Positions 1 to 64,000 of a DNA stretch of 64,000 nucleotides are shown here, piece after piece. Under the pieces are notes generated by a model. It was not told the origin of the DNA, searched no databases, and saw only the letters and a list, made by a program, of their open reading frames with translations. The stretch's first letter is position 1; the number at the start of each line of letters is the position of its first letter. Source of the DNA: Bdellovibrionia bacterium (GTDB taxonomy: Bacteria; Bdellovibrionota; Bdellovibrionia; Bdellovibrionales; JAGQZY01). Both the position numbers and the translations under genes were made by a program. Location of the stretch: positions 641,758 to 705,757 of the forward strand of contig JAUICP010000003.1 of NCBI GenBank assembly GCA_030427805.1, in the 5' to 3' direction.

Positions 1-938
1 TCTTCTTTGAGTATCTCTTTGAAGTTTTGAAAGAACTCTGATTTTTGATCTCGAGGAACAAGTTTAAAGGCGCGGATCTTCTGGACCATTTGCTGGTAAA
101 CTTCGTGGACTATGTATTCTGGACGATTGGATTCATCTTGGACCTGCTTGCAAATCTGCTCTCTTCGCTGGTTAAGGTCTTTTACGAAGGCCTGTCGCTC
201 GTCTCGCAATGCAACCTGCTTCTCCGTAATTTTATGAAGAGCTCTAAAACGGTAGAGCCCAAGAGCCCTTCTTCGATGCTCATAATAAGCTCTGAGGCTT
301 CGATGATCTAATTCAAAAGCTTCGACTCGCCTTTTATTCTCAATCAATTGCTTCTGCCCTCGAATGGCACGCATACACGCATCCATCCAAATCAGTTTTT
401 CAAAAGCCTTGGGCTTGTTTTCATACCTGTTCTGCCAGTTGGAGTCAGGGTCTAACCACACTGCAAAAGTTTCAGCAAAATCTTCGTCTGGGTGACTACT
501 TCCATAGGTCAATCCGAGATTGTCGACGTGTTTGCGAGAAATTCGATAGGTATAGGATTCTGGGTATTCTTCTTTAGAGCTACCAAACAGAATTTTCCGG
601 CCGATTCGGTTTCGCAATTTAAAGGCATTGTCTAGCGCGTGCCCCGTTTCGTGGCGTAAATAGCGCATAAAAGAAGATTCAGTAATAGCTTCGCAATCGC
701 CCAACTCTTCTCTCTCGATGGATTGAAGCTCTCTATTTAATAGATAAAACGGAATCGCAAACCCCGGCACTCCATCGGGGCAAAACCAATCATTGGAAAT
801 CCAAATATGGGGTCGAAAATGAATCCCCTTATCTTCGAGCTCAGCGTAGAGCTGCTGAATCAAGGGTTCAACCCATGATCCTTCTATAGAAATATTAAGA
901 CTGGAAATCTTGTTGCTCAGTAGAATTGGATTTTTCAA
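1..938 (-). CDS. Putative zinc-binding metallopeptidase (3' end outside window)
   Basis: An open frame runs leftward off the left edge (312 codons seen). I start it at a TTG at 938 because GAGGAGG lies six bases upstream and no ATG is better placed. The protein has a HETGH motif (HExxH type) about 95 residues in and, some 50 residues later, a segment DEDFAETFAVWL that could give the third zinc ligand. This layout fits the family annotated as putative zinc-binding metallopeptidases, known only in outline. No signal peptide is visible, so it is probably cytoplasmic. The visible C-terminal third is charged, rich in Glu, Arg and Lys, and probably helical. The substrate is unknown. The downstream neighbour lies outside the window. 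Confidence 0.7.
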   Translation of the reverse strand, partial: MKNPILLSNKISSLNISIEGSWVEPLIQQLYAELEDKGIHFRPHIWISNDWFCPDGVPGFAIPFYLLNRELQSIEREELGDCEAITESSFMRYLRHETGHALDNAFKLRNRIGRKILFGSSKEEYPESYTYRISRKHVDNLGLTYGSSHPDEDFAETFAVWLDPDSNWQNRYENKPKAFEKLIWMDACMRAIRGQKQLIENKRRVEAFELDHRSLRAYYEHRRRALGLYRFRALHKITEKQVALRDERQAFVKDLNQRREQICKQVQDESNRPEYIVHEVYQQMVQKIRAFKLVPRDQKSEFFQNFKEILKE

Positions 939-1113
939 TGAAGGCCTCCTCACACTTGCTTACCTTTTACTAAGGCAAAAGGCGGACCAACCAAATACTC
1001 AAGAATCTCAATATGATACACTTTACCAAAGTCAGTTTTTAGGCAAAACCGGACTCATTCCCCGATAGATTCGCTGTTATCATAAATAGGAACTTCAACG
1101 AAGGAATCTAATA

Positions 1114-1785
1114 ATGAGAATATTCCTAAAGACACTGATTGTCAGCACCCTGATCATAAGCTTTACAGTAAATAACAGTGAGGCCCAAACGCCAGGATCG
1201 GGATTTCGCTTCCAAGACATCAAAGGCTCAGCTGGCTTTGGGATTATCGAATACACCGTAACTGAGCCGAGTACCGCTTTTCGCCTTGATGATGGGATAT
1301 TCACAGCCCTGCAAGGGGAGGCTCCCTTTGGCTTTTTAGCTATGACTGTTTCCCTTAACTATCTTAAGACCGAGGGACGATCTAATTATGACTACTCGAC
1401 ACTGGCACAAAACTACACCGCGACGGATTTGGCTTTTGATTCGACTTCTTTCCAACTGGGACTCGGTTTAAAACTTCCACTTTTACCCGCTCCTTTAAGT
1501 CCCTATGTCGAAGGCGGTGGAATTCTTGGCTACCACACGATTAAGTACAAAGGTGACCTCAGCCAACTCACTGCTCAAGGATCTGATTTTAAAAGAGAGG
1601 ATAGCCTCACCGAACTTGGTTATTACGCTGAAGCTGGCTTAGAAGTGACTTTCAGTGAGAGTTTCGCCATAAGAGCTGCCTATCGATATATAAAAATGGA
1701 AAGTCGTCCGTTCTCTACCCTTGGGGATCAAAAGATTATTTTTGATGCCCGAGTGATACACGCCGCCGTTCTTAAGCAGTTCTAA
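1114..1785 (+). CDS. Outer-membrane beta-barrel protein
   Basis: A 223-residue exported protein. Residues 1-24 form a signal peptide ending near SEA. The mature part shows alternating hydrophobic strands typical of small eight-stranded barrels of the OmpA/opacity type: AGFGIIEYTV, LGLGLKLPLLP, PYVEGGGILGY, LGYYAEAGLEVTF, AIRAAYRYIKM. It ends in a final strand closing with Phe (VLKQF), the usual signal for BAM-dependent insertion. Role unknown; small barrels of this kind are structural or surface adhesins. It converges on the acetyltransferase gene with only six bases between the stop codons. Confidence 0.75.
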   Translation: MRIFLKTLIVSTLIISFTVNNSEAQTPGSGFRFQDIKGSAGFGIIEYTVTEPSTAFRLDDGIFTALQGEAPFGFLAMTVSLNYLKTEGRSNYDYSTLAQNYTATDLAFDSTSFQLGLGLKLPLLPAPLSPYVEGGGILGYHTIKYKGDLSQLTAQGSDFKREDSLTELGYYAEAGLEVTFSESFAIRAAYRYIKMESRPFSTLGDQKIIFDARVIHAAVLKQF

Positions 1786-1791
1786 AAAAAA

Positions 1792-2322
1792 TTATTTTTC
1801 GTAAAGAAATCGAATGGCCTCAAGTTCACCAACTTGGGGAGCCTTGTAAATTGAAGGTCCTTGGTTTTCAAAACCACATTTTTCCATAAGGCGAATCATT
1901 CTTTGATTCGTTGCCTTGGGCTCAATTATGACTCGACTAACTCCATGGGCATCCATCAGTATCTCGAGTGCATTTTTAAATAGAATTTTCCCCAAGCCCT
2001 TACCACGAAGCTCACTTTCATAAATATGGAAATGGGCATTTGATGTCTCCTTACCCACTTCAAGCCAGGTATGTGAAATAGCTCTTCCCTGGAACTCGGC
2101 CATCATCATGACCGGAAGTTCACCTTCGGATGTATTCCTAATCCGATCTTCAATACGAGAACGAAACGAGTCTCGGTCGGTGAATACTCCCTTTTTAAAA
2201 CCTATACTCTCTAGAAAATCTGGATCTGAATCAAAAAGATAGGCCTCTATGTATTTGACGTCTTCGAATTTTTGCGGACGAAGAAGAACATCGCCCACCG
2301 GAGTTTTTACGTGTCGTTGCAT
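1792..2322 (-). CDS. GNAT-family N-acetyltransferase
   Basis: A 176-residue protein with the GNAT acyl-CoA fold. The acetyl-CoA pyrophosphate-binding motif is ELRGKGLGKILF at about residues 105-116. It is followed by a VIIEP strand and the ATNQRMIRLMEKCGFE helix that closes the fold (N-x-x-x-x-x-L-x-x-x-G-F). The N-terminus (VLLRPQKFEDVKYI) is the usual start of these enzymes. The acceptor, whether protein, peptide or small amine, cannot be told from sequence. Monocistronic, convergent with the upstream barrel gene and 47 bases beyond the ftsY stop on the same strand. Confidence 0.8.
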   Translation of the reverse strand: MQRHVKTPVGDVLLRPQKFEDVKYIEAYLFDSDPDFLESIGFKKGVFTDRDSFRSRIEDRIRNTSEGELPVMMMAEFQGRAISHTWLEVGKETSNAHFHIYESELRGKGLGKILFKNALEILMDAHGVSRVIIEPKATNQRMIRLMEKCGFENQGPSIYKAPQVGELEAIRFLYEK

Positions 2323-2369
2323 TTCTACCTCACTGACCTCTGAGGATAATAGCTAATCCGGGGTTGAAC

Positions 2370-3581
2370 TTATATTATCGAATCCACATATTCATTGGCT
2401 TCAAAACTGCGAAGATCTGCGAGCCCCTCACCAATTCCAATGAGCTTTACCGGAATCTGTAGCTCATGGGCCACACCAAGAGCGACTCCCCCTTTGGCGG
2501 TTCCGTCCATTTTTGTGAGGACGACGCCACTGACTCCAAGGGCTCCATGAAATTCGTTGGCTTGAATCAGAGCGTTTTGCCCGGAATTGGCATCGAGTAC
2601 GAGTAAGGTTTCATGGGGAGCATCCTCCATAACCTTTTTCATAACTCGCTTCATTTTCTTTAATTCTTCCATAAGGTTTTTTTGCGTATGAAGGCGCCCG
2701 GCCGTATCGACAATAACTACGTCAAATCCCCGAGCTTTCGCTTTCTGAAGGGCATCAAAGGCTACAGCACTCGGGTCTTTCACATCGGGAGGACTAAAAA
2801 TCTCAACTTGAGCTCGATCGGTCCAAACTTTGAGTTGCTCTCCGGCAGCAGCTCTAAAGGTATCTCCCGCTGCCAGTAGAACCTTTTTACCCTCTTGAGC
2901 GAGCTTACCTGCCAACTTTCCTATGGTTGTGGTTTTCCCGGCACCGTTGACCCCAACTATCATCCAAACAGTTGGCCCTTCTGACTGCATTTGAATTGTC
3001 TCTAGCCCCTGGATGTCTGACTTAGCGGTCTCTTCGGGAAGGGACTCGAAAACTTCGAGCATTTTTTTCTTAAGAGCATCTCTAAGAGCTTCGAGGCCCG
3101 AGGTCCCCTCAGCTTTTAACTGGTCTTCAACCGCGGCCAAAAGAAGTTGAACCGTTTTTGGCCCAAGATCACTGGTGTAAAGAATCTCTTCAATTTCTTC
3201 GAGCTCATCACTTGCGATGGTAGGTTTACCCGAGAACATTCCCTTAATTCGACCAAAGAAACTTTGTCGAGTATTAGAAAGGGCATCCGATAGCTTCTTA
3301 GGCTCTTGGACTTCTACCGTAGTTTTTTCGGACACGTGCTCAGTTGGAGGTTCACTCGTAATCTCTGAAGTTTTTACTGAGGTTGTTGGCTCCCGTGTTT
3401 CGACGGGCACTTTTTCTGCTACGGGCGATCCAGTCTTAATTTCTGTGAGAGGATCGCTATCCCGACCTTTTTCTAATTCCTTAGTTTTCTTAGCACCGTT
3501 TTTCCATAGAAAAAAACCGACGAAGAATACGACCGTGGCTGCGAGGGCCAGACCTACGAAAATGAGATAATTCTGTTCCAC
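2370..3581 (-). CDS. ftsY: Signal recognition particle receptor FtsY
   Basis: FtsY docks the SRP-ribosome complex at the inner membrane and is a GTPase paired with Ffh. The 403-residue protein starts with a membrane segment (residues 5-26), followed by an acidic Ser/Thr/Glu-rich linker to about residue 105, as in other anchored FtsY proteins. The NG domain follows: helical N domain, then the P-loop GVNGAGKTTT near residue 209, GDTFRAAA, DTAGRLHT near 289, TKMDGTAKGG, and the closing GEGLADLRSF. All SRP GTPase motifs are intact. It lies downstream of smc on the same strand, separated by a repeat-rich spacer, so it may have its own promoter there. Confidence 0.97.
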   Translation of the reverse strand: MEQNYLIFVGLALAATVVFFVGFFLWKNGAKKTKELEKGRDSDPLTEIKTGSPVAEKVPVETREPTTSVKTSEITSEPPTEHVSEKTTVEVQEPKKLSDALSNTRQSFFGRIKGMFSGKPTIASDELEEIEEILYTSDLGPKTVQLLLAAVEDQLKAEGTSGLEALRDALKKKMLEVFESLPEETAKSDIQGLETIQMQSEGPTVWMIVGVNGAGKTTTIGKLAGKLAQEGKKVLLAAGDTFRAAAGEQLKVWTDRAQVEIFSPPDVKDPSAVAFDALQKAKARGFDVVIVDTAGRLHTQKNLMEELKKMKRVMKKVMEDAPHETLLVLDANSGQNALIQANEFHGALGVSGVVLTKMDGTAKGGVALGVAHELQIPVKLIGIGEGLADLRSFEANEYVDSII

Positions 3582-3644
3582 ATGAGACTCCCTGATTGGA
3601 GCCCATTATATAGACCTTCAATGCCCTATAATCAAGCACAGTAG

Positions 3645-3861
3645 ATTAATTTTACCGAGGCACAAGGACGAAGGTGTACAACTAGTACCGCTAGGGTGAT
3701 ACACTGGTTGATTAGTTTTATTGAGACGCGAGGAGGAAGCTGTACCTATTACCACTGAAGAACCAATGTATTTTAGTTTCTTCGCGGCGTGAGACCGAAG
3801 GTGTACATCTAGTACTCCGAGGTCGAAACAACAAAGAAGAAACTAAAATACATAGGTTCTT
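3645..3861. repeat. Extragenic repeat: three degenerate units plus a long inverted repeat
   Basis: The gap between smc and ftsY holds three imperfect units. Each has a purine-rich stretch (GAGGCACAAGGACGAAGG, GAGACGCGAGGAGGAAGC, GGCGTGAGACCGAAGG) followed by GTGTACAACTAGTACC or a relative (CTGTACCTATTACC, GTGTACATCTAGTACT). The third unit sits inside an inverted repeat with 26-base arms at 3758-3783 and 3836-3861, differing at one position. The right arm overlaps the smc stop codon (TAA, 3862-3860). Between the arms are shorter pairings (GACC/GGTC, GTAC/GTAC). It resembles REP/BIME-like extragenic elements and could cap the 3' end of the smc mRNA. Confidence 0.7.
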
Positions 3862-6800
3862 AATCAACGACGGATTGGGCTTGTTCAAGATTAACAGAAA
3901 CCATCTTAGAAACCCCCTTCTCCTCCTGGGTCACACCGAAGAGCTTACTCGCTACTTCCATGGTGTGCTTATTGTGAGTCACCACAATAATTTGAGAACG
4001 CTTAGACATCTCGCGAACCAACTCGTTAAATCGCATAACGTTGGCATCATCAAGAGGAGCGTCAACCTCATCCAGCAGACAGTACGGTGATGGCTTCACT
4101 AAGAAGATCGAGAAGATGAGTGAGACCGCAGTAAGGGCCTTTTCACCACCAGAAAGCAGCGTCACCGACTGGGCTTTTTTGCCCGGAGGCTTGGCCACAA
4201 TGTCGATTCCCATTTCTTCTTTTTCTGGGTCTTCAATCAGAACGAGTCTCGCTTCACCACCCCCAAAAAGAACTGGGAAGACTCGAGTAAACCGCGAATT
4301 CACGGCTTCAAAAGTCTCTTTAAAGCGACGAGTACAAATTCGATTGATTCGATCGATAACCTTTCGGAGAGACTCTTTTGCCTCAATCAAGTCATCGTGT
4401 TGTTTCTTTAAAAAGTCATAGCGCTCTGTAAGCTCATCGTATTCTTCAATGGCCGATAGATTAACTTCGCCGATACGATTGATCTTCTCTTTAAGGGATT
4501 TTAAGTTCTTTTCTTCGGACTTAGGGTCACCTTCGCGATCTTTATAATTATCGGCAACATCAGCTAACTGAACCATGTAGCGCTCGTTCATTTGCTCAAT
4601 CAAATAATTTTCTTTCATTTGATTTTGCTCAAGTTCAAGTCGAGCTTCGTTCATGGTCGACTGCAGGTCACTTTTATGGCCTCGCTGCTCCATAATCGAT
4701 TCTTCGATGGCTCTGATTTTATGACCCTCTTGTTCAAACTCATCGCGAAGTTTCGCGACAGACTCTTCAAGTGCTTTAACTTGATCAATCGCCATATTGA
4801 GTTCGTGCTTCTTCTGCTCCATCTCTACAGAGCTTGAAGAAATCGTTTCAGTACTTCGAGAAGCTTCCTCACTCATCTTTGCCATGGCACTTTGTACTTC
4901 TGACAAAGATCGTGAGATCATATCGTGTTCGCGATTCAAGCCCTCAAACTCTTGGGTTTTAGTCGCCGAATCGACCTTGAGTGTTGTCACTTCGTCAGCC
5001 AATGAACCGACACCTTTTTTACAGGAATCAAGTTCTTGCTGTAGTTCTTCAGATCGGGTTTCGAGTTCGAGCTTGCGCTCTCTCAATTCAGTGAGACGCT
5101 CTTCTGCATCTTGCCGTTCAGATTCTTTAGTGCTTTTCTTTTCTTGAATACTTTGAACTTCACGGTCTTGCCTTGCAACAGCCGTCTGAGCCGTTTGCAC
5201 TTCGTTATCAGCTCGTTCGAGATCTTTTTTCAGCTCCGCGAGGAGAATTTCATGGTCGGTCGTTTTCTTTTGGGCAGCTTCAACTTCAAACGAAATTTCT
5301 TGCAGTTCCCCACTTAACTTCTTTAGGGATTCTTGAGCAAGAGCGAGTTTTCCAGACCATTCGTCTTTTTGCAAAGAGAGCTCTTTAATTTCTCGGCGTC
5401 TTTTGAGAACACCCGACTCCGCAGATTGAGCACCACCAGCTGTTAAAATACCTTCGGCGCTCAACATATCCCCTTCGAGAGTCACAAAAGACCATTGGGG
5501 ATAGTTCTGATAAATTTCGAGAGCGTCATCTAACTTCTCAACCACTGCGATTTTCGCGAGTACTTTTTCGATGGTCCCTTGAAATTGATCAGGCGCTTTT
5601 ACGACTTCTGATAACAAAGAGTCCACTCGTGGGTCAGTTTTAAGGTTTGTCTCAACTGACTCTTCAACGACGGCCATATCGGCAGACATAAAACTAGATC
5701 GCCCTGAATTTTTCTCTTTAAGAAAGTTCACAGCCTTTAGAGACGTTTCCTTATCGTCACTGAGTAGCATTTGCAGACGAGGGCCTAGAGCCGACTCCAT
5801 AGCGATTTCATATTTTTTGGGAACCTCCACGACTTCAGCCATGGGCTTGTAAGGAATTTTCTCTGAGAGTTCTTCTTCAGAAAGATCACTATGCTCTTCT
5901 TTTTGCCAGAACATGATGGACTTAACGCCCTCTTCAAACCCCTCAAGATTGTTCTGAAGATTTTCGAGTCCATAAAGTCGAGAAGTCACCTCATTGAGAC
6001 GATCTTTAAACTCCTGAACTTCTTCTTGCTTAGACTCAACGGACTCAGAAAGGGATTTCTTCTGATCTTCAAGACTTTTAACATCTTCAACCAGGGTCAA
6101 TTGCATCTGCCTTTGACCTTCGAGTTCATCGAAGATTTTGCGGCGATTCTTTTCAAACTCAGTTTGCTTTGCCATTAATTCAGCACGAACCTCAAGGGCA
6201 TCGGCTTCGCTTTCAGCAGCCTGGGTAATCAATTCAATTAAAGTTTGCAATTTTGAATCTAGAGCTGACTCAGCCTGAGTTGTGGTCAGCATTTCTCGAC
6301 GTGCATCGGTCAACTCTCGATCCGCTTCGTCGATACGCGACTGTACCTGATCAAAGTCTTCTTTCTTGGTTGAATAGAGAGCTGTTAACTCTTCAGCTTC
6401 TTTTTGCACAACTTCGAGTCGCTCACTGACCCGCTTTAGATCTTGCTCCAAGACATGGGACTTCGCTTGGTTCTCTTCAACCAAAGACCCTGTCATTTCT
6501 TTTCTCTGTTTGGCTTGCTCAATTTCAAAACGAAGATCTTGAATCTCTTGTTCTCGAACTTTCACATCTTGATTGGCTGCACTGGCCTTTTGCTGCTCGG
6601 AACTGACTTTCGTTTCAAGTTCTGCCAATTGAGCTTTGAAATTTTGTAATTCAGCATCGTCCGTCGAAATACTCGTTTCAGCTTCTTCCATGGTGTTCGA
6701 AGCTTCATCAAATCGCTCTTGAGCGATCCGCGTTTTTTCACGAAGCTCTAAGAATTCAACCGAAGAAATCCATAACTCGAGATCTTCGATTTCTGATTTC

Positions 6801-7462
6801 AGTTTTCGATAGCGTTCTGCTCTTTGCGCTTGTCTCTGCAAACTATCGAGCTGTCGCTTGAGTTCAGCAATAATATCCTGAAGACGAACCAAGTTTTGAT
6901 CCGTTGAATTGAGCTTTCTTTGGGATTCTTTTTTACGGGCACGAAACTTAGTAATACCCGCAGCCTCTTCAATAAGAGTTCTGCGTTCTTCGGGCTTGGA
7001 GGTTACGATGCGACCAATCGCTCCCTGCTCAACAATTGAAAACCCTTTTGAACCCGCACCGGTATCCATAAAAATTTCCTGGATATCACGAAGACGAGCT
7101 GGTTCTTTGTTGATCAAATACTCGGTTTCTCCCGAACGGTGAATTCGTCGGGTGACCATGATTTCAGAGTGCTTGAGATACTTGATCGGAAATGGACCAC
7201 CATCGTTTTCAAGGGTCAGAGACACTTCAGCCATTCCCACAGGAGCATAGCCCTCGGCACCAGCGAAGATGAGATCTTCCATACTAGAACCACGAAGCTG
7301 TTTGGCAGACATTTCACCCATCACCCAAATGAGGGCATCAACGATGTTTGACTTACCACAGCCATTAGGACCAACAATACCTGTGATCCCCTCGTCTAAT
7401 GAAATGACCGTTCGATCTTTAAAAGACTTAAATCCAATGAGTTCCAGCTTTTTGATTCTCAA
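3860..7462 (-). CDS. smc: Chromosome segregation protein SMC
   Basis: A full-length 1200-residue SMC ATPase that condenses and segregates the chromosome with ScpA and ScpB. The N-terminal head has the Walker A GPNGCGKSN near residues 31-39. Two long coiled coils (about 170-500 and 680-1010) flank a hinge around 520-680 with its glycine-rich GILTAGGAQSAESG end. The C-terminal head carries the signature LLSGGEKALTA near residue 1102, Walker B LLDEVDAPLDD and the VVTHN switch. The start at 7462 fits the conserved MRIKKLELIGFKSF opening. scpA and scpB are not nearby. Confidence 0.98.
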   Translation of the reverse strand: MRIKKLELIGFKSFKDRTVISLDEGITGIVGPNGCGKSNIVDALIWVMGEMSAKQLRGSSMEDLIFAGAEGYAPVGMAEVSLTLENDGGPFPIKYLKHSEIMVTRRIHRSGETEYLINKEPARLRDIQEIFMDTGAGSKGFSIVEQGAIGRIVTSKPEERRTLIEEAAGITKFRARKKESQRKLNSTDQNLVRLQDIIAELKRQLDSLQRQAQRAERYRKLKSEIEDLELWISSVEFLELREKTRIAQERFDEASNTMEEAETSISTDDAELQNFKAQLAELETKVSSEQQKASAANQDVKVREQEIQDLRFEIEQAKQRKEMTGSLVEENQAKSHVLEQDLKRVSERLEVVQKEAEELTALYSTKKEDFDQVQSRIDEADRELTDARREMLTTTQAESALDSKLQTLIELITQAAESEADALEVRAELMAKQTEFEKNRRKIFDELEGQRQMQLTLVEDVKSLEDQKKSLSESVESKQEEVQEFKDRLNEVTSRLYGLENLQNNLEGFEEGVKSIMFWQKEEHSDLSEEELSEKIPYKPMAEVVEVPKKYEIAMESALGPRLQMLLSDDKETSLKAVNFLKEKNSGRSSFMSADMAVVEESVETNLKTDPRVDSLLSEVVKAPDQFQGTIEKVLAKIAVVEKLDDALEIYQNYPQWSFVTLEGDMLSAEGILTAGGAQSAESGVLKRRREIKELSLQKDEWSGKLALAQESLKKLSGELQEISFEVEAAQKKTTDHEILLAELKKDLERADNEVQTAQTAVARQDREVQSIQEKKSTKESERQDAEERLTELRERKLELETRSEELQQELDSCKKGVGSLADEVTTLKVDSATKTQEFEGLNREHDMISRSLSEVQSAMAKMSEEASRSTETISSSSVEMEQKKHELNMAIDQVKALEESVAKLRDEFEQEGHKIRAIEESIMEQRGHKSDLQSTMNEARLELEQNQMKENYLIEQMNERYMVQLADVADNYKDREGDPKSEEKNLKSLKEKINRIGEVNLSAIEEYDELTERYDFLKKQHDDLIEAKESLRKVIDRINRICTRRFKETFEAVNSRFTRVFPVLFGGGEARLVLIEDPEKEEMGIDIVAKPPGKKAQSVTLLSGGEKALTAVSLIFSIFLVKPSPYCLLDEVDAPLDDANVMRFNELVREMSKRSQIIVVTHNKHTMEVASKLFGVTQEEKGVSKMVSVNLEQAQSVVD

Positions 7463-7778
7463 GATGCTTCCCCTTAAAAAAGTCGGATTCCAACTGACCT
7501 TCGTCGAGCTTCAAGCAGTTTCACCTAGCTCAAAAGGCCTGTCCAGAGCCATCTCAATAAACAGGGCGTCATGTCAGCAAAATCAATACTGTAGCGAGAA
7601 ACTCTCCCCCCGCTCCAAGTACTTAACTCACTGCAATTTCAGCTATTTTAGCTGTTTAAAGAGAGCCCACTAACTTACAGAATTGCCGTGGAGATTTATA
7701 GAAAAAAGAACACCTGACGTGCTGAAGCATTAAGCATTGCAAGCTTCGCTTCTTCGATAGAGCCTAACCAAGGAACCA
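7463..7778. other. Intergenic spacer upstream of smc
   Basis: About 316 bases between smc and the next gene on the same strand. I see no reading frame with a ribosome binding site and coding character, no tRNA and no strong terminator hairpin. It presumably contains the smc promoter, but I cannot point to convincing -35 and -10 boxes. Confidence 0.4.
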
Positions 7779-8543
7779 CTAAAAAATTGCAGCCCCAACT
7801 CGCTCACAGGCTTTCGAATTGCTCCAATAGTGTTTAGAGTCATAATAGCTATTTGATTGCTCAGTATAACCATCAAAAACCATGAAATAGTACTCGTCAG
7901 TTTCCTCAAAGAGTCGTGAGTTTGCTAAACTCATACAATAAGAAACAAAATCGTTGGACGAATCAAAAGACCCACTAATCGTTAACGAAACCGCCTGATC
8001 ATTCCTTCTCCAAATTTGTGCAAAAACATAAATTTTGGTTGAATCAAAAGCTCTTTTGACTCCTGCTTCAACTCCATAACCTAAAAGGAGTTTGCAGAAT
8101 TCGTATTGATTAATTTTTTGGTTGCGGTAGGTATTGGCATGGTGACCATTAACTGAAACCTCGAGGGTTTCAACAGGCGCAGTAACACTGAAAATGGGCT
8201 TGCTAATTCCATAGCAGCGATCGAGGATTTCACCGGTCGTTGCGGCAGTAAAACTCCACTCATCAAAACTCGTTCTAAAAGAAAATTCTATTGAGTCGGG
8301 TGAAACCTGAGCGCGCTCATCAAGTTGGGTCACCAAAGCTTCGGGATCGAATGCATCTAATCCTAAAAGGGCGCGCAAACTATCCTCGTAGCATCGCCCT
8401 TGTTCTAGGGGGTCTTTTTGTGAGCAATTATCGAGAATTCCTGCGATTCGCAGATCCTGATCACCGACCTCATCCACCAATGCGTAAGAGGAGTTCAGCG
8501 CGAAAAAAAACAATGCAAATATAAAAAACGATTTAGAGCTCAT
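7779..8543 (-). CDS. Exported protein of unknown function
   Basis: I start this protein at the ATG at 8543 because it gives a clean signal peptide (MSSKSFFIFALFFFALNSSYA). Frames extending to 8606 would place a charged leader in front of it. The mature protein of about 230 residues contains scattered cysteines (for example DRCYG, FCKLL, SYCMS, SKACE) that may form disulphides in the periplasm. I recognise no domain. It lies alone between smc and ppdK on the same strand, with gaps of more than 100 bases on both sides. Confidence 0.65.
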   Translation of the reverse strand: MSSKSFFIFALFFFALNSSYALVDEVGDQDLRIAGILDNCSQKDPLEQGRCYEDSLRALLGLDAFDPEALVTQLDERAQVSPDSIEFSFRTSFDEWSFTAATTGEILDRCYGISKPIFSVTAPVETLEVSVNGHHANTYRNQKINQYEFCKLLLGYGVEAGVKRAFDSTKIYVFAQIWRRNDQAVSLTISGSFDSSNDFVSYCMSLANSRLFEETDEYYFMVFDGYTEQSNSYYDSKHYWSNSKACERVGAAIF

Positions 8544-8673
8544 AAGACCTGTCCTTATTAAGCCATAAACCACACCAACCTTTTGCCCGAAACCTGGACA
8601 TAGCACAGGCCTCTATCTAGAACAAGATAAAGGCCTTTTAGGTGTATTAAGTGAAACATTATGCTTTTTTGAA

Positions 8674-11370
8674 CTAATGCTGTCTTTTCAGCTTGGCTTG
8701 CGCTGCAGATAAACGCGCTATGGGAATTCGGTAAGGCGAACAGCTTACATAGTCGAGACCCGCTCTCTGAAAAAACTCAATACTTTGAGGGTCTCCTCCG
8801 TGTTCACCGCAAATACCGACTTTTAAATTCTTCTTAGTCTTGCGACCCAAGTCCGTTCCCAATTGTACGAGACTTCCGACACCTTCTTGGTCGATACTTA
8901 CAAAAGGGTCTGCCGGAAGAATCCCTGACTCCACATAGGTATCAAGAAATCGACCGGAATCATCTCGCGAAAGACCTAAAGTTGTTTGCGTAAGATCGTT
9001 AGTACCAAAGCTGAAAAAGTCGGCATGCTCAGCAATTCGATCAGCCGTCACTGCCGCACGCGGTAGTTCAATCATTGTTCCAACGAGATATTCAAATTTC
9101 TGACCTGTTTCTTGTTGAACTGTCTCGACTTCTTTGACTGCTAACTCGCGAAGTCTTTGTAATTCTTCATCGACTCCCACAAGTGGAATCATAATTTCCG
9201 GAACGAGTTCTTGCCCTTCTTTTGTCAGTTGGCTCGCTGCCTCGGCGATGGCTCTCACCTGCATTTGATAGATTTCAGGGTAGGTCATGGCCAATCGACA
9301 TCCGCGATGGCCGAGCATCGGATTGAACTCATGGAGAGATCGAACCTTTCGGCGCAAACGATCAACATCAATTGATAAGCGCTCAGCAAGTTCAACAACC
9401 TCTTCATCCGTTTGCGGAACAAACTCGTGAAGAGGTGGGTCGAGGAGGCGAATCGTTACAGGGAGGCCTTGCATCGTTTTAAAGAGTTCATAAAAGTCAT
9501 TTCTTTGCATGGGCAGAAGTTGATCGAGTGCTTTTCTTCGCTCTTCTCTATTTTCAGCGACGATCATCTGTCTGACAACATCGATGCGCTCGTGACCAAA
9601 GAACATGTGCTCCGTTCGGCAGAGACCAATTCCTTCGGCACCAAAATCTCGAGCTGTTTTTGCATCTTTTGGGGTATCGGCGTTGGTTCGAACCTTCATG
9701 GATCTATGCTTATCAGCCAAAGCCATCACGCGCTCAAAAGCTCCCTCAAGACTTGGCTCTTTCATGGCCACTTCACCGAGATAAACGCCGCCCGTAGATC
9801 CATCGAGAGTAATAATATCTCCCTCTTTGAGAACATAGCCGGCAGCGCGCATTTCTTTTTTGTTATAATCGACTTGAACCTCACCACAACCAGCGACACA
9901 GCACTTACCCATACCACGGGCAACAACAGCTGCATGAGAGGTCATTCCTCCCCGAGTTGTTAAAATTCCCTGAGCAGAGATCATTCCTTCAATATCTTCT
10001 GGCGACGTTTCGATACGAACAAGGATCGCTTTTTTACCCTGCTCTTTTTTGGCGACAGCATCTTCACTTGAAAACACAATCTCTCCCGTAGAACCGCCGG
10101 GACTCGCCGGGAGCCCTTTAGCCAATTGAGTTTTCTTAGCATCAGGATCTAATGTCGGATGGAGGAGTTGGTCTAAGCTGACGGGATCGATGCGAAGAAG
10201 AGCCTCTTCTTCGGTAATCATGCCTTCGTCGAGCATATCCATTGCTATTCTCATGGCGGCAGCTGCTGTGCGCTTACCATTTCGAGTTTGCAACATCCAG
10301 AGTTTTCCTTTTTCGATGGTAAACTCAAGATCCTGCATGTCGCGATAGTGTTTTTCTAGTTTTTGATAAACAGTCACTAATTCGTCATAGGACTTAGGGA
10401 GAACTTCCTCCATAGACTTTAAACCTGTGCCCTCTGCTTCTTTTTTTGTTAAGGGCTGTGGCGTACGAATACCGGCAACGACATCTTCACCTTGAGCATT
10501 AACCAAGAACTCACCGTAAAACATTTTTTCGCCAGTACTTGGGTTTCTCGTGAAAGCAACTCCAGTGGCTGAGTCATCACCCATATTACCGAAGACCATT
10601 GACTGGACATTAACTGCAGTCCCCCAAGCTTCAGGAATGGCGTGGAGTTGACGGTAGGTAATGGCACGCGGAGTATTCCAACTCAGAAAAACGGCGCGAA
10701 TTGCGCCCCAAAGCTGCTCTTTCGGATCTTCTGGAAATTTACGACCCGTAGAATCTAAAACCTGCTGCTTAAAGCGTTTTACCAAGAATTTCAAATCTTC
10801 AACGGTGAGCTCCGTATCTAGCTCATAGCCCTTGTCATCTTTTAAATCTTCAAGGGAAACTTCGAGCATGGACATATTCATACTCATGACAACATTGGAG
10901 TACATCTGAATAAAGCGGCGGTAAGAGTCCCAAGCAAAGCGCTCATTGCCCGATACACTAGCAAGCCCTTCAACGGTTTGGTCATTGAGACCAAGATTGA
11001 GAATTGTGTCCATCATACCTGGCATCGAGACTCGAGCCCCAGAACGTACACTGACTAAAAGAGGATTCTTGTTATCGCCAAACTTTTTGCCAATTGTTTT
11101 TTCAACTTGCGCAAGGGCACTCTCGACGTCCTTTTGCACATGGCTCGGAATCTGCTGCTCGGCTTTGTAAAATGCATCACAAACCGAAGTGGCAATAGTA
11201 AACCCCGGAGGAACTGGAATTCCAAGTGAGGTCATCTCAGCCAGGTTAGCGCCTTTACCTCCCAAAAGGTTTCTCATTTCCGCTTTTCCATCGGTCTGAT
11301 CTTTTGAGAAGAAAAATACAGATTTATCCATTGCCTTTACCCCTGATTGACTCTGCGTTTGCATACTCAC
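8674..11370 (-). CDS. ppdK: Pyruvate, phosphate dikinase
   Basis: PpdK interconverts pyruvate, ATP and phosphate with phosphoenolpyruvate, AMP and pyrophosphate, linking glycolysis and gluconeogenesis. The 898-residue length is normal. Visible are the N-terminal ATP-grasp part with the LLGGKGANLAEM opening, the swivelling phosphohistidine domain TRGGMTSHAAVVARGMG with the catalytic His near residue 478, and the C-terminal TIM barrel with RLLDPPLHEF, GTMIELPRAA, FSFGTNDLTQ and the catalytic Cys in CGEHGGDP near residue 850. The gene lies three bases downstream of glycyl-tRNA synthetase, so the two probably share a transcript. An ATG at MDKSVFFF is an alternative start. Confidence 0.97.
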   Translation of the reverse strand: MSMQTQSQSGVKAMDKSVFFFSKDQTDGKAEMRNLLGGKGANLAEMTSLGIPVPPGFTIATSVCDAFYKAEQQIPSHVQKDVESALAQVEKTIGKKFGDNKNPLLVSVRSGARVSMPGMMDTILNLGLNDQTVEGLASVSGNERFAWDSYRRFIQMYSNVVMSMNMSMLEVSLEDLKDDKGYELDTELTVEDLKFLVKRFKQQVLDSTGRKFPEDPKEQLWGAIRAVFLSWNTPRAITYRQLHAIPEAWGTAVNVQSMVFGNMGDDSATGVAFTRNPSTGEKMFYGEFLVNAQGEDVVAGIRTPQPLTKKEAEGTGLKSMEEVLPKSYDELVTVYQKLEKHYRDMQDLEFTIEKGKLWMLQTRNGKRTAAAAMRIAMDMLDEGMITEEEALLRIDPVSLDQLLHPTLDPDAKKTQLAKGLPASPGGSTGEIVFSSEDAVAKKEQGKKAILVRIETSPEDIEGMISAQGILTTRGGMTSHAAVVARGMGKCCVAGCGEVQVDYNKKEMRAAGYVLKEGDIITLDGSTGGVYLGEVAMKEPSLEGAFERVMALADKHRSMKVRTNADTPKDAKTARDFGAEGIGLCRTEHMFFGHERIDVVRQMIVAENREERRKALDQLLPMQRNDFYELFKTMQGLPVTIRLLDPPLHEFVPQTDEEVVELAERLSIDVDRLRRKVRSLHEFNPMLGHRGCRLAMTYPEIYQMQVRAIAEAASQLTKEGQELVPEIMIPLVGVDEELQRLRELAVKEVETVQQETGQKFEYLVGTMIELPRAAVTADRIAEHADFFSFGTNDLTQTTLGLSRDDSGRFLDTYVESGILPADPFVSIDQEGVGSLVQLGTDLGRKTKKNLKVGICGEHGGDPQSIEFFQRAGLDYVSCSPYRIPIARLSAAQAKLKRQH

Positions 11371-11373
11371 TTA

Positions 11374-12714
11374 TCATTCTCCGTAGTTTTTAAAACTGTC
11401 GTTGATGTAATTTTTAACCTGATCGATCGCTACACGGTCTTGCTTCATTGAATCTCTATGGCGAATCGTCACTTGTTTATCTTCGAGCGAATCGAAGTCA
11501 TAGGTGATACAAAGTGGAGTTCCGATTTCATCTTGACGACGGTAGCGCTTACCAATGCTTTGGGATTCATCGTATTGAATATCGAGATCGTCACTTAGAT
11601 CGGCAAATAGCTTAGTCGCCGGCTCCTGCAGTTCTGGCTTCTTTGAAAGTGGTAAAATAGCCGCTTTGACTGGCGCTATTGTCGGGTGAAGTCCCAAAAC
11701 GATTCTTTTGTCTTCTTTGCCCTTATCATCGGTTGAAACTTCTTCGCGGTAGGCATCACAGAGAAGAGTTAGGAAAAGTCGATCACAACCGACCGCCGTT
11801 TCAATAACATAGGGTACGAACTTTTCTTTGGCAGCTTCGTCGAAGTATTCGAGCTTCTTACCCGAAAACTTTTGATGCTGACTCAAATCAAAGTCAGTTC
11901 GATTGTGAACCCCTTCAAGTTCTTGCCAACCCATCGGAAACTTATACTGAACATCCTCTGCGGCTTTTGCATAGTGGGCCAATTCATCGGGACCGTGGGG
12001 GTGAAATCTCAAATTGTCAGGATTAATTCCCAAGGAAAGATAGAAGTTCCAACGGGTTTCTTTCCACTGGTCAAAATAGCTATCGTCCTCACCGGGTTTT
12101 ACGAAATACTGCATTTCCATTTGTTCAAACTCACGGGTTCGAAAAACAAAATTACCCGGAGTAATCTCATTGCGAAATGATTTACCGATTTGCGCGATTC
12201 CGAAAGGTAGTTTCTTGCGCATCGAAGTCATTACGTTTTCAAAGTTTACAAATATCCCCTGGGCCGTTTCAGGACGCAGATAAACAACGGCCCCCTCATC
12301 TTCGACCGGGCCCATGTGGGTTTTAAACATGAGATTAAAACTTCGCGGATCGGTGAGCTCTTCGCTACCACAATTCAAACAGACTGGCTTTGTTGAATCG
12401 AGATGGTCAGCCCGAAAACGAGACTTACACTTTTTGCAGTCCACGAGTGGATCAGTGAAGTTATCAATGTGGCCAGAAGCTTTCCAAACCGTCGGGTGCA
12501 TGAGGATCGCAGCGTCGAGGCCTTCGATATCTCGTCTTCGAGTCATGGCTTTCCACCAGGCTTTTTTCACATTGAGCTTCATCGCGACACCAAGAGGGCC
12601 ATAATCCCAACAGGAGTTCAGCCCGCCGTATACTTCACTACTTTGAAAAACAAAGCCTCGACGTTTACTGAGAGAAACAAGTGTCTGCAGGTCACCTAGC
12701 CTATTAATTTCCAT
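11374..12714 (-). CDS. glyS: Glycyl-tRNA synthetase, single-chain dimeric type
   Basis: This 446-residue class II synthetase attaches glycine to tRNA-Gly. It is the homodimeric alpha2 form also found in archaea and eukaryotes, not the GlyQ/GlyS tetramer of most proteobacteria. Seen: the N-terminal [13 protein letters not shown] segment, a zinc knuckle with Cys93, Cys96, Cys112 and Cys115, class II motif 2 ([21 protein letters not shown]), and motif 3 in the region of [14 protein letters not shown]. The C-terminal anticodon-binding domain starts near residue 345 ([15 protein letters not shown]). It is the first gene of an apparent two-gene operon with ppdK. Confidence 0.96.
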
Positions 12715-12810
12715 GGAAATCCTTCTTTTTGGGTCGCTCGTTGAGATACTGAAAACTACATTTGTGCTGCATTTCAGTCAATAAGACACATGGAAGTTGA
12801 AGATGATCTG

Positions 12811-13281
12811 TTAGCGATTTTTAAGTATCGCTTGAAGAGCTGCGTCAACGAGTTCGCCGGACTCATCTCGCAGTTTTTCTTTCATGTCTTTATGGGCCTT
12901 TCGCGCCTTGTCTAAGGAGGATCCCGCAGGAAGACCCAGAACTTCGAAAGCGTCGAAGCTATGACCATTAAAATTGAAGTGGACTGTTAGCTCTTTCTCG
13001 TATTGAGCGCCTTCCTCATCCAAAACTTCGGGCTCCTTCATACCTCGTCGTTGCTTTTCTCCGGCCATTGCCATTTCTCTTGCAGCTGACCAGTTTCCCG
13101 ACGACTCCACTCCACCCGCCTTTTGCGTGGTGAGATTGTTTTTAGCCTGCCCCCCTGCGCGCATATTCAGCCGAGTCGGCCGCTTTTTCTTATTAGCCGA
13201 AAGGATCCAAATCACTAAGAGACCTAGAACCAACCCGATCAAATATATGCTGTTTTCAGGAGATAAGTTCACATTCTCCAT
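12811..13281 (-). CDS. Membrane-anchored protein with a J-domain-like C-terminus
   Basis: Starting at the ATG at 13281 gives a 156-residue protein. A TTG nine codons upstream has no better ribosome site. An N-terminal membrane segment (IYLIGLVLGLLVIWIL, near residues 11-26) is followed by a basic, disordered linker. A C-terminal segment, HSFDAFEVLGLPAGSSLDKA and the KAHKDMKEKLRDE helix, resembles a DnaJ domain. It lacks the canonical HPD tripeptide, so stimulation of DnaK is doubtful. It is divergent from mrp, with starts about 45 bases apart. Confidence 0.6.
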   Translation of the reverse strand: MENVNLSPENSIYLIGLVLGLLVIWILSANKKKRPTRLNMRAGGQAKNNLTTQKAGGVESSGNWSAAREMAMAGEKQRRGMKEPEVLDEEGAQYEKELTVHFNFNGHSFDAFEVLGLPAGSSLDKARKAHKDMKEKLRDESGELVDAALQAILKNR

Positions 13282-13325
13282 TATTTTTGCTAGAAGCTCA
13301 CAATGCAAGAGCCAATGGAGATTCT

Positions 13326-14132
13326 ATGAATGCGCAAAACCCATTTGACCAACAGAAGCCCATTCCCGGGGTAAAAAATATAATTGCTGTCTCATCGGGC
13401 AAAGGTGGTGTTGGAAAGAGCACAGTTTCTATTAATTTAGCATTAAGCCTGGCTGGCCTCGGAGCAAAAGTCGGCCTTTTGGACGCTGACATTTACGGTC
13501 CGAGCCAACCGAGACTCTCTGGTACCCTCGGCCAAAAACCAGTAGTGACCAGTGAGCAAAGAATCATCCCCATTGAACGCTATGGAATAAAACTCATGAG
13601 CATGGGTTTTCTAGTCGAAGAGGATCTCGCCATTGTCTGGCGCGGCCCCATGCTTTTTAAGGCCATGAATCAACTCTTATTCGAAGTCGATTGGGGTGAG
13701 CTTGACTACCTGATCATCGATCTGCCTCCCGGCACTGGAGATGTTCAACTCTCAATGGTGCAGAAAGTTCCCATGACTGGTGCGATCACGGTCTGTACAC
13801 CCCAAAATATGGCTCTCTCGGATGTCAAAAAGTCTATCGATATGTTTGAGCGCACGGGTGTACCCCATATAGGACTCGTTGAAAACATGGCCTACTATTT
13901 AGATCCCGAGACCGGAGAACAAAAAGAACTCTTCCCCCGCGGAGAACTCTTGCAATACATTGAAGCGAAGCGAATTCCGAAGCTTGGAGAGCTGGCTTTC
14001 GACACGCAATCGGCCAAGGCCAGTGAGATAGGTATACCCATTACTGAATCGAATAAAAACGCAAAAACGAGCCAGGAATTTCTTGAGATCGCTAAGAAGA
14101 TTCACTCTTTGCAGCTTCAAAAAGCTCATTAA
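13326..14132 (+). CDS. Mrp/ApbC-type P-loop ATPase
   Basis: Mrp/NBP35 proteins carry or insert iron-sulphur clusters into apoproteins. The 268-residue frame from the ATG at 13326 (TGGAG upstream) begins directly with the deviant Walker A SGKGGVGKST at residues 24-33. It contains LDADIYGPSQPR, IDLPPGTGDVQLS and CTPQNMALSD, all diagnostic. Two things are unusual: the N-terminal MIP18/DUF59 domain is absent, and the bridging CxxC that normally follows ENM(A/S)Y is missing (ENMAYYLDPETGEQ instead). It may therefore use other ligands or act as a different MinD-like ATPase. The 3' end overlaps the opposite gene by 41 bases. Confidence 0.85.
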   Translation: MNAQNPFDQQKPIPGVKNIIAVSSGKGGVGKSTVSINLALSLAGLGAKVGLLDADIYGPSQPRLSGTLGQKPVVTSEQRIIPIERYGIKLMSMGFLVEEDLAIVWRGPMLFKAMNQLLFEVDWGELDYLIIDLPPGTGDVQLSMVQKVPMTGAITVCTPQNMALSDVKKSIDMFERTGVPHIGLVENMAYYLDPETGEQKELFPRGELLQYIEAKRIPKLGELAFDTQSAKASEIGIPITESNKNAKTSQEFLEIAKKIHSLQLQKAH

Positions 14133-14649
14133 TCAGGCGCGCTCTTTTAAGAACAACTCTTTCAAAGTGCTCTTTACTCCAATGATCATAATAGCCCTTA
14201 TCTTGAAGGGCTTTTGCTGACTGAAGTAAATCATCCACCCGTTGAATGAGAAGAAGTCCGTATTTTCCGTTACTGAAATCTACTCCGTTCATGGGCTCCG
14301 GCCGTCCCGGGTGATCCATGAGCACAAAGAACCCCCATGGGATCACTTCTTGGCGAATCTGCTGGAGGAGCTCAATACAGGATTGGAGACTCTGTTCGAG
14401 GAGCTGAGGAAAAATCATTACTGAAACTCTAAACTCAGATTTTTCAAATTCCTTAATTTCACGGAGAACAGCCTCTCTCGTGAAGGCCTCGAAATGGCAA
14501 CTAAAGGCCACTTTTTCTTCGACTCTCGCCTCACGAGCATAGGGACAAGGCGCCCATCCCCCGAGAAGTGGATTCGGTTTTTCAACGAATTCCAACATCC
14601 ACTTTTGGACATCTTTTATTATTGAGTTTCCGTCGGAGTTTTCAGCCAT
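14092..14649 (-). CDS. Conserved hypothetical protein
   Basis: I choose the ATG at 14649 (MAENSDG), preceded by GGAGG, over the longer frame to 14718, whose extra residues look like translated leader. The 185-residue protein opens with a KWMLEFVEKPNPLLGGWAPCPYAREA segment. This Pro-x-Leu-Gly and Cys-Pro-aromatic-Ala pattern is reminiscent of DUF6875/DUF1415-like proteins, but I cannot assign it firmly. It is soluble, with no signal peptide, and its C-terminus overlaps the end of the convergent mrp gene by 41 bases. Confidence 0.55.
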   Translation of the reverse strand: MAENSDGNSIIKDVQKWMLEFVEKPNPLLGGWAPCPYAREARVEEKVAFSCHFEAFTREAVLREIKEFEKSEFRVSVMIFPQLLEQSLQSCIELLQQIRQEVIPWGFFVLMDHPGRPEPMNGVDFSNGKYGLLLIQRVDDLLQSAKALQDKGYYDHWSKEHFERVVLKRARLINELFEAAKSESS

Positions 14650-14938
14650 GACCCCTAGTATCCTCCAATGAGACTTTTTCTGACAAGGATGTATTCGCTT
14701 AAGACACTCATATCTCAAAATAACCTAATGTTTGTTCTTTAATGGCTCGAACTGCCTAACTTCTCGACGCGTAAGACTGGCCGCGTTATTCTATTCTTCA
14801 GATCATTGGCTCACGGAAGGCTGGTGATTGTTTACCCACGGATTGGCAACTGATCGACCTGATTGACAGTTCGTTCAGTTATTTAACTCTTCTATTTTTG
14901 TACGTTTACTCAAAGGAGGTTCATTTACTACCCTAGCC

Positions 14939-15047
14939 TCTCTATGCCAAAGGCACACCTTAGGTAACTAAGGGTCGCAAAGCTAAAGGGACTTGGAATG
15001 ATCAGTGCACCCACCGCTGCTTTCAAGTTAGCCAGCTACCTTAGAGA
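14939..15047 (+). ncRNA. Cyclic di-GMP-I (GEMM) aptamer, possibly a merRNA-like RNA
   Basis: The segment matches the GEMM layout. A closing stem pairs TCTCTA (14939-14944) with TAGAGA (15042-15047). Next comes GCCAAAGGCACACC, then a stem CCTTAG/CTAAGG capped by a GTAA (GNRA) tetraloop, then the hallmark GTCGCAAAGCTA. A second stem-loop pairs ACTTG with CAAGT and GCTA with TAGC, followed by CAGCTACC. The GNRA loop, the GGNCGCAAAGC core and the two helices are what family knowledge predicts. A strong terminator follows at 15117-15150 and no reading frame lies between, so it may be a free-standing RNA. Alternatively it is a riboswitch for the gene at 15212. Confidence 0.75.
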
Positions 15048-15091
15048 TTAGCAACGAGTAGAGATTCGGCACCAGAGAGGAACTCACCATT

Positions 15092-15150
15092 GGAAATGTC
15101 TATCATTTCCTGCCCACCCGCCAAAAGCGTTTTTGGCGGGGTTTTTTTTG
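15092..15150 (+). terminator. Hairpin plus Rho-independent terminator after the GEMM RNA
   Basis: A small hairpin GGAAATG/CATTTCC (15092-15098 with 15104-15110) precedes a strong terminator. CCCGCCAAAA (15117-15126) pairs with TTTTGGCGGG (15131-15140), followed by a run of T residues at 15142-15149. I found no upstream sequence complementary to CCCGCC that could act as an antiterminator. Confidence 0.85.
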
Positions 15151-15211
15151 CTTTTTTTTTGACCCTCAGCTCCTGCTTTGACTAAGCTCGATCATCACTA
15201 GAGGAGGGGAA

Positions 15212-15760
15212 ATGAAAAGTTTGGTGGTAACACTCATTATTTTGGTTTTTTCACAATCGGCATTTTCAAAAATATTTATCGAGGGTGTTTCAGCTCAAAA
15301 GTTAGCTCTTGAGATTTTCCAAATGACCGAAAGAAAAACCACTTTGAAACGCTTTAATGGACAGAGAGAAATTCTTTGGAAGAACATCATTCGATGTAAT
15401 CAGTCTTCTTCTTGGAGTTGTGAACTACTGGGAGTTAATGAGAGTAATATCGTAGATCGAGGGCAAAAACCTGAAGACATGAATCTTCTTGATGAAGATA
15501 TCTACTCTCTTGTTGACGATCTTAGTAGAAACCAGTCCTTTGCTATCACTGGACAGTCGACTTCAGGGTGGGTTCAAAAATTGTTTTACCGAATTAATCA
15601 ACCGCGACTCCGACTCTTAGAGTCCAGCACTCGTCGAAGAGATAATGTTGGCTTTTTGCGCGTAGAATTTGTCAGCTGTTTGATTAGACCGCAACGACTC
15701 GGAGATATTCACTACTGCTGGCTACGCGGAGTGAACCGCGCAGACATTAGAATTCGTTAA
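15212..15760 (+). CDS. Exported protein of unknown function
   Basis: The ATG at 15212 is preceded by GAGGAGGGGAA, a very strong ribosome site. Residues 1-19 are a signal peptide (MKSLVVTLIILVFSQSAFS). The mature protein of about 163 residues contains four cysteines in WKNIIRCNQSSSWSCELLG and VSCLIRPQRLGDIHYCWLRG, plausible as two disulphides. It has no recognisable domain. Expression may depend on the GEMM RNA upstream. The insertion sequence downstream inserted within the stop codon: the original end would be CGT-TAG, the present one is CGT-TAA, so the protein is unchanged. Confidence 0.7.
   Translation: MKSLVVTLIILVFSQSAFSKIFIEGVSAQKLALEIFQMTERKTTLKRFNGQREILWKNIIRCNQSSSWSCELLGVNESNIVDRGQKPEDMNLLDEDIYSLVDDLSRNQSFAITGQSTSGWVQKLFYRINQPRLRLLESSTRRRDNVGFLRVEFVSCLIRPQRLGDIHYCWLRGVNRADIRIR
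15749..15759. repeat. Left copy of 11-bp target-site duplication of the IS
   Basis: AGAATTCGTTA occurs directly before the left terminal repeat and again directly after the right one (16935-16945). This marks the two ends of the inserted element and indicates a recent insertion. Confidence 0.85.
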
Positions 15761-15829
15761 AACTGACCCAATATATTGTGGAATCCGGATAGTCGCGAAT
15801 AGGTATATTATGTGCAGTGTCTCTTATCA

Positions 15830-16714
15830 ATGAAGAGATACTGCCCGAAATGTCCCCACCAGCACAGTGAAATTCGAAAACACGGATTTTTCAAACGAAA
15901 ATCCGACTACAAAACTATCCAACGATTTAAATGTATTCGTTGTAATACTACTTTTTCCAAAGCCTCAACACAAAAGTGTATCAACCAAAATAAGCGACAT
16001 CTGAATTCGATCATTTTAAAACTCATCGCCAGCAAGAACTCCCAGAGACGAATCGCACTTCTTCTAGGCATTAGTAAAAATACGGTCGCCTCGAAAATTC
16101 AATTTCTAGCCCGGATGGCCCGAGAAAAAAATCGACAAATGCTGAAGCAAAGTTCGTCAATCCAAGAAATTATTTTCGATGACATGGAAACCTTCGAACA
16201 CAGCAAAATGAAGCCCTTGAGCATTACTGTAGTCGTTGAAAAGTACACTCAAAAAATTTTGGGGGCGAGAGCCTCTATCATGCCCGCCAAAGGCTTACTT
16301 GCGAAACGGTCTCGAAAAAAATATGGCCGAAGGAAGGACCAAAGGCACAAGTCGAGAGAGCGACTTTTCCAGGACATTAAAAACACCGTTGGGTCTCAAG
16401 TTACGATCGAATCCGACCAAAATCCCCACTACATTAAAAGTGTTACTCGGCATTTCCCCGAAGCCGACTACATTCAGTATCGAGGACGAAGAGGATGTGT
16501 CGTTGGTCAGGGTGAACTCAAAGAAGGCGGCTTCGACCCACTTTTTTATCTCAATCACACCTGTGCCATGATTCGAGATAATTTGGGTTGTTTGGTCAGA
16601 AGAACCTGGTGCACATCTAAAACAATTCACCATCTTCAGGATCGCCTTGATATCTATACCTATTTTCACAACAACTTCCTATTGAAAAGCCGAAGGAAAG
16701 TAGCCCTCTCTTAG
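15830..16714 (+). CDS. IS transposase, zinc-ribbon/HTH/DDE type
   Basis: Starting at the ATG at 15830 the protein has 294 residues; a GTG six codons upstream is possible. The N-terminus holds a zinc ribbon (CPKC near residue 5 and CIRC near residue 39), then an HTH segment (SQRRIALLLGISKNTVASKI). The catalytic part shows IIFDDMETFEH, with the first Asp in the context typical of IS1-like enzymes, then TIESDQNPHY with the second Asp, and a later acidic residue in GELKEGGFDP. The Arg/Lys-rich stretch KRSRKKYGRRKDQRHKSRE suggests DNA contact. No frameshift is needed, unlike classical IS1. Confidence 0.85.
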   Translation: MKRYCPKCPHQHSEIRKHGFFKRKSDYKTIQRFKCIRCNTTFSKASTQKCINQNKRHLNSIILKLIASKNSQRRIALLLGISKNTVASKIQFLARMAREKNRQMLKQSSSIQEIIFDDMETFEHSKMKPLSITVVVEKYTQKILGARASIMPAKGLLAKRSRKKYGRRKDQRHKSRERLFQDIKNTVGSQVTIESDQNPHYIKSVTRHFPEADYIQYRGRRGCVVGQGELKEGGFDPLFYLNHTCAMIRDNLGCLVRRTWCTSKTIHHLQDRLDIYTYFHNNFLLKSRRKVALS

Positions 16715-16793
16715 TTCACTTTATAAATTGAACCAGAATTCTTTGTTTAAGGGATGAGGAGAATTATTCTTTGTGGAAAGTGTTATGGGGGTT

Positions 16794-16861
16794 CATTTTT
16801 AGGGCTCTTGCCAGTCGGATGCGACCTGGGCAAGAAGGGCAGGAGCCCTGCCCTAAAAATG
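16794..16861. repeat. Multi-stem hairpin in the IS 3' non-coding part
   Basis: CATTTTTAGGGC (16794-16805) pairs perfectly with GCCCTAAAAATG (16850-16861). Inside are CTTGCC/GGCAAG (16807-16812 with 16829-16834) and GGGCAGG/CCTGCCC (16837-16843 with 16847-16853). The last pairing competes with the outer stem. It may terminate read-through or be recognised by the transposition machinery. Confidence 0.7.
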
Positions 16862-16973
16862 GACTCCCAGAATACTTGGAGCAAGTAGAATTTGATTCTC
16901 CTCGTTACAAAAAAACAGGAATCTGGGTCAGTTTAGAATTCGTTAGAATTATTCTGAACTTTATAGTTTGTGA

Positions 16974-18692
16974 TTACCTAGGAATACTAAGAACCTGGCC
17001 AATTCGAATTTGTGCCCGTCGTGAAATATCATTATGACGGGCAATCTCACTGACCTTAACGCCAAAACGCTTGGCTATACCGTAGAGTGTATCACCACGA
17101 CGAATTTTATACTTTGAAATCTGACTAGCACGTGAACTTCGAGCCCTTGATTGACTCGCAGGCACCTTAATCTTTTGACCAGAATAAAGCATCGACCTGC
17201 GTCCCATACTGTTGAGCTTTCTTAGTTCACTGACACTCGTATTAAACTTCTTTGCGATTTCAATAAGAGTATCCCCGCGACGAACACGATAATAAGTAAA
17301 CTGCTGATTACTCACAAAACTTGTGTCCGAAGGAATTAATAGATTTTGCCCAGCATAGAGAGTCGACCGCCTACCGAGGTTATTGAGAGACCTCAAAGAG
17401 GCAATGCTCGTTCCGTAGCGTTCGGCAATAGTGGAAAGCGTGTCACCGCGACGAATTCGGTAAGTCGTATAGCCTCCATCCTTTGAGTCATTCCGAGAAG
17501 CTTCAACAACTGCCTGACTGACCTTCGCCGTTCGACCACGGACTCGGACATTTCGCTCTGGCATTTTCAAACGTCTACCGGCGATAAGGCGACTTCGACG
17601 GCCCATGCGGTTAAAAGATCGAATTTGACTCGCAGTCGTACCAAAGCGACGAGCCAGTGTACTCAGGTTGTCGCCGCGACGAATTCTATACCAAAACCAA
17701 TCTCCGGAGGAGGCCCTACTTACGACACTCGAAGATACCCGACTGACTCGAGCGGCCGATAAAGCCTGCTCTTTAAGGTGGGTCGGAACTCGAAGTGTTA
17801 AGTTTTGCCCATAAAGAGGAGCGATCGATCTCTTATAAGAAGGGTTTAAACGGGTAATCTTCTTATGAGGGAGTCCCATACTCGCTGCAAACTTTCGCAG
17901 ATTAATAGGATGATCAAAATTAACTTCTACATAACTTAATGGCTCTTGATATTTGATATTTGTGAAACCGTACTTCTCTGGATGCTTTACGATCATTCGC
18001 GCCGCAAGATATTTAGGAACGTAGTTAATCGTTTCGCGAGGCAATTTTCTGCGCTTAGCGAGTTCCCAAAAGTCGCGGGTGTAGTACTTCATCACTAATC
18101 TTTTGATTCGATTCTCACCAACATTGTACGAAGCAATTGCCAGGTACCACGAACCAAAAAGGTTATAGAGGGCTTTGAAATATTGAGAGGCCGCAATAGT
18201 GGCATAAACAAAATCTCTTCTCTCATCGACGAGTGAATTAATGCGCAGACCATATCTCTTTCCCGTACCGCGAATAAATTGCCAGTATCCTACGGCATTG
18301 GCGTGGGAGTGGGCCGTTGGTGAAAAACCGGATTCAATCAAGGCAATATAAACGAGATCTTCGGGAACGCCCTGCTGTTTTAAAATCTCTTTCATCTTAG
18401 GAAGGTATCGCGAAGATCGAGCGAGATAGACTTCCATGTGTTTGCGACCACGGCCTGTAAAGTAATCGACCCACTTCTGAACCTGGCGATTAAACTCGTT
18501 AGGGATTTTTTCAAAATCCGATTCATCATCTTTTAAATCATTATCGACCTGAGGGATTTGCGGATCCACAGGTGTTAACTCAGAGTTGTTAACAACAGCC
18601 TGGTTTGCCAGTTCTTCGGACCTATCTCTTGGTCCAGGCAGAGCGCAGGAGACAATAAATAATAATGAAAAAATCAGCAGGCTCTTATACAT
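16974..18692 (-). CDS. mltD: Membrane-bound lytic murein transglycosylase D-like
   Basis: The ATG at 18692, with TGGAG upstream, gives a lipoprotein signal (MYKSLLIFSLLFIVSCALPG, lipidated Cys at residue 16). The 572-residue protein contains an SLT domain with the catalytic Glu in ALIESGFSPTAHS near residue 117 and YWQFIRGTGKRYGL. Four LysM modules follow from about residue 335, each starting with Y-[KR]-[IV]-R-R-G-D. MltD cleaves glycan strands with 1,6-anhydro ends; the LysM repeats hold peptidoglycan. Four LysM is more than the two of E. coli MltD. Wall remodelling is important for cells that invade prey. It converges on the IS-bearing gene. Confidence 0.93.
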   Translation of the reverse strand: MYKSLLIFSLLFIVSCALPGPRDRSEELANQAVVNNSELTPVDPQIPQVDNDLKDDESDFEKIPNEFNRQVQKWVDYFTGRGRKHMEVYLARSSRYLPKMKEILKQQGVPEDLVYIALIESGFSPTAHSHANAVGYWQFIRGTGKRYGLRINSLVDERRDFVYATIAASQYFKALYNLFGSWYLAIASYNVGENRIKRLVMKYYTRDFWELAKRRKLPRETINYVPKYLAARMIVKHPEKYGFTNIKYQEPLSYVEVNFDHPINLRKFAASMGLPHKKITRLNPSYKRSIAPLYGQNLTLRVPTHLKEQALSAARVSRVSSSVVSRASSGDWFWYRIRRGDNLSTLARRFGTTASQIRSFNRMGRRSRLIAGRRLKMPERNVRVRGRTAKVSQAVVEASRNDSKDGGYTTYRIRRGDTLSTIAERYGTSIASLRSLNNLGRRSTLYAGQNLLIPSDTSFVSNQQFTYYRVRRGDTLIEIAKKFNTSVSELRKLNSMGRRSMLYSGQKIKVPASQSRARSSRASQISKYKIRRGDTLYGIAKRFGVKVSEIARHNDISRRAQIRIGQVLSIPR

Positions 18693-18778
18693 AAAATCTC
18701 CATTCAATGGATTGTCTCATAATAGTACAATAGGAATTGACAACGGGCAATAGACATTAGGCACAGTTTACGTCCTGA

Positions 18779-21043
18779 TCAATTGAATTGGGTCAAGGTA
18801 GCCCCTTTCCAAAGGGGTTCGCTCAACTTAAATTCTCCCGTATCGAAAGCTTGGTACACCATCCAGTTTCTAAGAATACGAGTGATATACGTATTTGTTT
18901 CGTCCCAAGGTAATTCTTCAAACCAGAGGTCCGAGGTATAGACCGAAGTAGTGCCATTATTTTTAGCAATTTCGTCTGCTAACCCCACTCGACCACGAAG
19001 CCATCTGTCGGTATTACCTGGGCCAGCATTATAGGCTGAGAGGGCCATCGGAACGTTGCCTTTGTACTTTCTTATGAGTCTGAATATGTAGTGCGTACCC
19101 ATTTGAAGATTTATCTCAGGGATTTTTAGATCCCCTGGAAGCTCCAGAGAATTCATTCGCAACCAACCTTTGATATCTCGAGCCGTAGGTAAAATGATCT
19201 GCATGAGTCCCAAGGCTCCAGCAGAACTTTTCGCCTCCCAATCAAAAAGACTCTCTTGTCGAATAATGCTTAATATAAAAAGTGGGTGAACATTCCATTT
19301 CTCAGCAATGGGATCGATCAATTTTTTAAATTTTTGAGGAAAAATATACTGCAGCATAACGGGGTGTTTCAGGGCTGACTCTTCTTCCCATGCATTAATG
19401 GCTAGGCGGACGGCTTCATTATAGTGGTTTATTGATGTGTAGAGTTTCAACCAAGCGACCTTGTCCTTTGGACTACTTGGAGCTGAAATTTGATTGAGCT
19501 CAATAGCGGCTTCTTTGTACCAGCCACCTTTCGCTAGTATCGTATAGCGTTTCCAACGCATCAATTCTGCGTCTGTAAAACTTCTTCGCGGCTCGCCAAC
19601 CTTGTAATCCAGTCCTTCGGTAAAACTTAGTTTATTGTCATTGCTTTCCGCCCGAGCCCTAATTCCATAGTAATAGAAAGGATAGTTTTCTTGCAGCTCC
19701 TGGGCGACTTTTTGAGCCCCTGGACTCGAAACGATTTGATGACAACGCCACAACCAATAATAGGTTTTAGATCGCAAACGATCGTCAGAGGTTAGTTTCA
19801 GTAACCGTTCAAATTGCGACATCGCCTTTAGATGTTCTCCTTTTCGAATAAGGACAGCACCCAAGCGAAATCGCGCCTCCTCAGTGGCAGAGCTCCCAGA
19901 GTATGACTCAATTAACTTATTAAAAAGTTTTTCGGCCGAGTCGAAATCCTCAATGTGTACGGCCGACTTACCCATTAAAAGAAGCGTCTCTCCATCGACA
20001 TCTGACTCGGGAATTCGGCGCAACATTTCCTCGGACAAAGATACAATAAGATCAAAGCGATCGTTTCTGTAAAAGTGTCCAATCCAGCTATTTAATACAG
20101 CAGTAGAAAAACCGCGCAATGAGCGACTGACTTTTCTTTTTAAAGGATCGTACTTTTTTTCTTTCTTTGAGAAAAGTCTACGATAGGCCTGGCGCAAAGG
20201 AGATATTAACTGTTCTAACTTTCCCGATCCAGAAAACTCTTTAAATAGATCTACGGCGTCTTCAAATGCCGTGACCACTTTTCCGGAGTTAATTGATGCC
20301 ATGACCTGTTCGTACAATTTATTTTCTTTTTCAGAGTACTTTAAGTCCAATTCAAGTTGCACCCTTGTCGCTTTTTCTTCGGGCTCATCGGTTTTAATTC
20401 CCAACTCTTGTTTAAGGCGCGCATACTTCTTTTTGATTTGTTGATCATCAGAGTAACTGAGGGACTGTTTCCAGTATTGTAGAGCCAGCTTCATTTTCTG
20501 TTGTGCAAAGGCCAATTCCCCGGCTGAACTATAGATGGAGCTCAATTGACTCGAAGAAAACAGCGAAGAGTAAAAAAGTAACTTGTCGAGGACTTTCCAG
20601 GCCCTCGCCTTATCCAGCTGACTCATTTCTACCAAGAGTTCAGGCATATTCCCTTTTACTTCTGCGTAATATTGGTCCAGAAGCTCTACTTCCGAAAAAA
20701 TTTCCTGTGGGGGATTCGTCAAAAGGTCGGCATACAATTGCCACTCAGATTTTGCCTTTTTAGGAATTTGCTGAACACACGTCAGCTCTTTGAGGTAGAC
20801 GTGTGGGAGAATGACTTTGTAACTCCTTCGCATACCCTTTAAGAGTTTTATACACTTTCTATATTGTTTCTGATAGTACGCTTGTTTTACCAGAAGAAGT
20901 CTCTTGTAAGGAACCTTGCCAATTTTCTCATCGAGAAAAACACTTTGCCCCTGAGTACCGGGGTTCCCCTTCGCAAGGTTAACTTCGCTAATAGCTTGAG
21001 CCATTTGCGAGCCAAATATTAAAATGACCACTAATCTGAGCAT
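18779..21043 (-). CDS. slt: Soluble lytic murein transglycosylase
   Basis: A 754-residue periplasmic protein with an N-terminal signal peptide (about residues 1-17). A long alpha-superhelical region of TPR-like repeats follows (for example FDSAEKLFNKLIESYSGSSATEEARFRLGAVLIRKGEHLKAMSQFERLL). The C-terminal SLT catalytic domain has RQESLFDWEAKSSAGALGLMQI, with the catalytic Glu near residue 594, and SAYNAGPG. This is the ring-shaped Slt70 architecture. The gene abuts the membrane protein gene upstream with no gap, so they are probably cotranscribed. It works beside MltD, the next gene downstream, in peptidoglycan turnover. Confidence 0.92.
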   Translation of the reverse strand: MLRLVVILIFGSQMAQAISEVNLAKGNPGTQGQSVFLDEKIGKVPYKRLLLVKQAYYQKQYRKCIKLLKGMRRSYKVILPHVYLKELTCVQQIPKKAKSEWQLYADLLTNPPQEIFSEVELLDQYYAEVKGNMPELLVEMSQLDKARAWKVLDKLLFYSSLFSSSQLSSIYSSAGELAFAQQKMKLALQYWKQSLSYSDDQQIKKKYARLKQELGIKTDEPEEKATRVQLELDLKYSEKENKLYEQVMASINSGKVVTAFEDAVDLFKEFSGSGKLEQLISPLRQAYRRLFSKKEKKYDPLKRKVSRSLRGFSTAVLNSWIGHFYRNDRFDLIVSLSEEMLRRIPESDVDGETLLLMGKSAVHIEDFDSAEKLFNKLIESYSGSSATEEARFRLGAVLIRKGEHLKAMSQFERLLKLTSDDRLRSKTYYWLWRCHQIVSSPGAQKVAQELQENYPFYYYGIRARAESNDNKLSFTEGLDYKVGEPRRSFTDAELMRWKRYTILAKGGWYKEAAIELNQISAPSSPKDKVAWLKLYTSINHYNEAVRLAINAWEEESALKHPVMLQYIFPQKFKKLIDPIAEKWNVHPLFILSIIRQESLFDWEAKSSAGALGLMQIILPTARDIKGWLRMNSLELPGDLKIPEINLQMGTHYIFRLIRKYKGNVPMALSAYNAGPGNTDRWLRGRVGLADEIAKNNGTTSVYTSDLWFEELPWDETNTYITRILRNWMVYQAFDTGEFKLSEPLWKGATLTQFN

Positions 21044-22681
21044 TTATTCTTCCACTTTATAGAGACTCGTCTCGCCAACCGTTTTCACTTTCTTTAATAC
21101 ATCCATCCAGGCCTTAGATTCGGCACCGAATTCCCTTTTTTCGGAGGGCCCCCAGTAGATATAGTCCACATCCAAAGCTTTTAGGGACTCCTGCCAATTT
21201 TCGTTAGCCAAATAAACATCCTCTATCTTACTTTGCAATGGACCATAATCAATCCCATATGAATAAAGATGCCCCGAAAACCCCATTAAAAGCTTTTTAC
21301 CGTGAAAAGAAACAGGATGGTTAAATGTTGGTCTAGTCAGTATTCTACTTTCTCCAGCCAATTCCATTAAAATTTCTTCTGCTTCGAAGAGTTCACTCTT
21401 TTCAAAAATTGTAACGGCACTCTTTTGACCATTCATCGTCGCCACTAATGTAATAGCACCAGTCAATCCAATGACGACTGCCAACAAGGACTGTTGCCAA
21501 AGCCTTAATTCTTTAATCCAAGTACTCCATGCGAGAGCTGAAAAACCAAAGATAACCCAAATCAGAAGCTTAAGATTATCCCAGTCCCAGACAGAAAAAA
21601 TCACGAACTGGAAAAAGAAAAAAAACAGTGTCAGCAGCGCGAACAATTTTAATTCTTCCCATTTTTTTCTTGCGCTAAGAATCACAAAGTTCGCTATAAA
21701 TAGCAATAAAACGGGGCCAAGATTTACAAACCAAAAACTAAAAAAGGAATCAAAGCTCTTTTGCCATCCCCATTGAAAATGGATCACTGAGGCCCCTTGA
21801 AAAAAATTGGTCGCATAGAGTATCCACAGTGTTCCCGGTAAAATTGCCCACTTGAGGTGAAGAACAAACACCTTCCACTTATTGTAAAACAATGCCAGTC
21901 CACCAAAGAATAAACTCATAAAAACAAAGCTGTGAGTGTGAAAGAAAGGTAAAACTCCCCATAAAAATCCAAGGAGCTTCATTCTTTGAATCGGGACCGA
22001 ATTGGGAGACCGACTGACAGTAATAAAATGTCGCATCAGGAGGAGTCCAATGGGTATACCGATAAGAAGCCCTCGCTGGGGAACCCACATGCTGGTGATA
22101 ATATTCTTCCAGGCCAAGTCTTTTTGAAAATCGAGGTAACGACCGTTTTGCAAAAAGGTCCAACCGGCACTACCTCCCCCAAGAAGGACACAGACCCAAG
22201 AAACCCACCCTGCCAGTCTATAACTCAACACCAGTAGAAGAAGACTACAAGCAACACCGACGATGAACATATGAGAACCGAGTGGAACTCCTAGAGAATC
22301 CCAAAGAGAACTATAGAGATTCATCCCAAAAGGATAGCGGAGATAGTCAGAACTATAACTCGGGTTCAAAAATGGAAATGGGCCCTCCTGGAAACTTCTA
22401 ATATGGGAAATATGCAGAGGTAAGTCGCCCAAATTATTTTTTATCAAAGTCTTAATCGATTTCTGCCCATCAATAATCAGGTAAAGGAAGTGTCGACAAA
22501 AACTCCACAACAAAAAAAGCCCGATAGAAATTTCGAGAGTGTTTAGGCCCTTAACATCAAATTCAAAGGACTGATCAATTCGTCTGGCCAACCGAGCGGA
22601 TATATAGCTTCCTAAGCCAAGAGACAATAGGGCACCAACGGGCTCTACTCGACCAAATACAAGGCTAAATAGCAGAGCCAA
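21044..22681 (-). CDS. Polytopic membrane protein, probable glycosyltransferase of the GT-C type
   Basis: At least 545 residues with about ten hydrophobic segments and a C-terminal soluble part (KKLLMGFSGHLYSYGIDYGPLQSKIEDVY). Tail domains of this kind are common in GT-C enzymes and in YfhO-like proteins. The start is uncertain. 22681 is a TTG with no good ribosome site, but the frame stays open for another 15 codons to a GGAGG overlapping the end of the upstream gene, which would allow an unusual CTG start near 22726. It sits between another GT-C protein and slt on the same strand, suggesting cell-envelope glycan assembly. Confidence 0.65.
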   Translation of the reverse strand: MALLFSLVFGRVEPVGALLSLGLGSYISARLARRIDQSFEFDVKGLNTLEISIGLFLLWSFCRHFLYLIIDGQKSIKTLIKNNLGDLPLHISHIRSFQEGPFPFLNPSYSSDYLRYPFGMNLYSSLWDSLGVPLGSHMFIVGVACSLLLLVLSYRLAGWVSWVCVLLGGGSAGWTFLQNGRYLDFQKDLAWKNIITSMWVPQRGLLIGIPIGLLLMRHFITVSRSPNSVPIQRMKLLGFLWGVLPFFHTHSFVFMSLFFGGLALFYNKWKVFVLHLKWAILPGTLWILYATNFFQGASVIHFQWGWQKSFDSFFSFWFVNLGPVLLLFIANFVILSARKKWEELKLFALLTLFFFFFQFVIFSVWDWDNLKLLIWVIFGFSALAWSTWIKELRLWQQSLLAVVIGLTGAITLVATMNGQKSAVTIFEKSELFEAEEILMELAGESRILTRPTFNHPVSFHGKKLLMGFSGHLYSYGIDYGPLQSKIEDVYLANENWQESLKALDVDYIYWGPSEKREFGAESKAWMDVLKKVKTVGETSLYKVEE

Positions 22682-22722
22682 AAGGCTTGAGAAAACGATA
22701 TGTAGTAATATCCAGGCAAGTA

Positions 22723-24249
22723 TCAGAGGGCCTCCGTAGAAATTGACTTAAATCCAAAGGGCAGGTTGCCGAAGGCTGACTTTCTCACAAAAACGACAAC
22801 GTCGGCACGAGCTTCCCGCAAGGGAGTTTGCAAGTAAACGAAGTCTGAGCCCAATATTTTTATTGTTTTGAGCTTGTCAGCCACATCTGAGATCAATATA
22901 TCGGAGCGTGAATCGACAGCTTTGGAAAAATCAACATTGGTGAACTTTTCAAACAACCAGGGCAAGGGCCACTCATCTTTAAGAGTCAGACTGACCTTAT
23001 AGGTGAAAATACTTGGCTTCGCTTGGGCTTCGTTTAGGAAGTACCGATAGATATCCCAGAACTGCTGTCGCGACTGAACATAGACATACTTTTCTTTTGG
23101 GTCCTCGTAGCGAAAGAAACTCAGACGAATACTCTGATAGGTCTGAATTGAAAAAAGCAAAACACAAACACCATAAATGAACTTCTTCGTGGATGCCTTT
23201 ATTTTTCGACTCAGTATAAAATCAAGGCTAAACGAAAAATGGACAATGAGCGGCCAAACAAAAGACATATTTAGCCATGGTGTTTTGTAGGGAATAATCG
23301 AGTAGGCTAACAACTGACCAAAACCAAGAAGTGCACTCAAGCGCCAAATTCTATGTCCTTTCCAGGCAGCGAGCGGCAGAAATAATATAGATATTAACAC
23401 CAAAGCCTCGTAGTACCAGTTTAACTCCATCCAATAGTAAAAGGGTTTGGCATGACCCGTGCTCGTTCCGGTCTTTGTCCAAAAAGCGAAGGCTTTAAAA
23501 AAATTGCCTATTCCATCCCGATCCATTCCAAAGCCTGAAAAAATCCATAAACAAAAGGCAAAGCCCAGTCCAAATATTAAAAATGCTTTGTTCCCATCGA
23601 GTCTAGTGAACTGAGTTTCCCCTGAATAGGAAGGCTCTGTGTTTTTAGGAAGAATTTTTTTAAAGACCCTTAAACATAAAAGTGCGATTGCAAAGGTACC
23701 GAAGTAAATAAAAAATGTCTCTTTATTCATGACAGCCCCAAAAAAGGCGATTGTCATAAAAATAAATGAGCGCTGACTTTTAGTTTGCTCCCAAAACAAA
23801 TAGCCAACAAAAAATAAAACTTGGAAGAAAACAAATTGGGTTTCGTGAATTGCGTAGCGCGAATAAAAAACTAAAGACGTAGAAAGACTTAAACCAACGA
23901 AGGACAAAAACGCTACTCTTGGACTCCAGTTTTTCAATTCAAAAATTAAAAGACAAAATCCAAGTGAAAAAAGCCCCGTCATAAACCGGTAGGAACTCAC
24001 AGAGACCCCAAAGAGCTGTTCTGCTAACTGGAGAAAATAGAAATAAATGGGCCCGTGAAAATTAGTGGGGTCGTAGTTATAATAGCCATCTTTCCAAATG
24101 GAGCTGACAAACCACCCATTAATACCTTCGTCGAAATGGGCTGGCTTTTGGTCAAGGAATAGAAAGCGAAGTAAACCGCAGACAACAATAGAAAGCACAA
24201 CCCAGAGGGTTTTAGAATTTATTCGATGCAATACAAGTCGATCTTTCAT
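22723..24249 (-). CDS. Polyprenol-phosphate sugar transferase, Agl23/PMT-like
   Basis: A 508-residue polytopic protein. The first periplasmic loop has the acidic HFDEGINGW motif, then YYNYDPTNFHGPIYFYFLQL, the pattern of the family annotated as flippase-activity-associated Agl23 and of protein mannosyltransferases, where Asp-Glu is catalytic. About eleven membrane helices follow and a C-terminal periplasmic segment starts near residue 395. Such enzymes move a sugar from a polyprenyl phosphate donor to a protein or lipid. The divergent GT2 gene at 24303 probably makes the donor. Starts are about 50 bases apart across a shared promoter region. Confidence 0.75.
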   Translation of the reverse strand: MKDRLVLHRINSKTLWVVLSIVVCGLLRFLFLDQKPAHFDEGINGWFVSSIWKDGYYNYDPTNFHGPIYFYFLQLAEQLFGVSVSSYRFMTGLFSLGFCLLIFELKNWSPRVAFLSFVGLSLSTSLVFYSRYAIHETQFVFFQVLFFVGYLFWEQTKSQRSFIFMTIAFFGAVMNKETFFIYFGTFAIALLCLRVFKKILPKNTEPSYSGETQFTRLDGNKAFLIFGLGFAFCLWIFSGFGMDRDGIGNFFKAFAFWTKTGTSTGHAKPFYYWMELNWYYEALVLISILFLPLAAWKGHRIWRLSALLGFGQLLAYSIIPYKTPWLNMSFVWPLIVHFSFSLDFILSRKIKASTKKFIYGVCVLLFSIQTYQSIRLSFFRYEDPKEKYVYVQSRQQFWDIYRYFLNEAQAKPSIFTYKVSLTLKDEWPLPWLFEKFTNVDFSKAVDSRSDILISDVADKLKTIKILGSDFVYLQTPLREARADVVVFVRKSAFGNLPFGFKSISTEAL

Positions 24250-24302
24250 CCGCAGGCCTTTGAAAAAGTGTATAATTTTGCTTGAAGAGAAATCAATGGA
24301 TT

Positions 24303-25103
24303 ATGACTGTAAGAGCCAAAGAATTGAAAAAATTTAGTCTAGTTGTTCCAGCTTACAATGAAGAAAAGCGATTACCGAGGGCCATTCTCGACATTCATGC
24401 CTTTTTTTCGAAGTATAGTAAGGATTTAGAGGTTCTTATTGTCATCGAGAAGTCCACGGATCGAACCCTCGAACTCGCGCGGGAAATGACAAAAGATAAA
24501 GACTACTTTCGGGTGATCGATAACCAGGTTCAGCGTGGTAAAGGATATGCTGTTAAATCAGGCATGCTTCAAGCCCAAGGTGAACTGGTATTTTTCATGG
24601 ATGCGGACCTTTCAACCCCCTTGGTTGAAGTTCTCAATTTTTTAAGCCACTTCGCAGAAGAGCCCAGTGTCGATATCATTATCGGCTCTAGAGCCCATAA
24701 TCAGTCTGAAATCCTTAAATCGCAAAACCCCATTCGAAAAAACATGGGACGAACTTTTAATAAAATTGTGCAGTCCTTTGCTGTAAAGGGAATTGAAGAT
24801 ACACAATGCGGGTTTAAGGCCTTCCGTAGAAAAACAGTCCATCCCATTTTTTCACGACAAAGCCTAGATGGCTTCGCCTTTGACGTGGAAATTCTTCTCA
24901 TTGCCATCGAACTGGGGTTTACCATCGATACTCGTCCCATTAAATGGGTTAACGATCCCGATAGTAAAGTTCACATAGTTCGCGATTCTATGAAAATGCT
25001 TTACGATATTATTCGAATTAAGCCAATCGTAAGAAAAACACTCAAGGATAAACCCTTTAGCGAAGCCGAATTGGAAGTCGACCACCAAAGGGCGTCCGGT
25101 TAA
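24303..25103 (+). CDS. GT2 family polyprenyl-phosphate glycosyltransferase
   Basis: A 266-residue cytosolic enzyme of the Alg5/DPM1 type that transfers a hexose from a nucleotide sugar to polyprenyl phosphate. Motifs: FSLVVPAYNEEKRLP at the nucleotide site, FFMDADLSTP with the DxD metal motif near residue 100, IIGSRA, and DTQCGFKAFRR, which is highly typical of dolichol-phosphate glucosyltransferases. I use the ATG at 24303; a TTG seven codons upstream (24282) is possible. There is no membrane tail. It is divergent from the Agl23-like gene and overlaps the convergent cytochrome gene end by four bases. Confidence 0.85.
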   Translation: MTVRAKELKKFSLVVPAYNEEKRLPRAILDIHAFFSKYSKDLEVLIVIEKSTDRTLELAREMTKDKDYFRVIDNQVQRGKGYAVKSGMLQAQGELVFFMDADLSTPLVEVLNFLSHFAEEPSVDIIIGSRAHNQSEILKSQNPIRKNMGRTFNKIVQSFAVKGIEDTQCGFKAFRRKTVHPIFSRQSLDGFAFDVEILLIAIELGFTIDTRPIKWVNDPDSKVHIVRDSMKMLYDIIRIKPIVRKTLKDKPFSEAELEVDHQRASG

Positions 25104-26578
25104 AGAGTTTTCAAATACTCAATCAAACTGTAACGATCTTCATCACTCATGTTAGCTGTAAAATTGTGACCACGATTGGAGTGTCCAATTCGACGAGTAT
25201 CGTAAATTGAGCGAGGAAGCTTCTTTGACCTTTCAAAGCGTGCGAGTTGCTTCATTGAAGGAATACTGAGTCCCAGTTTTTGCTGATCAAAACGGTACTC
25301 CTCTCCCGAGTCCTCGAGAGAAAAGAAAGGAACTCTTTCGTCTTCAGGAAGAAGCAACTGATACAGACTAGGAATTGAAGCATTGTGTAGGTACGGAAAA
25401 CGAGACCAAATCCCATCTAAACGAGGGGCAAAATAGCCCGGAGATGTATGCTTGTATTTCATAATGTCATTCAGTGGATTGCTATTTACTAATTCGAAAA
25501 ACTCTGGCGTTCCAACCGCAAGGCGATCAAAATCAGTTTTAACGACGTGCCAGGGAATGCGCTTTGGCTCCTTGTAGATTGGAAAACCATCAGGTGTTTT
25601 CTCGTAAGTTCCGTGGCACCCAGAACACGTCTTACTGAAAATTTGTTTTCCTACTTCTGCTCTCGCTTCATCGATATCGAATGGATATTCTGGAGGTAAA
25701 AAGTAATTAAAAACTTCTTCAGCCTCTTTAATTTTGTCGTAATATCCGCGTGCCGTTTCTGGAGTTTGCCCAGCAGCAAGTTCAACGGCAATCCCCCAAC
25801 CGACCTCTGTTCCATCACCAAAACCATCGCAGAATTGACCCGCTAAGCGCTTTTTCTCGTAACCCCACAATTGCGGAACTTTCACTTGCCCCTTAGCCGT
25901 CTTCGGCAGAGGGCGCCCTTGAATTCTATAAAACCACCCCTTAATAAAAGCAGTAGGAACGAGACCTTGAGTTAAATTCCCCATCTCTTCGTTCGACAGG
26001 TACTCCGAAAACTGCATGGCGTTCTGCTCAATTTCTTTAAACTCTGGACTACGCGTGCGGAAGTTATTCCAACGCCACCACAACTTCTCCATCTTCGAAA
26101 CTTCCGAAGCCATCTTTTGAACATCGATATTTTTGTTTCCGAGACCAATAATATGCTCACCCGCGGCCTTACCACTGTGGCAAACAACGCAGCCCATGGC
26201 TCCGTAGGTGACACCATTGTCTTCAGCTGCGTTGAACCCAACGAGCCCGTCTTTATCAAAGTAAAGTCCCCAGCGCTTTGCAAACCCGGACTCGACAAAA
26301 TTAGGCACTCGAAACTCAGAATCAAAAACTGAAAGAAAGTTTTGCTGAATGAATTCCGAAGCTTCGGTAGATTGGGACGCTCCCGGGATAAAGGTCTCCA
26401 AAACTTCCAGAAGACCAGGAGCTAGAATCATGCCACGGCCATCTTCGGCAAAATGAAGAAAGCGCAACTCTTCTTTGGCCCATTCGTCATTGGCGTGGGA
26501 AAGTTCAGTTTCTGCAAATCCCGACAGAGACACCATTAATAGAAATAGAAATGAAGTCATAGAAATTCTTCGAAACAT
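25100..26578 (-). CDS. Exported di-haem cytochrome c, RoxA/peroxidase-like
   Basis: The 492-residue protein has a signal peptide (about residues 1-22, ending FA) and two c-type haem motifs: CVVCH near residue 130 and CSGCH near residue 313. The region after the second haem ends in a PYLHNASIPSLYQLL segment, which in RoxA-like and di-haem peroxidase-like proteins follows the distal Met/His region. An ATP-independent periplasmic redox role, peroxidase or oxygenase, is likely, but the substrate is not predictable. It is monocistronic, with a short AT-rich spacer upstream. Confidence 0.8.
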   Translation of the reverse strand: MFRRISMTSFLFLLMVSLSGFAETELSHANDEWAKEELRFLHFAEDGRGMILAPGLLEVLETFIPGASQSTEASEFIQQNFLSVFDSEFRVPNFVESGFAKRWGLYFDKDGLVGFNAAEDNGVTYGAMGCVVCHSGKAAGEHIIGLGNKNIDVQKMASEVSKMEKLWWRWNNFRTRSPEFKEIEQNAMQFSEYLSNEEMGNLTQGLVPTAFIKGWFYRIQGRPLPKTAKGQVKVPQLWGYEKKRLAGQFCDGFGDGTEVGWGIAVELAAGQTPETARGYYDKIKEAEEVFNYFLPPEYPFDIDEARAEVGKQIFSKTCSGCHGTYEKTPDGFPIYKEPKRIPWHVVKTDFDRLAVGTPEFFELVNSNPLNDIMKYKHTSPGYFAPRLDGIWSRFPYLHNASIPSLYQLLLPEDERVPFFSLEDSGEEYRFDQQKLGLSIPSMKQLARFERSKKLPRSIYDTRRIGHSNRGHNFTANMSDEDRYSLIEYLKTL

Positions 26579-26676
26579 AGCCCCTCCCCCTTTGAGAGAG
26601 AAAAACTAACAAAGATCATTTTGACTATGCAAATTAATAAAAAATTTGGGAAAAATTGACGCTTAACGCGACGCGA

Positions 26677-28578
26677 TCAGGCCACCTGTTCTTCTTCCTC
26701 ACTGAGGCCAACGTGAACCGCTTTCAGAAGGATCGTTTCCATCTTCTCAACCAACTGGGTCTGCCTTTTTCTGTCATTGAGCTCACCGAGTGATTCTTTG
26801 GGCGCAAAGCCCATAGCTTGAAAAGATTCCATCAGTTTTAAAACCGGCTCACCAAACTCTCGACGGACCGAGGGAGGAGATTTTAAAAGGAGCTTTTCTA
26901 ATTCGACATAGGCCCCGCCCTGACGGGAAAGTTCACCGAGCACAAAATAAACGGCGTTTGTAACCATGACACCGACTTGTTGAGTGTTGCCGGCCGTGAC
27001 CTCTGAACGAATTCGTTTAAAACGGCGCTCCACACTTTGTAGAATTGTTTTTTCTCGAACTCCCCAACCCATTTCCGAGCGCGCCTTAAAGAGCAAAACG
27101 AAAGATAGAAAAATAAAAACCGTAGACCACATGATCGCTTCTTCGGTTTGGGAGCCTTCGCCATAGGCTTGATACTCACCAATAAATCCCGGAAGAGGAT
27201 CTTTCTGTTCTTCTTCTAATGTTTGATCACCATCGGCCAATGTTTGAGAGGGTAGTGCCGGTCCATTCGCACCCGGCAAAACATTGATCGTTAACTCACT
27301 GGAATTGACTTCCCTGTACATGCCCGTTTCAGGGTGAAAGATGGACACCCGGCTTTCTGGCATCACCAATTCGCCGTCGTTTTCAGCTATCAAAAGATAT
27401 TTAAATTCTTTGAAGGATCGTCCTGTTTTAAAAAAGCGGGTCTCAGATTTTTGATCGTAGACCTTAACATTCTCAGGCAAATTCAAATTGGGTTTATCAA
27501 TTCGGCTGGCAAGCCCCTCACCATCAAAACGAATATTGTACTCAAAGGGCTGCCCTGAAACCACCATCTTGTCAGCCAGCTCGGCACGCATGTTGAAGTC
27601 ACCCACTCCACCTGTGAAGTTTTGTGGCTTCGTATCTTTAGGTAAATCTTTAACGGTGACCAAGATTTTTTTACTTTCATTGGTTGAACTACGCTTGCGC
27701 GAAAAACCAAAGCCTGTGCGACCAGAACCGATAATCGTGGCTTTAGCCCGATAGGGATCCACAGTAGCCGACCCCGGCTTTATCGGAAAGAGTGCATACT
27801 TTGCCAACAGGGCTTTCCGATATGGGATTCCGTTCATTACATCCTGGCGAAAATTGAGATGAGTTGCAATTTCAATATCTTCTTTCCAGAAGCCTTTCAG
27901 GTCGGGATACTTGAGAGTATCTAAGTCGAGCACCTGCCCGCGTGTATAAAGGTACCAAGCGGCGGTAATTTGTTCTCCGACATAGGCTTGCTGTTTGTCG
28001 ACTTCAACGACAATGAAAAAATCTTCACCTGGAACGGCCGCATCGGGTGCGATTTGATTTCCATGGCCCGGCTGAGTGCCAAAGGGGCGCTGGAGCAAAC
28101 TGTTGAACATATCTTCCATTTGATCAAAAGGATCCTGACTCTTAGGTCGATTCCGGCGCGGACGCCGAGCTTTAGGGCCACTGCCTGGCTTCATACTAGT
28201 GATTGTGATTGGCTTGGTTTTAACTTCTTTGCCATCAACCACGACGGTTATGGGGGCAATTCGGATTCTTCCCTGTTTATTGGGGGCCAGTTGGTAATTA
28301 AATTTTTGGGTCACGATCATCTGGAACCCACCTTGCCCAGGAGAAAAGCTGGACCGAGTGTTTGATTCATTCCACGAGTGAAAGAGATCGAGGCCATCAA
28401 GACCGGGCAATTCAGGATCTCTCACGCTGACGCTCTTTGAAGAGCTGACCGAGACCGTCAAAGTAAAAGGCTCACCACTTTCAACGCTGTTTCGATCTAC
28501 AGTCGCAGTGACCTCAAGCTTTTTGGCAAAAGCCGGCAAACTGAAACAAAATAAAGCTAAGACGATAAGATTTTTCAT
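26677..28578 (-). CDS. batD: BatD-like membrane protein
   Basis: The last gene of the Bat operon. I start it at 28578, just beyond the stop of the TPR gene (TAGTATG junction), giving a signal peptide MKNLIVLALFCFSLPAFA. Longer frames would run into the upstream gene. The mature part is a chain of Ig-like beta domains (VTATVDRNSVESGEPFTLTVSVS is the canonical BatD opening), with a disordered Pro/Arg-rich insert near residue 150. One membrane helix near residue 495 is followed by a cytosolic helical tail. BatD proteins work with BatA/BatB von Willebrand proteins at the membrane; loss often affects stress or oxygen tolerance. Confidence 0.9.
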   Translation of the reverse strand: MKNLIVLALFCFSLPAFAKKLEVTATVDRNSVESGEPFTLTVSVSSSKSVSVRDPELPGLDGLDLFHSWNESNTRSSFSPGQGGFQMIVTQKFNYQLAPNKQGRIRIAPITVVVDGKEVKTKPITITSMKPGSGPKARRPRRNRPKSQDPFDQMEDMFNSLLQRPFGTQPGHGNQIAPDAAVPGEDFFIVVEVDKQQAYVGEQITAAWYLYTRGQVLDLDTLKYPDLKGFWKEDIEIATHLNFRQDVMNGIPYRKALLAKYALFPIKPGSATVDPYRAKATIIGSGRTGFGFSRKRSSTNESKKILVTVKDLPKDTKPQNFTGGVGDFNMRAELADKMVVSGQPFEYNIRFDGEGLASRIDKPNLNLPENVKVYDQKSETRFFKTGRSFKEFKYLLIAENDGELVMPESRVSIFHPETGMYREVNSSELTINVLPGANGPALPSQTLADGDQTLEEEQKDPLPGFIGEYQAYGEGSQTEEAIMWSTVFIFLSFVLLFKARSEMGWGVREKTILQSVERRFKRIRSEVTAGNTQQVGVMVTNAVYFVLGELSRQGGAYVELEKLLLKSPPSVRREFGEPVLKLMESFQAMGFAPKESLGELNDRKRQTQLVEKMETILLKAVHVGLSEEEEQVA

Positions 28579-28579
28579 A

Positions 28580-29260
28580 CTACCAATCTTTACTCTTTCT
28601 TTCACTTTTCTGATCCTTTTCACGCATGTGCTTGGCTCTAATCTTTTGCTCTTGTCTTTTCAACTCATCTAAAATTCGTCTCACGTCATCCTTTGTCAGA
28701 TCTTTACTCTTAAATTCTTTCTTCTTCTTGTCCTGCTGCTTTGGTTGCTGGGGCTGTTGTTGCTGCTGATCTTGATCCCCCTGCTCTTGTTGTTGTTTTT
28801 GGTCCTGGTTATCCCCTTTTCCACCGCCTTGCTGTTGCTGAGTGAGTAGCTCAATATTGTGCTTCACTTCTTTGGATTGGGGGTTCAAGGCAAGGGCTTC
28901 TTGGTAGATTTCAAGCGCCTTATCAATTTCTTTTTTTTCACTGTGTAGACGTGCCTTATTAAAAAGTGTGGCAAACTTTAAATTGGGGTCTTCAACTCCC
29001 TGGAGAACCTGATCATATTGTTTCAAGGCCTTTTCCGGCTCTTTAATTCCCTCAAAAGAGACCCCGAGATTAAATTGGACCTGTCTATCGAAAGGTTCGT
29101 CGGCAAGACTCTTAATGAATTTCTCGTAGGCAGCCGTGTAATGCTTGGCCTCGAAGTCATCAACGCCTTCGTTATTATTTTGAATAGAATCGAAACTACG
29201 AGCTTGAACACCCATAGAGATTCCCAAAATAAAAAGACTCATGAAAAACTTCTTTATCAC
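28580..29260 (-). CDS. BatC/BatE-like TPR protein
   Basis: A 226-residue protein with a signal peptide (about 1-20, ending VQA). Three TPR units run over residues 30-145 (AAYEKFIKSLADEPFDRQVQFNLGVSFEGI, EKALKQYDQVLQG, DKALEIYQEALALNP). They are followed by a low-complexity Gln-rich stretch and a Lys/Arg-rich tail. TPR members of Bat operons are thought to scaffold the VWA proteins. The start overlaps the end of batB by four bases (ATGA type) and the stop abuts the batD start, so translation is coupled. The Gln tract is repetitive at the DNA level and may vary in length between strains. Confidence 0.82.
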   Translation of the reverse strand: MIKKFFMSLFILGISMGVQARSFDSIQNNNEGVDDFEAKHYTAAYEKFIKSLADEPFDRQVQFNLGVSFEGIKEPEKALKQYDQVLQGVEDPNLKFATLFNKARLHSEKKEIDKALEIYQEALALNPQSKEVKHNIELLTQQQQGGGKGDNQDQKQQQEQGDQDQQQQQPQQPKQQDKKKKEFKSKDLTKDDVRRILDELKRQEQKIRAKHMREKDQKSERKSKDW

Positions 29261-30327
29261 TTCGAATTCACCTCAAATCGTCCGCGCCAAATTCGGCTAC
29301 TCGACTTCCTCTCTCCAAATAAAAGCTCTACCAGAGCCAAAATCAGACCAATGAGCAAAAAGATCTGGTACCTTTCATCATAATTGGTCGCGATCACTGA
29401 ATCAAATTCCGCTTGCTCTAATTGGGCTAATTCGTTTCTGAGTGTCTTCATTTGTCCACCACCGTAAACAACATGGTGAAAACTGCCCTTACCGGCCGAA
29501 GCGAGCCTTCTTAGGCTGTCTCCTGAGAGCTTGGTCACAACATCTTTATTTTGCTCGTCTTTCTTATAACCCTTGAGGTAGCCTCGACCATCTTTAAGGG
29601 GAATTCGCCCCCCTCTTTCGGTTCCAAAGGCGAGAGAGAAAACTCTAATCCCTTCTTGAGAAAGCCTTTCTGCTAAATCATAGGCCCCTTCCTCGTGGTC
29701 CTCACCATCACTGGCAACAAGTACGACCCTCGAAACCGAGGTATTTTCATCAGCCTCTGTGTCGACCCCTCCCCTCACAAAAGCTTGGGCCGCTTCACTG
29801 AGTGCCGTCTGAAAATCAGTTCCTTGGGTTTCGATCGAGTCTGGGCTCAAGGATTCTAAAAACATCTTTAGTGCCGATTTATCGGTCGTCAATGGCGACA
29901 TTAAAATGGCTGACCCGGCAAAGGCAATGAGTCCCACTTTATCGCCGGTTAACTGATCGAGGAGACCACTAATTTCTTTTTTGGCGAAATCGAGACGACT
30001 CGGCCTAACATCTTCGGCCAACATCGAGTTAGAAACATCCAATGCAATCATCAGCTCAATACCCTGGCTTTTTGCTTCTTGCTGCTTCTTTCCCGCTTGC
30101 GGGCGGGCTAAGGCAACAAGAATAAATGCAAGAGCGATAAGCTGACAGACCAACTTGATTCTTCGTTTTTTTGAAGAGTAACTCGAGGTGAGAAAGGGAG
30201 ATAACTTTTCTCCCAAGGCTTTTTTTATTTTAGCCCGGCTTCTCTTCTGAACGAGAACATAGAGAACGATAATAATCGGCAGCATCCACATCAAGCTAAG
30301 AAACCAAGGATCAGCAAATCGAAACAT
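29257..30327 (-). CDS. batB: BatB-like VWA-domain membrane protein
   Basis: A 356-residue protein with two N-terminal membrane helices (about 11-26 and 58-75), a von Willebrand A domain and a final helix near residue 330. The metal-ion site is intact: ALDVSNSM (DxSxS) near residue 95, with later TDKSALK and ASDGEDH supplying Thr and Asp ligands. BatA and BatB probably act as a pair, recruiting or remodelling client proteins together with MoxR. It follows batA with no gap and overlaps the TPR gene by four bases. Confidence 0.88.
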   Translation of the reverse strand: MFRFADPWFLSLMWMLPIIIVLYVLVQKRSRAKIKKALGEKLSPFLTSSYSSKKRRIKLVCQLIALAFILVALARPQAGKKQQEAKSQGIELMIALDVSNSMLAEDVRPSRLDFAKKEISGLLDQLTGDKVGLIAFAGSAILMSPLTTDKSALKMFLESLSPDSIETQGTDFQTALSEAAQAFVRGGVDTEADENTSVSRVVLVASDGEDHEEGAYDLAERLSQEGIRVFSLAFGTERGGRIPLKDGRGYLKGYKKDEQNKDVVTKLSGDSLRRLASAGKGSFHHVVYGGGQMKTLRNELAQLEQAEFDSVIATNYDERYQIFLLIGLILALVELLFGERKSSSRIWRGRFEVNSK

Positions 30328-31335
30328 CTACGGCCCCCTTCTCAAAATGGTGTGTTGAACAAAAATACTCGCCAAGTAAAACCAAAAAGCGAGCTGCAAC
30401 CAAGGAGGGTACAGCTCTGCATACTTCGTATACTGGCTCACATCAATTTTTGAGCGTTCCAGTTTATTAATATCATTAAAAACCCGTTCGAGGGTTCCCG
30501 TATTCGTAGCTCGATAGAACTTACCACCGGTTTCGCTGGCAAGCCGCTTCAGTAAAGTCACATTTACTTTACTGTGGATGGGCTGATAACTTTTTACAGT
30601 TCTATTAAACAAGTCTTTTCTAAAAACAGGGAGTTTCGCCTGACCATCACGCCCGACACCAATGGTGTATATTCGCATACCGTAACCCTTGGCAATATCA
30701 AGGGCTGTCTCGGGATCAATTGTACCCGAGTTATTCTCACCATCGGTTAACAAAATCACAATGCGTGTTTTTGCCTCTGACTCTCTCAACCGAGCCACTG
30801 CATTGGCAAGGGCCACACCGATCGCTGTTCCCATTTTAATATTTCTCGAAGTTTTCACCTTTTTTAGATTATTGAGTAATATGGGGTAATCTAAGGTTAA
30901 AGGCACTCGAGTATAGGACTCTCCAGAAAATACCACGAGCCCCATGCGATCAGAGATTCGCTGATTAACAAAGTCTTTGATCACCTTCTTAGAAGACTCT
31001 AGACGGTTTGTGGGACGCATGTCTTCAATCAGCATTGAATCCGAAATATCGAGAGCCATCATAATATCGATCCCCTCAACATTTCTCTTAATTTTAGTAT
31101 CAGCCCTTTGGGGGCGTGCTAAAGCAACAATTGCCAGAACAATGCCCACGACTTTTAAGAACAAGGGCAACCACTTCAATCGGGCTCGAAACCCCGGAGA
31201 AATCCCTTTGATCACTCTCAGACTACTAAACTGAATCGAAGGTTTACGATCTCGTCTCCGCATCCAGTTCCAAACGAGCAAACCAACCAGGGGTGCGATT
31301 AACAAAAATGCTGACAGACTGGCCCATACAATCAC
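30328..31335 (-). CDS. batA: BatA-like VWA-domain membrane protein
   Basis: A 335-residue paralogue of the next gene with the same layout. Helices lie near 4-24 and 58-75. The VWA domain carries the MIDAS motif ALDISDSM near residue 94, TLDYPI, and LTDGENNSGTID. A C-terminal helix is LAFWFYLASIFV. The N-terminus (PSIQFSSLRVI) is typical of BatA. It overlaps the upstream gene by four bases. It should sit in the inner membrane with the VWA domain facing the periplasm, although topology is inferred. Confidence 0.9.
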   Translation of the reverse strand: MIVWASLSAFLLIAPLVGLLVWNWMRRRDRKPSIQFSSLRVIKGISPGFRARLKWLPLFLKVVGIVLAIVALARPQRADTKIKRNVEGIDIMMALDISDSMLIEDMRPTNRLESSKKVIKDFVNQRISDRMGLVVFSGESYTRVPLTLDYPILLNNLKKVKTSRNIKMGTAIGVALANAVARLRESEAKTRIVILLTDGENNSGTIDPETALDIAKGYGMRIYTIGVGRDGQAKLPVFRKDLFNRTVKSYQPIHSKVNVTLLKRLASETGGKFYRATNTGTLERVFNDINKLERSKIDVSQYTKYAELYPPWLQLAFWFYLASIFVQHTILRRGP

Positions 31336-32285
31336 AGGTCACTCCTCGTGTCGCGAGCAATACTCTGAGCCGACTTTCTGGTAATCTCTAAAAGCTGTTG
31401 GCAATCGGTCATATCCACTTTCTCAATACGTTCTATGGCTTTATCAAATTCCCTGAGGGTTAAATTCAGACTTCCAATAGTTTGTTTTTGCAGTTTCTTT
31501 CGCCGGCGCGATTTAATATCTCTCACCACAGCACCGCTACTCCACTCTAAGGCCGGAACAGAAAACTCGCGTAAAATAAAAACCCGGTAATAGCGATTCA
31601 ATAAAGATACAAACTCTTTCACACGGCTCTGGGGCCAGTTAATTTTATCATTGAAAATATACTCGCGCATGAGTGAGCGAAGATCTTTATTAAATTGATT
31701 GTAAGGAGTTAATGCCGTTTGGTGCTTCGAAAGCTCCCTGGCCACTCGTTTTCTTTGTACGGAGCGAACAATTCTTCTAATAAGCCAGCCGACGACCACT
31801 GCTGCTAAGGCAGCAATTATGATCCAAAACCACATGGGCAAACTAATCAACATCGGAGAGACGGGGCCATAGGGTTGTGGAGGCTGATTGTTTTTGGGGG
31901 GCTCTACTACGGACTCAACGGCAAATTTTAGATCTTTGATCTCTTGCCGGTGAACGCCATCAGTTAAAACGAGATGACCAAATTGGAGGCCACCTGCTTT
32001 GTAGGTTGTGACTTTTAACTCCGCAAAATCAGGCTGGTAGCTCTTTACTTCTAAAAGCTTTAACCCGTACTCAAAACCTTTTTGTAACTCGAATTGCCAC
32101 TCTTTCTTTTCAAAGGCAGCAGGCTCTCCTTGGCATTTCAGAGTGAAAATCTCGCCGACCGTTAACCCTTGCTTGCCCTCAAATTGCAGTTGCGGGTCAC
32201 GCTCAACTTGGCAGCTCCAAGCGGGAAGCTTTTCCTTTTCTTTTTTCTCGGCTTGTTGATTTTGCTTTTCTTCAGACACAATCAA
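31332..32285 (-). CDS. Single-pass membrane protein of the Bat operon, DUF4381-like position
   Basis: A 317-residue protein with one strong membrane helix (residues about 150-172, LPMWFWIIIAALAAVVVGWLIRR) and a basic helical cytosolic tail. The N-terminal 145 residues look like an Ig-like beta domain (FTLKCQGEPAAFEKKEWQFELQ) yet no signal peptide is visible. Either the helix acts as a reverse anchor, or the true start is upstream. The start is a TTG at 32285 overlapping the DUF58 stop, or a GTG two codons later. In other bacteria a DUF4381 protein occupies this slot between DUF58 and BatA; I infer the equivalence from position. Confidence 0.7.
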   Translation of the reverse strand: MIVSEEKQNQQAEKKEKEKLPAWSCQVERDPQLQFEGKQGLTVGEIFTLKCQGEPAAFEKKEWQFELQKGFEYGLKLLEVKSYQPDFAELKVTTYKAGGLQFGHLVLTDGVHRQEIKDLKFAVESVVEPPKNNQPPQPYGPVSPMLISLPMWFWIIIAALAAVVVGWLIRRIVRSVQRKRVARELSKHQTALTPYNQFNKDLRSLMREYIFNDKINWPQSRVKEFVSLLNRYYRVFILREFSVPALEWSSGAVVRDIKSRRRKKLQKQTIGSLNLTLREFDKAIERIEKVDMTDCQQLLEITRKSAQSIARDTRSDL

Positions 32286-33157
32286 CCACCGTTTTTCTTT
32301 CTAAAGTATCCAATAAGAGGGTCGACAAAATCCTCTCCCGCAATGACGTCAATACGGTCGACTTGAGCCTTTCGCAATTCACGCTCTCTATGGGCCATTT
32401 GCTCTTTCATTTGCAGTGCATAGGCCCTGCGAAAGACCGGCGAAGAACTGTCAACGGTCAATACTTCTCCCGTCTCGGGGTCGTGGAGATCAACCAAACC
32501 CAAATCAGGAATCTCATCCTCACAAGGGTCCCTGACAACTACAGCCACTGTCTCGTGCTTTCGGCTGACCATGCGAAGAGCTGATCCAAAGTTTTCGTCG
32601 TCAAAATCACTAAATAAAAAAATCGTCGAGCGTTTTTTCAATATTCCCTTGAGGTACTCAAGGCCACTTGCAATTCGTGTCTCGCGACTTTTTGGTTTGT
32701 GATAGTAAAGGTCGCGCAATATTCTCTGTATATGGCCCCGGCCTTTTTTAGGAGGCACGTAGTGCTCTACCTGATCTGAAAATAGAATAAGACCGACGTT
32801 ATCATTGTTTTGCGCGGCCCCAAAACCGAGAATGGCCGACAAGTGGGTAATGACTTCGCCTTTAAAATAATCTTTTGAGCCAAAGTCTACGGAGCCGCTG
32901 ACATCCACAGCCAGCATGAGAGTGAGCTCGCGCTCCTCTTCGAACTTCTTAATATAAACTTTTCCGGTTCGAGCCGTGAGGGGCCAAGAAATTGAACGAA
33001 CGTCGTCGCCAGGAACATACTCTCTAAAATCAGCAAAGGTCATTCCCTGACCTTTGAAAGCCGAGTGGTATTGACCCGCGAAAGTTGAGTTCACTAGTTT
33101 CCGCGTATTAATCTCGAGAAGTTTAACTTTTTTGAGAATCTCCGGCGGTAAACTCAA
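32282..33157 (-). CDS. DUF58 protein of the MoxR/Bat operon
   Basis: A 291-residue soluble protein. The hallmark DUF58 segment GMTFADFREYVPGDDVRSISWPLTA is near residues 38-62 and is followed by a VWA-like fold with LAVDVSGSVDFGS (DxSxS) near residue 87. These proteins form a module with MoxR ATPases and are thought to present clients to them. The gene begins immediately after moxR (stop and start abut) and overlaps the next gene by four bases, so the module is translationally coupled. Confidence 0.9.
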   Translation of the reverse strand: MSLPPEILKKVKLLEINTRKLVNSTFAGQYHSAFKGQGMTFADFREYVPGDDVRSISWPLTARTGKVYIKKFEEERELTLMLAVDVSGSVDFGSKDYFKGEVITHLSAILGFGAAQNNDNVGLILFSDQVEHYVPPKKGRGHIQRILRDLYYHKPKSRETRIASGLEYLKGILKKRSTIFLFSDFDDENFGSALRMVSRKHETVAVVVRDPCEDEIPDLGLVDLHDPETGEVLTVDSSSPVFRRAYALQMKEQMAHRERELRKAQVDRIDVIAGEDFVDPLIGYFRKKNGG

Positions 33158-34147
33158 TTAAGGCACCTCAATCTGGTTAAGAATTTCTTTAATCACTTCG
33201 TCGGTTTTAATTTCTTCAGCCTCGGCTTCGAAAGTTAAGATCAAACGATGACGGAGAACATGGTAAACAATGGCTTTAACATCTTCACTGGTCACGTAAC
33301 CGCGCCCTCGCAAAAAGGCGTGGGCTTTAGCCGCCCGAATTAAGCTGATCGTCGCACGAGGAGATCCCCCTACCTGCATCAGGTTTTCGATATGACCTAA
33401 TCCGTAATCCGATGGCTTCCGTGTCGCCATGACGATTTCGACGATGTAATTGCGGACTTTATCATCTACATAAATTTGGTCCGTCATAGCTCGAGCTTTT
33501 AAAAGCTCTTCTTTCGTAATTACTGACTGTATATGGGGAACCGAATCGGTTCCCATGCGATTCATAATTTCTAGTTCTTCCGCCTTCGTAGGATAGACCA
33601 CGTTAATTTTAAACATAAATCGATCCATCTGGGCTTCGGGAAGCGGATAGGTTCCTTCTTGCTCGAGTGGGTTCTGCGTCGCAAGAACCAAGAAGGGTTT
33701 TTCGAGACGATAGGTTTCATCACCGATGGTCACCTGTTTTTCGGCCATGGCTTCAAGGAGCGCACTCTGAACTTTTGCAGGAGCTCGGTTGATCTCATCG
33801 GCAAGGACGATATTAGTAAAAATAGGCCCTTTCTTTGGCGCGAACTCTCCTGACTTGGGATTGAAGATCATGGTACCGATCAAATCTGAAGGTAGTAGAT
33901 CCGGTGTAAACTGCACCCTTTGAAATTCGAGAGAGATGGCATCGGATATGGTCGAAATTGTCAGGGTTTTAGCCAACCCGGGAACCCCTTCGAGGAGAAC
34001 GTGCCCACCGGTCAATAAACCCATGAGAATTCCCTCAAGCATTTCCTTTTGCCCAACGACCACTTTTTGAACTTCCTGCATCATACGATCAACAAATTGG
34101 CTCTCTTGTTTGATCGCTGCGTTAAGTGCCATTACATCTACTTCCAC
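33158..34147 (-). CDS. moxR: MoxR-family AAA+ ATPase
   Basis: The first gene of a seven-gene leftward operon (moxR, DUF58, DUF4381-like, batA, batB, TPR, batD). The start is a GTG at 34147 with AAGGAGG five bases upstream. An ATG five codons on lacks such a site. The 329-residue chaperone-like ATPase has Walker A GVPGLAKT at residues 54-61, Walker B VLADEINRAP with its catalytic Glu, sensor 1 ATQNPLEQEGTYPLPEAQ, which is diagnostic of MoxR, and a C-terminal lid. MoxR proteins help insert cofactors or fold clients together with VWA proteins. Confidence 0.95.
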   Translation of the reverse strand: MEVDVMALNAAIKQESQFVDRMMQEVQKVVVGQKEMLEGILMGLLTGGHVLLEGVPGLAKTLTISTISDAISLEFQRVQFTPDLLPSDLIGTMIFNPKSGEFAPKKGPIFTNIVLADEINRAPAKVQSALLEAMAEKQVTIGDETYRLEKPFLVLATQNPLEQEGTYPLPEAQMDRFMFKINVVYPTKAEELEIMNRMGTDSVPHIQSVITKEELLKARAMTDQIYVDDKVRNYIVEIVMATRKPSDYGLGHIENLMQVGGSPRATISLIRAAKAHAFLRGRGYVTSEDVKAIVYHVLRHRLILTFEAEAEEIKTDEVIKEILNQIEVP

Positions 34148-34304
34148 TATTACCTCCTTGAACCTTTTATTTTGACTTCCCAGCCTTCACTTCGTCTATT
34201 GATTTATCTGCTTTTGCTTTGCGAAATTCAGGAGTTCTCTCAATAGCTTGATGGCTTGCAAAATGCCTTTGGTCTAGGGATATTGAAGGGGAAGGGGTTA
34301 TTAT

Positions 34305-35135
34305 ATGCATCGCTATTCTTGGAAAATATGGTTCCTGCTTATTTTGTCGTCTTTTTTGATCGTTTACGCTGGCCATAGCCTGGGCGGAAGGCAAGGAGTC
34401 CTTTGGACCTTCGTATTTTCCAGCTTGATGGTTTCTCTTTTTTATTTTTACGGAGATATTCGCATCAGCCAAATATTTCAGACCAGAAGTCTTGAAGGGC
34501 AAGACCCCTGGGGCATACTCGATACCACCCAAACCCTGGCGCAAAAGGCGCGAATCCCCATGCCTGAAGTCTACGAAGTGAAACTGCCTTCTCCGACAGC
34601 ATTCAGTCTCGGGCGAAATTGGTCTCATTCGAAAATTTATCTCTCTGACAGCTTGATCCATGAACTCCAACCTGAAGATTTAGTGGCAGTACTTGCCCAC
34701 GAAGTTGCGAAAATAAAACTCAAAAGCACGCTACCCTTGAGTATGGCCAGTGCTCTCACTGGTGGTATCTTCATTATCCCAAGTCTTTATAAAAATATCG
34801 GCAAAAAATCAGCAGAGCCGCGAGGTTTTACAAAGTACTTACGAAAATTATGGGCTCCAGTGATGTCATTCCTTCTTTCTCTCATTTCGAGCCCTCGAAC
34901 CACCTATGAAATTGATGAATTAGCTGCGCAATTACTCGAAGACCCAAAAGCCCTGGCTAAAACGCTCTGGAAGCTAGAAGCCTATTGCAATACTCGCCCA
35001 CTTTACTTGCCTCTGCCCTTGTCTCATTTGTTTATAATTAACCCTCTGACAGGGAGGGATTGGTTTAAGCATTTCCTCAATCAACCCCAGGTTGAAAAGC
35101 GAATCCTCAAATTAATTGGTACTTATCCCCTGTAA
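34305..35135 (+). CDS. HtpX-like M48 membrane protein with degenerate zinc motif
   Basis: A 276-residue protein with two N-terminal helices (about 8-25 and 32-48) and an M48 domain. The normal HExxH reads HEVAK (VLAHEVAKIKL, near residue 139), so the second zinc-binding His is replaced by Lys. The downstream Glu-x-x-Asp region is preserved (TTYEIDELAAQLLEDP). This suggests a pseudoprotease or an altered metal site rather than a broken gene, since the frame and length are intact. It is divergent from moxR and upstream of a DUF1844 gene by 36 bases. The ATG at 34305 follows GGGAAGGGG. Confidence 0.82.
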   Translation: MHRYSWKIWFLLILSSFLIVYAGHSLGGRQGVLWTFVFSSLMVSLFYFYGDIRISQIFQTRSLEGQDPWGILDTTQTLAQKARIPMPEVYEVKLPSPTAFSLGRNWSHSKIYLSDSLIHELQPEDLVAVLAHEVAKIKLKSTLPLSMASALTGGIFIIPSLYKNIGKKSAEPRGFTKYLRKLWAPVMSFLLSLISSPRTTYEIDELAAQLLEDPKALAKTLWKLEAYCNTRPLYLPLPLSHLFIINPLTGRDWFKHFLNQPQVEKRILKLIGTYPL

Positions 35136-35171
35136 ATATAAAAAATTGTAAACAATAAGAAGGATGGATTT

Positions 35172-35435
35172 ATGACTGGAGAAACTCAATCTAAACTAGA
35201 GGCGTCGTTTTCGACATTGGTTTTGTCGATTGGTTCTTCTGCGGCGATGGCCCTTGGTATAGCCCCCAATCCAGAAACTGGAGAGACCCACATTGACAAA
35301 GCTTTAGCGCGATTCAATATAGATTTGTTGGTCATGCTCCAAGAGAAAACGCAGAACAATCTTCAAGATGAAGAAAAGCAATTTCTCAACAATATGGTGA
35401 ATGACCTGCAAATGAAATATGTCGCTCTAAAATAA
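35172..35435 (+). CDS. DUF1844 family protein
   Basis: An 87-residue protein matching DUF1844 from end to end: SFSTLVLSIGSSAAMALGIAPNPETGETHID, then DLLVMLQEKTQNNLQDEEKQFL and a terminal LQMKYVALK. The family is small, widespread in deltaproteobacteria-like lineages and of unknown function. The hydrophobic N-terminal helix might contact the membrane. It lies between the M48-like gene and htrA, 26 bases upstream of the latter, and is probably cotranscribed with it. The family's frequent association with protease genes is a weak hint at quality control. Confidence 0.85.
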   Translation: MTGETQSKLEASFSTLVLSIGSSAAMALGIAPNPETGETHIDKALARFNIDLLVMLQEKTQNNLQDEEKQFLNNMVNDLQMKYVALK

Positions 35436-35461
35436 TTTGAACGATTGTAGAGAGGTCAAAA

Positions 35462-36943
35462 ATGAAGATACTAAAAACATCCAACCGCTTTTTTGCTATA
35501 GCTAGTTTACTTTTTGTTTTTAGCTTCACACCGGTTCTTGAAGCCAAAGAAACTCCCATGTCTGGAGCCAAACTGGGAGAGCCACTCCCGGCCAATCTCT
35601 TTGTGGAACTCAATAAAAGAATAAATCCGGCCGTCGTTAATATTTCGGCGACCGTGCTACAGCGCCCGAGTCGACGCAGCCCTCGTCTTGACCGCAGGGA
35701 CCCTTTCTTTGATTTTTTCGAAGAATTTTTTGGTCCGCAAATGCGCCCCCATCGCGGTCAACCCGATAAACCAAGAGCTCTGGGAACTGGTTTTTTAATT
35801 AGCCCCGATGGTTTGATTTTAACCAACAACCACGTCGTCGACCTTGAAGGCGGTAATATCAAAGTGGCTCTGACCGAAGACCCTAATAAATTTTACGAAG
35901 CCGAAGTCATTGGCCGCGATGTCCGCGGTGACATTTCGTTGATTAAGATCGATGCAGGAAAAAAACTTCCCTACTTAAAACTGGGTTCGAGTGAAGGCCT
36001 CGAAGTGGGTCAATGGGTTGCTGCTTTTGGAAATCCTTTTGGCCATTCAAATACAATGACCACGGGAATTATTTCGGCAAAAGGGCGAAGTATTGACGAA
36101 CTCAATCGCTTTCCCTTCTTACAGACCGATGCTTCGATCAATCCCGGTAATTCCGGTGGTCCCCTGGTCGATACCAATGGTTACGTCATTGGTATGAACA
36201 CTGCCATCGATGCCAGGGCTCAAGGGATTGGCTTTTCGATCCCCATTGATTACGTCAAAGATATTCTCCCCATATTAGAAAAGGGCGAGTCCGTTAAGCG
36301 CGGATTTATCGGTGTCAACATTATGGGATTTAACCCTCGTGTAGCTGCGCAACTTCAAGTCGATGAAGGCGAGGGAGCCTTGATCACACAAATCATGCCC
36401 GATGGCCCCGCCGAGAAAAGTGGTCTTAAAGAATACGATGTTATTGTTAAGTTCGGAAAGAAACCCGTTAAATCGGAAAGAGATCTGATCCGTGCTGTTC
36501 AAGATACGCCCGTCGGCAAGAAGTCAAAAATCACCATTCACCGCTTCAATAAGCGCGGCAAAAAGAATGTTAAGAATTTTGATATTGTCGTGGGCCAACA
36601 TCCCGAAGATCAAAAGCTTGCTGCGCGCCCTGAAAAAGTCAACACAGGCACTAAAGCACCTTTTGGCTTGGGCTTTAAAGTCGCTAATTCCAACGATGAT
36701 TTGCGAAGAGAATTCAGCATTAACACTTCTGTTCCCAAGGGCCCCGTTGTAACCAGTGTCGAGCGACGAAGCATTGCCAGCCAAGCGGGCCTCAATACGG
36801 GTGACGTGATTCTTGATGTGAACAAGGTCCCCGTAAAACGCCTTAGAGATGTTATGAAAAACCTTAGAAAAGGCCGAAATTACCTCAGAGTCGCGCGACA
36901 TTCTGGCGTGGCCCTCCTTTTTATGGACACAAAAAGTCAGTAA
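35462..36943 (+). CDS. htrA: Periplasmic serine protease, DegP/HtrA family
   Basis: A 493-residue Do-type protease with a signal peptide (about 1-28, ending EA) and a trypsin-like domain. The catalytic triad is intact: His in TNNHVVD near residue 123, Asp in GDISLIKID near 157, Ser in NPGNSGGPL near 230. Two PDZ domains follow (RGFIGVNIMGFNP from about 280 and LGFKVANSNDDLRREF from about 398). It degrades or refolds damaged envelope proteins. An Arg/Pro-rich segment before the protease domain is typical of the LA loop region. A terminator follows directly. Confidence 0.95.
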   Translation: MKILKTSNRFFAIASLLFVFSFTPVLEAKETPMSGAKLGEPLPANLFVELNKRINPAVVNISATVLQRPSRRSPRLDRRDPFFDFFEEFFGPQMRPHRGQPDKPRALGTGFLISPDGLILTNNHVVDLEGGNIKVALTEDPNKFYEAEVIGRDVRGDISLIKIDAGKKLPYLKLGSSEGLEVGQWVAAFGNPFGHSNTMTTGIISAKGRSIDELNRFPFLQTDASINPGNSGGPLVDTNGYVIGMNTAIDARAQGIGFSIPIDYVKDILPILEKGESVKRGFIGVNIMGFNPRVAAQLQVDEGEGALITQIMPDGPAEKSGLKEYDVIVKFGKKPVKSERDLIRAVQDTPVGKKSKITIHRFNKRGKKNVKNFDIVVGQHPEDQKLAARPEKVNTGTKAPFGLGFKVANSNDDLRREFSINTSVPKGPVVTSVERRSIASQAGLNTGDVILDVNKVPVKRLRDVMKNLRKGRNYLRVARHSGVALLFMDTKSQ

Positions 36944-36951
36944 ATTTTCCC

Positions 36952-36981
36952 GGGGGTTTTCGAGTCGATTTGAAAACCCCC
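36952..36981 (+). terminator. Rho-independent terminator after htrA
   Basis: GGGGGTTTTC (36952-36961) pairs perfectly with GAAAACCCCC (36972-36981), nine bases after the htrA stop. The T tract after it is short. Confidence 0.7.
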
Positions 36982-37159
36982 ATTTCATGCTCCTATCCAG
37001 ACATTAAATATTATGTTTCAAAGTCTCAGGCTGGCTGCCCTTTTGCATCATGTTGAGTCAGATTCAGAATTTAGTAAGCGCCGCATCATTTGAGCCGGTA
37101 AACTATTTAGACGGAATAGGCCATTTTTGCGACTTGATCAGCACCATATGGAGGATGCA

Positions 37160-37456
37160 ATGAATATCACCGAAGTGAAGGTTTTCCCAGTCAACGAAGA
37201 TAAACTGAAAGCCTACGTGACAATAACTATCGACGATTGTTTCGTTATTAGAGATCTAAAGATCATCGACGGCAACACCGGACTTTTTGTTGCCATGCCC
37301 AGTAAAAAGCGGAAAGATGGGCAATTCCGGGATATCGCCCACCCCCTCAATCAGGAAACCCGTGAGGAAATTGAAAAGAAGATCTTCGAGGCATTCGAAG
37401 ACGAAGTTCGTACCATGGGCCAATCCCTCGAAGGCTTAAAAGCAAAAGCCGATTAA
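37160..37456 (+). CDS. spoVG: SpoVG-family RNA/DNA-binding regulator
   Basis: A 98-residue protein starting at the ATG at 37160, preceded by GGAGGATGCA. The longer frame to 37127 has no ribosome site. It covers the whole SpoVG domain: MNITEVKVFP, LKAYVTITIDDCFVIRDLKIIDG, and GLFVAMPSKKRKDGQFRDIAHPLN. The family binds nucleic acid site-specifically and acts as a global regulator in firmicutes and spirochaetes. Here it is a single-gene unit with its own terminator and is the last chromosomal protein gene before the integrated element. Confidence 0.94.
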   Translation: MNITEVKVFPVNEDKLKAYVTITIDDCFVIRDLKIIDGNTGLFVAMPSKKRKDGQFRDIAHPLNQETREEIEKKIFEAFEDEVRTMGQSLEGLKAKAD

Positions 37457-37502
37457 AAAATGACTTTTATTTCCTGGGGCTGCCACCTCAGGCCTTGGTT
37501 TA

Positions 37503-37531
37503 AGCCACCTATTTGTTAGGTGGCTTTTTTT
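37503..37531 (+). terminator. Terminator after spoVG
   Basis: AGCCACCT (37503-37510) pairs with AGGTGGCT (37518-37525) and is followed by a T run to 37531. Confidence 0.9.
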
Positions 37532-37576
37532 GTTGATAAACCCCAGGGATTTCGCTAAGAATATTGGCTCATTTGA

Positions 37577-37652
37577 TGGGGTATCGCCAAGTTGGTAAGG
37601 CATCAGATTTTGATTCTGACATGCGCAGGTTCGAGTCCTGCTACCCCATCCA
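37577..37652 (+). tRNA. tRNA-Gln (anticodon UUG)
   Basis: The acceptor stem TGGGGTA (37577-37583) pairs with TACCCCA (37642-37648). The discriminator and CCA end are encoded (37649-37652). The anticodon stem-loop ATCAGA-TTTTGAT-TCTGAC gives anticodon TTG, and the T arm is CAGGTTCGAGTCCTG. It is the likely integration site of the element: the integrase gene lies 160 bases away, pointing toward it, and foreign genes begin on its 3' side. Integration into the 3' end keeps the tRNA intact. Confidence 0.95.
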
Positions 37653-37660
37653 TTTTAATA

Positions 37661-37691
37661 GCTAAGCTTTTGAAAAGCTTAGCTTTTTTTT
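37661..37691 (+). terminator. Terminator after tRNA-Gln
   Basis: GCTAAGCTTTT (37661-37671) pairs with AAAAGCTTAGC (37673-37683) around a tight loop, followed by an eight-base T run. It lies eight bases past the tRNA CCA end, so it may already be element DNA. Confidence 0.8.
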
Positions 37692-37717
37692 CGCCTAAAA
37701 TTTGAAATTTAGGTTTT

Positions 37718-37804
37718 GCGGAACTCTGGCGGAACTTTCGCGGAACCTTTTGAAAAAAGGGCTGAGTCAAAACTGACTCGACCCTGGTTCCGCAAAAGTT
37801 CCGC
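37718..37804. repeat. Helically phased GCGGAAC array at the attachment site
   Basis: Three direct copies of GCGGAAC start at 37718, 37729 and 37740, exactly 11 bp apart. Two inverted copies (GTTCCGC) start at 37787 and 37798, again 11 bp apart. Between them is the palindrome GAGTCA-AAAC-TGACTC (37764-37779 region), and CGAGTC-N6-GACTCG lies at the 3' end of the integrase gene. Phasing on one face of the helix suggests arm-type sites for the integrase or excisionase. The array could also fold into a hairpin ending the integrase transcript. Confidence 0.7.
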
Positions 37805-37814
37805 ATCAATTATT

Positions 37815-39065
37815 TCAACTGTTTACCACCTTTAATGTTCGAGTCGTTTTTGACTCGGCCAAAACTTCTTCCAACGCTCCCAAATGTTTTCGTTTCCAAC
37901 TTTCCTTTCCAACATATCTTCTGGTCTCCCGAAGATCCAAATGTCCAAGAAAATGGCTCGCCGCCTGGTAATCTCCCGTCTTGTTATTACCCAGTGTGGC
38001 CGCCGTCCTTCGTATGCAATGTGTCCCATTGGCATAATCAATCCCTACTTTTTTAAAAACCCTATTATAGGCTGTAGCAACTGTTTTACGAATCATCGGT
38101 CTCTGACCACGCCTAGAAAAAACCAAACCCTCTGAGGCTCCACCAGTCAATTTTCTCAGTTCCTCAATCTCATTTAATAAAAATTGAGAAATCGGCTGAG
38201 AACGGATCACACCATTTTTTGGTAGATCCTTAACGCTGGCATTCCAGTTTCGATCCCAAGTGATCGTTCTCGTTATCGTCCATTCCATTCTTTCGGTATC
38301 AAGGTCTTCCCAATGAAGCCCCAAGGCCTCACCAATTCTCAAACCTAAAAAATACTGACAGAGAGCAACAAAATAATATCGAAAATCCTTCTCCTGCTTA
38401 AGACCGCAAAGAAAACGAGGAAAATCTGTCTCTTTGACATAATTCTCTTCATTGGCGTTACGCGCCTTCTTTTTGAGCACGCACTTTTTGAAGTGAATGC
38501 TTAAAATAGGAAAAATAAACTGGGGATTTTTTCTTTCTCGGTAAAAACGAAAAATCTGTCCCAAAAACTTCAACTCACGTTTAAATGAATATCGCCTTTT
38601 AGAAGCTCCTTTTTTCCATTTCAAAATTAATTTATCAATATCTTCAATCTTAAAGGTTTTAACCTCTCTATCATGTAGACATTCAAATAATTTGAAATGC
38701 TGTTCACACCCTTCCCTTGTAACCTCTTCAATGTTTTCGTAGTTGAACTCTTTCCAATCTGATACCAAATCAAAAAACGTATAAACTTGCTTTTCACTTT
38801 CAAAGACTTCAGGCTTCGAGTGCTCTTCTAAAACTTCTTTAGACACTCCACTTAAAATTTCTTCTTTTGTTTTCTTGCCAAATTTAAAATCTCTGGCATC
38901 GGCAAAAGAAGAACAAACACAAGATAACTTCTTGGGTTTTCCATCGACATAAAAACGAAAGATAGAACGGTAACGACCAGTGGCCGTTTGCCGTCCCGTT
39001 ATTGGGTCAATTAATACTTCTTTATAAATTCCACGTTCTTTAGTTTTTACTTCTGTTCGCTTCAT
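37815..39065 (-). CDS. int: Tyrosine recombinase (element integrase)
   Basis: I start it at the ATG at 39065, where AAAAGGAGG lies eight bases upstream and the ATGA overlap couples it to the excisionase-like gene. The 416-residue protein has an N-terminal arm/core-binding half and a C-terminal catalytic domain. Arg is in GLRIGEALGLHWEDLD, His-x-x-Arg in THCIRRTAAT, the second His in FLGHLDL, and the Tyr nucleophile in ETRRYVG. All catalytic residues are present, so it should be active. It lies next to tRNA-Gln and reads toward it, as is usual for integrases of tRNA-targeting elements. Confidence 0.93.
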   Translation of the reverse strand: MKRTEVKTKERGIYKEVLIDPITGRQTATGRYRSIFRFYVDGKPKKLSCVCSSFADARDFKFGKKTKEEILSGVSKEVLEEHSKPEVFESEKQVYTFFDLVSDWKEFNYENIEEVTREGCEQHFKLFECLHDREVKTFKIEDIDKLILKWKKGASKRRYSFKRELKFLGQIFRFYRERKNPQFIFPILSIHFKKCVLKKKARNANEENYVKETDFPRFLCGLKQEKDFRYYFVALCQYFLGLRIGEALGLHWEDLDTERMEWTITRTITWDRNWNASVKDLPKNGVIRSQPISQFLLNEIEELRKLTGGASEGLVFSRRGQRPMIRKTVATAYNRVFKKVGIDYANGTHCIRRTAATLGNNKTGDYQAASHFLGHLDLRETRRYVGKESWKRKHLGALEEVLAESKTTRTLKVVNS

Positions 39066-39283
39066 GATGAACCTCCTTTTTCGGCCCATGCACAAAGTTT
39101 CCATGGAGCAAACCTCACTAAGCTCCCCACATATAAATGAGGAACCTCGTTTCGCTTTACTCGTCGTTTTAGTGTTCGTACGGAGACTTGCAAAAATTTT
39201 GCAGCCTCATCGTAACCCCACAATGACTCCTTAGCTATTCCCATTTCAAAGAACACATCCCCTTTAGGGATCGGCTTAAGCAT
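39062..39283 (-). CDS. Excisionase-like HTH protein
   Basis: A 73-residue protein with a winged-helix DNA-binding domain of the MerR/excisionase type: WGYDEAAKFLQVSVRTLKRRVKRNEVPHLYVGSLVRFAPWKLCAWAEK. Small proteins of this kind set integration direction. The stop overlaps the integrase start (ATGA), so the two are coupled. The ATG at 39283 has only a poor ribosome site. A GTG at about codon 10 after GGGG, or the ATG at codon 14, could be the real start without losing the HTH. A palindrome lies upstream at 39321. Confidence 0.75.
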   Translation of the reverse strand: MLKPIPKGDVFFEMGIAKESLWGYDEAAKFLQVSVRTLKRRVKRNEVPHLYVGSLVRFAPWKLCAWAEKGGSS

Positions 39284-39320
39284 CCTTAAGCTTACTTATA
39301 ATTATAGGTTTATATCGGAG

Positions 39321-39344
39321 TGGGATCAATAAATATTGACCCCA
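39321..39344. promoter_or_regulatory. Palindrome upstream of xis-int, possible operator
   Basis: TGGGATCAATA (39321-39331) faces TATTGACCCCA (39334-39344), an inverted repeat with one mismatch. It is 38 bases upstream of the excisionase-like start. It shares TGGG and ACCCCA elements with the 18-bp palindromes elsewhere in the element but has different length and spacing. An autorepressor site is the simplest reading. Confidence 0.5.
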
Positions 39345-39394
39345 CCCAGTTAAATAAAATGCACTCCAGTAAACGCTTTTAAAGGATTTTAGCC

Positions 39395-39757
39395 TCACAA
39401 ATTGACCTCAATTTCTTGGGTGTTTTGAGGCCGAGATTTGGCTTTTAAACGGCTCTTTTTCTCTTCTTTGTCATACTCCTTAACCATCTTCCTCATCTTT
39501 TCATATACCTCTTTTTTAGAGCCTGTTCGTGAGATCTGGCTTTTTACATAACTCAGCTCATCAATTAACCTACCTCTCAATAAGACTATTTCTTTCTCAA
39601 AAAACTTTTCTTTAAAAACCGAAGTAATAAGGCTTAGGAAATCAGATGGCCCACCTTGAACGGTGGCACCATCTGCTTTCAGACCATCAATCATAAAATT
39701 CAAATCCTCCGTTGCTTGAGGACTCAACGCAACTCTTCCAGCTTTCAGCCGCCTCAT
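39395..39757 (-). CDS. Small basic protein of the transfer operon, unknown
   Basis: The ATG at 39757 follows AAAGGAGGAAGAA and overlaps the upstream stop (ATGA). The 120-residue product is highly charged, helical and coiled-coil-like in its second half (SRTGSKKEVYEKMRKMVKEYDKEEKKSRLKAK). It begins RRLKAGRVALSPQATEDLNFMIDGL, which resembles ribbon-helix-helix-type relaxosome accessory proteins, but I cannot confirm that. It is the last gene of the transfer operon, before xis and int. Confidence 0.6.
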   Translation of the reverse strand: MRRLKAGRVALSPQATEDLNFMIDGLKADGATVQGGPSDFLSLITSVFKEKFFEKEIVLLRGRLIDELSYVKSQISRTGSKKEVYEKMRKMVKEYDKEEKKSRLKAKSRPQNTQEIEVNL

Positions 39758-40230
39758 TTCTTCCTCCTTTTTTGAGGTCGAGCCAAATTGAACTGAGGAT
39801 TTCCGATGATCTTCCATCGCTTGTGGCCTTGTATAAGCACACGACCATCCTCCTCAGTATGAGTCTCTACATAGTCCTCACGAACCTGGGGAGAAGAAAC
39901 AAAAGTATTAAACTTTTTCATGTCCACCCCGTCAAAGCCCGTGGTGATCCCATGAGATTCAAGATTAAATAATGTCTCCCTTCTTACACGGCTCTCCTTT
40001 TTATCAATCACTCGATGAATGATGTAAGCTGTCAGTCCACCGAGGACTGCACCCACAACAGCACCATTTGTTGTCTTCCTCTTATGGTCACTTGCTGCCA
40101 TACTGGAAGCTGCTAAACCTCCAACTACTGCTCCACTACCAACACCAAGAAGACTTGTTCTTTCAATACTTGCACAACCAAAATTTCCCAAAATAAACCC
40201 ACACAATATGATTCTCTTTACCTTTTTAAT
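39754..40230 (-). CDS. Glycine-zipper lipoprotein, apparently starting at ATT
   Basis: With the codon ATT at 40230 the protein begins (M)KKVKRIILCGFILGNFGCAS, a regular lipoprotein signal. TAGGAGG lies six bases upstream and an in-frame TGA precedes it. The only ordinary start, a TTG at 40206, cuts the charged signal region off and has no ribosome site. The mature part has glycine-zipper segments (VGSGAVVGGLAASS, NGAVVGAVLGGLTAYI) that may span a membrane, then a soluble domain and a basic tail. In a secretion operon it could play the VirB7/TraV role. The stop overlaps the next start. Confidence 0.7.
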   Translation of the reverse strand: MKKVKRIILCGFILGNFGCASIERTSLLGVGSGAVVGGLAASSMAASDHKRKTTNGAVVGAVLGGLTAYIIHRVIDKKESRVRRETLFNLESHGITTGFDGVDMKKFNTFVSSPQVREDYVETHTEEDGRVLIQGHKRWKIIGNPQFNLARPQKRRKK

Positions 40231-40387
40231 AATTCACCTCCTATACCTAAACTGCATCCATATTGGAATTTGTTCTCTTTTCTCCATTTTGAACAATTCC
40301 AATGACTTGCACTTGTTTTTCCAAAAATAGCTTGTTGAGAACCTCAACTTTAGAATCAACCAAAAAATCAACACTTAGATAACGCAT

Positions 40388-41152
40388 TTAACTCTTATCC
40401 TTTTGCACAAAGGGAAGATTCAAAGTGCTTGCCGATGAACTTTCTAAAACCACTGAGTCAGTAGCGTTCATGAGTTCATCAAAAGGCACCATGAATATTT
40501 TTGAACCCTTTTCTCCACGAGCCTTTTTATCTTCACGCTGCATTCTTTTCCCCAATGACTTGTTTGCAGTGACATAAAAAACAAAATTAATTCTCGGACT
40601 AAGATAAAAGTCTTTAAATAAACGCAAATAACGGGCTTTACTCTTCCAATAATGTTCATACTCAACAGCACCATTGAACAGAGTTCCGTTCACAAAAACG
40701 CTCATAAAACCGTCGCAATTAAGCCTTCTAAAATCCTCAAAGGGGTAATCGATGCCGCGACAAAGACCATTCTGAAGCTCATTCTCAGTCAGATAAGCCT
40801 CAAAGCCAGAAAGCTGCTGAAACTTATACCGAACATCTACTAAGCAAGCTTCATGCTCTCTGTTGCTTGATTTCACAGTGGTGTTGGACAATTCAAAGTC
40901 GTAGAGTAAGCGAGACTTCACTACCTTTTTTGACAAATAATAGTAACCCATTGGTCTATTGGTAAAAAGACAGTCGCGTTTAAGATAACCTCTATCTAGA
41001 AGCTTCTTCACCCTCCTACTCACAGCTTGGTTAGACACATCTCCAAAGACATCTCGTCTGATCTGACTCATTAAAGCTCCTCTGGTGGAAAACAAATAAT
41101 CAAAAAGACGAATGTCTCTTCTCGTTAACGCAAAACGTGTAGGCTTATTCAC
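40388..41152 (-). CDS. Replication-relaxation family protein
   Basis: I start this 254-residue protein at a GTG at 41152 because GGAGG precedes it by five bases; it overlaps the stop of the coupling ATPase gene. The longer frame to 41212 would lie mostly inside that gene. The N-terminal winged helix (FALTRRDIRLFDYLFSTRGALMSQIRRDVFG, then AVSRRVKKLLDRGYLKR) and the following domain resemble the Replic_Relax family found beside FtsK-like coupling proteins in mobile elements, thought to act at the transfer origin. No canonical relaxase is visible in the window, so it may recruit one encoded further right. Confidence 0.72.
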   Translation of the reverse strand: MNKPTRFALTRRDIRLFDYLFSTRGALMSQIRRDVFGDVSNQAVSRRVKKLLDRGYLKRDCLFTNRPMGYYYLSKKVVKSRLLYDFELSNTTVKSSNREHEACLVDVRYKFQQLSGFEAYLTENELQNGLCRGIDYPFEDFRRLNCDGFMSVFVNGTLFNGAVEYEHYWKSKARYLRLFKDFYLSPRINFVFYVTANKSLGKRMQREDKKARGEKGSKIFMVPFDELMNATDSVVLESSSASTLNLPFVQKDKS

Positions 41153-42647
41153 CTTTTCCTCCACTCTTATCAGACTCTTTATCAATGCTATTTTCTTGTT
41201 CATCAGTCTCATATTCAGTCTGAGTCACAAGATCTTGACGAGTTAGTTTATCTTCACCTTTGAAGCGGCCAGCTACAGTTTTTAGACGAGACTTAATCAC
41301 CTCAGTCTCCGCCAAAGGTGTTTGAACCTCATCTAAATCAACGCTGAATTTACTAATTGCACGCCCTCTAACAGTTGGTAGATCTTTTGCCTTTTTATTA
41401 CCAATGACAATGGCTGACCCCTGAACTGAAGCGACCTTGAAGCAAACACGCCCCTCAATATTCTCCTGAATGTGTGTACTCACTGTTTCTTTGGAGATTT
41501 TTTGAGTACCAAGAATCAAGTGGATACCAGCTGCTCTTGAAAGTTTTGCAATTTCATCGGTAACACCGACGGCTTTATCAGCTTCTTCTTTTTTAAAATC
41601 AGACACTTTTGATGGGGCATAAAGTAATGAACACTCATCCACTACAAGCAAGATGGGATCTTTTTTATGCTTTTTAAAATCAATAACTTCAGCCTCATTC
41701 TCTTCAAGAATTTTAAAGCGAGATTTCATCTCCGCCCTAATCTTTTTAAGAAGTGCGTAAGCTTCCGGAAGTTCTTTCACCACGACCGTATTAGGCAGGT
41801 CTTTAAAAGGTCTCATAGAGATTCCTTCCTTCAGATCAATGGCATAAACATGAAGATTTGGCGTGTTTTCCAACAGATTCAAAACCATCTGCCTAATAAA
41901 ATAAGACTTACCCATTCCTGTACTTCCGGCGACAAGCATGTGCGGAAGTTCAAATAGGTTCTGAGTGATGACTTTTCCGTGAGTCGACCCAACAACAAAA
42001 TCTCCTGGTTTGTTGGCGTTACCACAAACACTACTGTAGCTGACTTTTGTTGGAAGCGGCTTTTTAGAAAGATACAAATCCACATACTTGGGCTCGTCTT
42101 GTTCAAAAACACCCTCAACTTGTGAATTTACACAGGCCCTAATATGCCCACGCTTTTCCTCAAAGGTGTCTTTTGGAACCCCCATGGTGTCGATCTCAAT
42201 TCTTTCCCGAAAGGGACTAAGGCGCACTACATCTTTCACCACAGGGTACTCACCAATGGCATTTTTAAGACCAGCTTTCTTAAAAGCCTTCTCAATTGAA
42301 CGCATCTTCCTAATGCTTGGAAGACCAAACAGAACAATGAGACCTAACAAATACCAGAATAGCAAGAAACCAAAGCGCATCCACCAATTTGTCATTCCAA
42401 CATTGTAGACAAACTGTGTGGTCACAAGCTCTGGCCACTTCCAATTCAGCAACCACAAATGGGTATTGGTAAAAGACCATACAAAGATCAAAACAAAGGC
42501 TAAAACCAAATTGATTTTTGTTGTCTTTTTAATGGGTTCATTCAATGCACGAATAGAAAAGCAGAGGCAGTTTCCAAGAAACTTTAAAAAGTCCCAGATA
42601 CCGACCATAAACGCATGAAAATCAAAATCACTTTTCTTCTTACTCAT
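41145..42647 (-). CDS. FtsK/TraD-like coupling ATPase
   Basis: A 500-residue membrane ATPase that should link DNA substrate to the secretion channel. Two membrane helices (about 45-64 and 85-112) precede a FtsK-type motor with Walker A AGSTGMGKS near residue 238, Walker B ILLVVDECSLLY near 328 and the sensor LILGTQKI. The C-terminal tail is acidic. The size and two-helix N-terminus fit T4SS coupling proteins of Gram-negative elements. It lies two bases from the VirB10-like stop and overlaps the replication-relaxation gene. Confidence 0.85.
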   Translation of the reverse strand: MSKKKSDFDFHAFMVGIWDFLKFLGNCLCFSIRALNEPIKKTTKINLVLAFVLIFVWSFTNTHLWLLNWKWPELVTTQFVYNVGMTNWWMRFGFLLFWYLLGLIVLFGLPSIRKMRSIEKAFKKAGLKNAIGEYPVVKDVVRLSPFRERIEIDTMGVPKDTFEEKRGHIRACVNSQVEGVFEQDEPKYVDLYLSKKPLPTKVSYSSVCGNANKPGDFVVGSTHGKVITQNLFELPHMLVAGSTGMGKSYFIRQMVLNLLENTPNLHVYAIDLKEGISMRPFKDLPNTVVVKELPEAYALLKKIRAEMKSRFKILEENEAEVIDFKKHKKDPILLVVDECSLLYAPSKVSDFKKEEADKAVGVTDEIAKLSRAAGIHLILGTQKISKETVSTHIQENIEGRVCFKVASVQGSAIVIGNKKAKDLPTVRGRAISKFSVDLDEVQTPLAETEVIKSRLKTVAGRFKGEDKLTRQDLVTQTEYETDEQENSIDKESDKSGGKGE

Positions 42648-42648
42648 T

Positions 42649-43671
42649 TTAGCGAGTTTCTCCTTTAATAAATGTTTTAGTGAGGGTAACGATCAATTCC
42701 TTACCCTGATTGAGAGTCACATAAGCTGATTCACTTCTAGCTTCTTCAAGCTGAAAAGCTCCTTCAGTTTTTGCAAACTCAGATACACCATTGAGCATGG
42801 CGTTTTTTAAATTAGCTTTTTTAACAACATTAAGACCTTCACGGCCCAGAGCTTCACGTTCTTGAAGCACATCACTAGCCCCTGCCACAAAGCTAAAACC
42901 AAGAGTGGCTCCAGCCCTACTGCCAAATGCTGAGTGATAACTGCCAAGAAGCCCTGGAGAGAAGTCCTTGGCATCCACAGCGGAGGCTTCAACCTTAACT
43001 TCAGTCCCATCAGGGAGAACCCCTGTGTGAAAACTGATAAAAAGTCTCTTGCCTCGCCCTGGATAGCCGACTTGTCCTAAAAGAACAGTGTTTCTTGGTA
43101 GTCCCATGCGGTCTTTAAACTTTCCACCAAAAGGCAGAAGCACCCGAACAAACTTATCTGAATGCCTCGTATCCACCTGAGATAAGAGTTTTCCAATAAA
43201 GTTGGTCCCGATGGGTAGAGCCCTGTCACCTTGAGAGACGTTTCTTACAAGAACCTGTTTTCCAGCGTACTTGATTTTAACCCGTCCTTTTTTTTGACCT
43301 GGCTCTGGGTCACTACCTGATAACCGTTTGCCCTTCTTACTCCCAAGACCTTTAATATTTGGACCTTCTGAATCAGTGACGACCTCGCCGCCAGAATCAT
43401 CAATCATCTCCTCTTCAGTTGAGGCATCAAAAGCCGTGTTATAACTGCTCGAATTGTCCTCTGGTGAAAATAGAACACTACTGCCAATAGATAGAACTAA
43501 AAAAACAACACCAAGACCACCAATAAAAGTCCCAAGATTTAAAGTGTCTTTTCCTGAATACTTTTTAAAAAAGAAGGAATAAACCTTTTCTTTGGCGGCT
43601 TTCACCTTTCCCGTGGCTTTATGCCACAGGGAAGCAATCTTCTTCCAAACGCTTTTTAATCTAGAGATCAT
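42649..43671 (-). CDS. TraB/VirB10-like channel protein
   Basis: A 340-residue protein with a basic cytosolic N-terminus, one membrane helix (about 48-68), a disordered acidic/Lys-Gly linker and a C-terminal beta-barrel domain starting near residue 140. The motifs ALPIGTNFIGKLLSQVDTR and RNTVLLGQVGYPGRGKRLFISFHTGVLPDGTEV match the VirB10/TraB fold. Such proteins span from inner to outer membrane and gate the core complex. It overlaps the TraK-like gene by four bases and lies two bases from the coupling ATPase gene. Confidence 0.82.
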   Translation of the reverse strand: MISRLKSVWKKIASLWHKATGKVKAAKEKVYSFFFKKYSGKDTLNLGTFIGGLGVVFLVLSIGSSVLFSPEDNSSSYNTAFDASTEEEMIDDSGGEVVTDSEGPNIKGLGSKKGKRLSGSDPEPGQKKGRVKIKYAGKQVLVRNVSQGDRALPIGTNFIGKLLSQVDTRHSDKFVRVLLPFGGKFKDRMGLPRNTVLLGQVGYPGRGKRLFISFHTGVLPDGTEVKVEASAVDAKDFSPGLLGSYHSAFGSRAGATLGFSFVAGASDVLQEREALGREGLNVVKKANLKNAMLNGVSEFAKTEGAFQLEEARSESAYVTLNQGKELIVTLTKTFIKGETR

Positions 43672-44378
43672 TGGTAAGACCTCCGTAAAACAGTGCGATA
43701 ACCTTTTTTACCCTTAAAGCTTGCTCTGAAAGTAAAATCCACAGGCCTTTCTAGTTTTAAGAACATTCTAAACTTATAGTTTCGATACTTTTTAAACTTA
43801 GTCTCATCAGAAAAGACAACATCAAGAACTGTAAGATTTTTACCCGCACGTGTTGCCCAAAACTGTTCAGGCTTAGGATTAGACGCACTTTTAGGCAAAA
43901 TCAGACTACCATCCACCACATAGACATCGTTGAACTTGTGATAGAAGATTTTATTTAAGAAAACCTTCATATCACCCACATCAAACGAAACTGGATTAAA
44001 TTTACTGGTAGATTTTGGCTTTGCCTTTCTACTGAATGGAGCTTTCCAGTAAATTTTCACCAAGTCATCATAGGTGTTGCAACGACAAACTCTTAAGATA
44101 AAGCCAAAACGCCTATGCCCACTGTAAATAAACAAATTACTCGTCACTGTCGATAACGGCTGAATGGTCACATCATTGCCGGTGAACTCAATATTAAAAT
44201 AATTGGAGTTGCCACTAACAATTTTCTTCGGGCTATCAGCAAACTGCAAAACCGTAGAACGCCCCATAGCTAGAGTTATGACTTTCATGTCATTTGAATC
44301 CATTTCAATGGTTCTCACTTTTGCAATGGCCTGGGATGAGAAAAAACACACAAGAAGTAAAATTAGAGGTCTCATCAT
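43668..44378 (-). CDS. TraK/VirB9-like secretin-type protein
   Basis: A 236-residue exported protein with a signal peptide of about 19 residues (ending AIA). The mature part is all-beta, with the opening DMKVITLAMGRSTVLQFADSPKKIVSGNSNYFNIEF typical of the secretin-like N-domain in TraK and VirB9, then a C-terminal beta domain (FRMFLKLERPVDFTFRASF) that would contact the outer-membrane part of the channel. It lies between the TraE/VirB8-like and TraB/VirB10-like genes with four-base overlaps at each end, reproducing the E-K-B order of F-type systems. Confidence 0.8.
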   Translation of the reverse strand: MMRPLILLLVCFFSSQAIAKVRTIEMDSNDMKVITLAMGRSTVLQFADSPKKIVSGNSNYFNIEFTGNDVTIQPLSTVTSNLFIYSGHRRFGFILRVCRCNTYDDLVKIYWKAPFSRKAKPKSTSKFNPVSFDVGDMKVFLNKIFYHKFNDVYVVDGSLILPKSASNPKPEQFWATRAGKNLTVLDVVFSDETKFKKYRNYKFRMFLKLERPVDFTFRASFKGKKGYRTVLRRSYQ

Positions 44379-44968
44379 TTTTCAAACTCCGTAATTGAGT
44401 TGACGTAAAGGCCTTTCAGGTTCCACTTATTCGCTTTGTCTTTTAGAATCTCCAGGTGAACTTCTAATGGCTGAACGGCTTTGACCTTCTTACCGACTGA
44501 AACGACACGATCCATTTTCACTTCAACATGCTCATCTTTTAATTTGACTGACTGAACGACAATATCCTGAGAAATGGCGTTCTTCTTTACGAACTCCTTT
44601 GATTTCTCAAATTGACGGGTCATTTTCTTAAGAAGGCCGTAAGTGACAAACGGCGATACGTTTCTGGTTAGAGCTTCAATATTATAGTCTTTCCACTGAT
44701 ACCTTTGTAAAACAAAGTTCTTTGCTGCAAGCTCTACATCCTCTTCATTGATCTCAACACCTTTTCTTTCACCAATAAAGTACAGACGCTCTGACTCAGT
44801 AAGAGCCACAACAAGCGTGTCTTTATTTAAGAGATAAATGCAGACTCCAAGAAGAAGGAAGTTTGAAATCAACAACCCATAGATCACATATCTTAAATGC
44901 TTGATTAATAAATTAATTTTCACCCATTGGTTTACGGGCTCTAAACTCTTTGTTCCTAGTTTAATCAT
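44375..44968 (-). CDS. TraE/VirB8-like assembly protein
   Basis: A 197-residue protein with one N-terminal membrane helix (about residues 27-48, YVIYGLLISNFLLLGVCIYLL) and a periplasmic domain. The soluble part (AKNFVLQRYQWKDYNIEALTRNVSPFVTYGLLKK, then WNLKGLYVNSITEFEK) fits the NTF2-like fold of TraE/VirB8. The assignment also rests on gene order directly upstream of the TraK-like gene. Four-base overlaps join it to both neighbours. Confidence 0.75.
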   Translation of the reverse strand: MIKLGTKSLEPVNQWVKINLLIKHLRYVIYGLLISNFLLLGVCIYLLNKDTLVVALTESERLYFIGERKGVEINEEDVELAAKNFVLQRYQWKDYNIEALTRNVSPFVTYGLLKKMTRQFEKSKEFVKKNAISQDIVVQSVKLKDEHVEVKMDRVVSVGKKVKAVQPLEVHLEILKDKANKWNLKGLYVNSITEFEK

Positions 44969-45930
44969 TTTCTATTCTTCACCTCGTTAAATGATTTACT
45001 TCCAGACTGAAAATCACGATTCGATACCGCCCGTGATGCACTCATGGGTTTATCTCCTCGATTTCTTCTGGCTTCTTTAAAATTTTGAAACGCTCGCCCC
45101 GTAGACCTAAAACCGTAGCCTGCTGCTTGCTTTCCTTTGCCAGCAGCAAACTTTCCACCTTTTTTAAGTTGGTTCACAATCAGTCGTTGTGACGCCAAAG
45201 CTGGTGCTAATGCTAGACCTCCAGAGAAGGCTGCAAAGTCAGCAGACAAAAAGGCTTTTGTTGCGATGGGAATAAAAAGCATACTTGCGCCAATAAATAG
45301 GTTCATTACAATCAATAAAATTGAGTTGTAGTCACTTTCACTGGCTATAGGCGCATGGGTTGTCATTTTTAACAAAATCAAACCGAGCACCGCCCAGAGC
45401 ACCTTCCAGCACATGACCGTGCAAAGACTTCGATACAAACCCGTTGCAATCTTTGATGTTGATTGCGGAATATACGCCAAGATCATCAACGGTGAGATCA
45501 CAAAAAGAATCGCCCATGTGAAATGCACCAGTGCATCAGCAAAGAAGGCTCCTACATAAGCAAAGATGAATGAGATAAGAGCAAAGATCCAAATAATAGT
45601 CTCTTTAAACTTATACCAACTCACCTCTATACCTTGTATGAAGCCCCATGCTTCATTTAAAACCTCATTGATATGGGGTTTTGGACTGATGGTCTCAACA
45701 ATACCGTCACCCACGCTGGCTATCATGTGCATGACCTCTTCAAAACTCACTAAGAGTATGATGGAGATCGTTGCACGCTTAATAACCTTCATGGCATCAG
45801 GCTTGTCTTCCGGTAATTTAAAAAACTCTAAAATAATCATCAAGAGAGTCAGCGGAACAATGGCGAGCCAATAGACATCGACCAATCCCCCGCGAATTTC
45901 TCTACAAACTTCTGGCAGCCAATCGTACAT
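44965..45930 (-). CDS. VirB6-like polytopic channel protein
   Basis: A 321-residue protein with about six hydrophobic segments (including VYWLAIVPLTLLMIILEF, AFFADALVHFTWAILFVISPLMILAYI and ILLIVMNLFIGASMLFIPI). It ends in a basic, disordered cytosolic tail rich in Lys, Arg and Gly (QLKKGGKFAAGKGKQ onward). This layout, central membrane helices and a long polar tail, fits VirB6/TrbL proteins of the inner-membrane platform. The start shares its first base with the stop of the TrbJ-like gene upstream. Confidence 0.75.
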   Translation of the reverse strand: MYDWLPEVCREIRGGLVDVYWLAIVPLTLLMIILEFFKLPEDKPDAMKVIKRATISIILLVSFEEVMHMIASVGDGIVETISPKPHINEVLNEAWGFIQGIEVSWYKFKETIIWIFALISFIFAYVGAFFADALVHFTWAILFVISPLMILAYIPQSTSKIATGLYRSLCTVMCWKVLWAVLGLILLKMTTHAPIASESDYNSILLIVMNLFIGASMLFIPIATKAFLSADFAAFSGGLALAPALASQRLIVNQLKKGGKFAAGKGKQAAGYGFRSTGRAFQNFKEARRNRGDKPMSASRAVSNRDFQSGSKSFNEVKNRK

Positions 45931-46622
45931 TAGAACTTCGGTGTCCCAAATGTTGCGTTGAATGACTTAAAACTATTACCAAGATCACCAGTGATCTTTT
46001 GAAACTGGTAATTGGACTCTTTAGCTGTCTTATTATTCAAAGCGAGGGTTTCACTTTGAAGCTTAAGCATCTGTCCATTCACTTTCAAAAGCTGGTTTAA
46101 AGTATGAAGAATCGCCGCATTGGTCTGGACATTCACGCGAGCAGCCCCCTTTGGACTAGCCTGGCTTGCTTGCCTAGCAATACGGTTAGAGTTCCTCTCC
46201 TGGTTTTTGGCGTACTCTCTTAAAGAATTTGAAATCTTAATGCTCTCGGCCACAGTCTCATCATGAAGTTTTAAAAGAAGCTCCTCTTTTCCTTTGGGGA
46301 TTTCCCCATAGAGTCTCTCCACTTCATTCATGGCTCGTTTAAAAGATCTCAACTCCCCAAGAATCTTCTCATCTTCAATGGGAAAGTGCTCAAGTAAGCC
46401 AATAGCCTCGTTTAAACCGTCGTTAATGGATTTAATCATATCCTTGTGATGCTTGGCATTGTCATAGACCATCTTAAGCTGCTGATACTGCTTCACTGCT
46501 TGAGCGATCAGCTTAATAAGGTATGGGACCATGATTGCGGCATCACCGCCAAAAAAGGCACGGGATTTCACCGGACTAAAGCTAATAAAAAACGCACACA
46601 ATGGGATAACTAGAATCTTCAT
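45930..46622 (-). CDS. VirB5/TrbJ-like periplasmic protein
   Basis: A 230-residue exported helical protein with a signal peptide (about 1-21, ending SRA) then FFGGDAAIMVPYLIKLIAQAVKQYQQLKMVYDNAKHHKDMI. The predicted helices and Gln/Asn-rich C-terminal coiled coil are typical of TrbJ/VirB5 proteins, which cap or nucleate the pilus. It lies five bases downstream of the C-terminal ATPase fragment and directly upstream of the VirB6-like gene. Confidence 0.78.
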   Translation of the reverse strand: MKILVIPLCAFFISFSPVKSRAFFGGDAAIMVPYLIKLIAQAVKQYQQLKMVYDNAKHHKDMIKSINDGLNEAIGLLEHFPIEDEKILGELRSFKRAMNEVERLYGEIPKGKEELLLKLHDETVAESIKISNSLREYAKNQERNSNRIARQASQASPKGAARVNVQTNAAILHTLNQLLKVNGQMLKLQSETLALNNKTAKESNYQFQKITGDLGNSFKSFNATFGTPKF

Positions 46623-46627
46623 ATTTT

Positions 46628-47692
46628 TTAAAGACCTCCCTCTGTATTTATGTGTTCAACAATTTTTTCTAAAACTTCTAGATGAGAAAGCTTAGGATGC
46701 TTTCTCTTAAACTCTTCGATGACCGTTTTGTCTTTTGGGTCTGTGGTGCAGATCCAGTAAGACATTAGGTCGGGTTCTATTTTTAAAATGGCTCTTTGCT
46801 CATCTTGAATATAAAGATGCTCTGAAAACCGCCCCTTCTCTGAACGAAGAGATTTAACAGCATCAAGTTCAGCATCATTTAATGACAAGATTTCTTGAAA
46901 CTCATTCCAGTCCACTCCCCGCTGCTTTAAGATGATTCTAGACGGAGTATTCTGCATAATCGCAGCGGCAATTTCAGGATCAAACATAAAGTCTTTGATA
47001 CTTTGTGAGATCCCCCATATGCCGCCATAAAATTTGCGCATTGTACGGTAACACTCAATGATAAACTGAGCGGCACTCTCGTTTTGAAGAACCTTCCAGA
47101 TCTCATCAATACAGAGTAAATACCTCTGACTAGAATTTCTGGAAGCCTCATTCATGATGTGCTCAGTTAAAATGAGAAGCAGTACCCGTTGAAGATCTGG
47201 ATAAACATCAAGACCCTTCACCTCAATGGCAACAAGCGGCTTATCAAGATGAATGTTTGTCTTTCCATCAAGCAATCTTCCGTAGGCGGTGTCACCCGTC
47301 CACGAATACAAGATGTCAGAGTATTTCCTCATCTCTGAAAGCCGGTGGTTTTCTAAAATCTTCCTAAAATCAGTAAGTGTCGGCGAGCCCTCTTTATATT
47401 GATCGTAGGTGTCAGCAATGGCTTGCTCCAACAAAGCTTTTTCCCTTTTAGGAAGCCCTTTTGAATCATCTTCTTTACAGATAGACTCTATGACTCCCAA
47501 GAGAAGCTTCTTCTTTGTTGGGCTTACCTGCTTTTCACCCTTATTCAGTTCAAAGGCATTAAGCACTAAACCACTCTCTAAGTTTAGATCAATAAACTGG
47601 CCACCAAGAGCATCAACCATTCCACGGCTTGAGGCACCGTTGTCGATCCAGACCACTTTTGACTTTGAAACGCTTTCATCAACCACACTCAT
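46628..47692 (-). CDS. TraC/VirB4-like ATPase, C-terminal half (split gene)
   Basis: This 354-residue frame continues the ATPase domain whose P-loop ends the upstream frame. It opens with KVVWIDNGASSRGMVDALGGQFIDL, the strand and loop that normally follow Walker A in VirB4/TraC. It contains Walker B YLLCIDEIWKVL near residue 191 and GGIWGISQSIKDF with the sensor Gln. The ATG at 47692 overlaps the upstream TGA (ATGA) and has its own GGAG seven bases upstream. The run AAAAA before the stop also permits a -1 slip that would fuse the halves to about 819 residues, the usual family length. Confidence 0.85.
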   Translation of the reverse strand: MSVVDESVSKSKVVWIDNGASSRGMVDALGGQFIDLNLESGLVLNAFELNKGEKQVSPTKKKLLLGVIESICKEDDSKGLPKREKALLEQAIADTYDQYKEGSPTLTDFRKILENHRLSEMRKYSDILYSWTGDTAYGRLLDGKTNIHLDKPLVAIEVKGLDVYPDLQRVLLLILTEHIMNEASRNSSQRYLLCIDEIWKVLQNESAAQFIIECYRTMRKFYGGIWGISQSIKDFMFDPEIAAAIMQNTPSRIILKQRGVDWNEFQEILSLNDAELDAVKSLRSEKGRFSEHLYIQDEQRAILKIEPDLMSYWICTTDPKDKTVIEEFKRKHPKLSHLEVLEKIVEHINTEGGL

Positions 47693-49086
47693 TTTTGATC
47701 TCCAATAAACTGCAAAATAAGTTGGTTGATGGTAAATGACTTCCCACTTCCTGACGAACCGATGATAAAACCATTCCAGTTAGGGAGCTCCGGTGAAAAT
47801 GGATCAATTGAAACCAGTACATTATCCCTATTCGGAACAAGGCAAGTTGGCTTCGGATTCCCTCTCCAGTATGAAAAACAAGGAGCAAGATGGGAGAGGT
47901 TTGATGACTTCATTTTCTTAGGACGATTGGTTTTACAAAGCCCTGGTGTCGTCTTTAAAAAAGTATCAAAAGTTGCAAAAGTCTCTACCAACCCTTCAGA
48001 GTGGTTAAGCTTTTTAAAAGTTCTTAAAACAGTATTGCACTTTTCTTCTAACTCATTTTCTGTCTGTCCCCAGATAATGATATTAAGATCGGCTTCCACA
48101 ATTTTTTCTGAACTCTCAATAAGCTCTGATAGAAGCCCTTCAATCTGCCCAAGCTTTGACTCACTCTCTAGATCACTCACATTATTTTGACCACTGGCCA
48201 TGGAGTGAGTAAGCCTTCGCTTAAGCTGCAAGGAGCTATACTCTTTAGACTGATCGCAAACTCTCACCACTTGGCTGATCCAACAGTGAAAAGGTAAACC
48301 CAAAAGACCATTGATAAGACCAGAGGAGGTCTCATCGGGAAGTGTTTTTAGACTGATAGTTCTAAACTTATACTTTCCGATTTCAATGTGGTTTTTGGTG
48401 AGAGCTATGTCACTCAACAACACCTGTGATAGGAGCGAGCTTGGAGAAAAGACCCGTGGCCCTTTAAGTTTTGGAGCCTCGTGCTCTTCTGAGCGGTCCA
48501 GATTAAAATGCTCGTAAAGGAGCCTGAACCACTCTTTTTCACTTAAAGGTTTACCAAAAACACCGCAGTCTTTGAGCGACGACTCAAGTTGATTAACAGA
48601 CCGCTCAAAATCTTCATGGTGAACCCGAAACTCTGACTCCTCCACCTGGAGATACTCTTTTTCTTTTTGAAAAAGCTTCTGCTTCTTAAAAGCGTAAGGC
48701 CTTCCCTTTAGAAAAAGATAAATTTCTGGGTTAAAGAACTTTCCCTTAAGACAGTTATCTTTTAGATGCTTTTTCCTAGCATTTAAAATGATGTCATAAT
48801 TTGCAATGGGACAGCTTTCCGAAAGTCCAATATGCTCATTAACAACACCCTCAACTGTTGGTGTAAGTCGATAAAGAAACTGTAACGACATCCCCTCATC
48901 AAGACTTGTTACCAGATTCTCTAGCCTTCTTGTAAACTGACTCACCTCTTCATCAGTGGAACAAGAAATGTCTTTTCCACTAATTTTAAAGCCTGCCCCT
49001 AGCGAACCATCTCCAAAGACAAGCCTGTCTTCAAAAAAGTGCCAGAGGTTTAAAAACTCACCAATATTATCAGGACTCAACGACAA
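47689..49086 (-). CDS. TraC/VirB4-like ATPase, N-terminal half with Walker A (split gene)
   Basis: A 465-residue frame starting at a TTG at 49086 (AAAGGAT eight bases upstream) and overlapping the VirB3-like stop. It contains the N-terminal domain of TraC-type pilus ATPases (LWHFFEDRLVFGDGSLGAGFKISG opening, CFSYWRGNPKPTCLVPNRDNVLVSIDPFSPELPNWNGF near the end). It stops 15 residues after the P-loop GSSGSGKS at about 443-450. Ending a polypeptide between Walker A and Walker B is very unusual. The TGA is part of the ATGA junction with the next frame. Confidence 0.85.
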   Translation of the reverse strand: MSLSPDNIGEFLNLWHFFEDRLVFGDGSLGAGFKISGKDISCSTDEEVSQFTRRLENLVTSLDEGMSLQFLYRLTPTVEGVVNEHIGLSESCPIANYDIILNARKKHLKDNCLKGKFFNPEIYLFLKGRPYAFKKQKLFQKEKEYLQVEESEFRVHHEDFERSVNQLESSLKDCGVFGKPLSEKEWFRLLYEHFNLDRSEEHEAPKLKGPRVFSPSSLLSQVLLSDIALTKNHIEIGKYKFRTISLKTLPDETSSGLINGLLGLPFHCWISQVVRVCDQSKEYSSLQLKRRLTHSMASGQNNVSDLESESKLGQIEGLLSELIESSEKIVEADLNIIIWGQTENELEEKCNTVLRTFKKLNHSEGLVETFATFDTFLKTTPGLCKTNRPKKMKSSNLSHLAPCFSYWRGNPKPTCLVPNRDNVLVSIDPFSPELPNWNGFIIGSSGSGKSFTINQLILQFIGDQK

Positions 49087-49390
49087 TTTCTTTTATCCTT
49101 TCGTTTTCTTTGCTTAAATTGCTTCCAGCGCAGAACACCCCTGGAAAGATGGAGAAGCGAATCAAGTCTTGAAGGTAGCGATCAGGCTTTCCCCGCTTTC
49201 CCCAGTAGATGACTCCAGCTAAAAGGGCGGGGAGCCCGAAAACCATCACCCCCGCCATGTTTGTTTGCCCAAAGATCAGGTTCATAGTGGAGGCCAACGC
49301 CCCCACCCCGATCACATCAAATAACTCCATGCCAAAAAACTTGATCTGAGTGTCAAGGTTTCGGTGAACAATCGACCGATCAACACTCAT
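49070..49390 (-). CDS. TraL/VirB3-like membrane protein
   Basis: The ATG at 49390 overlaps the pilin stop (TAATG). The longer frame to 49462 would lie inside the pilin gene. The 106-residue protein opens MSVDRSIVHRNLDTQIKFFGMELFDV, the typical pre-helix region of TraL/VirB3. It has two adjacent membrane segments (IGVGALASTMNLIF, MAGVMVFGLPALLAGVIYW) and then the conserved GKPDRYLQDLIRF. VirB3-type proteins pair with the VirB4/TraC ATPase, whose gene follows with a 17-base overlap. Confidence 0.82.
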   Translation of the reverse strand: MSVDRSIVHRNLDTQIKFFGMELFDVIGVGALASTMNLIFGQTNMAGVMVFGLPALLAGVIYWGKRGKPDRYLQDLIRFSIFPGVFCAGSNLSKENERIKEIVVES

Positions 49391-49692
49391 TAGTTTAAAA
49401 CCCCTTGAAGCCAACCGATTATGTACGGCGCGAGAAATCCGATCCCACTCCCGATCAAGCAAAACCAGATTTTAGATTTTGCATTCTCATTACCCGTGGC
49501 AGCTAAGATTGCTGCGATCACAAGACCAAGAACACTCATCACTGGTAAAATAAATGTGGAAAACTTTTGCTGAAGGTTTTCCATCTTATTTTCAAACCCT
49601 GATTTCACCACACCTGCTTCTGCAAGTTCCGGCATCACGAATACAACCACCATTAAAACGCCAAACAATATTAACGACTCATACTTTCTCAT
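49390..49692 (-). CDS. TraA/VirB2-like pilin
   Basis: A 100-residue protein with a signal peptide (about residues 1-26, ending AEA) and two hydrophobic helices (FSTFILPVMSVLGLVIAAILAATG and IWFCLIGSGIGFLAPYIIGWL), the standard hairpin of conjugative pilins. The mature length of about 74 residues is usual. It precedes the TraL-like gene, as in F-type operons (A-L order), with overlapping stop and start. Confidence 0.82.
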   Translation of the reverse strand: MRKYESLILFGVLMVVVFVMPELAEAGVVKSGFENKMENLQQKFSTFILPVMSVLGLVIAAILAATGNENAKSKIWFCLIGSGIGFLAPYIIGWLQGVLN

Positions 49693-50072
49693 AAGCTTAC
49701 AGCCTCCTTTGTTTGAGATTGAGTTGGACCTTGTTCTTTAAGACTCAATACTAATAATTTGGAAAATGGCGCTGCATGAATCACAACCTCATTGTTGGTG
49801 CAATTCAAAAAACCATCTCCCTGGAAGAATCGACTTCCCTTTCCACCTTTTTCTTTGACCGACACAAGCCTGTACCTTAAGTGATCAGCGTCTCCACCCA
49901 TGCACTTTAAGAAGTAGTTGTTGTCTGGAAAAAAGTTTAAGATCAGTCGATAGTCCCCACTATCTTCATTGTAGTAAGCCACTCCCGCCATATCTCTGTT
50001 TTCAGTCACTGGGCAGTGCCACCACAAATAAAAAAGTCCTTTTTGTCTGTTCAATTCTTTTGCGCTATTCAT
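49689..50072 (-). CDS. Hypothetical protein of the transfer operon
   Basis: A 127-residue soluble protein with no signal peptide, rich in aromatic residues (GLFYLWWHCPVTENRDMAGVAYYNEDSGDYRLILNFFPDNNYF). No domain recognised. It overlaps the pilin start by four bases and shares a base with the preceding small frame, so it is a genuine member of the operon. Being early in the operon and cytoplasmic, it might be regulatory, which is a guess. Confidence 0.6.
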   Translation of the reverse strand: MNSAKELNRQKGLFYLWWHCPVTENRDMAGVAYYNEDSGDYRLILNFFPDNNYFLKCMGGDADHLRYRLVSVKEKGGKGSRFFQGDGFLNCTNNEVVIHAAPFSKLLVLSLKEQGPTQSQTKEAVSL

Positions 50073-50206
50073 TAATTTATTTCTCCTCGATATAATTTTT
50101 TAATTTTTAGCAATTTGGTTTTAATTTGTTTACGGTACTTTTTTTCGTAAGCAGTTTTTCCTTTTTGTTTTTCACATTTTTGGTTAATCATTTCTAAATC
50201 TTCCAT
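50072..50206 (-). CDS. Small lysine-rich protein (44 residues)
   Basis: A short frame from an ATG at 50206, with GAGG eight bases upstream, ending in a TAA that shares its last base with the next start (TAATG). About a third of its residues are Lys or Arg (for example KQIKTKLLKIKKLYRGE), suggesting nucleic-acid binding. The stop-start overlap and the coupling of all neighbours argue that it is real. There is no other evidence. Confidence 0.45.
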   Translation of the reverse strand: MEDLEMINQKCEKQKGKTAYEKKYRKQIKTKLLKIKKLYRGEIN

Positions 50207-50244
50207 TGGTTCATCCTCTTCAGACGCTTCTTTTAAACTCTTCT

Positions 50245-50463
50245 TCAATTTATCTCTGAGCGTCTTCGGCCCATGCTTAAATCAAAAATTTCAACAAGGT
50301 CTAATGTGCGATCCACTCTTTCTTCTAGGTGATCCACATAGTCCCCGATTCTTTTCTTTCTATTTTCTACAAACCCACAGGCACGACACCTGTACTGAGA
50401 TTGGGATCTTTCACAAGCCCTCTCCCCACAACGCAAACAACGTTTTTGCTCACACTTACTCAC
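50245..50463 (-). CDS. Small zinc-ribbon protein, first gene of the transfer operon
   Basis: A 72-residue protein starting at a GTG (50463) with AAGGAGG eleven bases upstream. The four cysteines of CLRCGERACERSQSQYRCRACGF form a rubredoxin-like zinc ribbon. A helical tail follows (IGDYVDHLEERVDRTLDLVEIFDLS), which may mediate dimerisation. Its position as the first gene after the long control region suggests a regulatory role; I do not recognise a family. Confidence 0.62.
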   Translation of the reverse strand: MSKCEQKRCLRCGERACERSQSQYRCRACGFVENRKKRIGDYVDHLEERVDRTLDLVEIFDLSMGRRRSEIN

Positions 50464-50525
50464 TGTTTTTTAACCTCCTTGGTTTTTGAGACATCATTGC
50501 CTCGCCCTTCTCTATAAGCAGGGAT

Positions 50526-50542
50526 GGGACCAAACGTGCCAA
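50526..50542 (-). promoter_or_regulatory. Possible degenerate sigma-54 promoter of the transfer operon
   Basis: Read leftward the sequence is TTGGCACGTTTGGTCCC. The -24 half matches the consensus TTGGCACG perfectly. The -12 half has CC where GC is expected at the right spacing. It is 63 bases upstream of the first transfer gene and about 170 bases downstream of a palindrome, a workable enhancer distance. The -12 mismatch makes it weak. Confidence 0.35.
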
Positions 50543-50706
50543 ACATGTAAGTGATTGAAATTGTTGAAACCTTTTTTTAGACAAGTGACTCACGAACGGG
50601 TCGTGACCCAAAAAACAAAGGTTTTTTTGCGAGAAGAAAATTAAAGGGAAAAGAGCGAACCAGATTTGGTTCAAAATTTTTGTATTGCTATTTATTTACA
50701 ATAGGG

Positions 50707-50724
50707 TGTCCCAGGTTTGGGAAT
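50707..50724. promoter_or_regulatory. 18-bp palindrome, copy 1 (transfer operon)
   Basis: TGTCCCA-GGTT-TGGGAAT. The left half is perfect; the right half matches TGGG and A of TGGGWCA. It lies upstream of the transfer operon, in line with the four copies at 58258, 58359, 58401 and 60431. Confidence 0.6.
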
Positions 50725-50897
50725 TTTTTGATTATACTCTTCAGCTACGCTTTAATTTGCTGTAGAAATTAATTTTGGGAATTGTCAAAGAGACATAAGC
50801 TAGTCGCCCCAACTCAATGAAGGGAAACGATGGCCATTTCTCTACAGTTCTAGTTAGCAAAAACAACGGGATTCTTTTATCTGGTAAAGGTACAGTT

Positions 50898-51407
50898 TTA
50901 TTTAATTAGGTCAGAGAGGATGGTTTCGACAGATGGATTTTCATTTTCGTCTGTCAGATATGGGCAAAAAGCCGCTACTTTAAGCTTAACTTTAAAGCTT
51001 GTTTTACCAGAGCCTGGCAATTCAACTACGCCGTGTTCATCCATTTCAAATAAAATATCAGAAGCGAATGTTCCGACTTGTTTGCCATCAAAACCACTTA
51101 TAAAAAAATTAGACTTGTTAAGAACTAAACTAGCTGGAAGGTCTACTGAAATCGCTATTTCTTCAGCAACTCTTGCCAATTCTTCATTTAAACTCTCGCC
51201 CTCTAAAAGTTCCTTTAAGATTGAATATGTTTCTTTTTCCTCTTCAGTAATACTTCCTGACTGCTCTTTCTCATAAAATACATTTAGTGATTCAGCCATA
51301 GTGCATGCACTATAATCAGTGGTGAAAGTAGATTTTGCTGCAATGCCATAGCTCGAAGCCATTGAGGACACGGGGTATAGAAACAAAAGTAAAAGTATTT
51401 TATTCAT
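50898..51407 (-). CDS. Exported protein of unknown function
   Basis: A 169-residue protein with a signal peptide (about residues 1-17, ending SMA). The mature part includes DYSACTMAESLNVFYEKEQSG, an acidic helical stretch, and a beta-rich half ending FKVKLKVAAFCPYLTDENE. Two cysteines could form one disulphide. No domain recognised. It lies four bases downstream of another exported protein gene and forms a pair with it, between the signalling operon and the transfer operon. Confidence 0.6.
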   Translation of the reverse strand: MNKILLLLFLYPVSSMASSYGIAAKSTFTTDYSACTMAESLNVFYEKEQSGSITEEEKETYSILKELLEGESLNEELARVAEEIAISVDLPASLVLNKSNFFISGFDGKQVGTFASDILFEMDEHGVVELPGSGKTSFKVKLKVAAFCPYLTDENENPSVETILSDLIK

Positions 51408-51411
51408 TTTT

Positions 51412-51849
51412 CTATTCCTGCTTCTCTAGCTTCGAAACTATTCCCACATCTCCATCCTCAGAGACGATAGTTGCTGAGACATGACCTTCTTTAAAAATTA
51501 AACTGTATGAGTCACCACTTTCTGAATGAGTTAAGTCAACCAATTGAAGCTGAGGTGAGAAAAAAACGCTATCTATTTGAAATCCCTCGACATGTTCCGA
51601 AACGTGTCCCTCTCCCAGACATTGGGAATTACCTGAGTACATTATGGCTTTAAATTCCATGGATTGATCTTCTTTGAGAATGAACTCTACTTTACTAGAA
51701 CTTTCAACCCCAGCCACCTTGGTTTGGATGGTACATTTAGAATAAGTACCTTGCAACTCAGCTACTTGTGTCTCATTTAGTGAATCCGAGTATTGTGCAT
51801 AAGCGGTTTGAGCACATAAAAAACAAAAAAATAAGTGGATTAATCTCAT
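51412..51849 (-). CDS. Exported protein of unknown function
   Basis: A 145-residue protein with a signal peptide (about 1-18, ending AYA). The mature part is beta-rich with two cysteines (SKCTIQTKVAG and NSQCLGEGHV), resembling a small lipocalin-like or META-type barrel in pattern, but no family can be named. It is cotranscribed with the next exported gene (four-base gap). A 219-base spacer separates it from the sensor kinase gene upstream. Confidence 0.6.
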   Translation of the reverse strand: MRLIHLFFCFLCAQTAYAQYSDSLNETQVAELQGTYSKCTIQTKVAGVESSSKVEFILKEDQSMEFKAIMYSGNSQCLGEGHVSEHVEGFQIDSVFFSPQLQLVDLTHSESGDSYSLIFKEGHVSATIVSEDGDVGIVSKLEKQE

Positions 51850-52068
51850 AATTGAAAACCTCTTTTAAGTTCGCTAAGTCGCGAGTATAACATGTAATTT
51901 GTGCATCTATTCTTCAATGCCTAAAGTCTTGTAAAAAAGAAATGACTGTCAAATTAGTATGCACTTCCCAATATAGAAGCGAAAGAAGCACAGCTAAACT
52001 TTCTCGGATGATCTAAGTCCCAACCACTACACTTATTAAACACTTAAAATTGTTTGGAAATTTAGGCT

Positions 52069-53745
52069 TTAGCACAACACCCCCTTCGGTATAACCTCAA
52101 TAGATCGTTCCTGACACCATTTTGTTAGGGCTGGACTGTTGTAATTGTTGGTCACTAAATAAGCCATGCTGCCAATTCCGAGGTCATCAATGAGCTGTTC
52201 TCCGGTTGTCGTATTAGGGCCGAGATCACTGTCAAAGATGAACAGGTGTTCTGAAAAGTCATCGTGGTTGTCGAACCATTCAGTAAACTCCTCTTGGTTT
52301 TTAAACGCCAAGAAGTTGGCTTCAGAGTTCTCTTTTTCAAGGAGTCTTTTCCACTTCCGATGGACACCTTTTTCATCATCAAGAAGCACTACTGATTTCG
52401 CCGACGGAATATCTATAGTTGGCAATTTCCAAAGGTCAAAACCTAATTCAAAGACTGTCTTACCTTCTTCACTACTCGCAAGATTAAAGTGTCCACCCCA
52501 CGATTCAATAAAACGCTTTCCATGATAAAGCCCGTAGCCGGTTCCATTTTCCTTTCCATCGGTGAAACCACGATCAAAAACATCTTTTTGGATTTCCTGC
52601 TTAATTCCTTTACCATCATCGGTAACCAAGACTTTTAGTATCTGATCTTCAATCTCAAGGTTGATCTCAATATTTTTAGCACCTGCTTCAATAGAGTTAT
52701 TCATCATATTGGAGAGCACGGCTCGAAGCTCTGGCCCCACAACTTCAATAAACGATTTTTTGGCAACACTTTTATAGCTGAGCTTGATCGCTGGTTTGTC
52801 TTTAGAGTTTTGAAGCTCAAGATTTTTATTCTCAACAGCAATTTCAAAAGCATTCGCCACGTTCACCTTGGTTTTCTTCTCATTCTCTTTTTCGAGATAT
52901 TCATAAAAAGTTTCATCGGAGGTGATAAGCTTAACCTTATCCACATCAGGGGTGTGATCAGCAATTTTTACCATCACAGCTTTAATATCCGTTGAGAGCT
53001 GCTCTATTCTACTCTTCTGCCTCTCGGATGAGAACTCACCTGATTTGATAACGTCTAGGGTTTGCTGAATTGATTTAATATTATGACCAATGCTCAAATT
53101 ATGTTCCAGAATAGCTCCAGCAACGGCTTGCTTTTCCTTTGACTGGGTGTGGTCTTCGATGTGTTTTTTAATTTTATTAAGCTCTCGTATTTCAAAGTCT
53201 TCATCGGAAGATAAGTCGTTTTCCAACGGAGCAAGAACATCTTTTGATAGGTCTCTTTGAATTCTGTAGATCGTAAAGAACACAATTCCAAGGAGTAGAA
53301 AGATAATACTGTTAATGATTACAAGAGCTGGAGTGATACTTAGATTGCTCAGGTAAAAATAGAACTTGTAATCAGTAAAACCAGAGGGCACCACCTCCAC
53401 GACGGACTGAAAACTTTTTGTGGTCGGCGGGTTTGGACAAGAGCCAAAGTTCAATGGCTGCTGCATCACCACCTGAGCCCCTTTACATGCTAATATTGAC
53501 TCAACGCCAAGCTCCTCAATGGCTAATTGGAATGAGGCCTCTAAAACTGGTCTGTTACCTTGCTCTATTCCGATAGTCGCAATTGTTTTAACAAGACTCT
53601 TAACCGACTTTGCTTGGTCGCTTACAAACTTATTGTGGGTGTATATGACAAAACCCACCTGAACCAAGGCAACCGACACTCCAACCACGAGGAGTGGGAG
53701 TTTCGTTTTCTTAAAAAACCACTGGCTCAAGCTGATCTTTTTCAT
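52069..53745 (-). CDS. Hybrid sensor histidine kinase with C-terminal receiver
   Basis: A 558-residue kinase with membrane helices near 17-36 and 138-160 flanking a periplasmic sensor domain of about 100 residues that has two cysteines. A dimerisation region contains IGHNIKSIQQTL (His221) and another His at 215, either of which could be phosphorylated. The ATPase domain is intact: NMMNNSIEAG (N box), VTDDGKGI (G1), GFTDGKENGTGYGLYHGKRF (G2). A receiver-like domain follows (VVLLDDE, FIFDSDLG with Asp near 505, and VIPKG with Lys near 554). It is the last gene of the operon led by a sigma-54 regulator and starts on the stop codon of the binding-protein gene. Confidence 0.88.
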   Translation of the reverse strand: MKKISLSQWFFKKTKLPLLVVGVSVALVQVGFVIYTHNKFVSDQAKSVKSLVKTIATIGIEQGNRPVLEASFQLAIEELGVESILACKGAQVVMQQPLNFGSCPNPPTTKSFQSVVEVVPSGFTDYKFYFYLSNLSITPALVIINSIIFLLLGIVFFTIYRIQRDLSKDVLAPLENDLSSDEDFEIRELNKIKKHIEDHTQSKEKQAVAGAILEHNLSIGHNIKSIQQTLDVIKSGEFSSERQKSRIEQLSTDIKAVMVKIADHTPDVDKVKLITSDETFYEYLEKENEKKTKVNVANAFEIAVENKNLELQNSKDKPAIKLSYKSVAKKSFIEVVGPELRAVLSNMMNNSIEAGAKNIEINLEIEDQILKVLVTDDGKGIKQEIQKDVFDRGFTDGKENGTGYGLYHGKRFIESWGGHFNLASSEEGKTVFELGFDLWKLPTIDIPSAKSVVLLDDEKGVHRKWKRLLEKENSEANFLAFKNQEEFTEWFDNHDDFSEHLFIFDSDLGPNTTTGEQLIDDLGIGSMAYLVTNNYNSPALTKWCQERSIEVIPKGVLC

Positions 53746-55274
53746 TAGCCACCGACAGGACGGAATGTAGTAAACCGTCCCCCTTCTCTGCTGAGGTAGT
53801 TTTTCTTAACTTGGATACGGTCATTTCTTAAAATCACCATATCTTTTAAGAACCCAATGTGGATAAACGGAACTTCTCTTAAAACCGCTTCAGAAACTTT
53901 TTTGTAGTGTGGATCAACCTTGTCAAAATCTAAAATCTTGCGCCCCTCTTCTAAAAGATCAGTAACTTTTTTTCTGTGGAGCATTGGTGAGCTGATCGCG
54001 CCTTTTAATCCGATGGCATGATAGATGCCATCGGGATCACCGCTAAAAACGCTTAGGTACATTGGCAGAACATCTGGCTCATACCCTTTGTAATACATTT
54101 GCAAAAGATCACGTCCAGGAACTTCCTTGGTTTTATCAGAGAGCTTTACTCCTTTTTTAATCAAATAATCATGTAACCACTTCGTTCCTTTTGTGTGTGC
54201 AAAATAAAGTGGATGTTTTTGAGTGGCTTTTACAAATGATTCGAGATGAGGCTTACCCTCAGAAATGATTTCATCGACTTTCTCTTTAGAAATATTACCT
54301 GCTTGAAGAGGAAGAAAAATCTGTGGCTCGATCTGGCTCTTCATCCGATCTTTTCTTGGTATGTCTTCACTGGTGAAGCCATCGAAAAACAGATATTGAA
54401 AAGCTTTTCTGTGGTTTGGGTTATTTAGCAGACGACCCTTTTGCCCATTTAAAACGAGTGTCATGTGACGGTTCTCAGTGCCTGAAACGCAACTAATATT
54501 TTTATCACCACAAGAATCAACCTGAGCCACTTCCGCAAAGGCATAGAGATCAATCTCACCTTTTTTTAGGGCCTCTCTAGATTTGTCGAACGGAACGACC
54601 TTCACATTAACTTTTTCATAATAGTAGTCATCAGGGTTATACTGATTTCTTGTCAGCATCACCTCTTCTTTATTGATACTATTAATCACATAAGGGCCGG
54701 TCCCGATGTATTTATTACCCTCCTTAATGAAGGCCGCCATTCGCGTTCCCCCTAGATGACTAAGAGCCATTCTAAAAGGTTTTTTGAAAGTAACTTTTAA
54801 GGTTTTATCATCGACAGCTTCAACACCGGAAACACCACCGCTCTTTTTATGATTTTCAAAGCCTTCAATCTTATAAAGAACATCAAGAAGGCTGTTATTG
54901 GCTGACTTTGAGTCGAGCTTTAAGCTGTGCTCCCAGGAGTTTTTGTAGTGTTTTGCAGTCAGAGCCACACCATTAGAGAACTTTCTGGAGGTGTCGATGG
55001 TAAAAGTGAAAACCTTTTTATCATCGCTCACTGTCCAGGACTTAGCCCCCATTCCATCAATAGTGCCGCTCTTACCTAAAATGACGAGTGGCTCAAACTG
55101 GTTGTGCATAAGAGCATCTGCATAAGCTGTGTGCTGAAGAGAAGGAACCAAATCGTTCCATTCTCCAGGGTAGCCAACTTTTAGAATCATCTCTTTTTTC
55201 TCCTGTGGTTGATTCTTGGTGCAAGCACCAAGACCAACTGCAATCATCAAAGATACAAATAAAACCTTAAACAT
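53745..55274 (-). CDS. OppA/DppA-family solute-binding lipoprotein
   Basis: A 509-residue lipoprotein with signal MFKVLFVSLMIAVGLGAC, lipidated Cys18. The body matches family 5 extracellular binding proteins, which usually bind peptides: LKVGYPGEWNDLVPSLQHT, NQFEPLVILGKSG, FTFTIDTSRKFSNGVALTAKHYKNSWEHSL, GTGPYVINSI. No permease or ABC ATPase gene is nearby. Its place between a radical SAM/small-protein pair and a sensor kinase therefore suggests that it presents a ligand to the kinase or handles the modified peptide. It shares its stop with the kinase start (TAATG). Confidence 0.88.
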   Translation of the reverse strand: MFKVLFVSLMIAVGLGACTKNQPQEKKEMILKVGYPGEWNDLVPSLQHTAYADALMHNQFEPLVILGKSGTIDGMGAKSWTVSDDKKVFTFTIDTSRKFSNGVALTAKHYKNSWEHSLKLDSKSANNSLLDVLYKIEGFENHKKSGGVSGVEAVDDKTLKVTFKKPFRMALSHLGGTRMAAFIKEGNKYIGTGPYVINSINKEEVMLTRNQYNPDDYYYEKVNVKVVPFDKSREALKKGEIDLYAFAEVAQVDSCGDKNISCVSGTENRHMTLVLNGQKGRLLNNPNHRKAFQYLFFDGFTSEDIPRKDRMKSQIEPQIFLPLQAGNISKEKVDEIISEGKPHLESFVKATQKHPLYFAHTKGTKWLHDYLIKKGVKLSDKTKEVPGRDLLQMYYKGYEPDVLPMYLSVFSGDPDGIYHAIGLKGAISSPMLHRKKVTDLLEEGRKILDFDKVDPHYKKVSEAVLREVPFIHIGFLKDMVILRNDRIQVKKNYLSREGGRFTTFRPVGG

Positions 55275-55283
55275 CTTTCCCTC

Positions 55284-55634
55284 TTATTCTGGTGGAATAG
55301 CACTTAGAGCCTGACCGACACTTGAGGCTGTAACTGTTGGGCTATGAATATCACTGATGAACTCTTTTGTCAGACGGCTTCTATGACGGCTATACGGTTC
55401 TGTTGATAAGTCTTGAACATCAGAAACCTCATGACGATCAAGAAAGTCATAATACTTCTCTGGCATAGTGCCCTCATCAAGACGGCGCATCATCTCACCT
55501 TCATAATCGTAGTCTGTTGGCCCTGGGTCATTGCCCCCACCAAGCTTATTTGCAAAATCAGATGCAAATGCTACTGAGCTTATGGGCATAAGTGACAACA
55601 TCCCTAATATTTTTCTTCTTGTTTGCTTTTTCAT
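55284..55634 (-). CDS. Small protein with Tat-like signal, candidate substrate of the radical SAM enzyme
   Basis: A 116-residue protein whose N-terminus TRRKILGMLSLMPISSVAFA has the twin-arginine pattern (RR-x-I-L) and an AFA cleavage site. The mature part is polar and low in hydrophobic core residues: a Gly/Pro/Asp segment (GGGNDPGPTDYDYEGE), then MPEKYYDFLDRHEVSDVQDL and a C-terminus ending AIPPE. The lack of a recognisable fold and the tight coupling to the upstream radical SAM gene (ATGA overlap, GGGGAGG six bases before the ATG) suggest it is modified by that enzyme and then exported folded. That role is inference. Confidence 0.6.
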   Translation of the reverse strand: MKKQTRRKILGMLSLMPISSVAFASDFANKLGGGNDPGPTDYDYEGEMMRRLDEGTMPEKYYDFLDRHEVSDVQDLSTEPYSRHRSRLTKEFISDIHSPTVTASSVGQALSAIPPE

Positions 55635-56710
55635 GCAATCCTCCCCTTTTGTAAGGCCACTGGTTCAATCCAACAACCTTGGTCTTTTTCTAAAAAACTA
55701 CCCGTGAGAGCAAAGCTGATATTTCTATCGCCTCCACACCTTGAGTAGTACATACAATCACCACAGCCTTTGATATTTCCTTTCCTTAAATTTTTCAGAA
55801 CTGGGTGATTAAAAAATAAATTCTTAAGTCCATCTTTTAAGACATTACCGACTGTGTAATCAGCTCGGCTCGAAACCTTCATGTTGCCTTTGTAGTCGAT
55901 AACGATTCCCTGAAAGCCCATTCTCCCGTTGTGACCCAAGGTTGGATCAATCAAATGAAAGAGTGGACTGCTGGTAGCTGTTTTTACACCTGTCTTTTTT
56001 GATGTGTTTAAAATTGAAATCAGAGCGTCTCGAAGCTCTGTCCCATAGAGTGAGTCATCCTTACCACTTTTTTGAAGCTCCTCACCATAGCCTTGTGGGA
56101 TAAATCTTGTAAAATTCATCGAATCAAGACCATGCTTTTTTGCCATATCAAAAAACTCTGGAATCCACTGCGCTGTATTTTTTGACAGGATGCCCAAGAT
56201 GTTTGTTTTCATCCCGTATCTTTTGGCAAGCTTAGCTCCCCTAATGGCTTTATCAAAGTTACCCTCACCGCGAACGGCATCGTGCCTTCTTGCATCAGGT
56301 CCATCAATTGAAATCTGAAACTCCACTTCATATTGAGAGAGCATCTCTAAAAGCTTATCATTAAGTTTCACTCCGTTTGTGAGAATCACAAACTTTGGAG
56401 TCTTCCAAAGCTCATTCGCTCTTTTTAAAATTGAATAGAGATAAGGGCTGATTGTCGGCTCCCCACCACAAAGAAGAATACTTGGCTTCATTTTTAGCTC
56501 ATCAAGCATTGCTTTGTACTGATCTAAAACCTCAAACCAACCGTTAAGATCAAGAGCTCCCGTATTTTTATGATTTGAGTGATAACAATGAGTGCAACGA
56601 AGATTGCAAGCATTGGTAATATCAAGCTGGATGGACATGGTTTCTTGCCCACCGATGGCTTTTACAGCCTTTGTTAAAAAATAATCCTCAAACTTTTTAA
56701 TCAACCTCAT
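55631..56710 (-). CDS. Radical SAM/SPASM-domain enzyme
   Basis: A 359-residue enzyme with the radical SAM cluster motif CNLRCTHC (Cys35, Cys39, Cys42), the GGEPT motif near residue 92, and an SPASM-type C-terminus (CGDCMYYSRCGGDRN, then a last Cys in DQGCW) that binds auxiliary clusters. SPASM enzymes typically modify peptides or proteins, for example as RiPP maturases or sulphatase activators. The only likely substrate encoded nearby is the 116-residue Tat-type protein. It overlaps the genes on both sides by four bases, so stoichiometry is tightly coupled. Confidence 0.88.
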   Translation of the reverse strand: MRLIKKFEDYFLTKAVKAIGGQETMSIQLDITNACNLRCTHCYHSNHKNTGALDLNGWFEVLDQYKAMLDELKMKPSILLCGGEPTISPYLYSILKRANELWKTPKFVILTNGVKLNDKLLEMLSQYEVEFQISIDGPDARRHDAVRGEGNFDKAIRGAKLAKRYGMKTNILGILSKNTAQWIPEFFDMAKKHGLDSMNFTRFIPQGYGEELQKSGKDDSLYGTELRDALISILNTSKKTGVKTATSSPLFHLIDPTLGHNGRMGFQGIVIDYKGNMKVSSRADYTVGNVLKDGLKNLFFNHPVLKNLRKGNIKGCGDCMYYSRCGGDRNISFALTGSFLEKDQGCWIEPVALQKGRIA

Positions 56711-58122
56711 GACACAGCTCCAGCATGAAGTTTATAGCCCCACTCAGAGAGTTTTCTTTGAAGTGAGGAGTTTGGAATAGAAAGAGCTTTTGAAGCCGCC
56801 CTTAGAGATGAAAAAGATCTTACTTTTGAAATCAAAAATTCTTTTTCTCTCTCTTCAAACTCTTTTGCTAAGAGATCTTTGAACTGCGGGTAAGATAGAT
56901 TGTTGGCTTTACTTTTATCAAAGACTTTTGGATCAAGATGTTGAGGCTTGATTTCTTCCTCACTCGTTGAAATCAAGAGCCTTCCGATCATGTTTTCAAG
57001 CTCTCTGATGTTTCCAGACCACTCATAGGCTTTTAGGTACTGCAATGTTTTATACATCATCTTTTTATTTCGCCCAGCAATATGCATTTCCATGAAGTGA
57101 GTGACAAGTGGCGAGATGTCTTCTGTCCTTTCTCTTAAGGCTGGTACATTGATTGGGATGTGATTAAGCCTATAAAAGAGATCCTCTCTAAATTCTTTTG
57201 ATTCAATTTTGGCTTCAAGATCCACATGGGTTGCAGCAATCACTCTCACATCAACGGGCACTGGTTTATTTGATCCAACAGGCTCAATCACTTTTTCTTG
57301 TAAAACTCTTAGGAGTTTTGCCTGAAGGTCCGTTCTCATCTCACCAATTTCATCAAGAAAAATTGTTCCACCAGTAGCCGCCTGAAACTTTCCAAGTCTT
57401 TTTCTGTCAGCTCCGGTGAAGGCACCCTTTTCATGACCAAAGAGTTCTGATTCTAAAAGCTCTGCTGGAATGGCTGCACAGTTGATACTGACAAATGGTT
57501 TATTTTTTCTAGAGGAGTGGTCTTTAACAGCTTTTGCAATAAGCTCTTTCCCTGTGCCTGACTCTCCACGGATAAGAACCGTTGATCTATCCCCACCATT
57601 CTCTGAAAGGGTTAAAATCTTTTTAGCGATATGAGCCATTGGTGTGGACCAACCCACCATTCCAATTTTTTGAATCCATACCGAGTTATCAAGATGCTTT
57701 TGGTTTACGTTTTGAGTTTTGGTGACAACACGGCTTAGTTCATCAAACTTCACACAGTTGGCTCTGATTTTTTTAATGATCTCATCAAAGGGCTCATCTT
57801 TTTTAATAAACCCACTCACCCCTGCATTGATACAGGCCACGGGAACCTCTTGGGTCATGTCGCCCGTGCAGATCAAAACTAGAAGCTTTGGATTGATTTT
57901 TAAGACTTCTTTAGCAACATCCACCCCATTGAGTTCCTGACCCTCAAAGCTGTAATCAAGAACAAGGACGGCATAATCAAAGGGATTCTTTTGAACGAGC
58001 CTGATGACCTCAGAGGCCTCACTTGTGAATACCGGCTCAATATCCAAGTGGACGCCAAGCTTGTCCCTAAAGTTGTCTAGAACGCTATTTTGATCGTCTG
58101 CGATCAGGATCTTGTAATTCAT
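56707..58122 (-). CDS. Sigma-54-dependent response regulator (NtrC family)
   Basis: The ATG at 58122 follows GGGAGGGAGCC. The frame extending to 58182 has no ribosome site and would cross the promoter. The 471-residue protein has a receiver (IADDQN, phosphoacceptor Asp56 in VLDYSFEG, Lys in FIKKDEP). Its AAA+ domain has Walker A GESGTGKE near 187-194 and the intact GAFTGA loop near 232, required to contact sigma-54. A C-terminal Fis-type HTH follows (LRAASKALSIPNSSLQRKLSEWGY). It leads a five-gene operon and is likely phosphorylated by the kinase at the end of it. The TGTCCCA palindromes are its best candidate sites. Confidence 0.95.
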   Translation of the reverse strand: MNYKILIADDQNSVLDNFRDKLGVHLDIEPVFTSEASEVIRLVQKNPFDYAVLVLDYSFEGQELNGVDVAKEVLKINPKLLVLICTGDMTQEVPVACINAGVSGFIKKDEPFDEIIKKIRANCVKFDELSRVVTKTQNVNQKHLDNSVWIQKIGMVGWSTPMAHIAKKILTLSENGGDRSTVLIRGESGTGKELIAKAVKDHSSRKNKPFVSINCAAIPAELLESELFGHEKGAFTGADRKRLGKFQAATGGTIFLDEIGEMRTDLQAKLLRVLQEKVIEPVGSNKPVPVDVRVIAATHVDLEAKIESKEFREDLFYRLNHIPINVPALRERTEDISPLVTHFMEMHIAGRNKKMMYKTLQYLKAYEWSGNIRELENMIGRLLISTSEEEIKPQHLDPKVFDKSKANNLSYPQFKDLLAKEFEEREKEFLISKVRSFSSLRAASKALSIPNSSLQRKLSEWGYKLHAGAVS

Positions 58123-58192
58123 CTGGCTCCCTCCCTTTTTAAAAGCCTTCAAAAGCAGCTCTATCCGCCCGCCCGTCCACATCTCGGACTAG

Positions 58193-58209
58193 AGCATGGT
58201 CTGTGCCAA
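58193..58209 (-). promoter_or_regulatory. Sigma-54 promoter of the signalling operon
   Basis: Read leftward the element is TTGGCACAGACCATGCT. It matches the sigma-54 consensus YTGGCACGRNNNTTGCW at all but two positions, with the essential GG and GC exactly ten bases apart. The start codon at 58122 is about 70 bases downstream. Three palindromes lie about 60, 160 and 200 bases upstream, at enhancer distances. Autoregulation by the encoded activator is likely. Confidence 0.75.
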
Positions 58210-58257
58210 GGCTGAGATCTAAATAAACAGCAGTAGAGCCCTTTTCAGCCTGCTCCG

Positions 58258-58275
58258 TGTCCCACAGATGGGTCA
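58258..58275. promoter_or_regulatory. 18-bp palindrome, copy 2
   Basis: TGTCCCA-CAGA-TGGGTCA. Both halves fit TGWCCCA/TGGGWCA. It is about 50 bases upstream of the sigma-54 -24 element at 58193-58209. Confidence 0.75.
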
Positions 58276-58358
58276 TTTTCAAAGTGAGCTATTTGAGCAA
58301 ATGGTGCTAACTGGTTGGAATTGAATTACAAAATGGAACTTGATGAGAAATCTGTGAC

Positions 58359-58376
58359 TGGCCCATGGGTGGGACG
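58359..58376. promoter_or_regulatory. 18-bp palindrome, copy 3
   Basis: TGGCCCA-TGGG-TGGGACG. It has the same seven-four-seven layout with two departures from the consensus. It lies between the sigma-54 promoter on the left and the rightward OLD gene. Confidence 0.6.
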
Positions 58377-58400
58377 TTTAAGCTCTACCCCCTTAAAACC

Positions 58401-58418
58401 TGACCCATTTTTGGGACA
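58401..58418. promoter_or_regulatory. 18-bp palindrome, copy 4
   Basis: TGACCCA-TTTT-TGGGACA. It is copy 2 in the opposite orientation, with perfect halves. It is 163 bases upstream of the OLD nuclease start and may serve both divergent promoters. Confidence 0.75.
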
Positions 58419-58580
58419 AGCATGCTTAATAGGTAATCTAATTCTGTTTAGCTCACAAGAAAGTGTGTGGTTTTTACCTGGGTTTTGAAAAGGTTTCAGG
58501 GGAAATTCTGTACAAATTAAATCTATTTACTTAAAATCTTGGGATTTATCGTAAGCTGACAAAACAAAAGGGCAAAACCC

Positions 58581-60374
58581 ATGCGAATTACAAAAATTGA
58601 AATAGAGCGGTTTCGCGGAATAAGAAAACTCACAACAACGGTGCCAGGAAACGTTCAACTCATCGCCGGAGCCAATAACTCTGGTAAATCGACCGTGATA
58701 AGCGCATTGGATCTCTTCTTTCAAGGCGAAGAGGGCATAAAAAAGGCAAAGAATCTATCACCCAAAAATGCATACTATGTTCGCGAGGGGTCGAGAGCTT
58801 TAACGACAATAAAAATCTGGTTCTCAAACCTGAGTACAAATGACAAAAAAGATTACAAGGATGCTATATCTAAAAGGTCAAATTCATTTTGGTGTAAAGT
58901 GAAAGTATCCAGGAATGGAGAAGTAGCCTTCTCGTGCTCTGGCACAGGTAATGCTACTGAACTATATAAAAAGTTAATCTCCCGCTATACAATTTTTCAC
59001 GTTCCAGTACTACGAGTTTCAAATGATGGCTTTTCGTCGACAGAAAATCATCGCTTTATACAAACTATTCGAGACGTGTTAATTAGAAATCGTCCGGGCC
59101 CAAAATCAAAGTATCAAAAAAAATACGAAGATCACTACAAAAAGGTAAGCAATCTTATTGGTAGAGTCTTATCTGAAAGTAAGGAAGCTGCATCTAATTT
59201 ACTCCCATCTGATTCTGAAATAAAGTTTAAGTTTCCTAATGCCGGTATGATTCTAGAAAACATACTAAAAGAGATCACTATACAGTCACGCCCCAAATTC
59301 GATCTTTCTACAAAAGAAGAAGGCACTGGTTACCAGTCATTACTAGCACTTGGTCTTTTAAAGCATATTGTAGAACTTGAGTCTTCTCGCCGAAATCAAT
59401 CAACACTGATATTGCTCGAAGAACCCGAGGCATACCTACACCCTCAGTTTCAAAGAAAGGTAATCAGCTACATTCGTGATCTGTCAAAGAACAGCCAGCT
59501 TATAGTATCAACCCATTCGCCCACGATCATAGATGCTGCCGAAATACAAAATATTATGAGAATTGAGCGTGACCCCTCTGGCCTTAACTATGACTGGAAC
59601 CCAGAGCATCTTTCTGCAAATTCAAAAGGCAAGCTCTCTCGGTGGTGCGATGCTAAAAATAGTGAACTCATATTCTCTGATAAGGTTATTTTTTGTGAAG
59701 GTTTTTCTGATGCCGTAGTTATAAGAAAAATTATCGAACAGTCTCAAGATCTAAATAATTTATCTGATAACCTATCCGTTATTGCCATGGGAGGTAGAGA
59801 CAATCCAGATGTCTTTGCTGAGTTGACATTGCGCTTTAACGTCCCTTCTCTATTTATTTTCGATCGTGATATTTATACAGGAAACCGGTCTACTTTAAAG
59901 AAACTATGTAACACAATTGGTGTCGGATTATCAAAAAGAGATACAGAAAAATTTGAGAGATTAAAAAGACAGGCATGCTTCAACTTAGAGGAGTCTGCCG
60001 CGATGAGAAGAGATGCTAACGTTGGCCTTATTAGAAGAAACATCTTTGTATTTGCCTCTGACATAGAAGGTGCTGTTGCCACGAGCTACCCTAAAAAAAG
60101 AATTTTAGATGAATTGTTATCCATTGAATTAATAGATAATCAGCAAAAGGAAATCTTATCCACTAAACAGGGAGCGGATTACTACGATGGTGTTTTCGAT
60201 GTTATTGGCTCAAAAGGCTGGAACATGAAGAAAGTAAAAAACAAGTCAAAACCACACATTCCTGGGCTCATCGTTGAGGACCTATCGACACAGTTTACTC
60301 AAAATAGTGACCTAGCAAAACTTAAACAGGTTCTAAAACAATTTTTAAAAAATAAAAAAAGAATATCAGTATAA
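58581..60374 (+). CDS. OLD-family ATP-dependent nuclease (AAA ATPase plus TOPRIM)
   Basis: A 597-residue protein of the overcoming-lysogenization-defect class. The ABC-type ATPase has Walker A GANNSGKST at residues 30-38, signature region GTGYQSLLALGLL, Walker B LILLEEPEAYLHP near 278 and the switch STHSP near 309. The TOPRIM nuclease domain has VIFCEGFSDAVVIRKII near 369 and FIFDRD near 435. Single-gene class 1 OLD nucleases often act in phage defence. No UvrD-like helicase follows, so it is not a Gabija pair. It is divergent from the signalling operon, with palindromes in the shared promoter region. Confidence 0.88.
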   Translation: MRITKIEIERFRGIRKLTTTVPGNVQLIAGANNSGKSTVISALDLFFQGEEGIKKAKNLSPKNAYYVREGSRALTTIKIWFSNLSTNDKKDYKDAISKRSNSFWCKVKVSRNGEVAFSCSGTGNATELYKKLISRYTIFHVPVLRVSNDGFSSTENHRFIQTIRDVLIRNRPGPKSKYQKKYEDHYKKVSNLIGRVLSESKEAASNLLPSDSEIKFKFPNAGMILENILKEITIQSRPKFDLSTKEEGTGYQSLLALGLLKHIVELESSRRNQSTLILLEEPEAYLHPQFQRKVISYIRDLSKNSQLIVSTHSPTIIDAAEIQNIMRIERDPSGLNYDWNPEHLSANSKGKLSRWCDAKNSELIFSDKVIFCEGFSDAVVIRKIIEQSQDLNNLSDNLSVIAMGGRDNPDVFAELTLRFNVPSLFIFDRDIYTGNRSTLKKLCNTIGVGLSKRDTEKFERLKRQACFNLEESAAMRRDANVGLIRRNIFVFASDIEGAVATSYPKKRILDELLSIELIDNQQKEILSTKQGADYYDGVFDVIGSKGWNMKKVKNKSKPHIPGLIVEDLSTQFTQNSDLAKLKQVLKQFLKNKKRISV

Positions 60375-60430
60375 ATTTTCTTAGAGCGACGGGTGCTTAA
60401 AATATAAGCTGTTTGGTTTTTCACCAAAAA

Positions 60431-60448
60431 TGTCCCAGAAGTGGGTCG
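60431..60448. promoter_or_regulatory. 18-bp palindrome, copy 5
   Basis: TGTCCCA-GAAG-TGGGTCG. One base departs from the consensus. It is 56 bases upstream of the start at 60504 and probably lies at the promoter of the three-gene beta-lactamase unit. Confidence 0.7.
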
Positions 60449-60503
60449 TTTGCCCCAAGTATTATTCATTGAAGCTTATCACATTAGTGGCTAAACTTCG
60501 TGC

Positions 60504-61388
60504 ATGTTGAAAGAGGCAAAACTCGAAATCAAATTTGAAATTACCAACCCCTGGAACAATTATGCTTATTGGGACTCTCAAATACATACGGCCCGAAATG
60601 GCCACAGTGGTCTTTGGTTTGAAGTAGTTGAGGCCAATGTTTCTTTTGAAGTAAACAATAACATCTACTCTGAGGAAAGTTTTCCAATACTTGAATTTCT
60701 CGCCTCTGCGAGTAAATGGATAGAACAACCAAGCCAAAGATTTGATTTTTTCCCATCAGGCTATGATGAAAAACATCCTTTAATCTCATTTAGACAAAAT
60801 GATCAAATAATATCATTAAGCGGACAACTCTTCGGTGATAGTTCTGAAAACACCTCCCCTAAAGCTCTTCAAGAAAATCTCGACAGTCTTTACAATTCTT
60901 TAAGACTTTCGTGGAAAAAACTAAAAGGCGATGACATCTCAACCATGTCTGACAACCTTCTAGTATATAAAGAAAATCTGGTCTCTATTAATGCAATCAA
61001 CTTTGCAAACCTACTAACCCCTGGAAATTTTCAAGAGGCAGAAAAATGGCTTTCCCCCAGCTGCACCTATCAATACAAAGACTCCATTCTCAGAGGTGAG
61101 GAAATCATTAAAAGTTTTTCGGACAACCATGAAGGCGCTGTCAAAAAACTTGATGGAATCACTTACATTGATGGAACCGTTGAAAAAATTAATGGCAACT
61201 CCGTTTTTGTGATTATTAAAGACAAGATTTCTACCAAAGGCGAATCTTTTATTTACACAGATAGACTAGTCATCACTTGTAACGATTCAATCGGACACTC
61301 ATCCATAGAAAAAATTAAACACTCCCCAATTAAAGGGGAACGAGAAAAACTTTTAGAGTTTTTTCAAACTATGGGAGTTGACTGGTGA
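60504..61388 (+). CDS. Two-domain cytosolic protein with SnoaL/NTF2-like C-terminus
   Basis: A 294-residue protein without signal peptide or membrane helix. The N-terminal half (LEIKFEITNPWNNYAYWDSQIHTARNGHSGLWFEV, and SFRQNDQIISLSGQLFG) is beta-rich and resembles small proteins often seen in immunity or toxin loci; I cannot name a family. The C-terminal half (INFANLLTPGNFQEAEKWLSPSCTYQYKDSILRGEEIIKSF onward) has the pattern of an NTF2/SnoaL cone. It overlaps the beta-lactamase-like gene by four bases (GTGA) and stands first in its operon, behind palindrome copy 5. Confidence 0.6.
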   Translation: MLKEAKLEIKFEITNPWNNYAYWDSQIHTARNGHSGLWFEVVEANVSFEVNNNIYSEESFPILEFLASASKWIEQPSQRFDFFPSGYDEKHPLISFRQNDQIISLSGQLFGDSSENTSPKALQENLDSLYNSLRLSWKKLKGDDISTMSDNLLVYKENLVSINAINFANLLTPGNFQEAEKWLSPSCTYQYKDSILRGEEIIKSFSDNHEGAVKKLDGITYIDGTVEKINGNSVFVIIKDKISTKGESFIYTDRLVITCNDSIGHSSIEKIKHSPIKGEREKLLEFFQTMGVDW

Positions 61389-62794
61389 AGAAGCTACTCA
61401 ACTCAATTGGCTGGACATTTCTAGGTTTTTCGATCTTAATGAGCTTCACATTTCTGCCTTTGGCTACAATCATTGCCTTTTTCGAGCCCGTTAGCAGCGG
61501 AGACTCTGGTGGCCAGTGGTTCTATATTTTAATCTTATGCCTAATCACAGGACTTGCTGGCTTTGCTGTCTTATACCGTAATAAGAAACGTCAGCATGTA
61601 GAAACATCAACTTTTACCAGGCGCTACTTTAAGCTCGTTTGTTTCCAGGCTGCTGCCGTTATTATTACAGCTATTATTGCTCCATATAAAGAGGACCCAA
61701 GAAACTCCTCATTCGACCCTGTTAAAAAACTTATAGATAAAAAAAACGAATCTAAAACACATATTGGTCCATACGAAGGCACTTTTGTTTTATATAACTC
61801 AAGTTCAATTGAATATAACACTGTAAATTCTGAGCTAGCAAAAACAAGACTATCACCATGTTCTACATTTAAAGTACCTCACACTGTTTTCGGCCTTGAG
61901 CATGGGTACATTACCGGAAAAGACTTCTCACAAAAGTATGATCGCAATAAAAACCCACAGAAAGAATGGTGGCCAGAAGAGTGGTCCAAAGATCAAAACT
62001 TAGAATCTGCCATTCAAAATTCCGTTGTGTGGTTTTACCAAGAAGTCGCTCGAAATATCGGAAAAGAAAAAATGTCCGAATACCTAGAGAGACTTGACTA
62101 CGGAAACAAAGACATCGGCTCCGAAATAGACAAATTTTGGCTCAGCGCCTCTTTAAAAATATCTCCTCTTGAACAAGTAAAGACATGGAGCAGACTATTT
62201 TCAAACCATCCTAACTTTGACAAAAAGCATATAAAAATAGTCAAAGACATTATTATTCTAGAGAAGAGACAGGATTATACTCTCAGAGGAAAAACCGGCA
62301 CTTGTTCTTATCCAAATGGTAACTATGGAGCTTGGCTTGTCGGGTCCTTAACTAAGAAATATGATACTTACTATTTTGCCACCTATCTAAAGAGTAACGA
62401 TTTCAAACAAGTCACTTCTGACAGGCTACCTCTAACTAAAAAGATGCTTGCACAATTTGGAGCTATCTCAACAGATCACAAATCGCTTTCATATTCTTTT
62501 GAACCAGAAATTCAATGCACAATTGTTGAGATCAAAAATAATAGTAAAATCTTGGGTATTAAAGTAAACCAGTTCGATTCTGTTAGCAATGATGCTGTTC
62601 AATCAAAACTGACCATCGCAGGACAACCACTCAACACCAAACCGCGACAGATCAAAAAAAACCAAGACTTTGAAGAAATTGAAATCTCACAAATTAATCA
62701 AAAAGTTGTACTTAAAATTCATGGTGAGCCGATTTCAAGAAACGGAACTTTAGAACTAAATGGAGAGCAAATTGCCAAAATCACCTGTCACTAA
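61385..62794 (+). CDS. Membrane-anchored class D beta-lactamase-like protein
   Basis: A 469-residue protein starting at a GTG. Three membrane helices (about 10-32, 44-64, 83-99) precede a full OXA-type domain: STFK with Ser160 and Lys163, SVV at 213-215, YGN at 239-241, IDKFWLSASLKISPLEQV and KTG at 303-305. All class D catalytic motifs are intact, so it should form an acyl-enzyme with beta-lactams. Beta-lactamases are normally secreted. The BlaR1 sensor shares the fold but has a metalloprotease between helices that is missing here. A C-terminal extension of about 100 beta-rich residues has no counterpart I know. Confidence 0.85.
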   Translation: MKKLLNSIGWTFLGFSILMSFTFLPLATIIAFFEPVSSGDSGGQWFYILILCLITGLAGFAVLYRNKKRQHVETSTFTRRYFKLVCFQAAAVIITAIIAPYKEDPRNSSFDPVKKLIDKKNESKTHIGPYEGTFVLYNSSSIEYNTVNSELAKTRLSPCSTFKVPHTVFGLEHGYITGKDFSQKYDRNKNPQKEWWPEEWSKDQNLESAIQNSVVWFYQEVARNIGKEKMSEYLERLDYGNKDIGSEIDKFWLSASLKISPLEQVKTWSRLFSNHPNFDKKHIKIVKDIIILEKRQDYTLRGKTGTCSYPNGNYGAWLVGSLTKKYDTYYFATYLKSNDFKQVTSDRLPLTKKMLAQFGAISTDHKSLSYSFEPEIQCTIVEIKNNSKILGIKVNQFDSVSNDAVQSKLTIAGQPLNTKPRQIKKNQDFEEIEISQINQKVVLKIHGEPISRNGTLELNGEQIAKITCH

Positions 62795-64000
62795 AAACTC
62801 GCACTTCATCTACCAATTCAAAAGATCTTTGGCCTTCGCTCTAGACTTTTTTATATTGGGTATAATTCATACCGCATTAGATAATATTTTTTCTAGCATT
62901 GATAGCTATGTCTTTTACCTCTTATCAGCGACCATATTTTTCTCGTACTTCTTTCTTCTAGAGTATATATATTCTGACTCAACACTTGGAAAAAAACTTT
63001 TCAAATTCAAAGTTAAGTATTCTACCCAATCTCCTCTTCAATCCGCGTTAGTTAGGCATTCTGTTATTACGCTTTGGGGATCAGAACTCATATCTGGGAT
63101 TTTGAATATTAATGGATTTGCGTCGAGCAACTCGCTATCTACCGGATATGAGTCTTTTTTCATTTTCTATGCTTCTTTTAATCTTTTTAAAGGACTTTAT
63201 GATAAAAGTGGGACACTTATTCATGACATGCTCAGCTCAAGTCAGGTATCACCCACTTCAGAAGATGGACATTCTACTGTCGATTTAAGAAAGATTATTC
63301 TTCCAGGGGTTTTATCTGCACTTTGTGTTTTTGGAATAAATCAGTGGCAGAAACGATTAGATGTGATAACCCAAGAGGACCTTAGCCTATCTGAAAAAAT
63401 AAGACTCTCTAATAAAATATCGGATTCGTTCAAGAAAGTTACAGGCTTGAGGAATACTGTGGCCATTGGATCTACTAAAAGCTTAAAAAGTGGATACATA
63501 ATGAGGTCTATTACAATTACAGCTCCAGCAATCTCTGTGAGCAAGCTCTCTGACAACTCCGTCATAGTCGAAGCCCTAACCCAATTAAAAGACGAAGAAA
63601 AAATTTATTTTATATCAAAAGATTTTTCTTTGATAACAGTCATGTCCCAAGGGTTTTTTAGACTAAAAAAGGACAACCGACTTTTTCCTCATATAATTGA
63701 AGCTATGAAAAAAGAGTATTTCAATACTGAGAAATTCTCTGAAACAAAAGATATGATGCTTGGTAAGTGGACTGGCCAATCTATTAACCCTGAAAATGAA
63801 AAGTATAAGTGGACAGTCAACAGAAAAGACGATTTATCATTCGATATTTTATTTCAAAAAGAACTCAAAAATGGAAAAATAGAAGAGTCTACAGAAAAAG
63901 GTCAATGGATTTGCCTTGGAAATTACTATATCACATTAACCAAAGAAATTGATGGTAACAGTAAAGGTGATCAAATTTATGATGTCTATAAGATCTTGAG
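62772..64000 (+). CDS. RDD-family membrane protein, continues past right edge
   Basis: An open frame from a TTG at 62772 (TGGAG six bases upstream) overlaps the previous gene by 23 bases and runs off the window (409 codons seen). The N-terminus RSLAFALDFFILGIIHTAL, and TLGKKLFKFKVKYSTQSPLQSALVRHSVITLW, are typical RDD-domain helices. About four membrane segments are followed by a large soluble domain. The last part seen (MLGKWTGQSINPENEKYKWTVNRKDD) resembles a lipocalin-like strand pattern. It is the third gene of the beta-lactamase unit; its function is unknown. Confidence 0.72.
   Translation, partial: MPKSPVTKNSHFIYQFKRSLAFALDFFILGIIHTALDNIFSSIDSYVFYLLSATIFFSYFFLLEYIYSDSTLGKKLFKFKVKYSTQSPLQSALVRHSVITLWGSELISGILNINGFASSNSLSTGYESFFIFYASFNLFKGLYDKSGTLIHDMLSSSQVSPTSEDGHSTVDLRKIILPGVLSALCVFGINQWQKRLDVITQEDLSLSEKIRLSNKISDSFKKVTGLRNTVAIGSTKSLKSGYIMRSITITAPAISVSKLSDNSVIVEALTQLKDEEKIYFISKDFSLITVMSQGFFRLKKDNRLFPHIIEAMKKEYFNTEKFSETKDMMLGKWTGQSINPENEKYKWTVNRKDDLSFDILFQKELKNGKIEESTEKGQWICLGNYYITLTKEIDGNSKGDQIYDVYKIL

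Follow-up and report, generated by a model that had tools for sequence, protein, structure and literature searches.

Among the ATPases of type IV secretion, VirB4 is the best conserved, and besides acting as an ATPase, VirB4/TrwK is a structural part of the inner-membrane complex. The proteins of this group (VirB4, TraC, TrwK, and TrbE; PF11130 with PF19044, TIGR02746, and TIGR00929) consist of one chain of about 800 residues. Here we describe a locus from a Bdellovibrionia bacterium with the same domain order, the same Walker motifs, and the same operon position, but in which the ATPase is encoded as two polypeptides, with the cut falling after Walker A and before Walker B. In the literature that we searched, which excluded most subscription journals, we found no precedent for a split VirB4, whether under that name, as trbEa/trbEb, or as gene fission. 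We think it probable that the pair arose by an ancient fission and that the two chains are translated together and reassemble as one VirB4 protomer.

Within the window (the whole 64-kb stretch of DNA that we analyzed), the TraC/VirB4-type ATPase is encoded by two overlapping frames on the minus strand, an N-chain of 465 amino acids and a C-chain of 354 amino acids. The N-chain starts with TTG, and it ends as GSSGSGKS-FTINQLILQFIGDQK-stop, 15 residues past Walker A. The C-chain starts with ATG and has the N-terminal sequence MSVVDESVSKSKVVWIDNG. A first-pass annotation of this DNA had reported a split between Walker A and Walker B, an ATGA overlap, a GGAG seven bases before the internal ATG, and an operon that is otherwise intact. 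All of these hold: both frames lie on the minus strand at the expected coordinates, the overlap and the motif are present, and the type IV secretion genes around the split ATPase are intact. The features of the locus are:

49390..49692, minus strand: VirB2/TrbC-like pilin gene (PF04956, E=2e-9), 77-79% identical in the split relatives
49070..49462, minus strand: VirB3-like gene (by position), overlapping the N-chain start; in the same order in the other three split loci, with 65-69% identity
47689..49086 (including the stop codon TGA), minus strand: N-chain, with the TraC/VirB4 N-terminal domain, the first strand of the ATPase core, Walker A, and the following helix
47737..47760, minus strand: Walker A, GSSGSGKS, N-chain residues 443-450 (from the translation)
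47700..47703, minus strand: GGAG Shine-Dalgarno-like motif in the 3' end of the N-chain, 7 nt before the C-chain ATG
47689..47692, minus strand: ATGA stop/start overlap (-4 nt) of N-chain and C-chain (from the sequence)
46628..47692, minus strand: C-chain, with the remaining VirB4/TraC ATPase core including Walker B, and the C-terminal part
47666..47692, minus strand: MSVVDESVS, the N-terminal tail that the C-chain has gained, about 9 residues without a counterpart in the nearest intact homologues
47102..47122, minus strand: Walker B, YLLCIDE, C-chain residues 191-197 (from the translation)
45930..46622, minus strand: VirB5-like gene (by position), directly downstream of the C-chain; 73-76% identical in the split relatives
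44965..45930, minus strand: gene for a VirB6-like (by position) membrane protein, 65-71% identical in the split relatives
42649..44968, minus strand: TraE/VirB8-like, VirB9-like, and VirB10/TrbI-like genes, in the same operon as the split ATPase

The ATPase follows VirB2 and VirB3, and the VirB2-, VirB3-, TraE/VirB8-, VirB9-, and VirB10-like genes are colinear in three split relatives and in one intact relative. At the coupling-protein position (41145-42647, minus strand) there is an ATPase that is FtsK/SpoIIIE/EccC-like, not VirD4-like; it is kept in all four split elements and in an intact relative. We found no relaxase (PF03432) in or near the 64-kb window. At one edge of the type IV secretion region, a tRNA-Gln gene (37577-37652, plus strand) adjoins a tyrosine-recombinase gene (PF00589; 37815-39104, minus strand), an arrangement typical of integrated conjugative elements. 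A search of the assembly for a second copy of the 3' end of tRNA-Gln, as an attachment repeat, found none. Beside the secretion genes (52069-58182, minus strand) are genes for a histidine kinase, a family-5 solute-binding protein, a radical SAM protein, and a sigma-54 response regulator; this set is conserved, and most of its members also lie beside the split locus in two of the relatives (G053 and G007). On the opposite strand (58581-62794, plus strand) are genes for an OLD-family ATPase/TOPRIM protein, a DUF7878 protein, and a penicillin-binding transpeptidase, the last two of which overlap each other.

Single models from Pfam and NCBIfam run consecutively over both chains. PF11130 (TraC_F_IV) matches N-chain residues 26-359 (E=5.2e-12, above the cut-off). 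PF19044 matches the N-chain with its profile positions 28-53 and the C-chain with positions 57-401 (E=4.5e-32 for the C-chain), and TIGR02746 (TraC) covers the N-chain up to position 453 and the C-chain from 459 (E=1.5e-51 for the C-chain). Both Walker A (in the N-chain) and Walker B (in the C-chain) of the TraG/VirB4 P-loop domain are present.

To find other instances we searched 99 related genomes, and then the order (141 genomes), the class (144), and the phylum (369). Among the 99 related genomes, three (G053, G007, and G004) have a C-half that is 83-85% identical to that of the window, all in short frames, and in each of them the split is at the same loop as in the window. Their N-chains end in ...FIGDQT-stop, ...FIGDQQ-stop, and ...FMGDQN-stop, and their C-chains begin with MSAHSQGFSKSKVVW, VKSDLQNDVSKSKVVW (from a GTG start), and MAKKKYSDSKSKVVW, respectively. 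A contig scan gave two of these three split relatives, from separate assemblies (Bdellovibrionales and Bdellovibrionia), as well as an intact relative at 54%. The searches of the order, class, and phylum (up to 369 genomes) turned up no further split at this site. The only known split members come from four genomes in two families, all within one order of the predatory-type Bdellovibrionota. Viral contigs searched with the C-chain and phages searched with the N-chain gave no match, and plasmids gave only distant TraC-like proteins, with under 60% identity.

One rival explanation is that the window contains an error of sequencing or assembly, in favor of which there is a five-base homopolymer at the junction. 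However, the same split is found in three other genomes that lack the homopolymer, and two of these are ~74% identical to each other in DNA. These three independent relatives exclude the point mutation or sequencing error that the first-pass annotation had offered as the dull alternative, and we give an error in the window a negligible probability.

The other homologues with enough contig around them each have one uninterrupted frame, about 800-840 residues long, and the sole exception is L014 (G003:C56). This is a TraC homologue with 48% identity that is broken upstream of Walker A, near locus position 1300, apparently by a single-base indel in a homopolymer; as it is from a draft assembly, this is probably an error or a recent defect. 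The indel lies at a different site, so we did not count L014 as a further split. Nor did we count G020 and G071, whose short frames merely end at contig ends. The genome of the window also encodes two uninterrupted TraC homologues, L002 and L003, of 830 and 834 residues, whose C-halves are 47-49% identical. The cell may therefore have other ATPases of this kind besides the split pair.

These intact homologues raise the idea that the split gene is a pseudogene in decay, carried by an element that is itself degenerating, with the work being done by the paralogues elsewhere. The evolution of the split genes speaks strongly against this. Across the four split members, synonymous divergence is near saturation (pS 0.69-0.79) while pN is 0.10-0.20, in both halves, which indicates that the N-chain and the C-chain are both under strong purifying selection. 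The N-chain is 465 codons long in every one of the four. No other protein of the operon is as conserved as the C-chain (the same 83-85%), and the whole operon is colinear and open at all four loci. Real breakage looks different, as in the single-base homopolymer indel of L014. We therefore consider a pseudogene very unlikely. In a maximum-likelihood tree of 53 homologues, the four split ones are monophyletic, with support of 100/100 and a long stem. Together with the selection on both chains, this implies that there was one fission, which predates the divergence of the four, and that both parts have been maintained since. Of the four genomes, G000 and G004 belong to one family (f1) and G007 and G053 to another (f4), and the gene tree pairs split members across the families, which hints, with modest support, at horizontal transfer.

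The bases at the junction are GATCAAAAATGAG in the window and GATCAGACATGAG, GATCAACAGTGAAAAG, and GACCAAAACTAATGG in the split relatives. The stop and start codons overlap in all four (ATGA, ATGA, GTGA, and TAATG, or -4, -4, -4, and -1 nt), and in none of the four does another in-frame start come before the overlapping one. A Shine-Dalgarno-like motif lies 7-10 nt upstream of it in each case. The predicted pairing with the anti-Shine-Dalgarno sequence is -6.4 kcal/mol in the window and ranges from -6.1 to -8.4 among the four, against a mean of -2.3 for intact homologues, and it ranks in the top 1.4-5.6% of all positions along the locus. Just 3 of 49 intact homologues, all from distant subclades, have pairing as strong as -6.1 at the matching position. 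The motif is encoded by Gly-Asp codons (GGAGAT-like) where the intact relatives have Gly-Gln; because it is partly dictated by conserved codons, the four junctions are not independent cases. The frames abut directly, with no split intein at the junction. The split proteins have about 9 extra residues around the cut, relative to their nearest intact homologues. The loop from GKS to the next strand varies from 17 to 25 residues among intact relatives, so it tolerates change.

The two overlap classes most often seen in coupled termination-reinitiation are -4 and -1 nt, and both are overrepresented among the subunits of heteromeric complexes (PMC10666635). Gene pairs that are coupled in this way have such overlaps and an upstream Shine-Dalgarno-like motif (PMC6728339, PMC10666635), as we see here, but those pairs encode two separate subunits, while here one gene is cut inside its catalytic domain. 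By analogy, translation of the two chains is probably coupled. A predicted hairpin at the start of the C-chain (47640-47740 in the window; also in the relatives L007 and L008) covers either the start codon or some of the Shine-Dalgarno-like motif. It could conceivably make translation of the C-chain dependent on ribosomes arriving from the N-chain.

Alternatively, programmed -1 frameshifting at the junction might yield a full-length VirB4 of about 819 residues, with the N-chain as a by-product. In all four split members the second frame is indeed at -1 to the first, and the run of five As that the first-pass annotation saw as permitting a -1 slip is present beside the stop in the window. Yet there is no in-frame canonical slippery heptamer (X-XXY-YYZ) where both frames are open, in the window or in any of the three relatives. 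The run of As is unique to the window: the relatives have CAGACATGA, CAACAGTGA, and CAAAACTAATG instead. The refuting condition named in the first-pass annotation, close relatives with a continuous frame and no such run, was informative on both counts, in that the relatives lack the run and are split nonetheless. Downstream of the junction, the RNA of the window has no structure above chance (z +1.75); in two split relatives z is -2.3 and -1.4, all for structures free of pseudoknots. What all four have preserved is a start codon and a Shine-Dalgarno-like motif. Given a run of As in the window alone and no heptamer in any copy, conserved programmed frameshifting is not supported, and there is just a small chance that frameshifting occurs in the window only. 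Overall, we view frameshifting as quite unlikely. The other idea in the first-pass annotation, an ATPase of two chains divided inside its nucleotide site, is the one that gains from the comparison, as four diverged genomes are split at the same site and both chains are under purifying selection.

What would each chain contribute? An AlphaFold model of the C-chain, of moderate confidence at best (mean pLDDT of 60), matches the VirB4 of Thermoanaerobacter (4ag5, chain 4ag5_C) with Z of 14.6 and rmsd of 3.8 over 220 aligned residues, and the alignment begins at model residue 9, just after the P-loop region. The same model matches TrwK in the R388 apparatus with Z of 8.6. The AlphaFold model of an intact relative (mean pLDDT of 52) was too poor to place the cut, so we relied on alignment to solved VirB4 structures instead. 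On this basis, the N-chain would supply the N-terminal domain, the first core strand, and the P-loop with its helix, and the C-chain would supply the rest. Neither chain alone has a complete ATP site. In the C-chain, the Asp196-Glu197 of Walker B, Gln230, and Arg258 are invariant across the aligned homologues.

Because VirB4 has a structural role as well as an ATPase role, it could be argued that the fission separated them: the N-chain would be a structural subunit without ATPase activity, and the C-chain would act on its own, perhaps as a regulator or by pairing with a different P-loop protein, of which the intact paralogues are examples. We doubt this strongly. The Walker A, Walker B, Gln, and Arg positions have all been kept, as have the order of the chains and their tight overlap, and without the strand and the P-loop from the N-chain, the sheet and the ATP site of the C-chain are incomplete.

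We favor instead a fission followed by reassembly, which might have proceeded as follows. A single-chain ancestor would have been cut once, in the length-variable loop that runs from the helix after the P-loop to the next strand of the RecA/HerA-like core. About 9 extra residues would then have arisen and provided the new chain ends, together with a Shine-Dalgarno motif just before the stop/start overlap. Ribosomes that finish the N-chain would reinitiate at once on the C-chain, so we propose that both chains are produced at the same place and in matched amounts. The chains would then join non-covalently to form one VirB4 protomer with a shared ATP site, to which the N-chain would contribute the P-loop, and the C-chain Walker B together with the sensor Gln and further residues. 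This protomer would be an active ATPase that serves in the transfer machine. A further thought is that the split site is a switch, so that the ATPase is active only where and when the C-chain joins an N-chain that is already docked in the inner-membrane complex. This would stop idle ATP hydrolysis by unassembled VirB4, but we think it unlikely.

A long-lived split between Walker A and Walker B would show that the motor core of VirB4 can be built from two chains, and assembly of its ATP site might depend on co-translation. The split VirB4 could also serve as a natural split-protein system for testing when VirB4 becomes active. There is a warning here as well, as automatic annotation may label such split genes as pseudogenes or frameshifts.

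Natural split genes whose products reassemble are known from other prokaryotes, including the A' and A'' subunits of archaeal RNA polymerase and the split genes of Nanoarchaeum equitans. As in our locus, one ancestral protein is present as two chains that have long been kept; the difference is that the cut described here passes through the nucleotide-binding site of a secretion motor. Another comparison is with the SMC/Rad50-type ATPases, in which a distant Walker A and Walker B meet when the protein folds. There, the two motifs belong to one chain and are joined by a coiled coil, whereas in the split VirB4 they are on separate chains.

Follow-up and report, generated by a model that had tools for sequence, protein, structure and literature searches.

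A candidate peptide-signalling cassette for the control of conjugation on mobile elements of Bdellovibrionia

The five-gene cassette described here, from a Bdellovibrionia bacterium, probably encodes an element-borne peptide-signalling circuit that controls conjugation, as judged from sequence comparison. It lies in a 64,000-nucleotide stretch of contig JAUICP010000003.1, referred to as the window, and its features are listed in Table 1. All five open reading frames were found on the minus strand where a previous sequence-only reading had placed them, and they are as tightly packed as it had described, with neighbouring genes sharing 4, 4 or 1 bases or having 9 bases between them. In related loci of Bdellovibrionota the order recurs: the enzyme is followed by the small secreted protein, a family-5 binding protein (SBP) and the kinase, usually with the regulator first, which indicates a conserved multi-gene unit rather than chance linkage.

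Searching 368 Bdellovibrionota genomes with the radical SAM enzyme as the starting point gave 21 places, spread over 16 of the genomes. The regulator is the first gene in 12 cassettes of the class Bdellovibrionia, the window included, and is absent beside the enzyme in L074, a thirteenth class cassette. Phyla beyond that of the host were covered by searches of plasmid, viral-contig and genome-contig collections only, the latter two detecting relatives via short conserved peptides. The enzyme gave no tblastn match at 1e-30 among 72,556 plasmid records, its alignment A3 found none in the viral contigs, and the small protein found one locus in the genome contigs, which is the contig of L024. Among the papers listed by searches of open-licence PMC, titles and abstract starts showed no description of this gene combination.

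Table 1. Coordinates of the cassette, its candidate control sites and the surrounding element
Feature	Position	Strand	Basis
NtrC-type response regulator: receiver, sigma-54 AAA+ with GAFTGA, C-terminal HTH-like end	56707..58122	-	Pfam
Radical SAM enzyme with SPASM/twitch-like C-terminal cysteines	55631..56710	-	Pfam, alignment
116-aa secreted small protein, candidate signal precursor	55284..55634	-	ORF, homologue alignment
Family-5 SBP without transporter genes, candidate signal receptor, lipobox LGAC	53745..55274	-	Pfam, fold, lipobox
Sensor histidine kinase, two membrane helices, C-terminal receiver-like domain	52069..53745	-	Pfam, alignment, predicted fold
Cassette sigma-54-type promoter, TTGGCACAGACCATGCT	58193..58209	-	pattern; similar site in class cassettes
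Upstream dyad 1, candidate activator site	58257..58276	.	pattern and matrix scan
Upstream dyad 2	58358..58377	.	pattern and matrix scan
Upstream dyad 3	58400..58419	.	pattern and matrix scan
Transfer-operon sigma-54-type promoter, TTTGGCAC and GG-N10-GC	50517..50543	-	same arrangement in L014, L024
Dyad upstream of transfer operon, 11.5 bits	50585..50604	.	matrix from cassette sites only
Weaker dyad upstream of transfer operon, 8.4 bits	50706..50725	.	matrix from cassette sites only
Left attachment repeat, tRNA-Gln 3' end	37635..37656	+	exact 22-bp copy 30 kb rightward
Right attachment copy	67620-67641 (extended coordinate)		3.6 kb past window end
Tyrosine integrase of element	37815..39104	-	Pfam Phage_integrase
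Putative T4SS/transfer operon	41145..50463	-	Pfam
VirB2/TrbC-like pilin	49390-49692	-	Pfam
TraC-like	47689-49086	-	Pfam
VirB4-type P-loop	46628-47692	-	Pfam
TrbI/VirB10	42649-43671	-	Pfam
FtsK-like	41145-42647	-	Pfam

In the proposed circuit, the radical SAM enzyme would recognise the small protein via its conserved N-terminal segment and modify it, and export of the product would use Sec in most copies and perhaps Tat in the clade of the window. A fragment of the mature part, possibly the tail rich in G, S, P and T, would bind the membrane-anchored SBP, as the joint exchange described below supports, and the loaded SBP would set the activity of the adjacently encoded kinase, compare LuxP-LuxQ. 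The kinase would phosphorylate the NtrC-type regulator, which would bind TGwCC-N8-GGwCA dyads, themselves observed, and activate the sigma-54 promoters of the cassette and the transfer operon. From the earlier interpretation, the conserved unit, the SBP-kinase pairing and the control of transfer genes are retained, whereas general Tat export, a general lipoprotein and a role in conjugation only are not.

The window enzyme scores 82.8 bits against Radical_SAM (PF04055), and C35, C39 and C42 of the CxxxCxxC motif and the C-terminal cysteines C316, C319, C325 and C346 do not vary across the 10 rows of alignment A3. Its assignment as a radical SAM/SPASM enzyme stands for the core, while the SPASM part (PF13186, 15.1 bits against a cut-off of 21.5) is weaker than had been stated. 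Among the best 25 of 78 NCBIfam matches, the enzyme is below the cut-off of the named maturase families (e.g. TIGR04053, GrrM, WgkB and PapB), the best score being 117 bits against a cut-off of 395 for TIGR04053. According to the earlier reading, homologues of the small protein lacking the enzyme would speak against its scheme; the enzyme adjoins 17 of the 19 homologue places, and the other two are weak matches, so the link between enzyme and small protein withstood this check. These two (G116 and G196) have no cassette genes beside them and look like chance.

The window kinase scores 61.8 bits against HATPase_c in Pfam, its phospho-acceptor box is HNIxS, and H221 and the HATPase motifs are invariant in 14 members; the periplasmic domain carries two invariant cysteines. 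As a hybrid kinase it is less clear than had been claimed, since the receiver domain reaches 13.5 bits against a cut-off of 30.2. The receiver is supported by a conserved D-x-D-[LF]-G stretch and the predicted fold of residues 451-557, and is not visible in L046, L047 and L074. The matches listed in the structure search with the kinase are all to the kinase core. The sigma-54 type of the regulator was confirmed in Pfam (Sigma54_activat, 230.7 bits; Response_reg, 46.9 bits), with HTH_50 below cut-off, and the NCBIfam LuxO model gives 269.7 bits against a cut-off of 800.

A sigma-54-type promoter precedes the first gene in all 12 class cassettes having upstream DNA, and it is this position, not single matches, on which the promoter argument is based; single matches are weak (9 in the window against 1-6 in five shuffles at the same threshold). 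Outside the class, no such site was found before the first gene in the four loci scanned (L044, L046, L071 and L072). Sigma-54 is encoded by the window host. By pattern, 11 of these 12 class cassettes carry one dyad or more, and 9 of them carry three at comparable distances; L020 has none. Upstream of the neighbouring transfer operons, a scan with a matrix built from cassette sites only gave 16 sites in 2,223 bp against 0.37 expected, a significance that is optimistic because the limits of the regions were set by hand once previous scans had revealed sites in them; the region of L018 gave zero dyads. GG-N10-GC precedes the transfer operons of the window, L014, L024, L018, L023 and L080, and the transfer promoters of L017 and L021 have GT instead of GC at -12. 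In G057, a T4SS operon situated some 8 kb beyond the kinase is preceded by two dyads and TTGGCACAACTCCTGC. The host genome contains 16 copies of the exact dyad against 10 of the reversed pattern, and dyad clusters occur there only at its two cassettes. High-scoring dyads within genes were recorded at 38991, 43294 and 55931 of the window, 9715 of L024, 9654 of L075 and 12692 of L076. The dyads and sigma-54-type promoters shared by cassette and transfer operons support the earlier claim that the regulator would control the transfer genes.

An inducing peptide with positive feedback is favoured because the cassette promoter would drive the precursor gene too, and the preference for an inducing over an inhibiting peptide is modest. 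The alternative within the same circuit is an inhibiting self-marker that keeps transfer off among carriers, like PhrI or iCF10. With maker and receptor on one element the signal would report carriers, the ligand of LuxPQ makes the kinase a phosphatase, as described in excerpts of PMC5467912, and PhrI is a precedent according to excerpts of PMC6540685. However, the sigma-54-type promoter and the same dyads before the cassette fit positive feedback better, which is a weak argument; the inhibiting form is rather unlikely, its probability being a share of that given to the circuit as a whole.

The window SBP scores 127.2 bits against SBP_bac_5 in Pfam (cut-off 32.4). In every locus with a continuing contig the kinase directly follows it, and the cognate permease and ATPase genes that mark an ABC-importer OppA are absent beside it, so among locus neighbours the description as a binding protein without transporter genes holds. 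The lipoprotein assignment is borne out by the LGAC lipobox of the window SBP, but a lipobox is present by rule in just 4 of 17 SBPs (window, L018, L020 and L047), and it was rejected as a family trait; the SBPs of L021 and L022 have a GVGC cysteine, and the other 11 have a hydrophobic N-terminal stretch without lipobox. A structure search with the SBP model gave Z of 28.9-33.5 among the 50 matches listed, which include peptide binders such as the PrgZ structure 4faj (Z 29.5); the best matches also include non-peptide binders. In OppA and DppA, an aspartate holds peptide N-termini; the corresponding region lies outside the profile alignment of the SBP.

The link between the small protein and the SBP is supported by their joint exchange, seen in one same-genus pair of elements, L021/L022, one genome being in 260 contigs. 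The DNA identity of this pair is 91-93% in the promoter, regulator and enzyme, 97% in the signal and 89% in the kinase, compared with 73% in the mature small protein and 76% in the SBP. The dS values are 0.32-0.46 for the regulator, enzyme and kinase against 1.92 for the SBP, and the SBP/enzyme divergence ratio is 2.99 against 0.98-1.36 in the other 44 pairs. The dN/dS values are low throughout (0.05-0.09), with no sign of positive selection. Another identity dip of the pair lies in an unrelated downstream gene. The mature small protein and the SBP look as if exchanged together, like ligand and receptor.

This exchange also bears on a reading in which the peptide sensed by the SBP and kinase comes from outside, from prey, host or recipient, while the enzyme and small protein have another task, for example to stabilise the receptor or to make a co-ligand. 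The hosts are Bdellovibrionia, in which prey peptides are plausible ligands, and family-5 SBPs bind varied ligands, as the non-peptide binders among the best structural matches illustrate. However, every locus with a continuing contig has the precursor together with the SBP and both are exchanged jointly, and we regard an outside peptide as unlikely.

Searches of Pfam at E 0.1 and of NCBIfam at E 0.01 gave no match for the small protein. The RR-x-I-L signal is present in the window protein as [ST]RRxIL, but the twin-arginine motif was found in just 4 of 19 homologues, so that Tat export was rejected as a family trait. The conserved part of the homologue alignment is the signal segment, with the consensus L[AS]x[LMI]P[ILVF]xx[IV][AS][FYH]A; the mature parts are variable with a tail rich in G/S/P/T. 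The mean pairwise identity of the 16-residue segment in 13 distant members is 0.478, against 0.166 for 102 other signal-like segments (sd 0.013; maximum in 5,000 draws 0.252), and without the four columns used for finding it the value is 0.407 against 0.115 (highest 0.204 of 3,000). The mature parts of 8 distant members have an identity of 0.264, against 0.225 when shuffled.

A signal segment conserved far beyond other signal peptides, beside mature parts barely above shuffled, would also fit a pheromone that is the signal peptide itself after cleavage, with the mature protein as carrier, as in Enterococcus plasmids; cCF10, the inducer of pCF10, is the terminal part of the signal peptide of a chromosomally encoded lipoprotein. 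The shortest complete member, of 49 aa, and PrgZ among the structural matches of the SBP point the same way. However, the conservation would be equally explained as a recognition site for the radical SAM enzyme, and a signal common to all elements would give no specificity. In L021/L022 the signal is identical as protein while the mature part and the SBP differ together, and because of this exchange block the signal-peptide reading was lowered; it is improbable.

The window cassette sits on an element of about 30 kb in tRNA-Gln, in which the integrase, attachment repeats at a tRNA gene and T4SS genes of an integrative conjugative element are present; no relaxase was recognised by Pfam in the part of its genes scanned. 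Nine class cassettes have a long flank to one or both sides, and in 8 of them T4SS genes lie no farther than 25 kb away; in G052:C142 VirB4/TrwB was not found on the 33-kb upstream side, its one long side. Outside the class, no VirB4 match was found on the cassette contigs, most of them short, which counts against conjugation as the sole role, and G347 and G331 have no VirB4 match at all. A two-component operon with a housekeeping role, in cofactor or envelope sensing, that travels with mobile DNA, with incidental dyads near the T4SS, would fit these loci, the REC-Fis regulators in two of the loci outside the class and the lack of T4SS matches on the single long side of G052:C142, but is very improbable given the dyad enrichment and the T4SS genes near the class cassettes.

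The favoured peptide-signalling circuit has partial counterparts. In Gram-positive bacteria, peptide pheromones are known to control conjugation, and Enterococcus pCF10 is alike in its element-encoded OppA-like surface receptor (PrgZ), the small precursors yielding cCF10 and iCF10 and the control of conjugation, as described in excerpts of PMC7117660 and PMC6540685. In pCF10, however, the host Opp permease takes up the peptide, which then binds intracellular PrgX, whereas in the cassette import is replaced by a kinase, an NtrC-type regulator and sigma-54-type promoters, and the operon regulator is NtrC-type rather than an intracellular RRNPP regulator as in PrgZ/PrgX. We know of no radical SAM enzyme in the pCF10 system. 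Vibrio LuxP-LuxQ-LuxO, which combines a periplasmic binding protein, a membrane hybrid kinase and a regulator of LuxO type, resembles the cassette with its putative hybrid kinase, but differs in its AI-2 ligand, LuxU relay and small-RNA targets rather than conjugation (excerpts of PMC5467912). RapI-PhrI of ICEBs1 has a self-signalling peptide on an integrative conjugative element (excerpts of PMC6540685), comparable to the one proposed here. It differs in its intracellular RRNPP receptor, reached after Opp import. PhrI is an unmodified pentapeptide, and LuxP belongs to a different binding-protein family from the family-5 SBP. The Grr/Osc cyclophane peptide systems have a radical SAM/SPASM maturase (GrrM/OscB in NCBIfam), to which the cassette enzyme with its SPASM-like cysteines is comparable, and also a precursor and an orphan binding protein, GrrP; however, NCBIfam TIGR04261 gives the enzyme 59.6 against a cut-off of 310, and to our knowledge those systems are without kinase, regulator or T4SS. 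In the agr, comQXP and com pherotypes, signal and receptor are exchanged together and the remaining pathway is shared; the receptor there is a kinase or intracellular regulator, whereas the candidate receptor here is a separate binding protein.

A more specific reading is offered tentatively, at somewhat less than an even chance: a Gram-negative conjugative-element quorum circuit, comprising a secreted peptide modified by the radical SAM enzyme and a membrane-tethered SBP that would act with a kinase and a sigma-54 regulator in place of a transporter, in which the pherotype would switch by exchange of the mature-peptide/receptor block while the common leader and enzyme are kept, four genomes having two such circuits side by side. 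If true, the Gram-positive pheromone systems would have a Gram-negative parallel that works differently, by a modified peptide, periplasmic sensing and sigma-54 output. It would suggest functions for an enzyme subfamily below the NCBIfam cut-offs, as seen among the best 25 of 78 matches, and for orphan family-5 binding proteins, and ligand-receptor exchange and activator dyads would serve as sequence-level tests for new genomes. It would also help to explain the timing of element movement in predatory-type bacteria.

The cassette's five adjoining minus-strand genes, which encode a regulator, a radical SAM enzyme, a 116-residue small protein, a family-5 substrate-binding protein (SBP) and a sensor histidine kinase, are present in the window as the sequence-only reading had described them. 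Of 147 genomes, 8 have the small protein, the host being one of them. In the 368-genome set of the phylum (G numbers), profiles find it at 19 places in 15 genomes and the enzyme at 21 places in 16 genomes, four of which (G000, G007, G052 and G103) carry two cassettes each. One enzyme place, locus L073 (contig G318:C113), breaks off within the enzyme and is possibly the missing half of G318:C132; at the other 20, an ORF with the signal segment comes after the enzyme. The order of enzyme, small protein, SBP and kinase is kept at all loci where the contig continues. The small-protein ORF is incomplete at four loci, owing to a stop (L015 and L016), the contig end (L048) or Ns (L074). In L015, a 476-residue ORF without a Pfam match sits between the cut-short small protein and the SBP, and L016 has an ORF of equal length. 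A regulator of NtrC type is found in 14 of 20 places (12 cassettes of the class Bdellovibrionia, L044 and, in part, L043) and one of REC-Fis type in two (L071, and L073 taken together with G318); next to the enzyme of L046, L048, L072 and L074 no regulator was identified, a 204-residue ORF upstream in L048 lying outside the scan.

Among the small-protein homologues, the signal segment is conserved; the mature parts can be recognised as related within the class and are near the shuffled level across distant members. The mean identity of the mature parts is 0.321 against 0.179 for shuffled sequences in seven class members, and 0.264 against 0.225 in eight distant members, in which the signal segment reaches 0.453. 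Among 13 distant members, the signal segment has a mean identity of 0.478, against 0.166 for 102 other signal-like segments from ORFs of the same loci (sd 0.013, maximum 0.252, 5,000 draws), where the invariant P and the I/V four residues on are partly by construction because the finding pattern fixes P and the positions +1, +4 and +7, which are four of the 16 columns. The other 12 columns give 0.407 against 0.115 (maximum 0.204; 3,000 draws, 109 segments). The G/S/P/T share is 0.50 in the last 12 residues and 0.19 in the remaining mature part (16 members, three cut-short proteins left out). The simplest reading of these sequences is that a shared leader would be recognised by the shared enzyme and followed by a variable product.

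The change in the small protein and the SBP was compared between L021, a second element in the window's genome, and L022, from another genome of the same genus. The DNA identity is 92.2% over the promoter region, with 92.8% for the regulator, 91.2% for the enzyme, 97.1% for the signal segment and 89.4% for the kinase; it falls to 73.2% across the mature small protein and to 76.2% across the SBP. The drop runs from about 15–25 residues past the signal to about 30 residues before the SBP end, and a further dip at 15.1–15.9 kb lies in an unrelated downstream gene. The synonymous divergence is 0.32 for the regulator, 0.40 for the enzyme, 0.46 for the kinase, 1.30 for the small protein and 1.92 for the SBP, several SBP windows being saturated, and dN/dS is low everywhere. 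The ratio of SBP to enzyme protein divergence is 2.99 in this pair and 0.98–1.36 in 44 other pairs; since it is high in this pair alone, the SBP is not simply fast. We read this one pair as a putative exchange of signal and receptor as one block.

The SBP model (pLDDT 88) resembles solved family-5 proteins throughout its fold, namely AapF (Z 33.5), DppA (32.3), OppA (32.0) and, lower, PrgZ (29.5); matches less than 1 Z apart are counted as tied, and the fold does not tell the identity of the ligand. AapF binds a signalling molecule. In 14 kinases, H221, two periplasmic cysteines and the HATPase motifs are all invariant, as are the radical SAM cysteines and four C-terminal cysteines in 10 enzymes. 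The enzyme is below the cut-off in all of the 25 NCBIfam models among the matches listed.

Sigma-54 is present in the host. Each of the 12 class cassettes that have upstream DNA carries, shortly 5' of its first gene, a site of sigma-54 type by the usual consensus; the 12 loci are the window, L014, L016, L017, L018, L019, L020, L021, L022, L023, L024 and L074, and L015 is excluded by its contig end. In L016, L017, L018, L023 and L024, the longest regulator ORF begins 5' of or across this site, and the conserved start aligned with the other regulators was used. Dyads of the pattern TGwCC-N8-GGwCA, candidate activator sites, lie 5' of the promoter in 11 of the 12, with three at like distances in nine and a single one in L017 and L074; L020 has none by pattern. 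Measured from a point just within the first gene, the distances form two sets of about 320/233/145 and 310/267/165 bases, and those of L016 are shifted by its longer stretch. The host genome has 16 copies of the exact dyad and 10 of the reversed control. The exact dyads cluster at the two cassettes only, from which the regulon looks confined to the elements. In G000 and G007, the two cassettes have different dyads, of the TGACC or the TGTCC type, a difference that may keep the paired circuits apart. A DUF7878 gene in the window has a strong dyad of 18.4 bits on its 5' side, with no clear sigma-54 site, and is possibly a further regulated gene. Further dyad clusters are found within and beside an HTH gene (192 residues) in L024 and 5' of the cassette in L016, at a roughly like place.

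A dyad matrix built from 26 cassette sites only was run on eight stretches. Seven lie 5' of T4SS or adjoining transfer operons (window, L014, L024, L017, L018, L023 and L021); the eighth is the matching part of L022, which nearly copies the L021 stretch and whose contig ends short of any T4SS gene. Over 2,223 bp, the stretches hold 16 dyads where 0.37 would be expected (Poisson 4e-21, an optimistic figure because the stretches were delimited by hand following earlier scans). The L018 stretch has no matrix dyad, yet extended palindromes are visible. GG-N10-GC sites come next in the window, L014, L024, L018 and L023, and the second element of the transfer promoter is GT in L017 and L021. A short ORF on the opposite strand separates the promoter from the coupling-protein gene in L018 and L023, so a single transcript over both is uncertain. 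In G057, the T4SS operon starts about 8 kb beyond the kinase, with two dyads and TTGGCACAACTCCTGC ahead. Other features of these regions are collected in the table; the VirB4/TraC homologue, two overlapping genes in the window, L014 and L024, is one gene in L021.

Coordinates of features in the window and in related cassette loci (L numbers)
Feature	Locus	Position	Remark
Putative T4SS genes	window	41145-50463 (-)	operon starts 3' of kinase
VirB4/TraC homologue, two genes	window	47689-49086, 46628-47692	overlapping
Short Cys-rich protein	window	50245-50463	zinc-ribbon-like by eye; opens transfer operon
Short Cys-rich protein	L014	9461-9676	as in window
Short Cys-rich protein	L024	16941-17159	as in window
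Short Cys-rich protein	L023	13363-13598	as in window
Small predicted exported proteins	window	50898-51849	between kinase and T4SS; 51412-51849 has relatives in L018 and L023, which follow the transfer promoter there
Small predicted exported proteins	L018	13923-14435	between kinase and T4SS
Small predicted exported proteins	L023	13612-14043	between kinase and T4SS
Palindromes	L018	13711-13930	long; join dyad and TTTCA half-sites, 5' of transfer promoter
Palindromes	L023	13086-13362	as in L018
Kinase	window	52069-53745	
SBP	window	53745-55274	
OLD-like AAA/TOPRIM protein	window	58581-60374 (+)	divergent neighbour of cassette
Strong dyad	window	60430-60449	
DUF7878 gene	window	60504-61388	
476-residue ORF	L015	1938-3368	
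ORF of equal length	L016	406-1836	
Dyad clusters	L024	4477-5025	
Dyad cluster	L016	3046-3542	

Exact 22-bp repeats of the 3' end of tRNA-Gln bound the window element at a spacing of 30 kb, the right one on the same contig 3.6 kb beyond the window end. A tyrosine integrase adjoins the tRNA gene, and the T4SS genes lie between the repeats. No relaxase was recognised among the element genes scanned, so self-transfer is put no higher than likely. The OLD-like protein is cargo of the element and a possible anti-phage nuclease.

No description of the cassette circuit was found among the open-licence papers listed. LuxPQ-LuxO is a similar arrangement of binding protein, kinase and LuxO-type regulator (PMC5467912); the cassette circuit would differ in being fed by an element-borne peptide. 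The PrgZ (PMC7117660) and PhrI (PMC6540685) systems would share their purpose with the proposed circuit, which belongs to neither.

The proposed link of the cassette with neighbouring T4SS genes is seen within the class and was not found on the cassette contigs outside it. Nine class cassettes have a long flank on one side or both, and in eight of them (window, L014, L024, L017, L018, L023, L021 and L019) T4SS genes lie at most 25 kb away; the ninth, G052:C142, has no VirB4 or TrwB match in 33 kb on the upstream side, the only one covered, and G001, G003, G008 and G098, on short contigs, are outside this count. Outside the class, the cassette contigs of G207, G210, G318, G327, G331 and G341 (5 to 32 kb) have no VirB4 or TrwB match, and the 581-kb contig of G347 has a weak coupling-protein match alone, 210 kb off the cassette. 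Because no VirB4 match lies on the cassette contigs outside the class, the circuit may predate conjugation control or reach beyond it.
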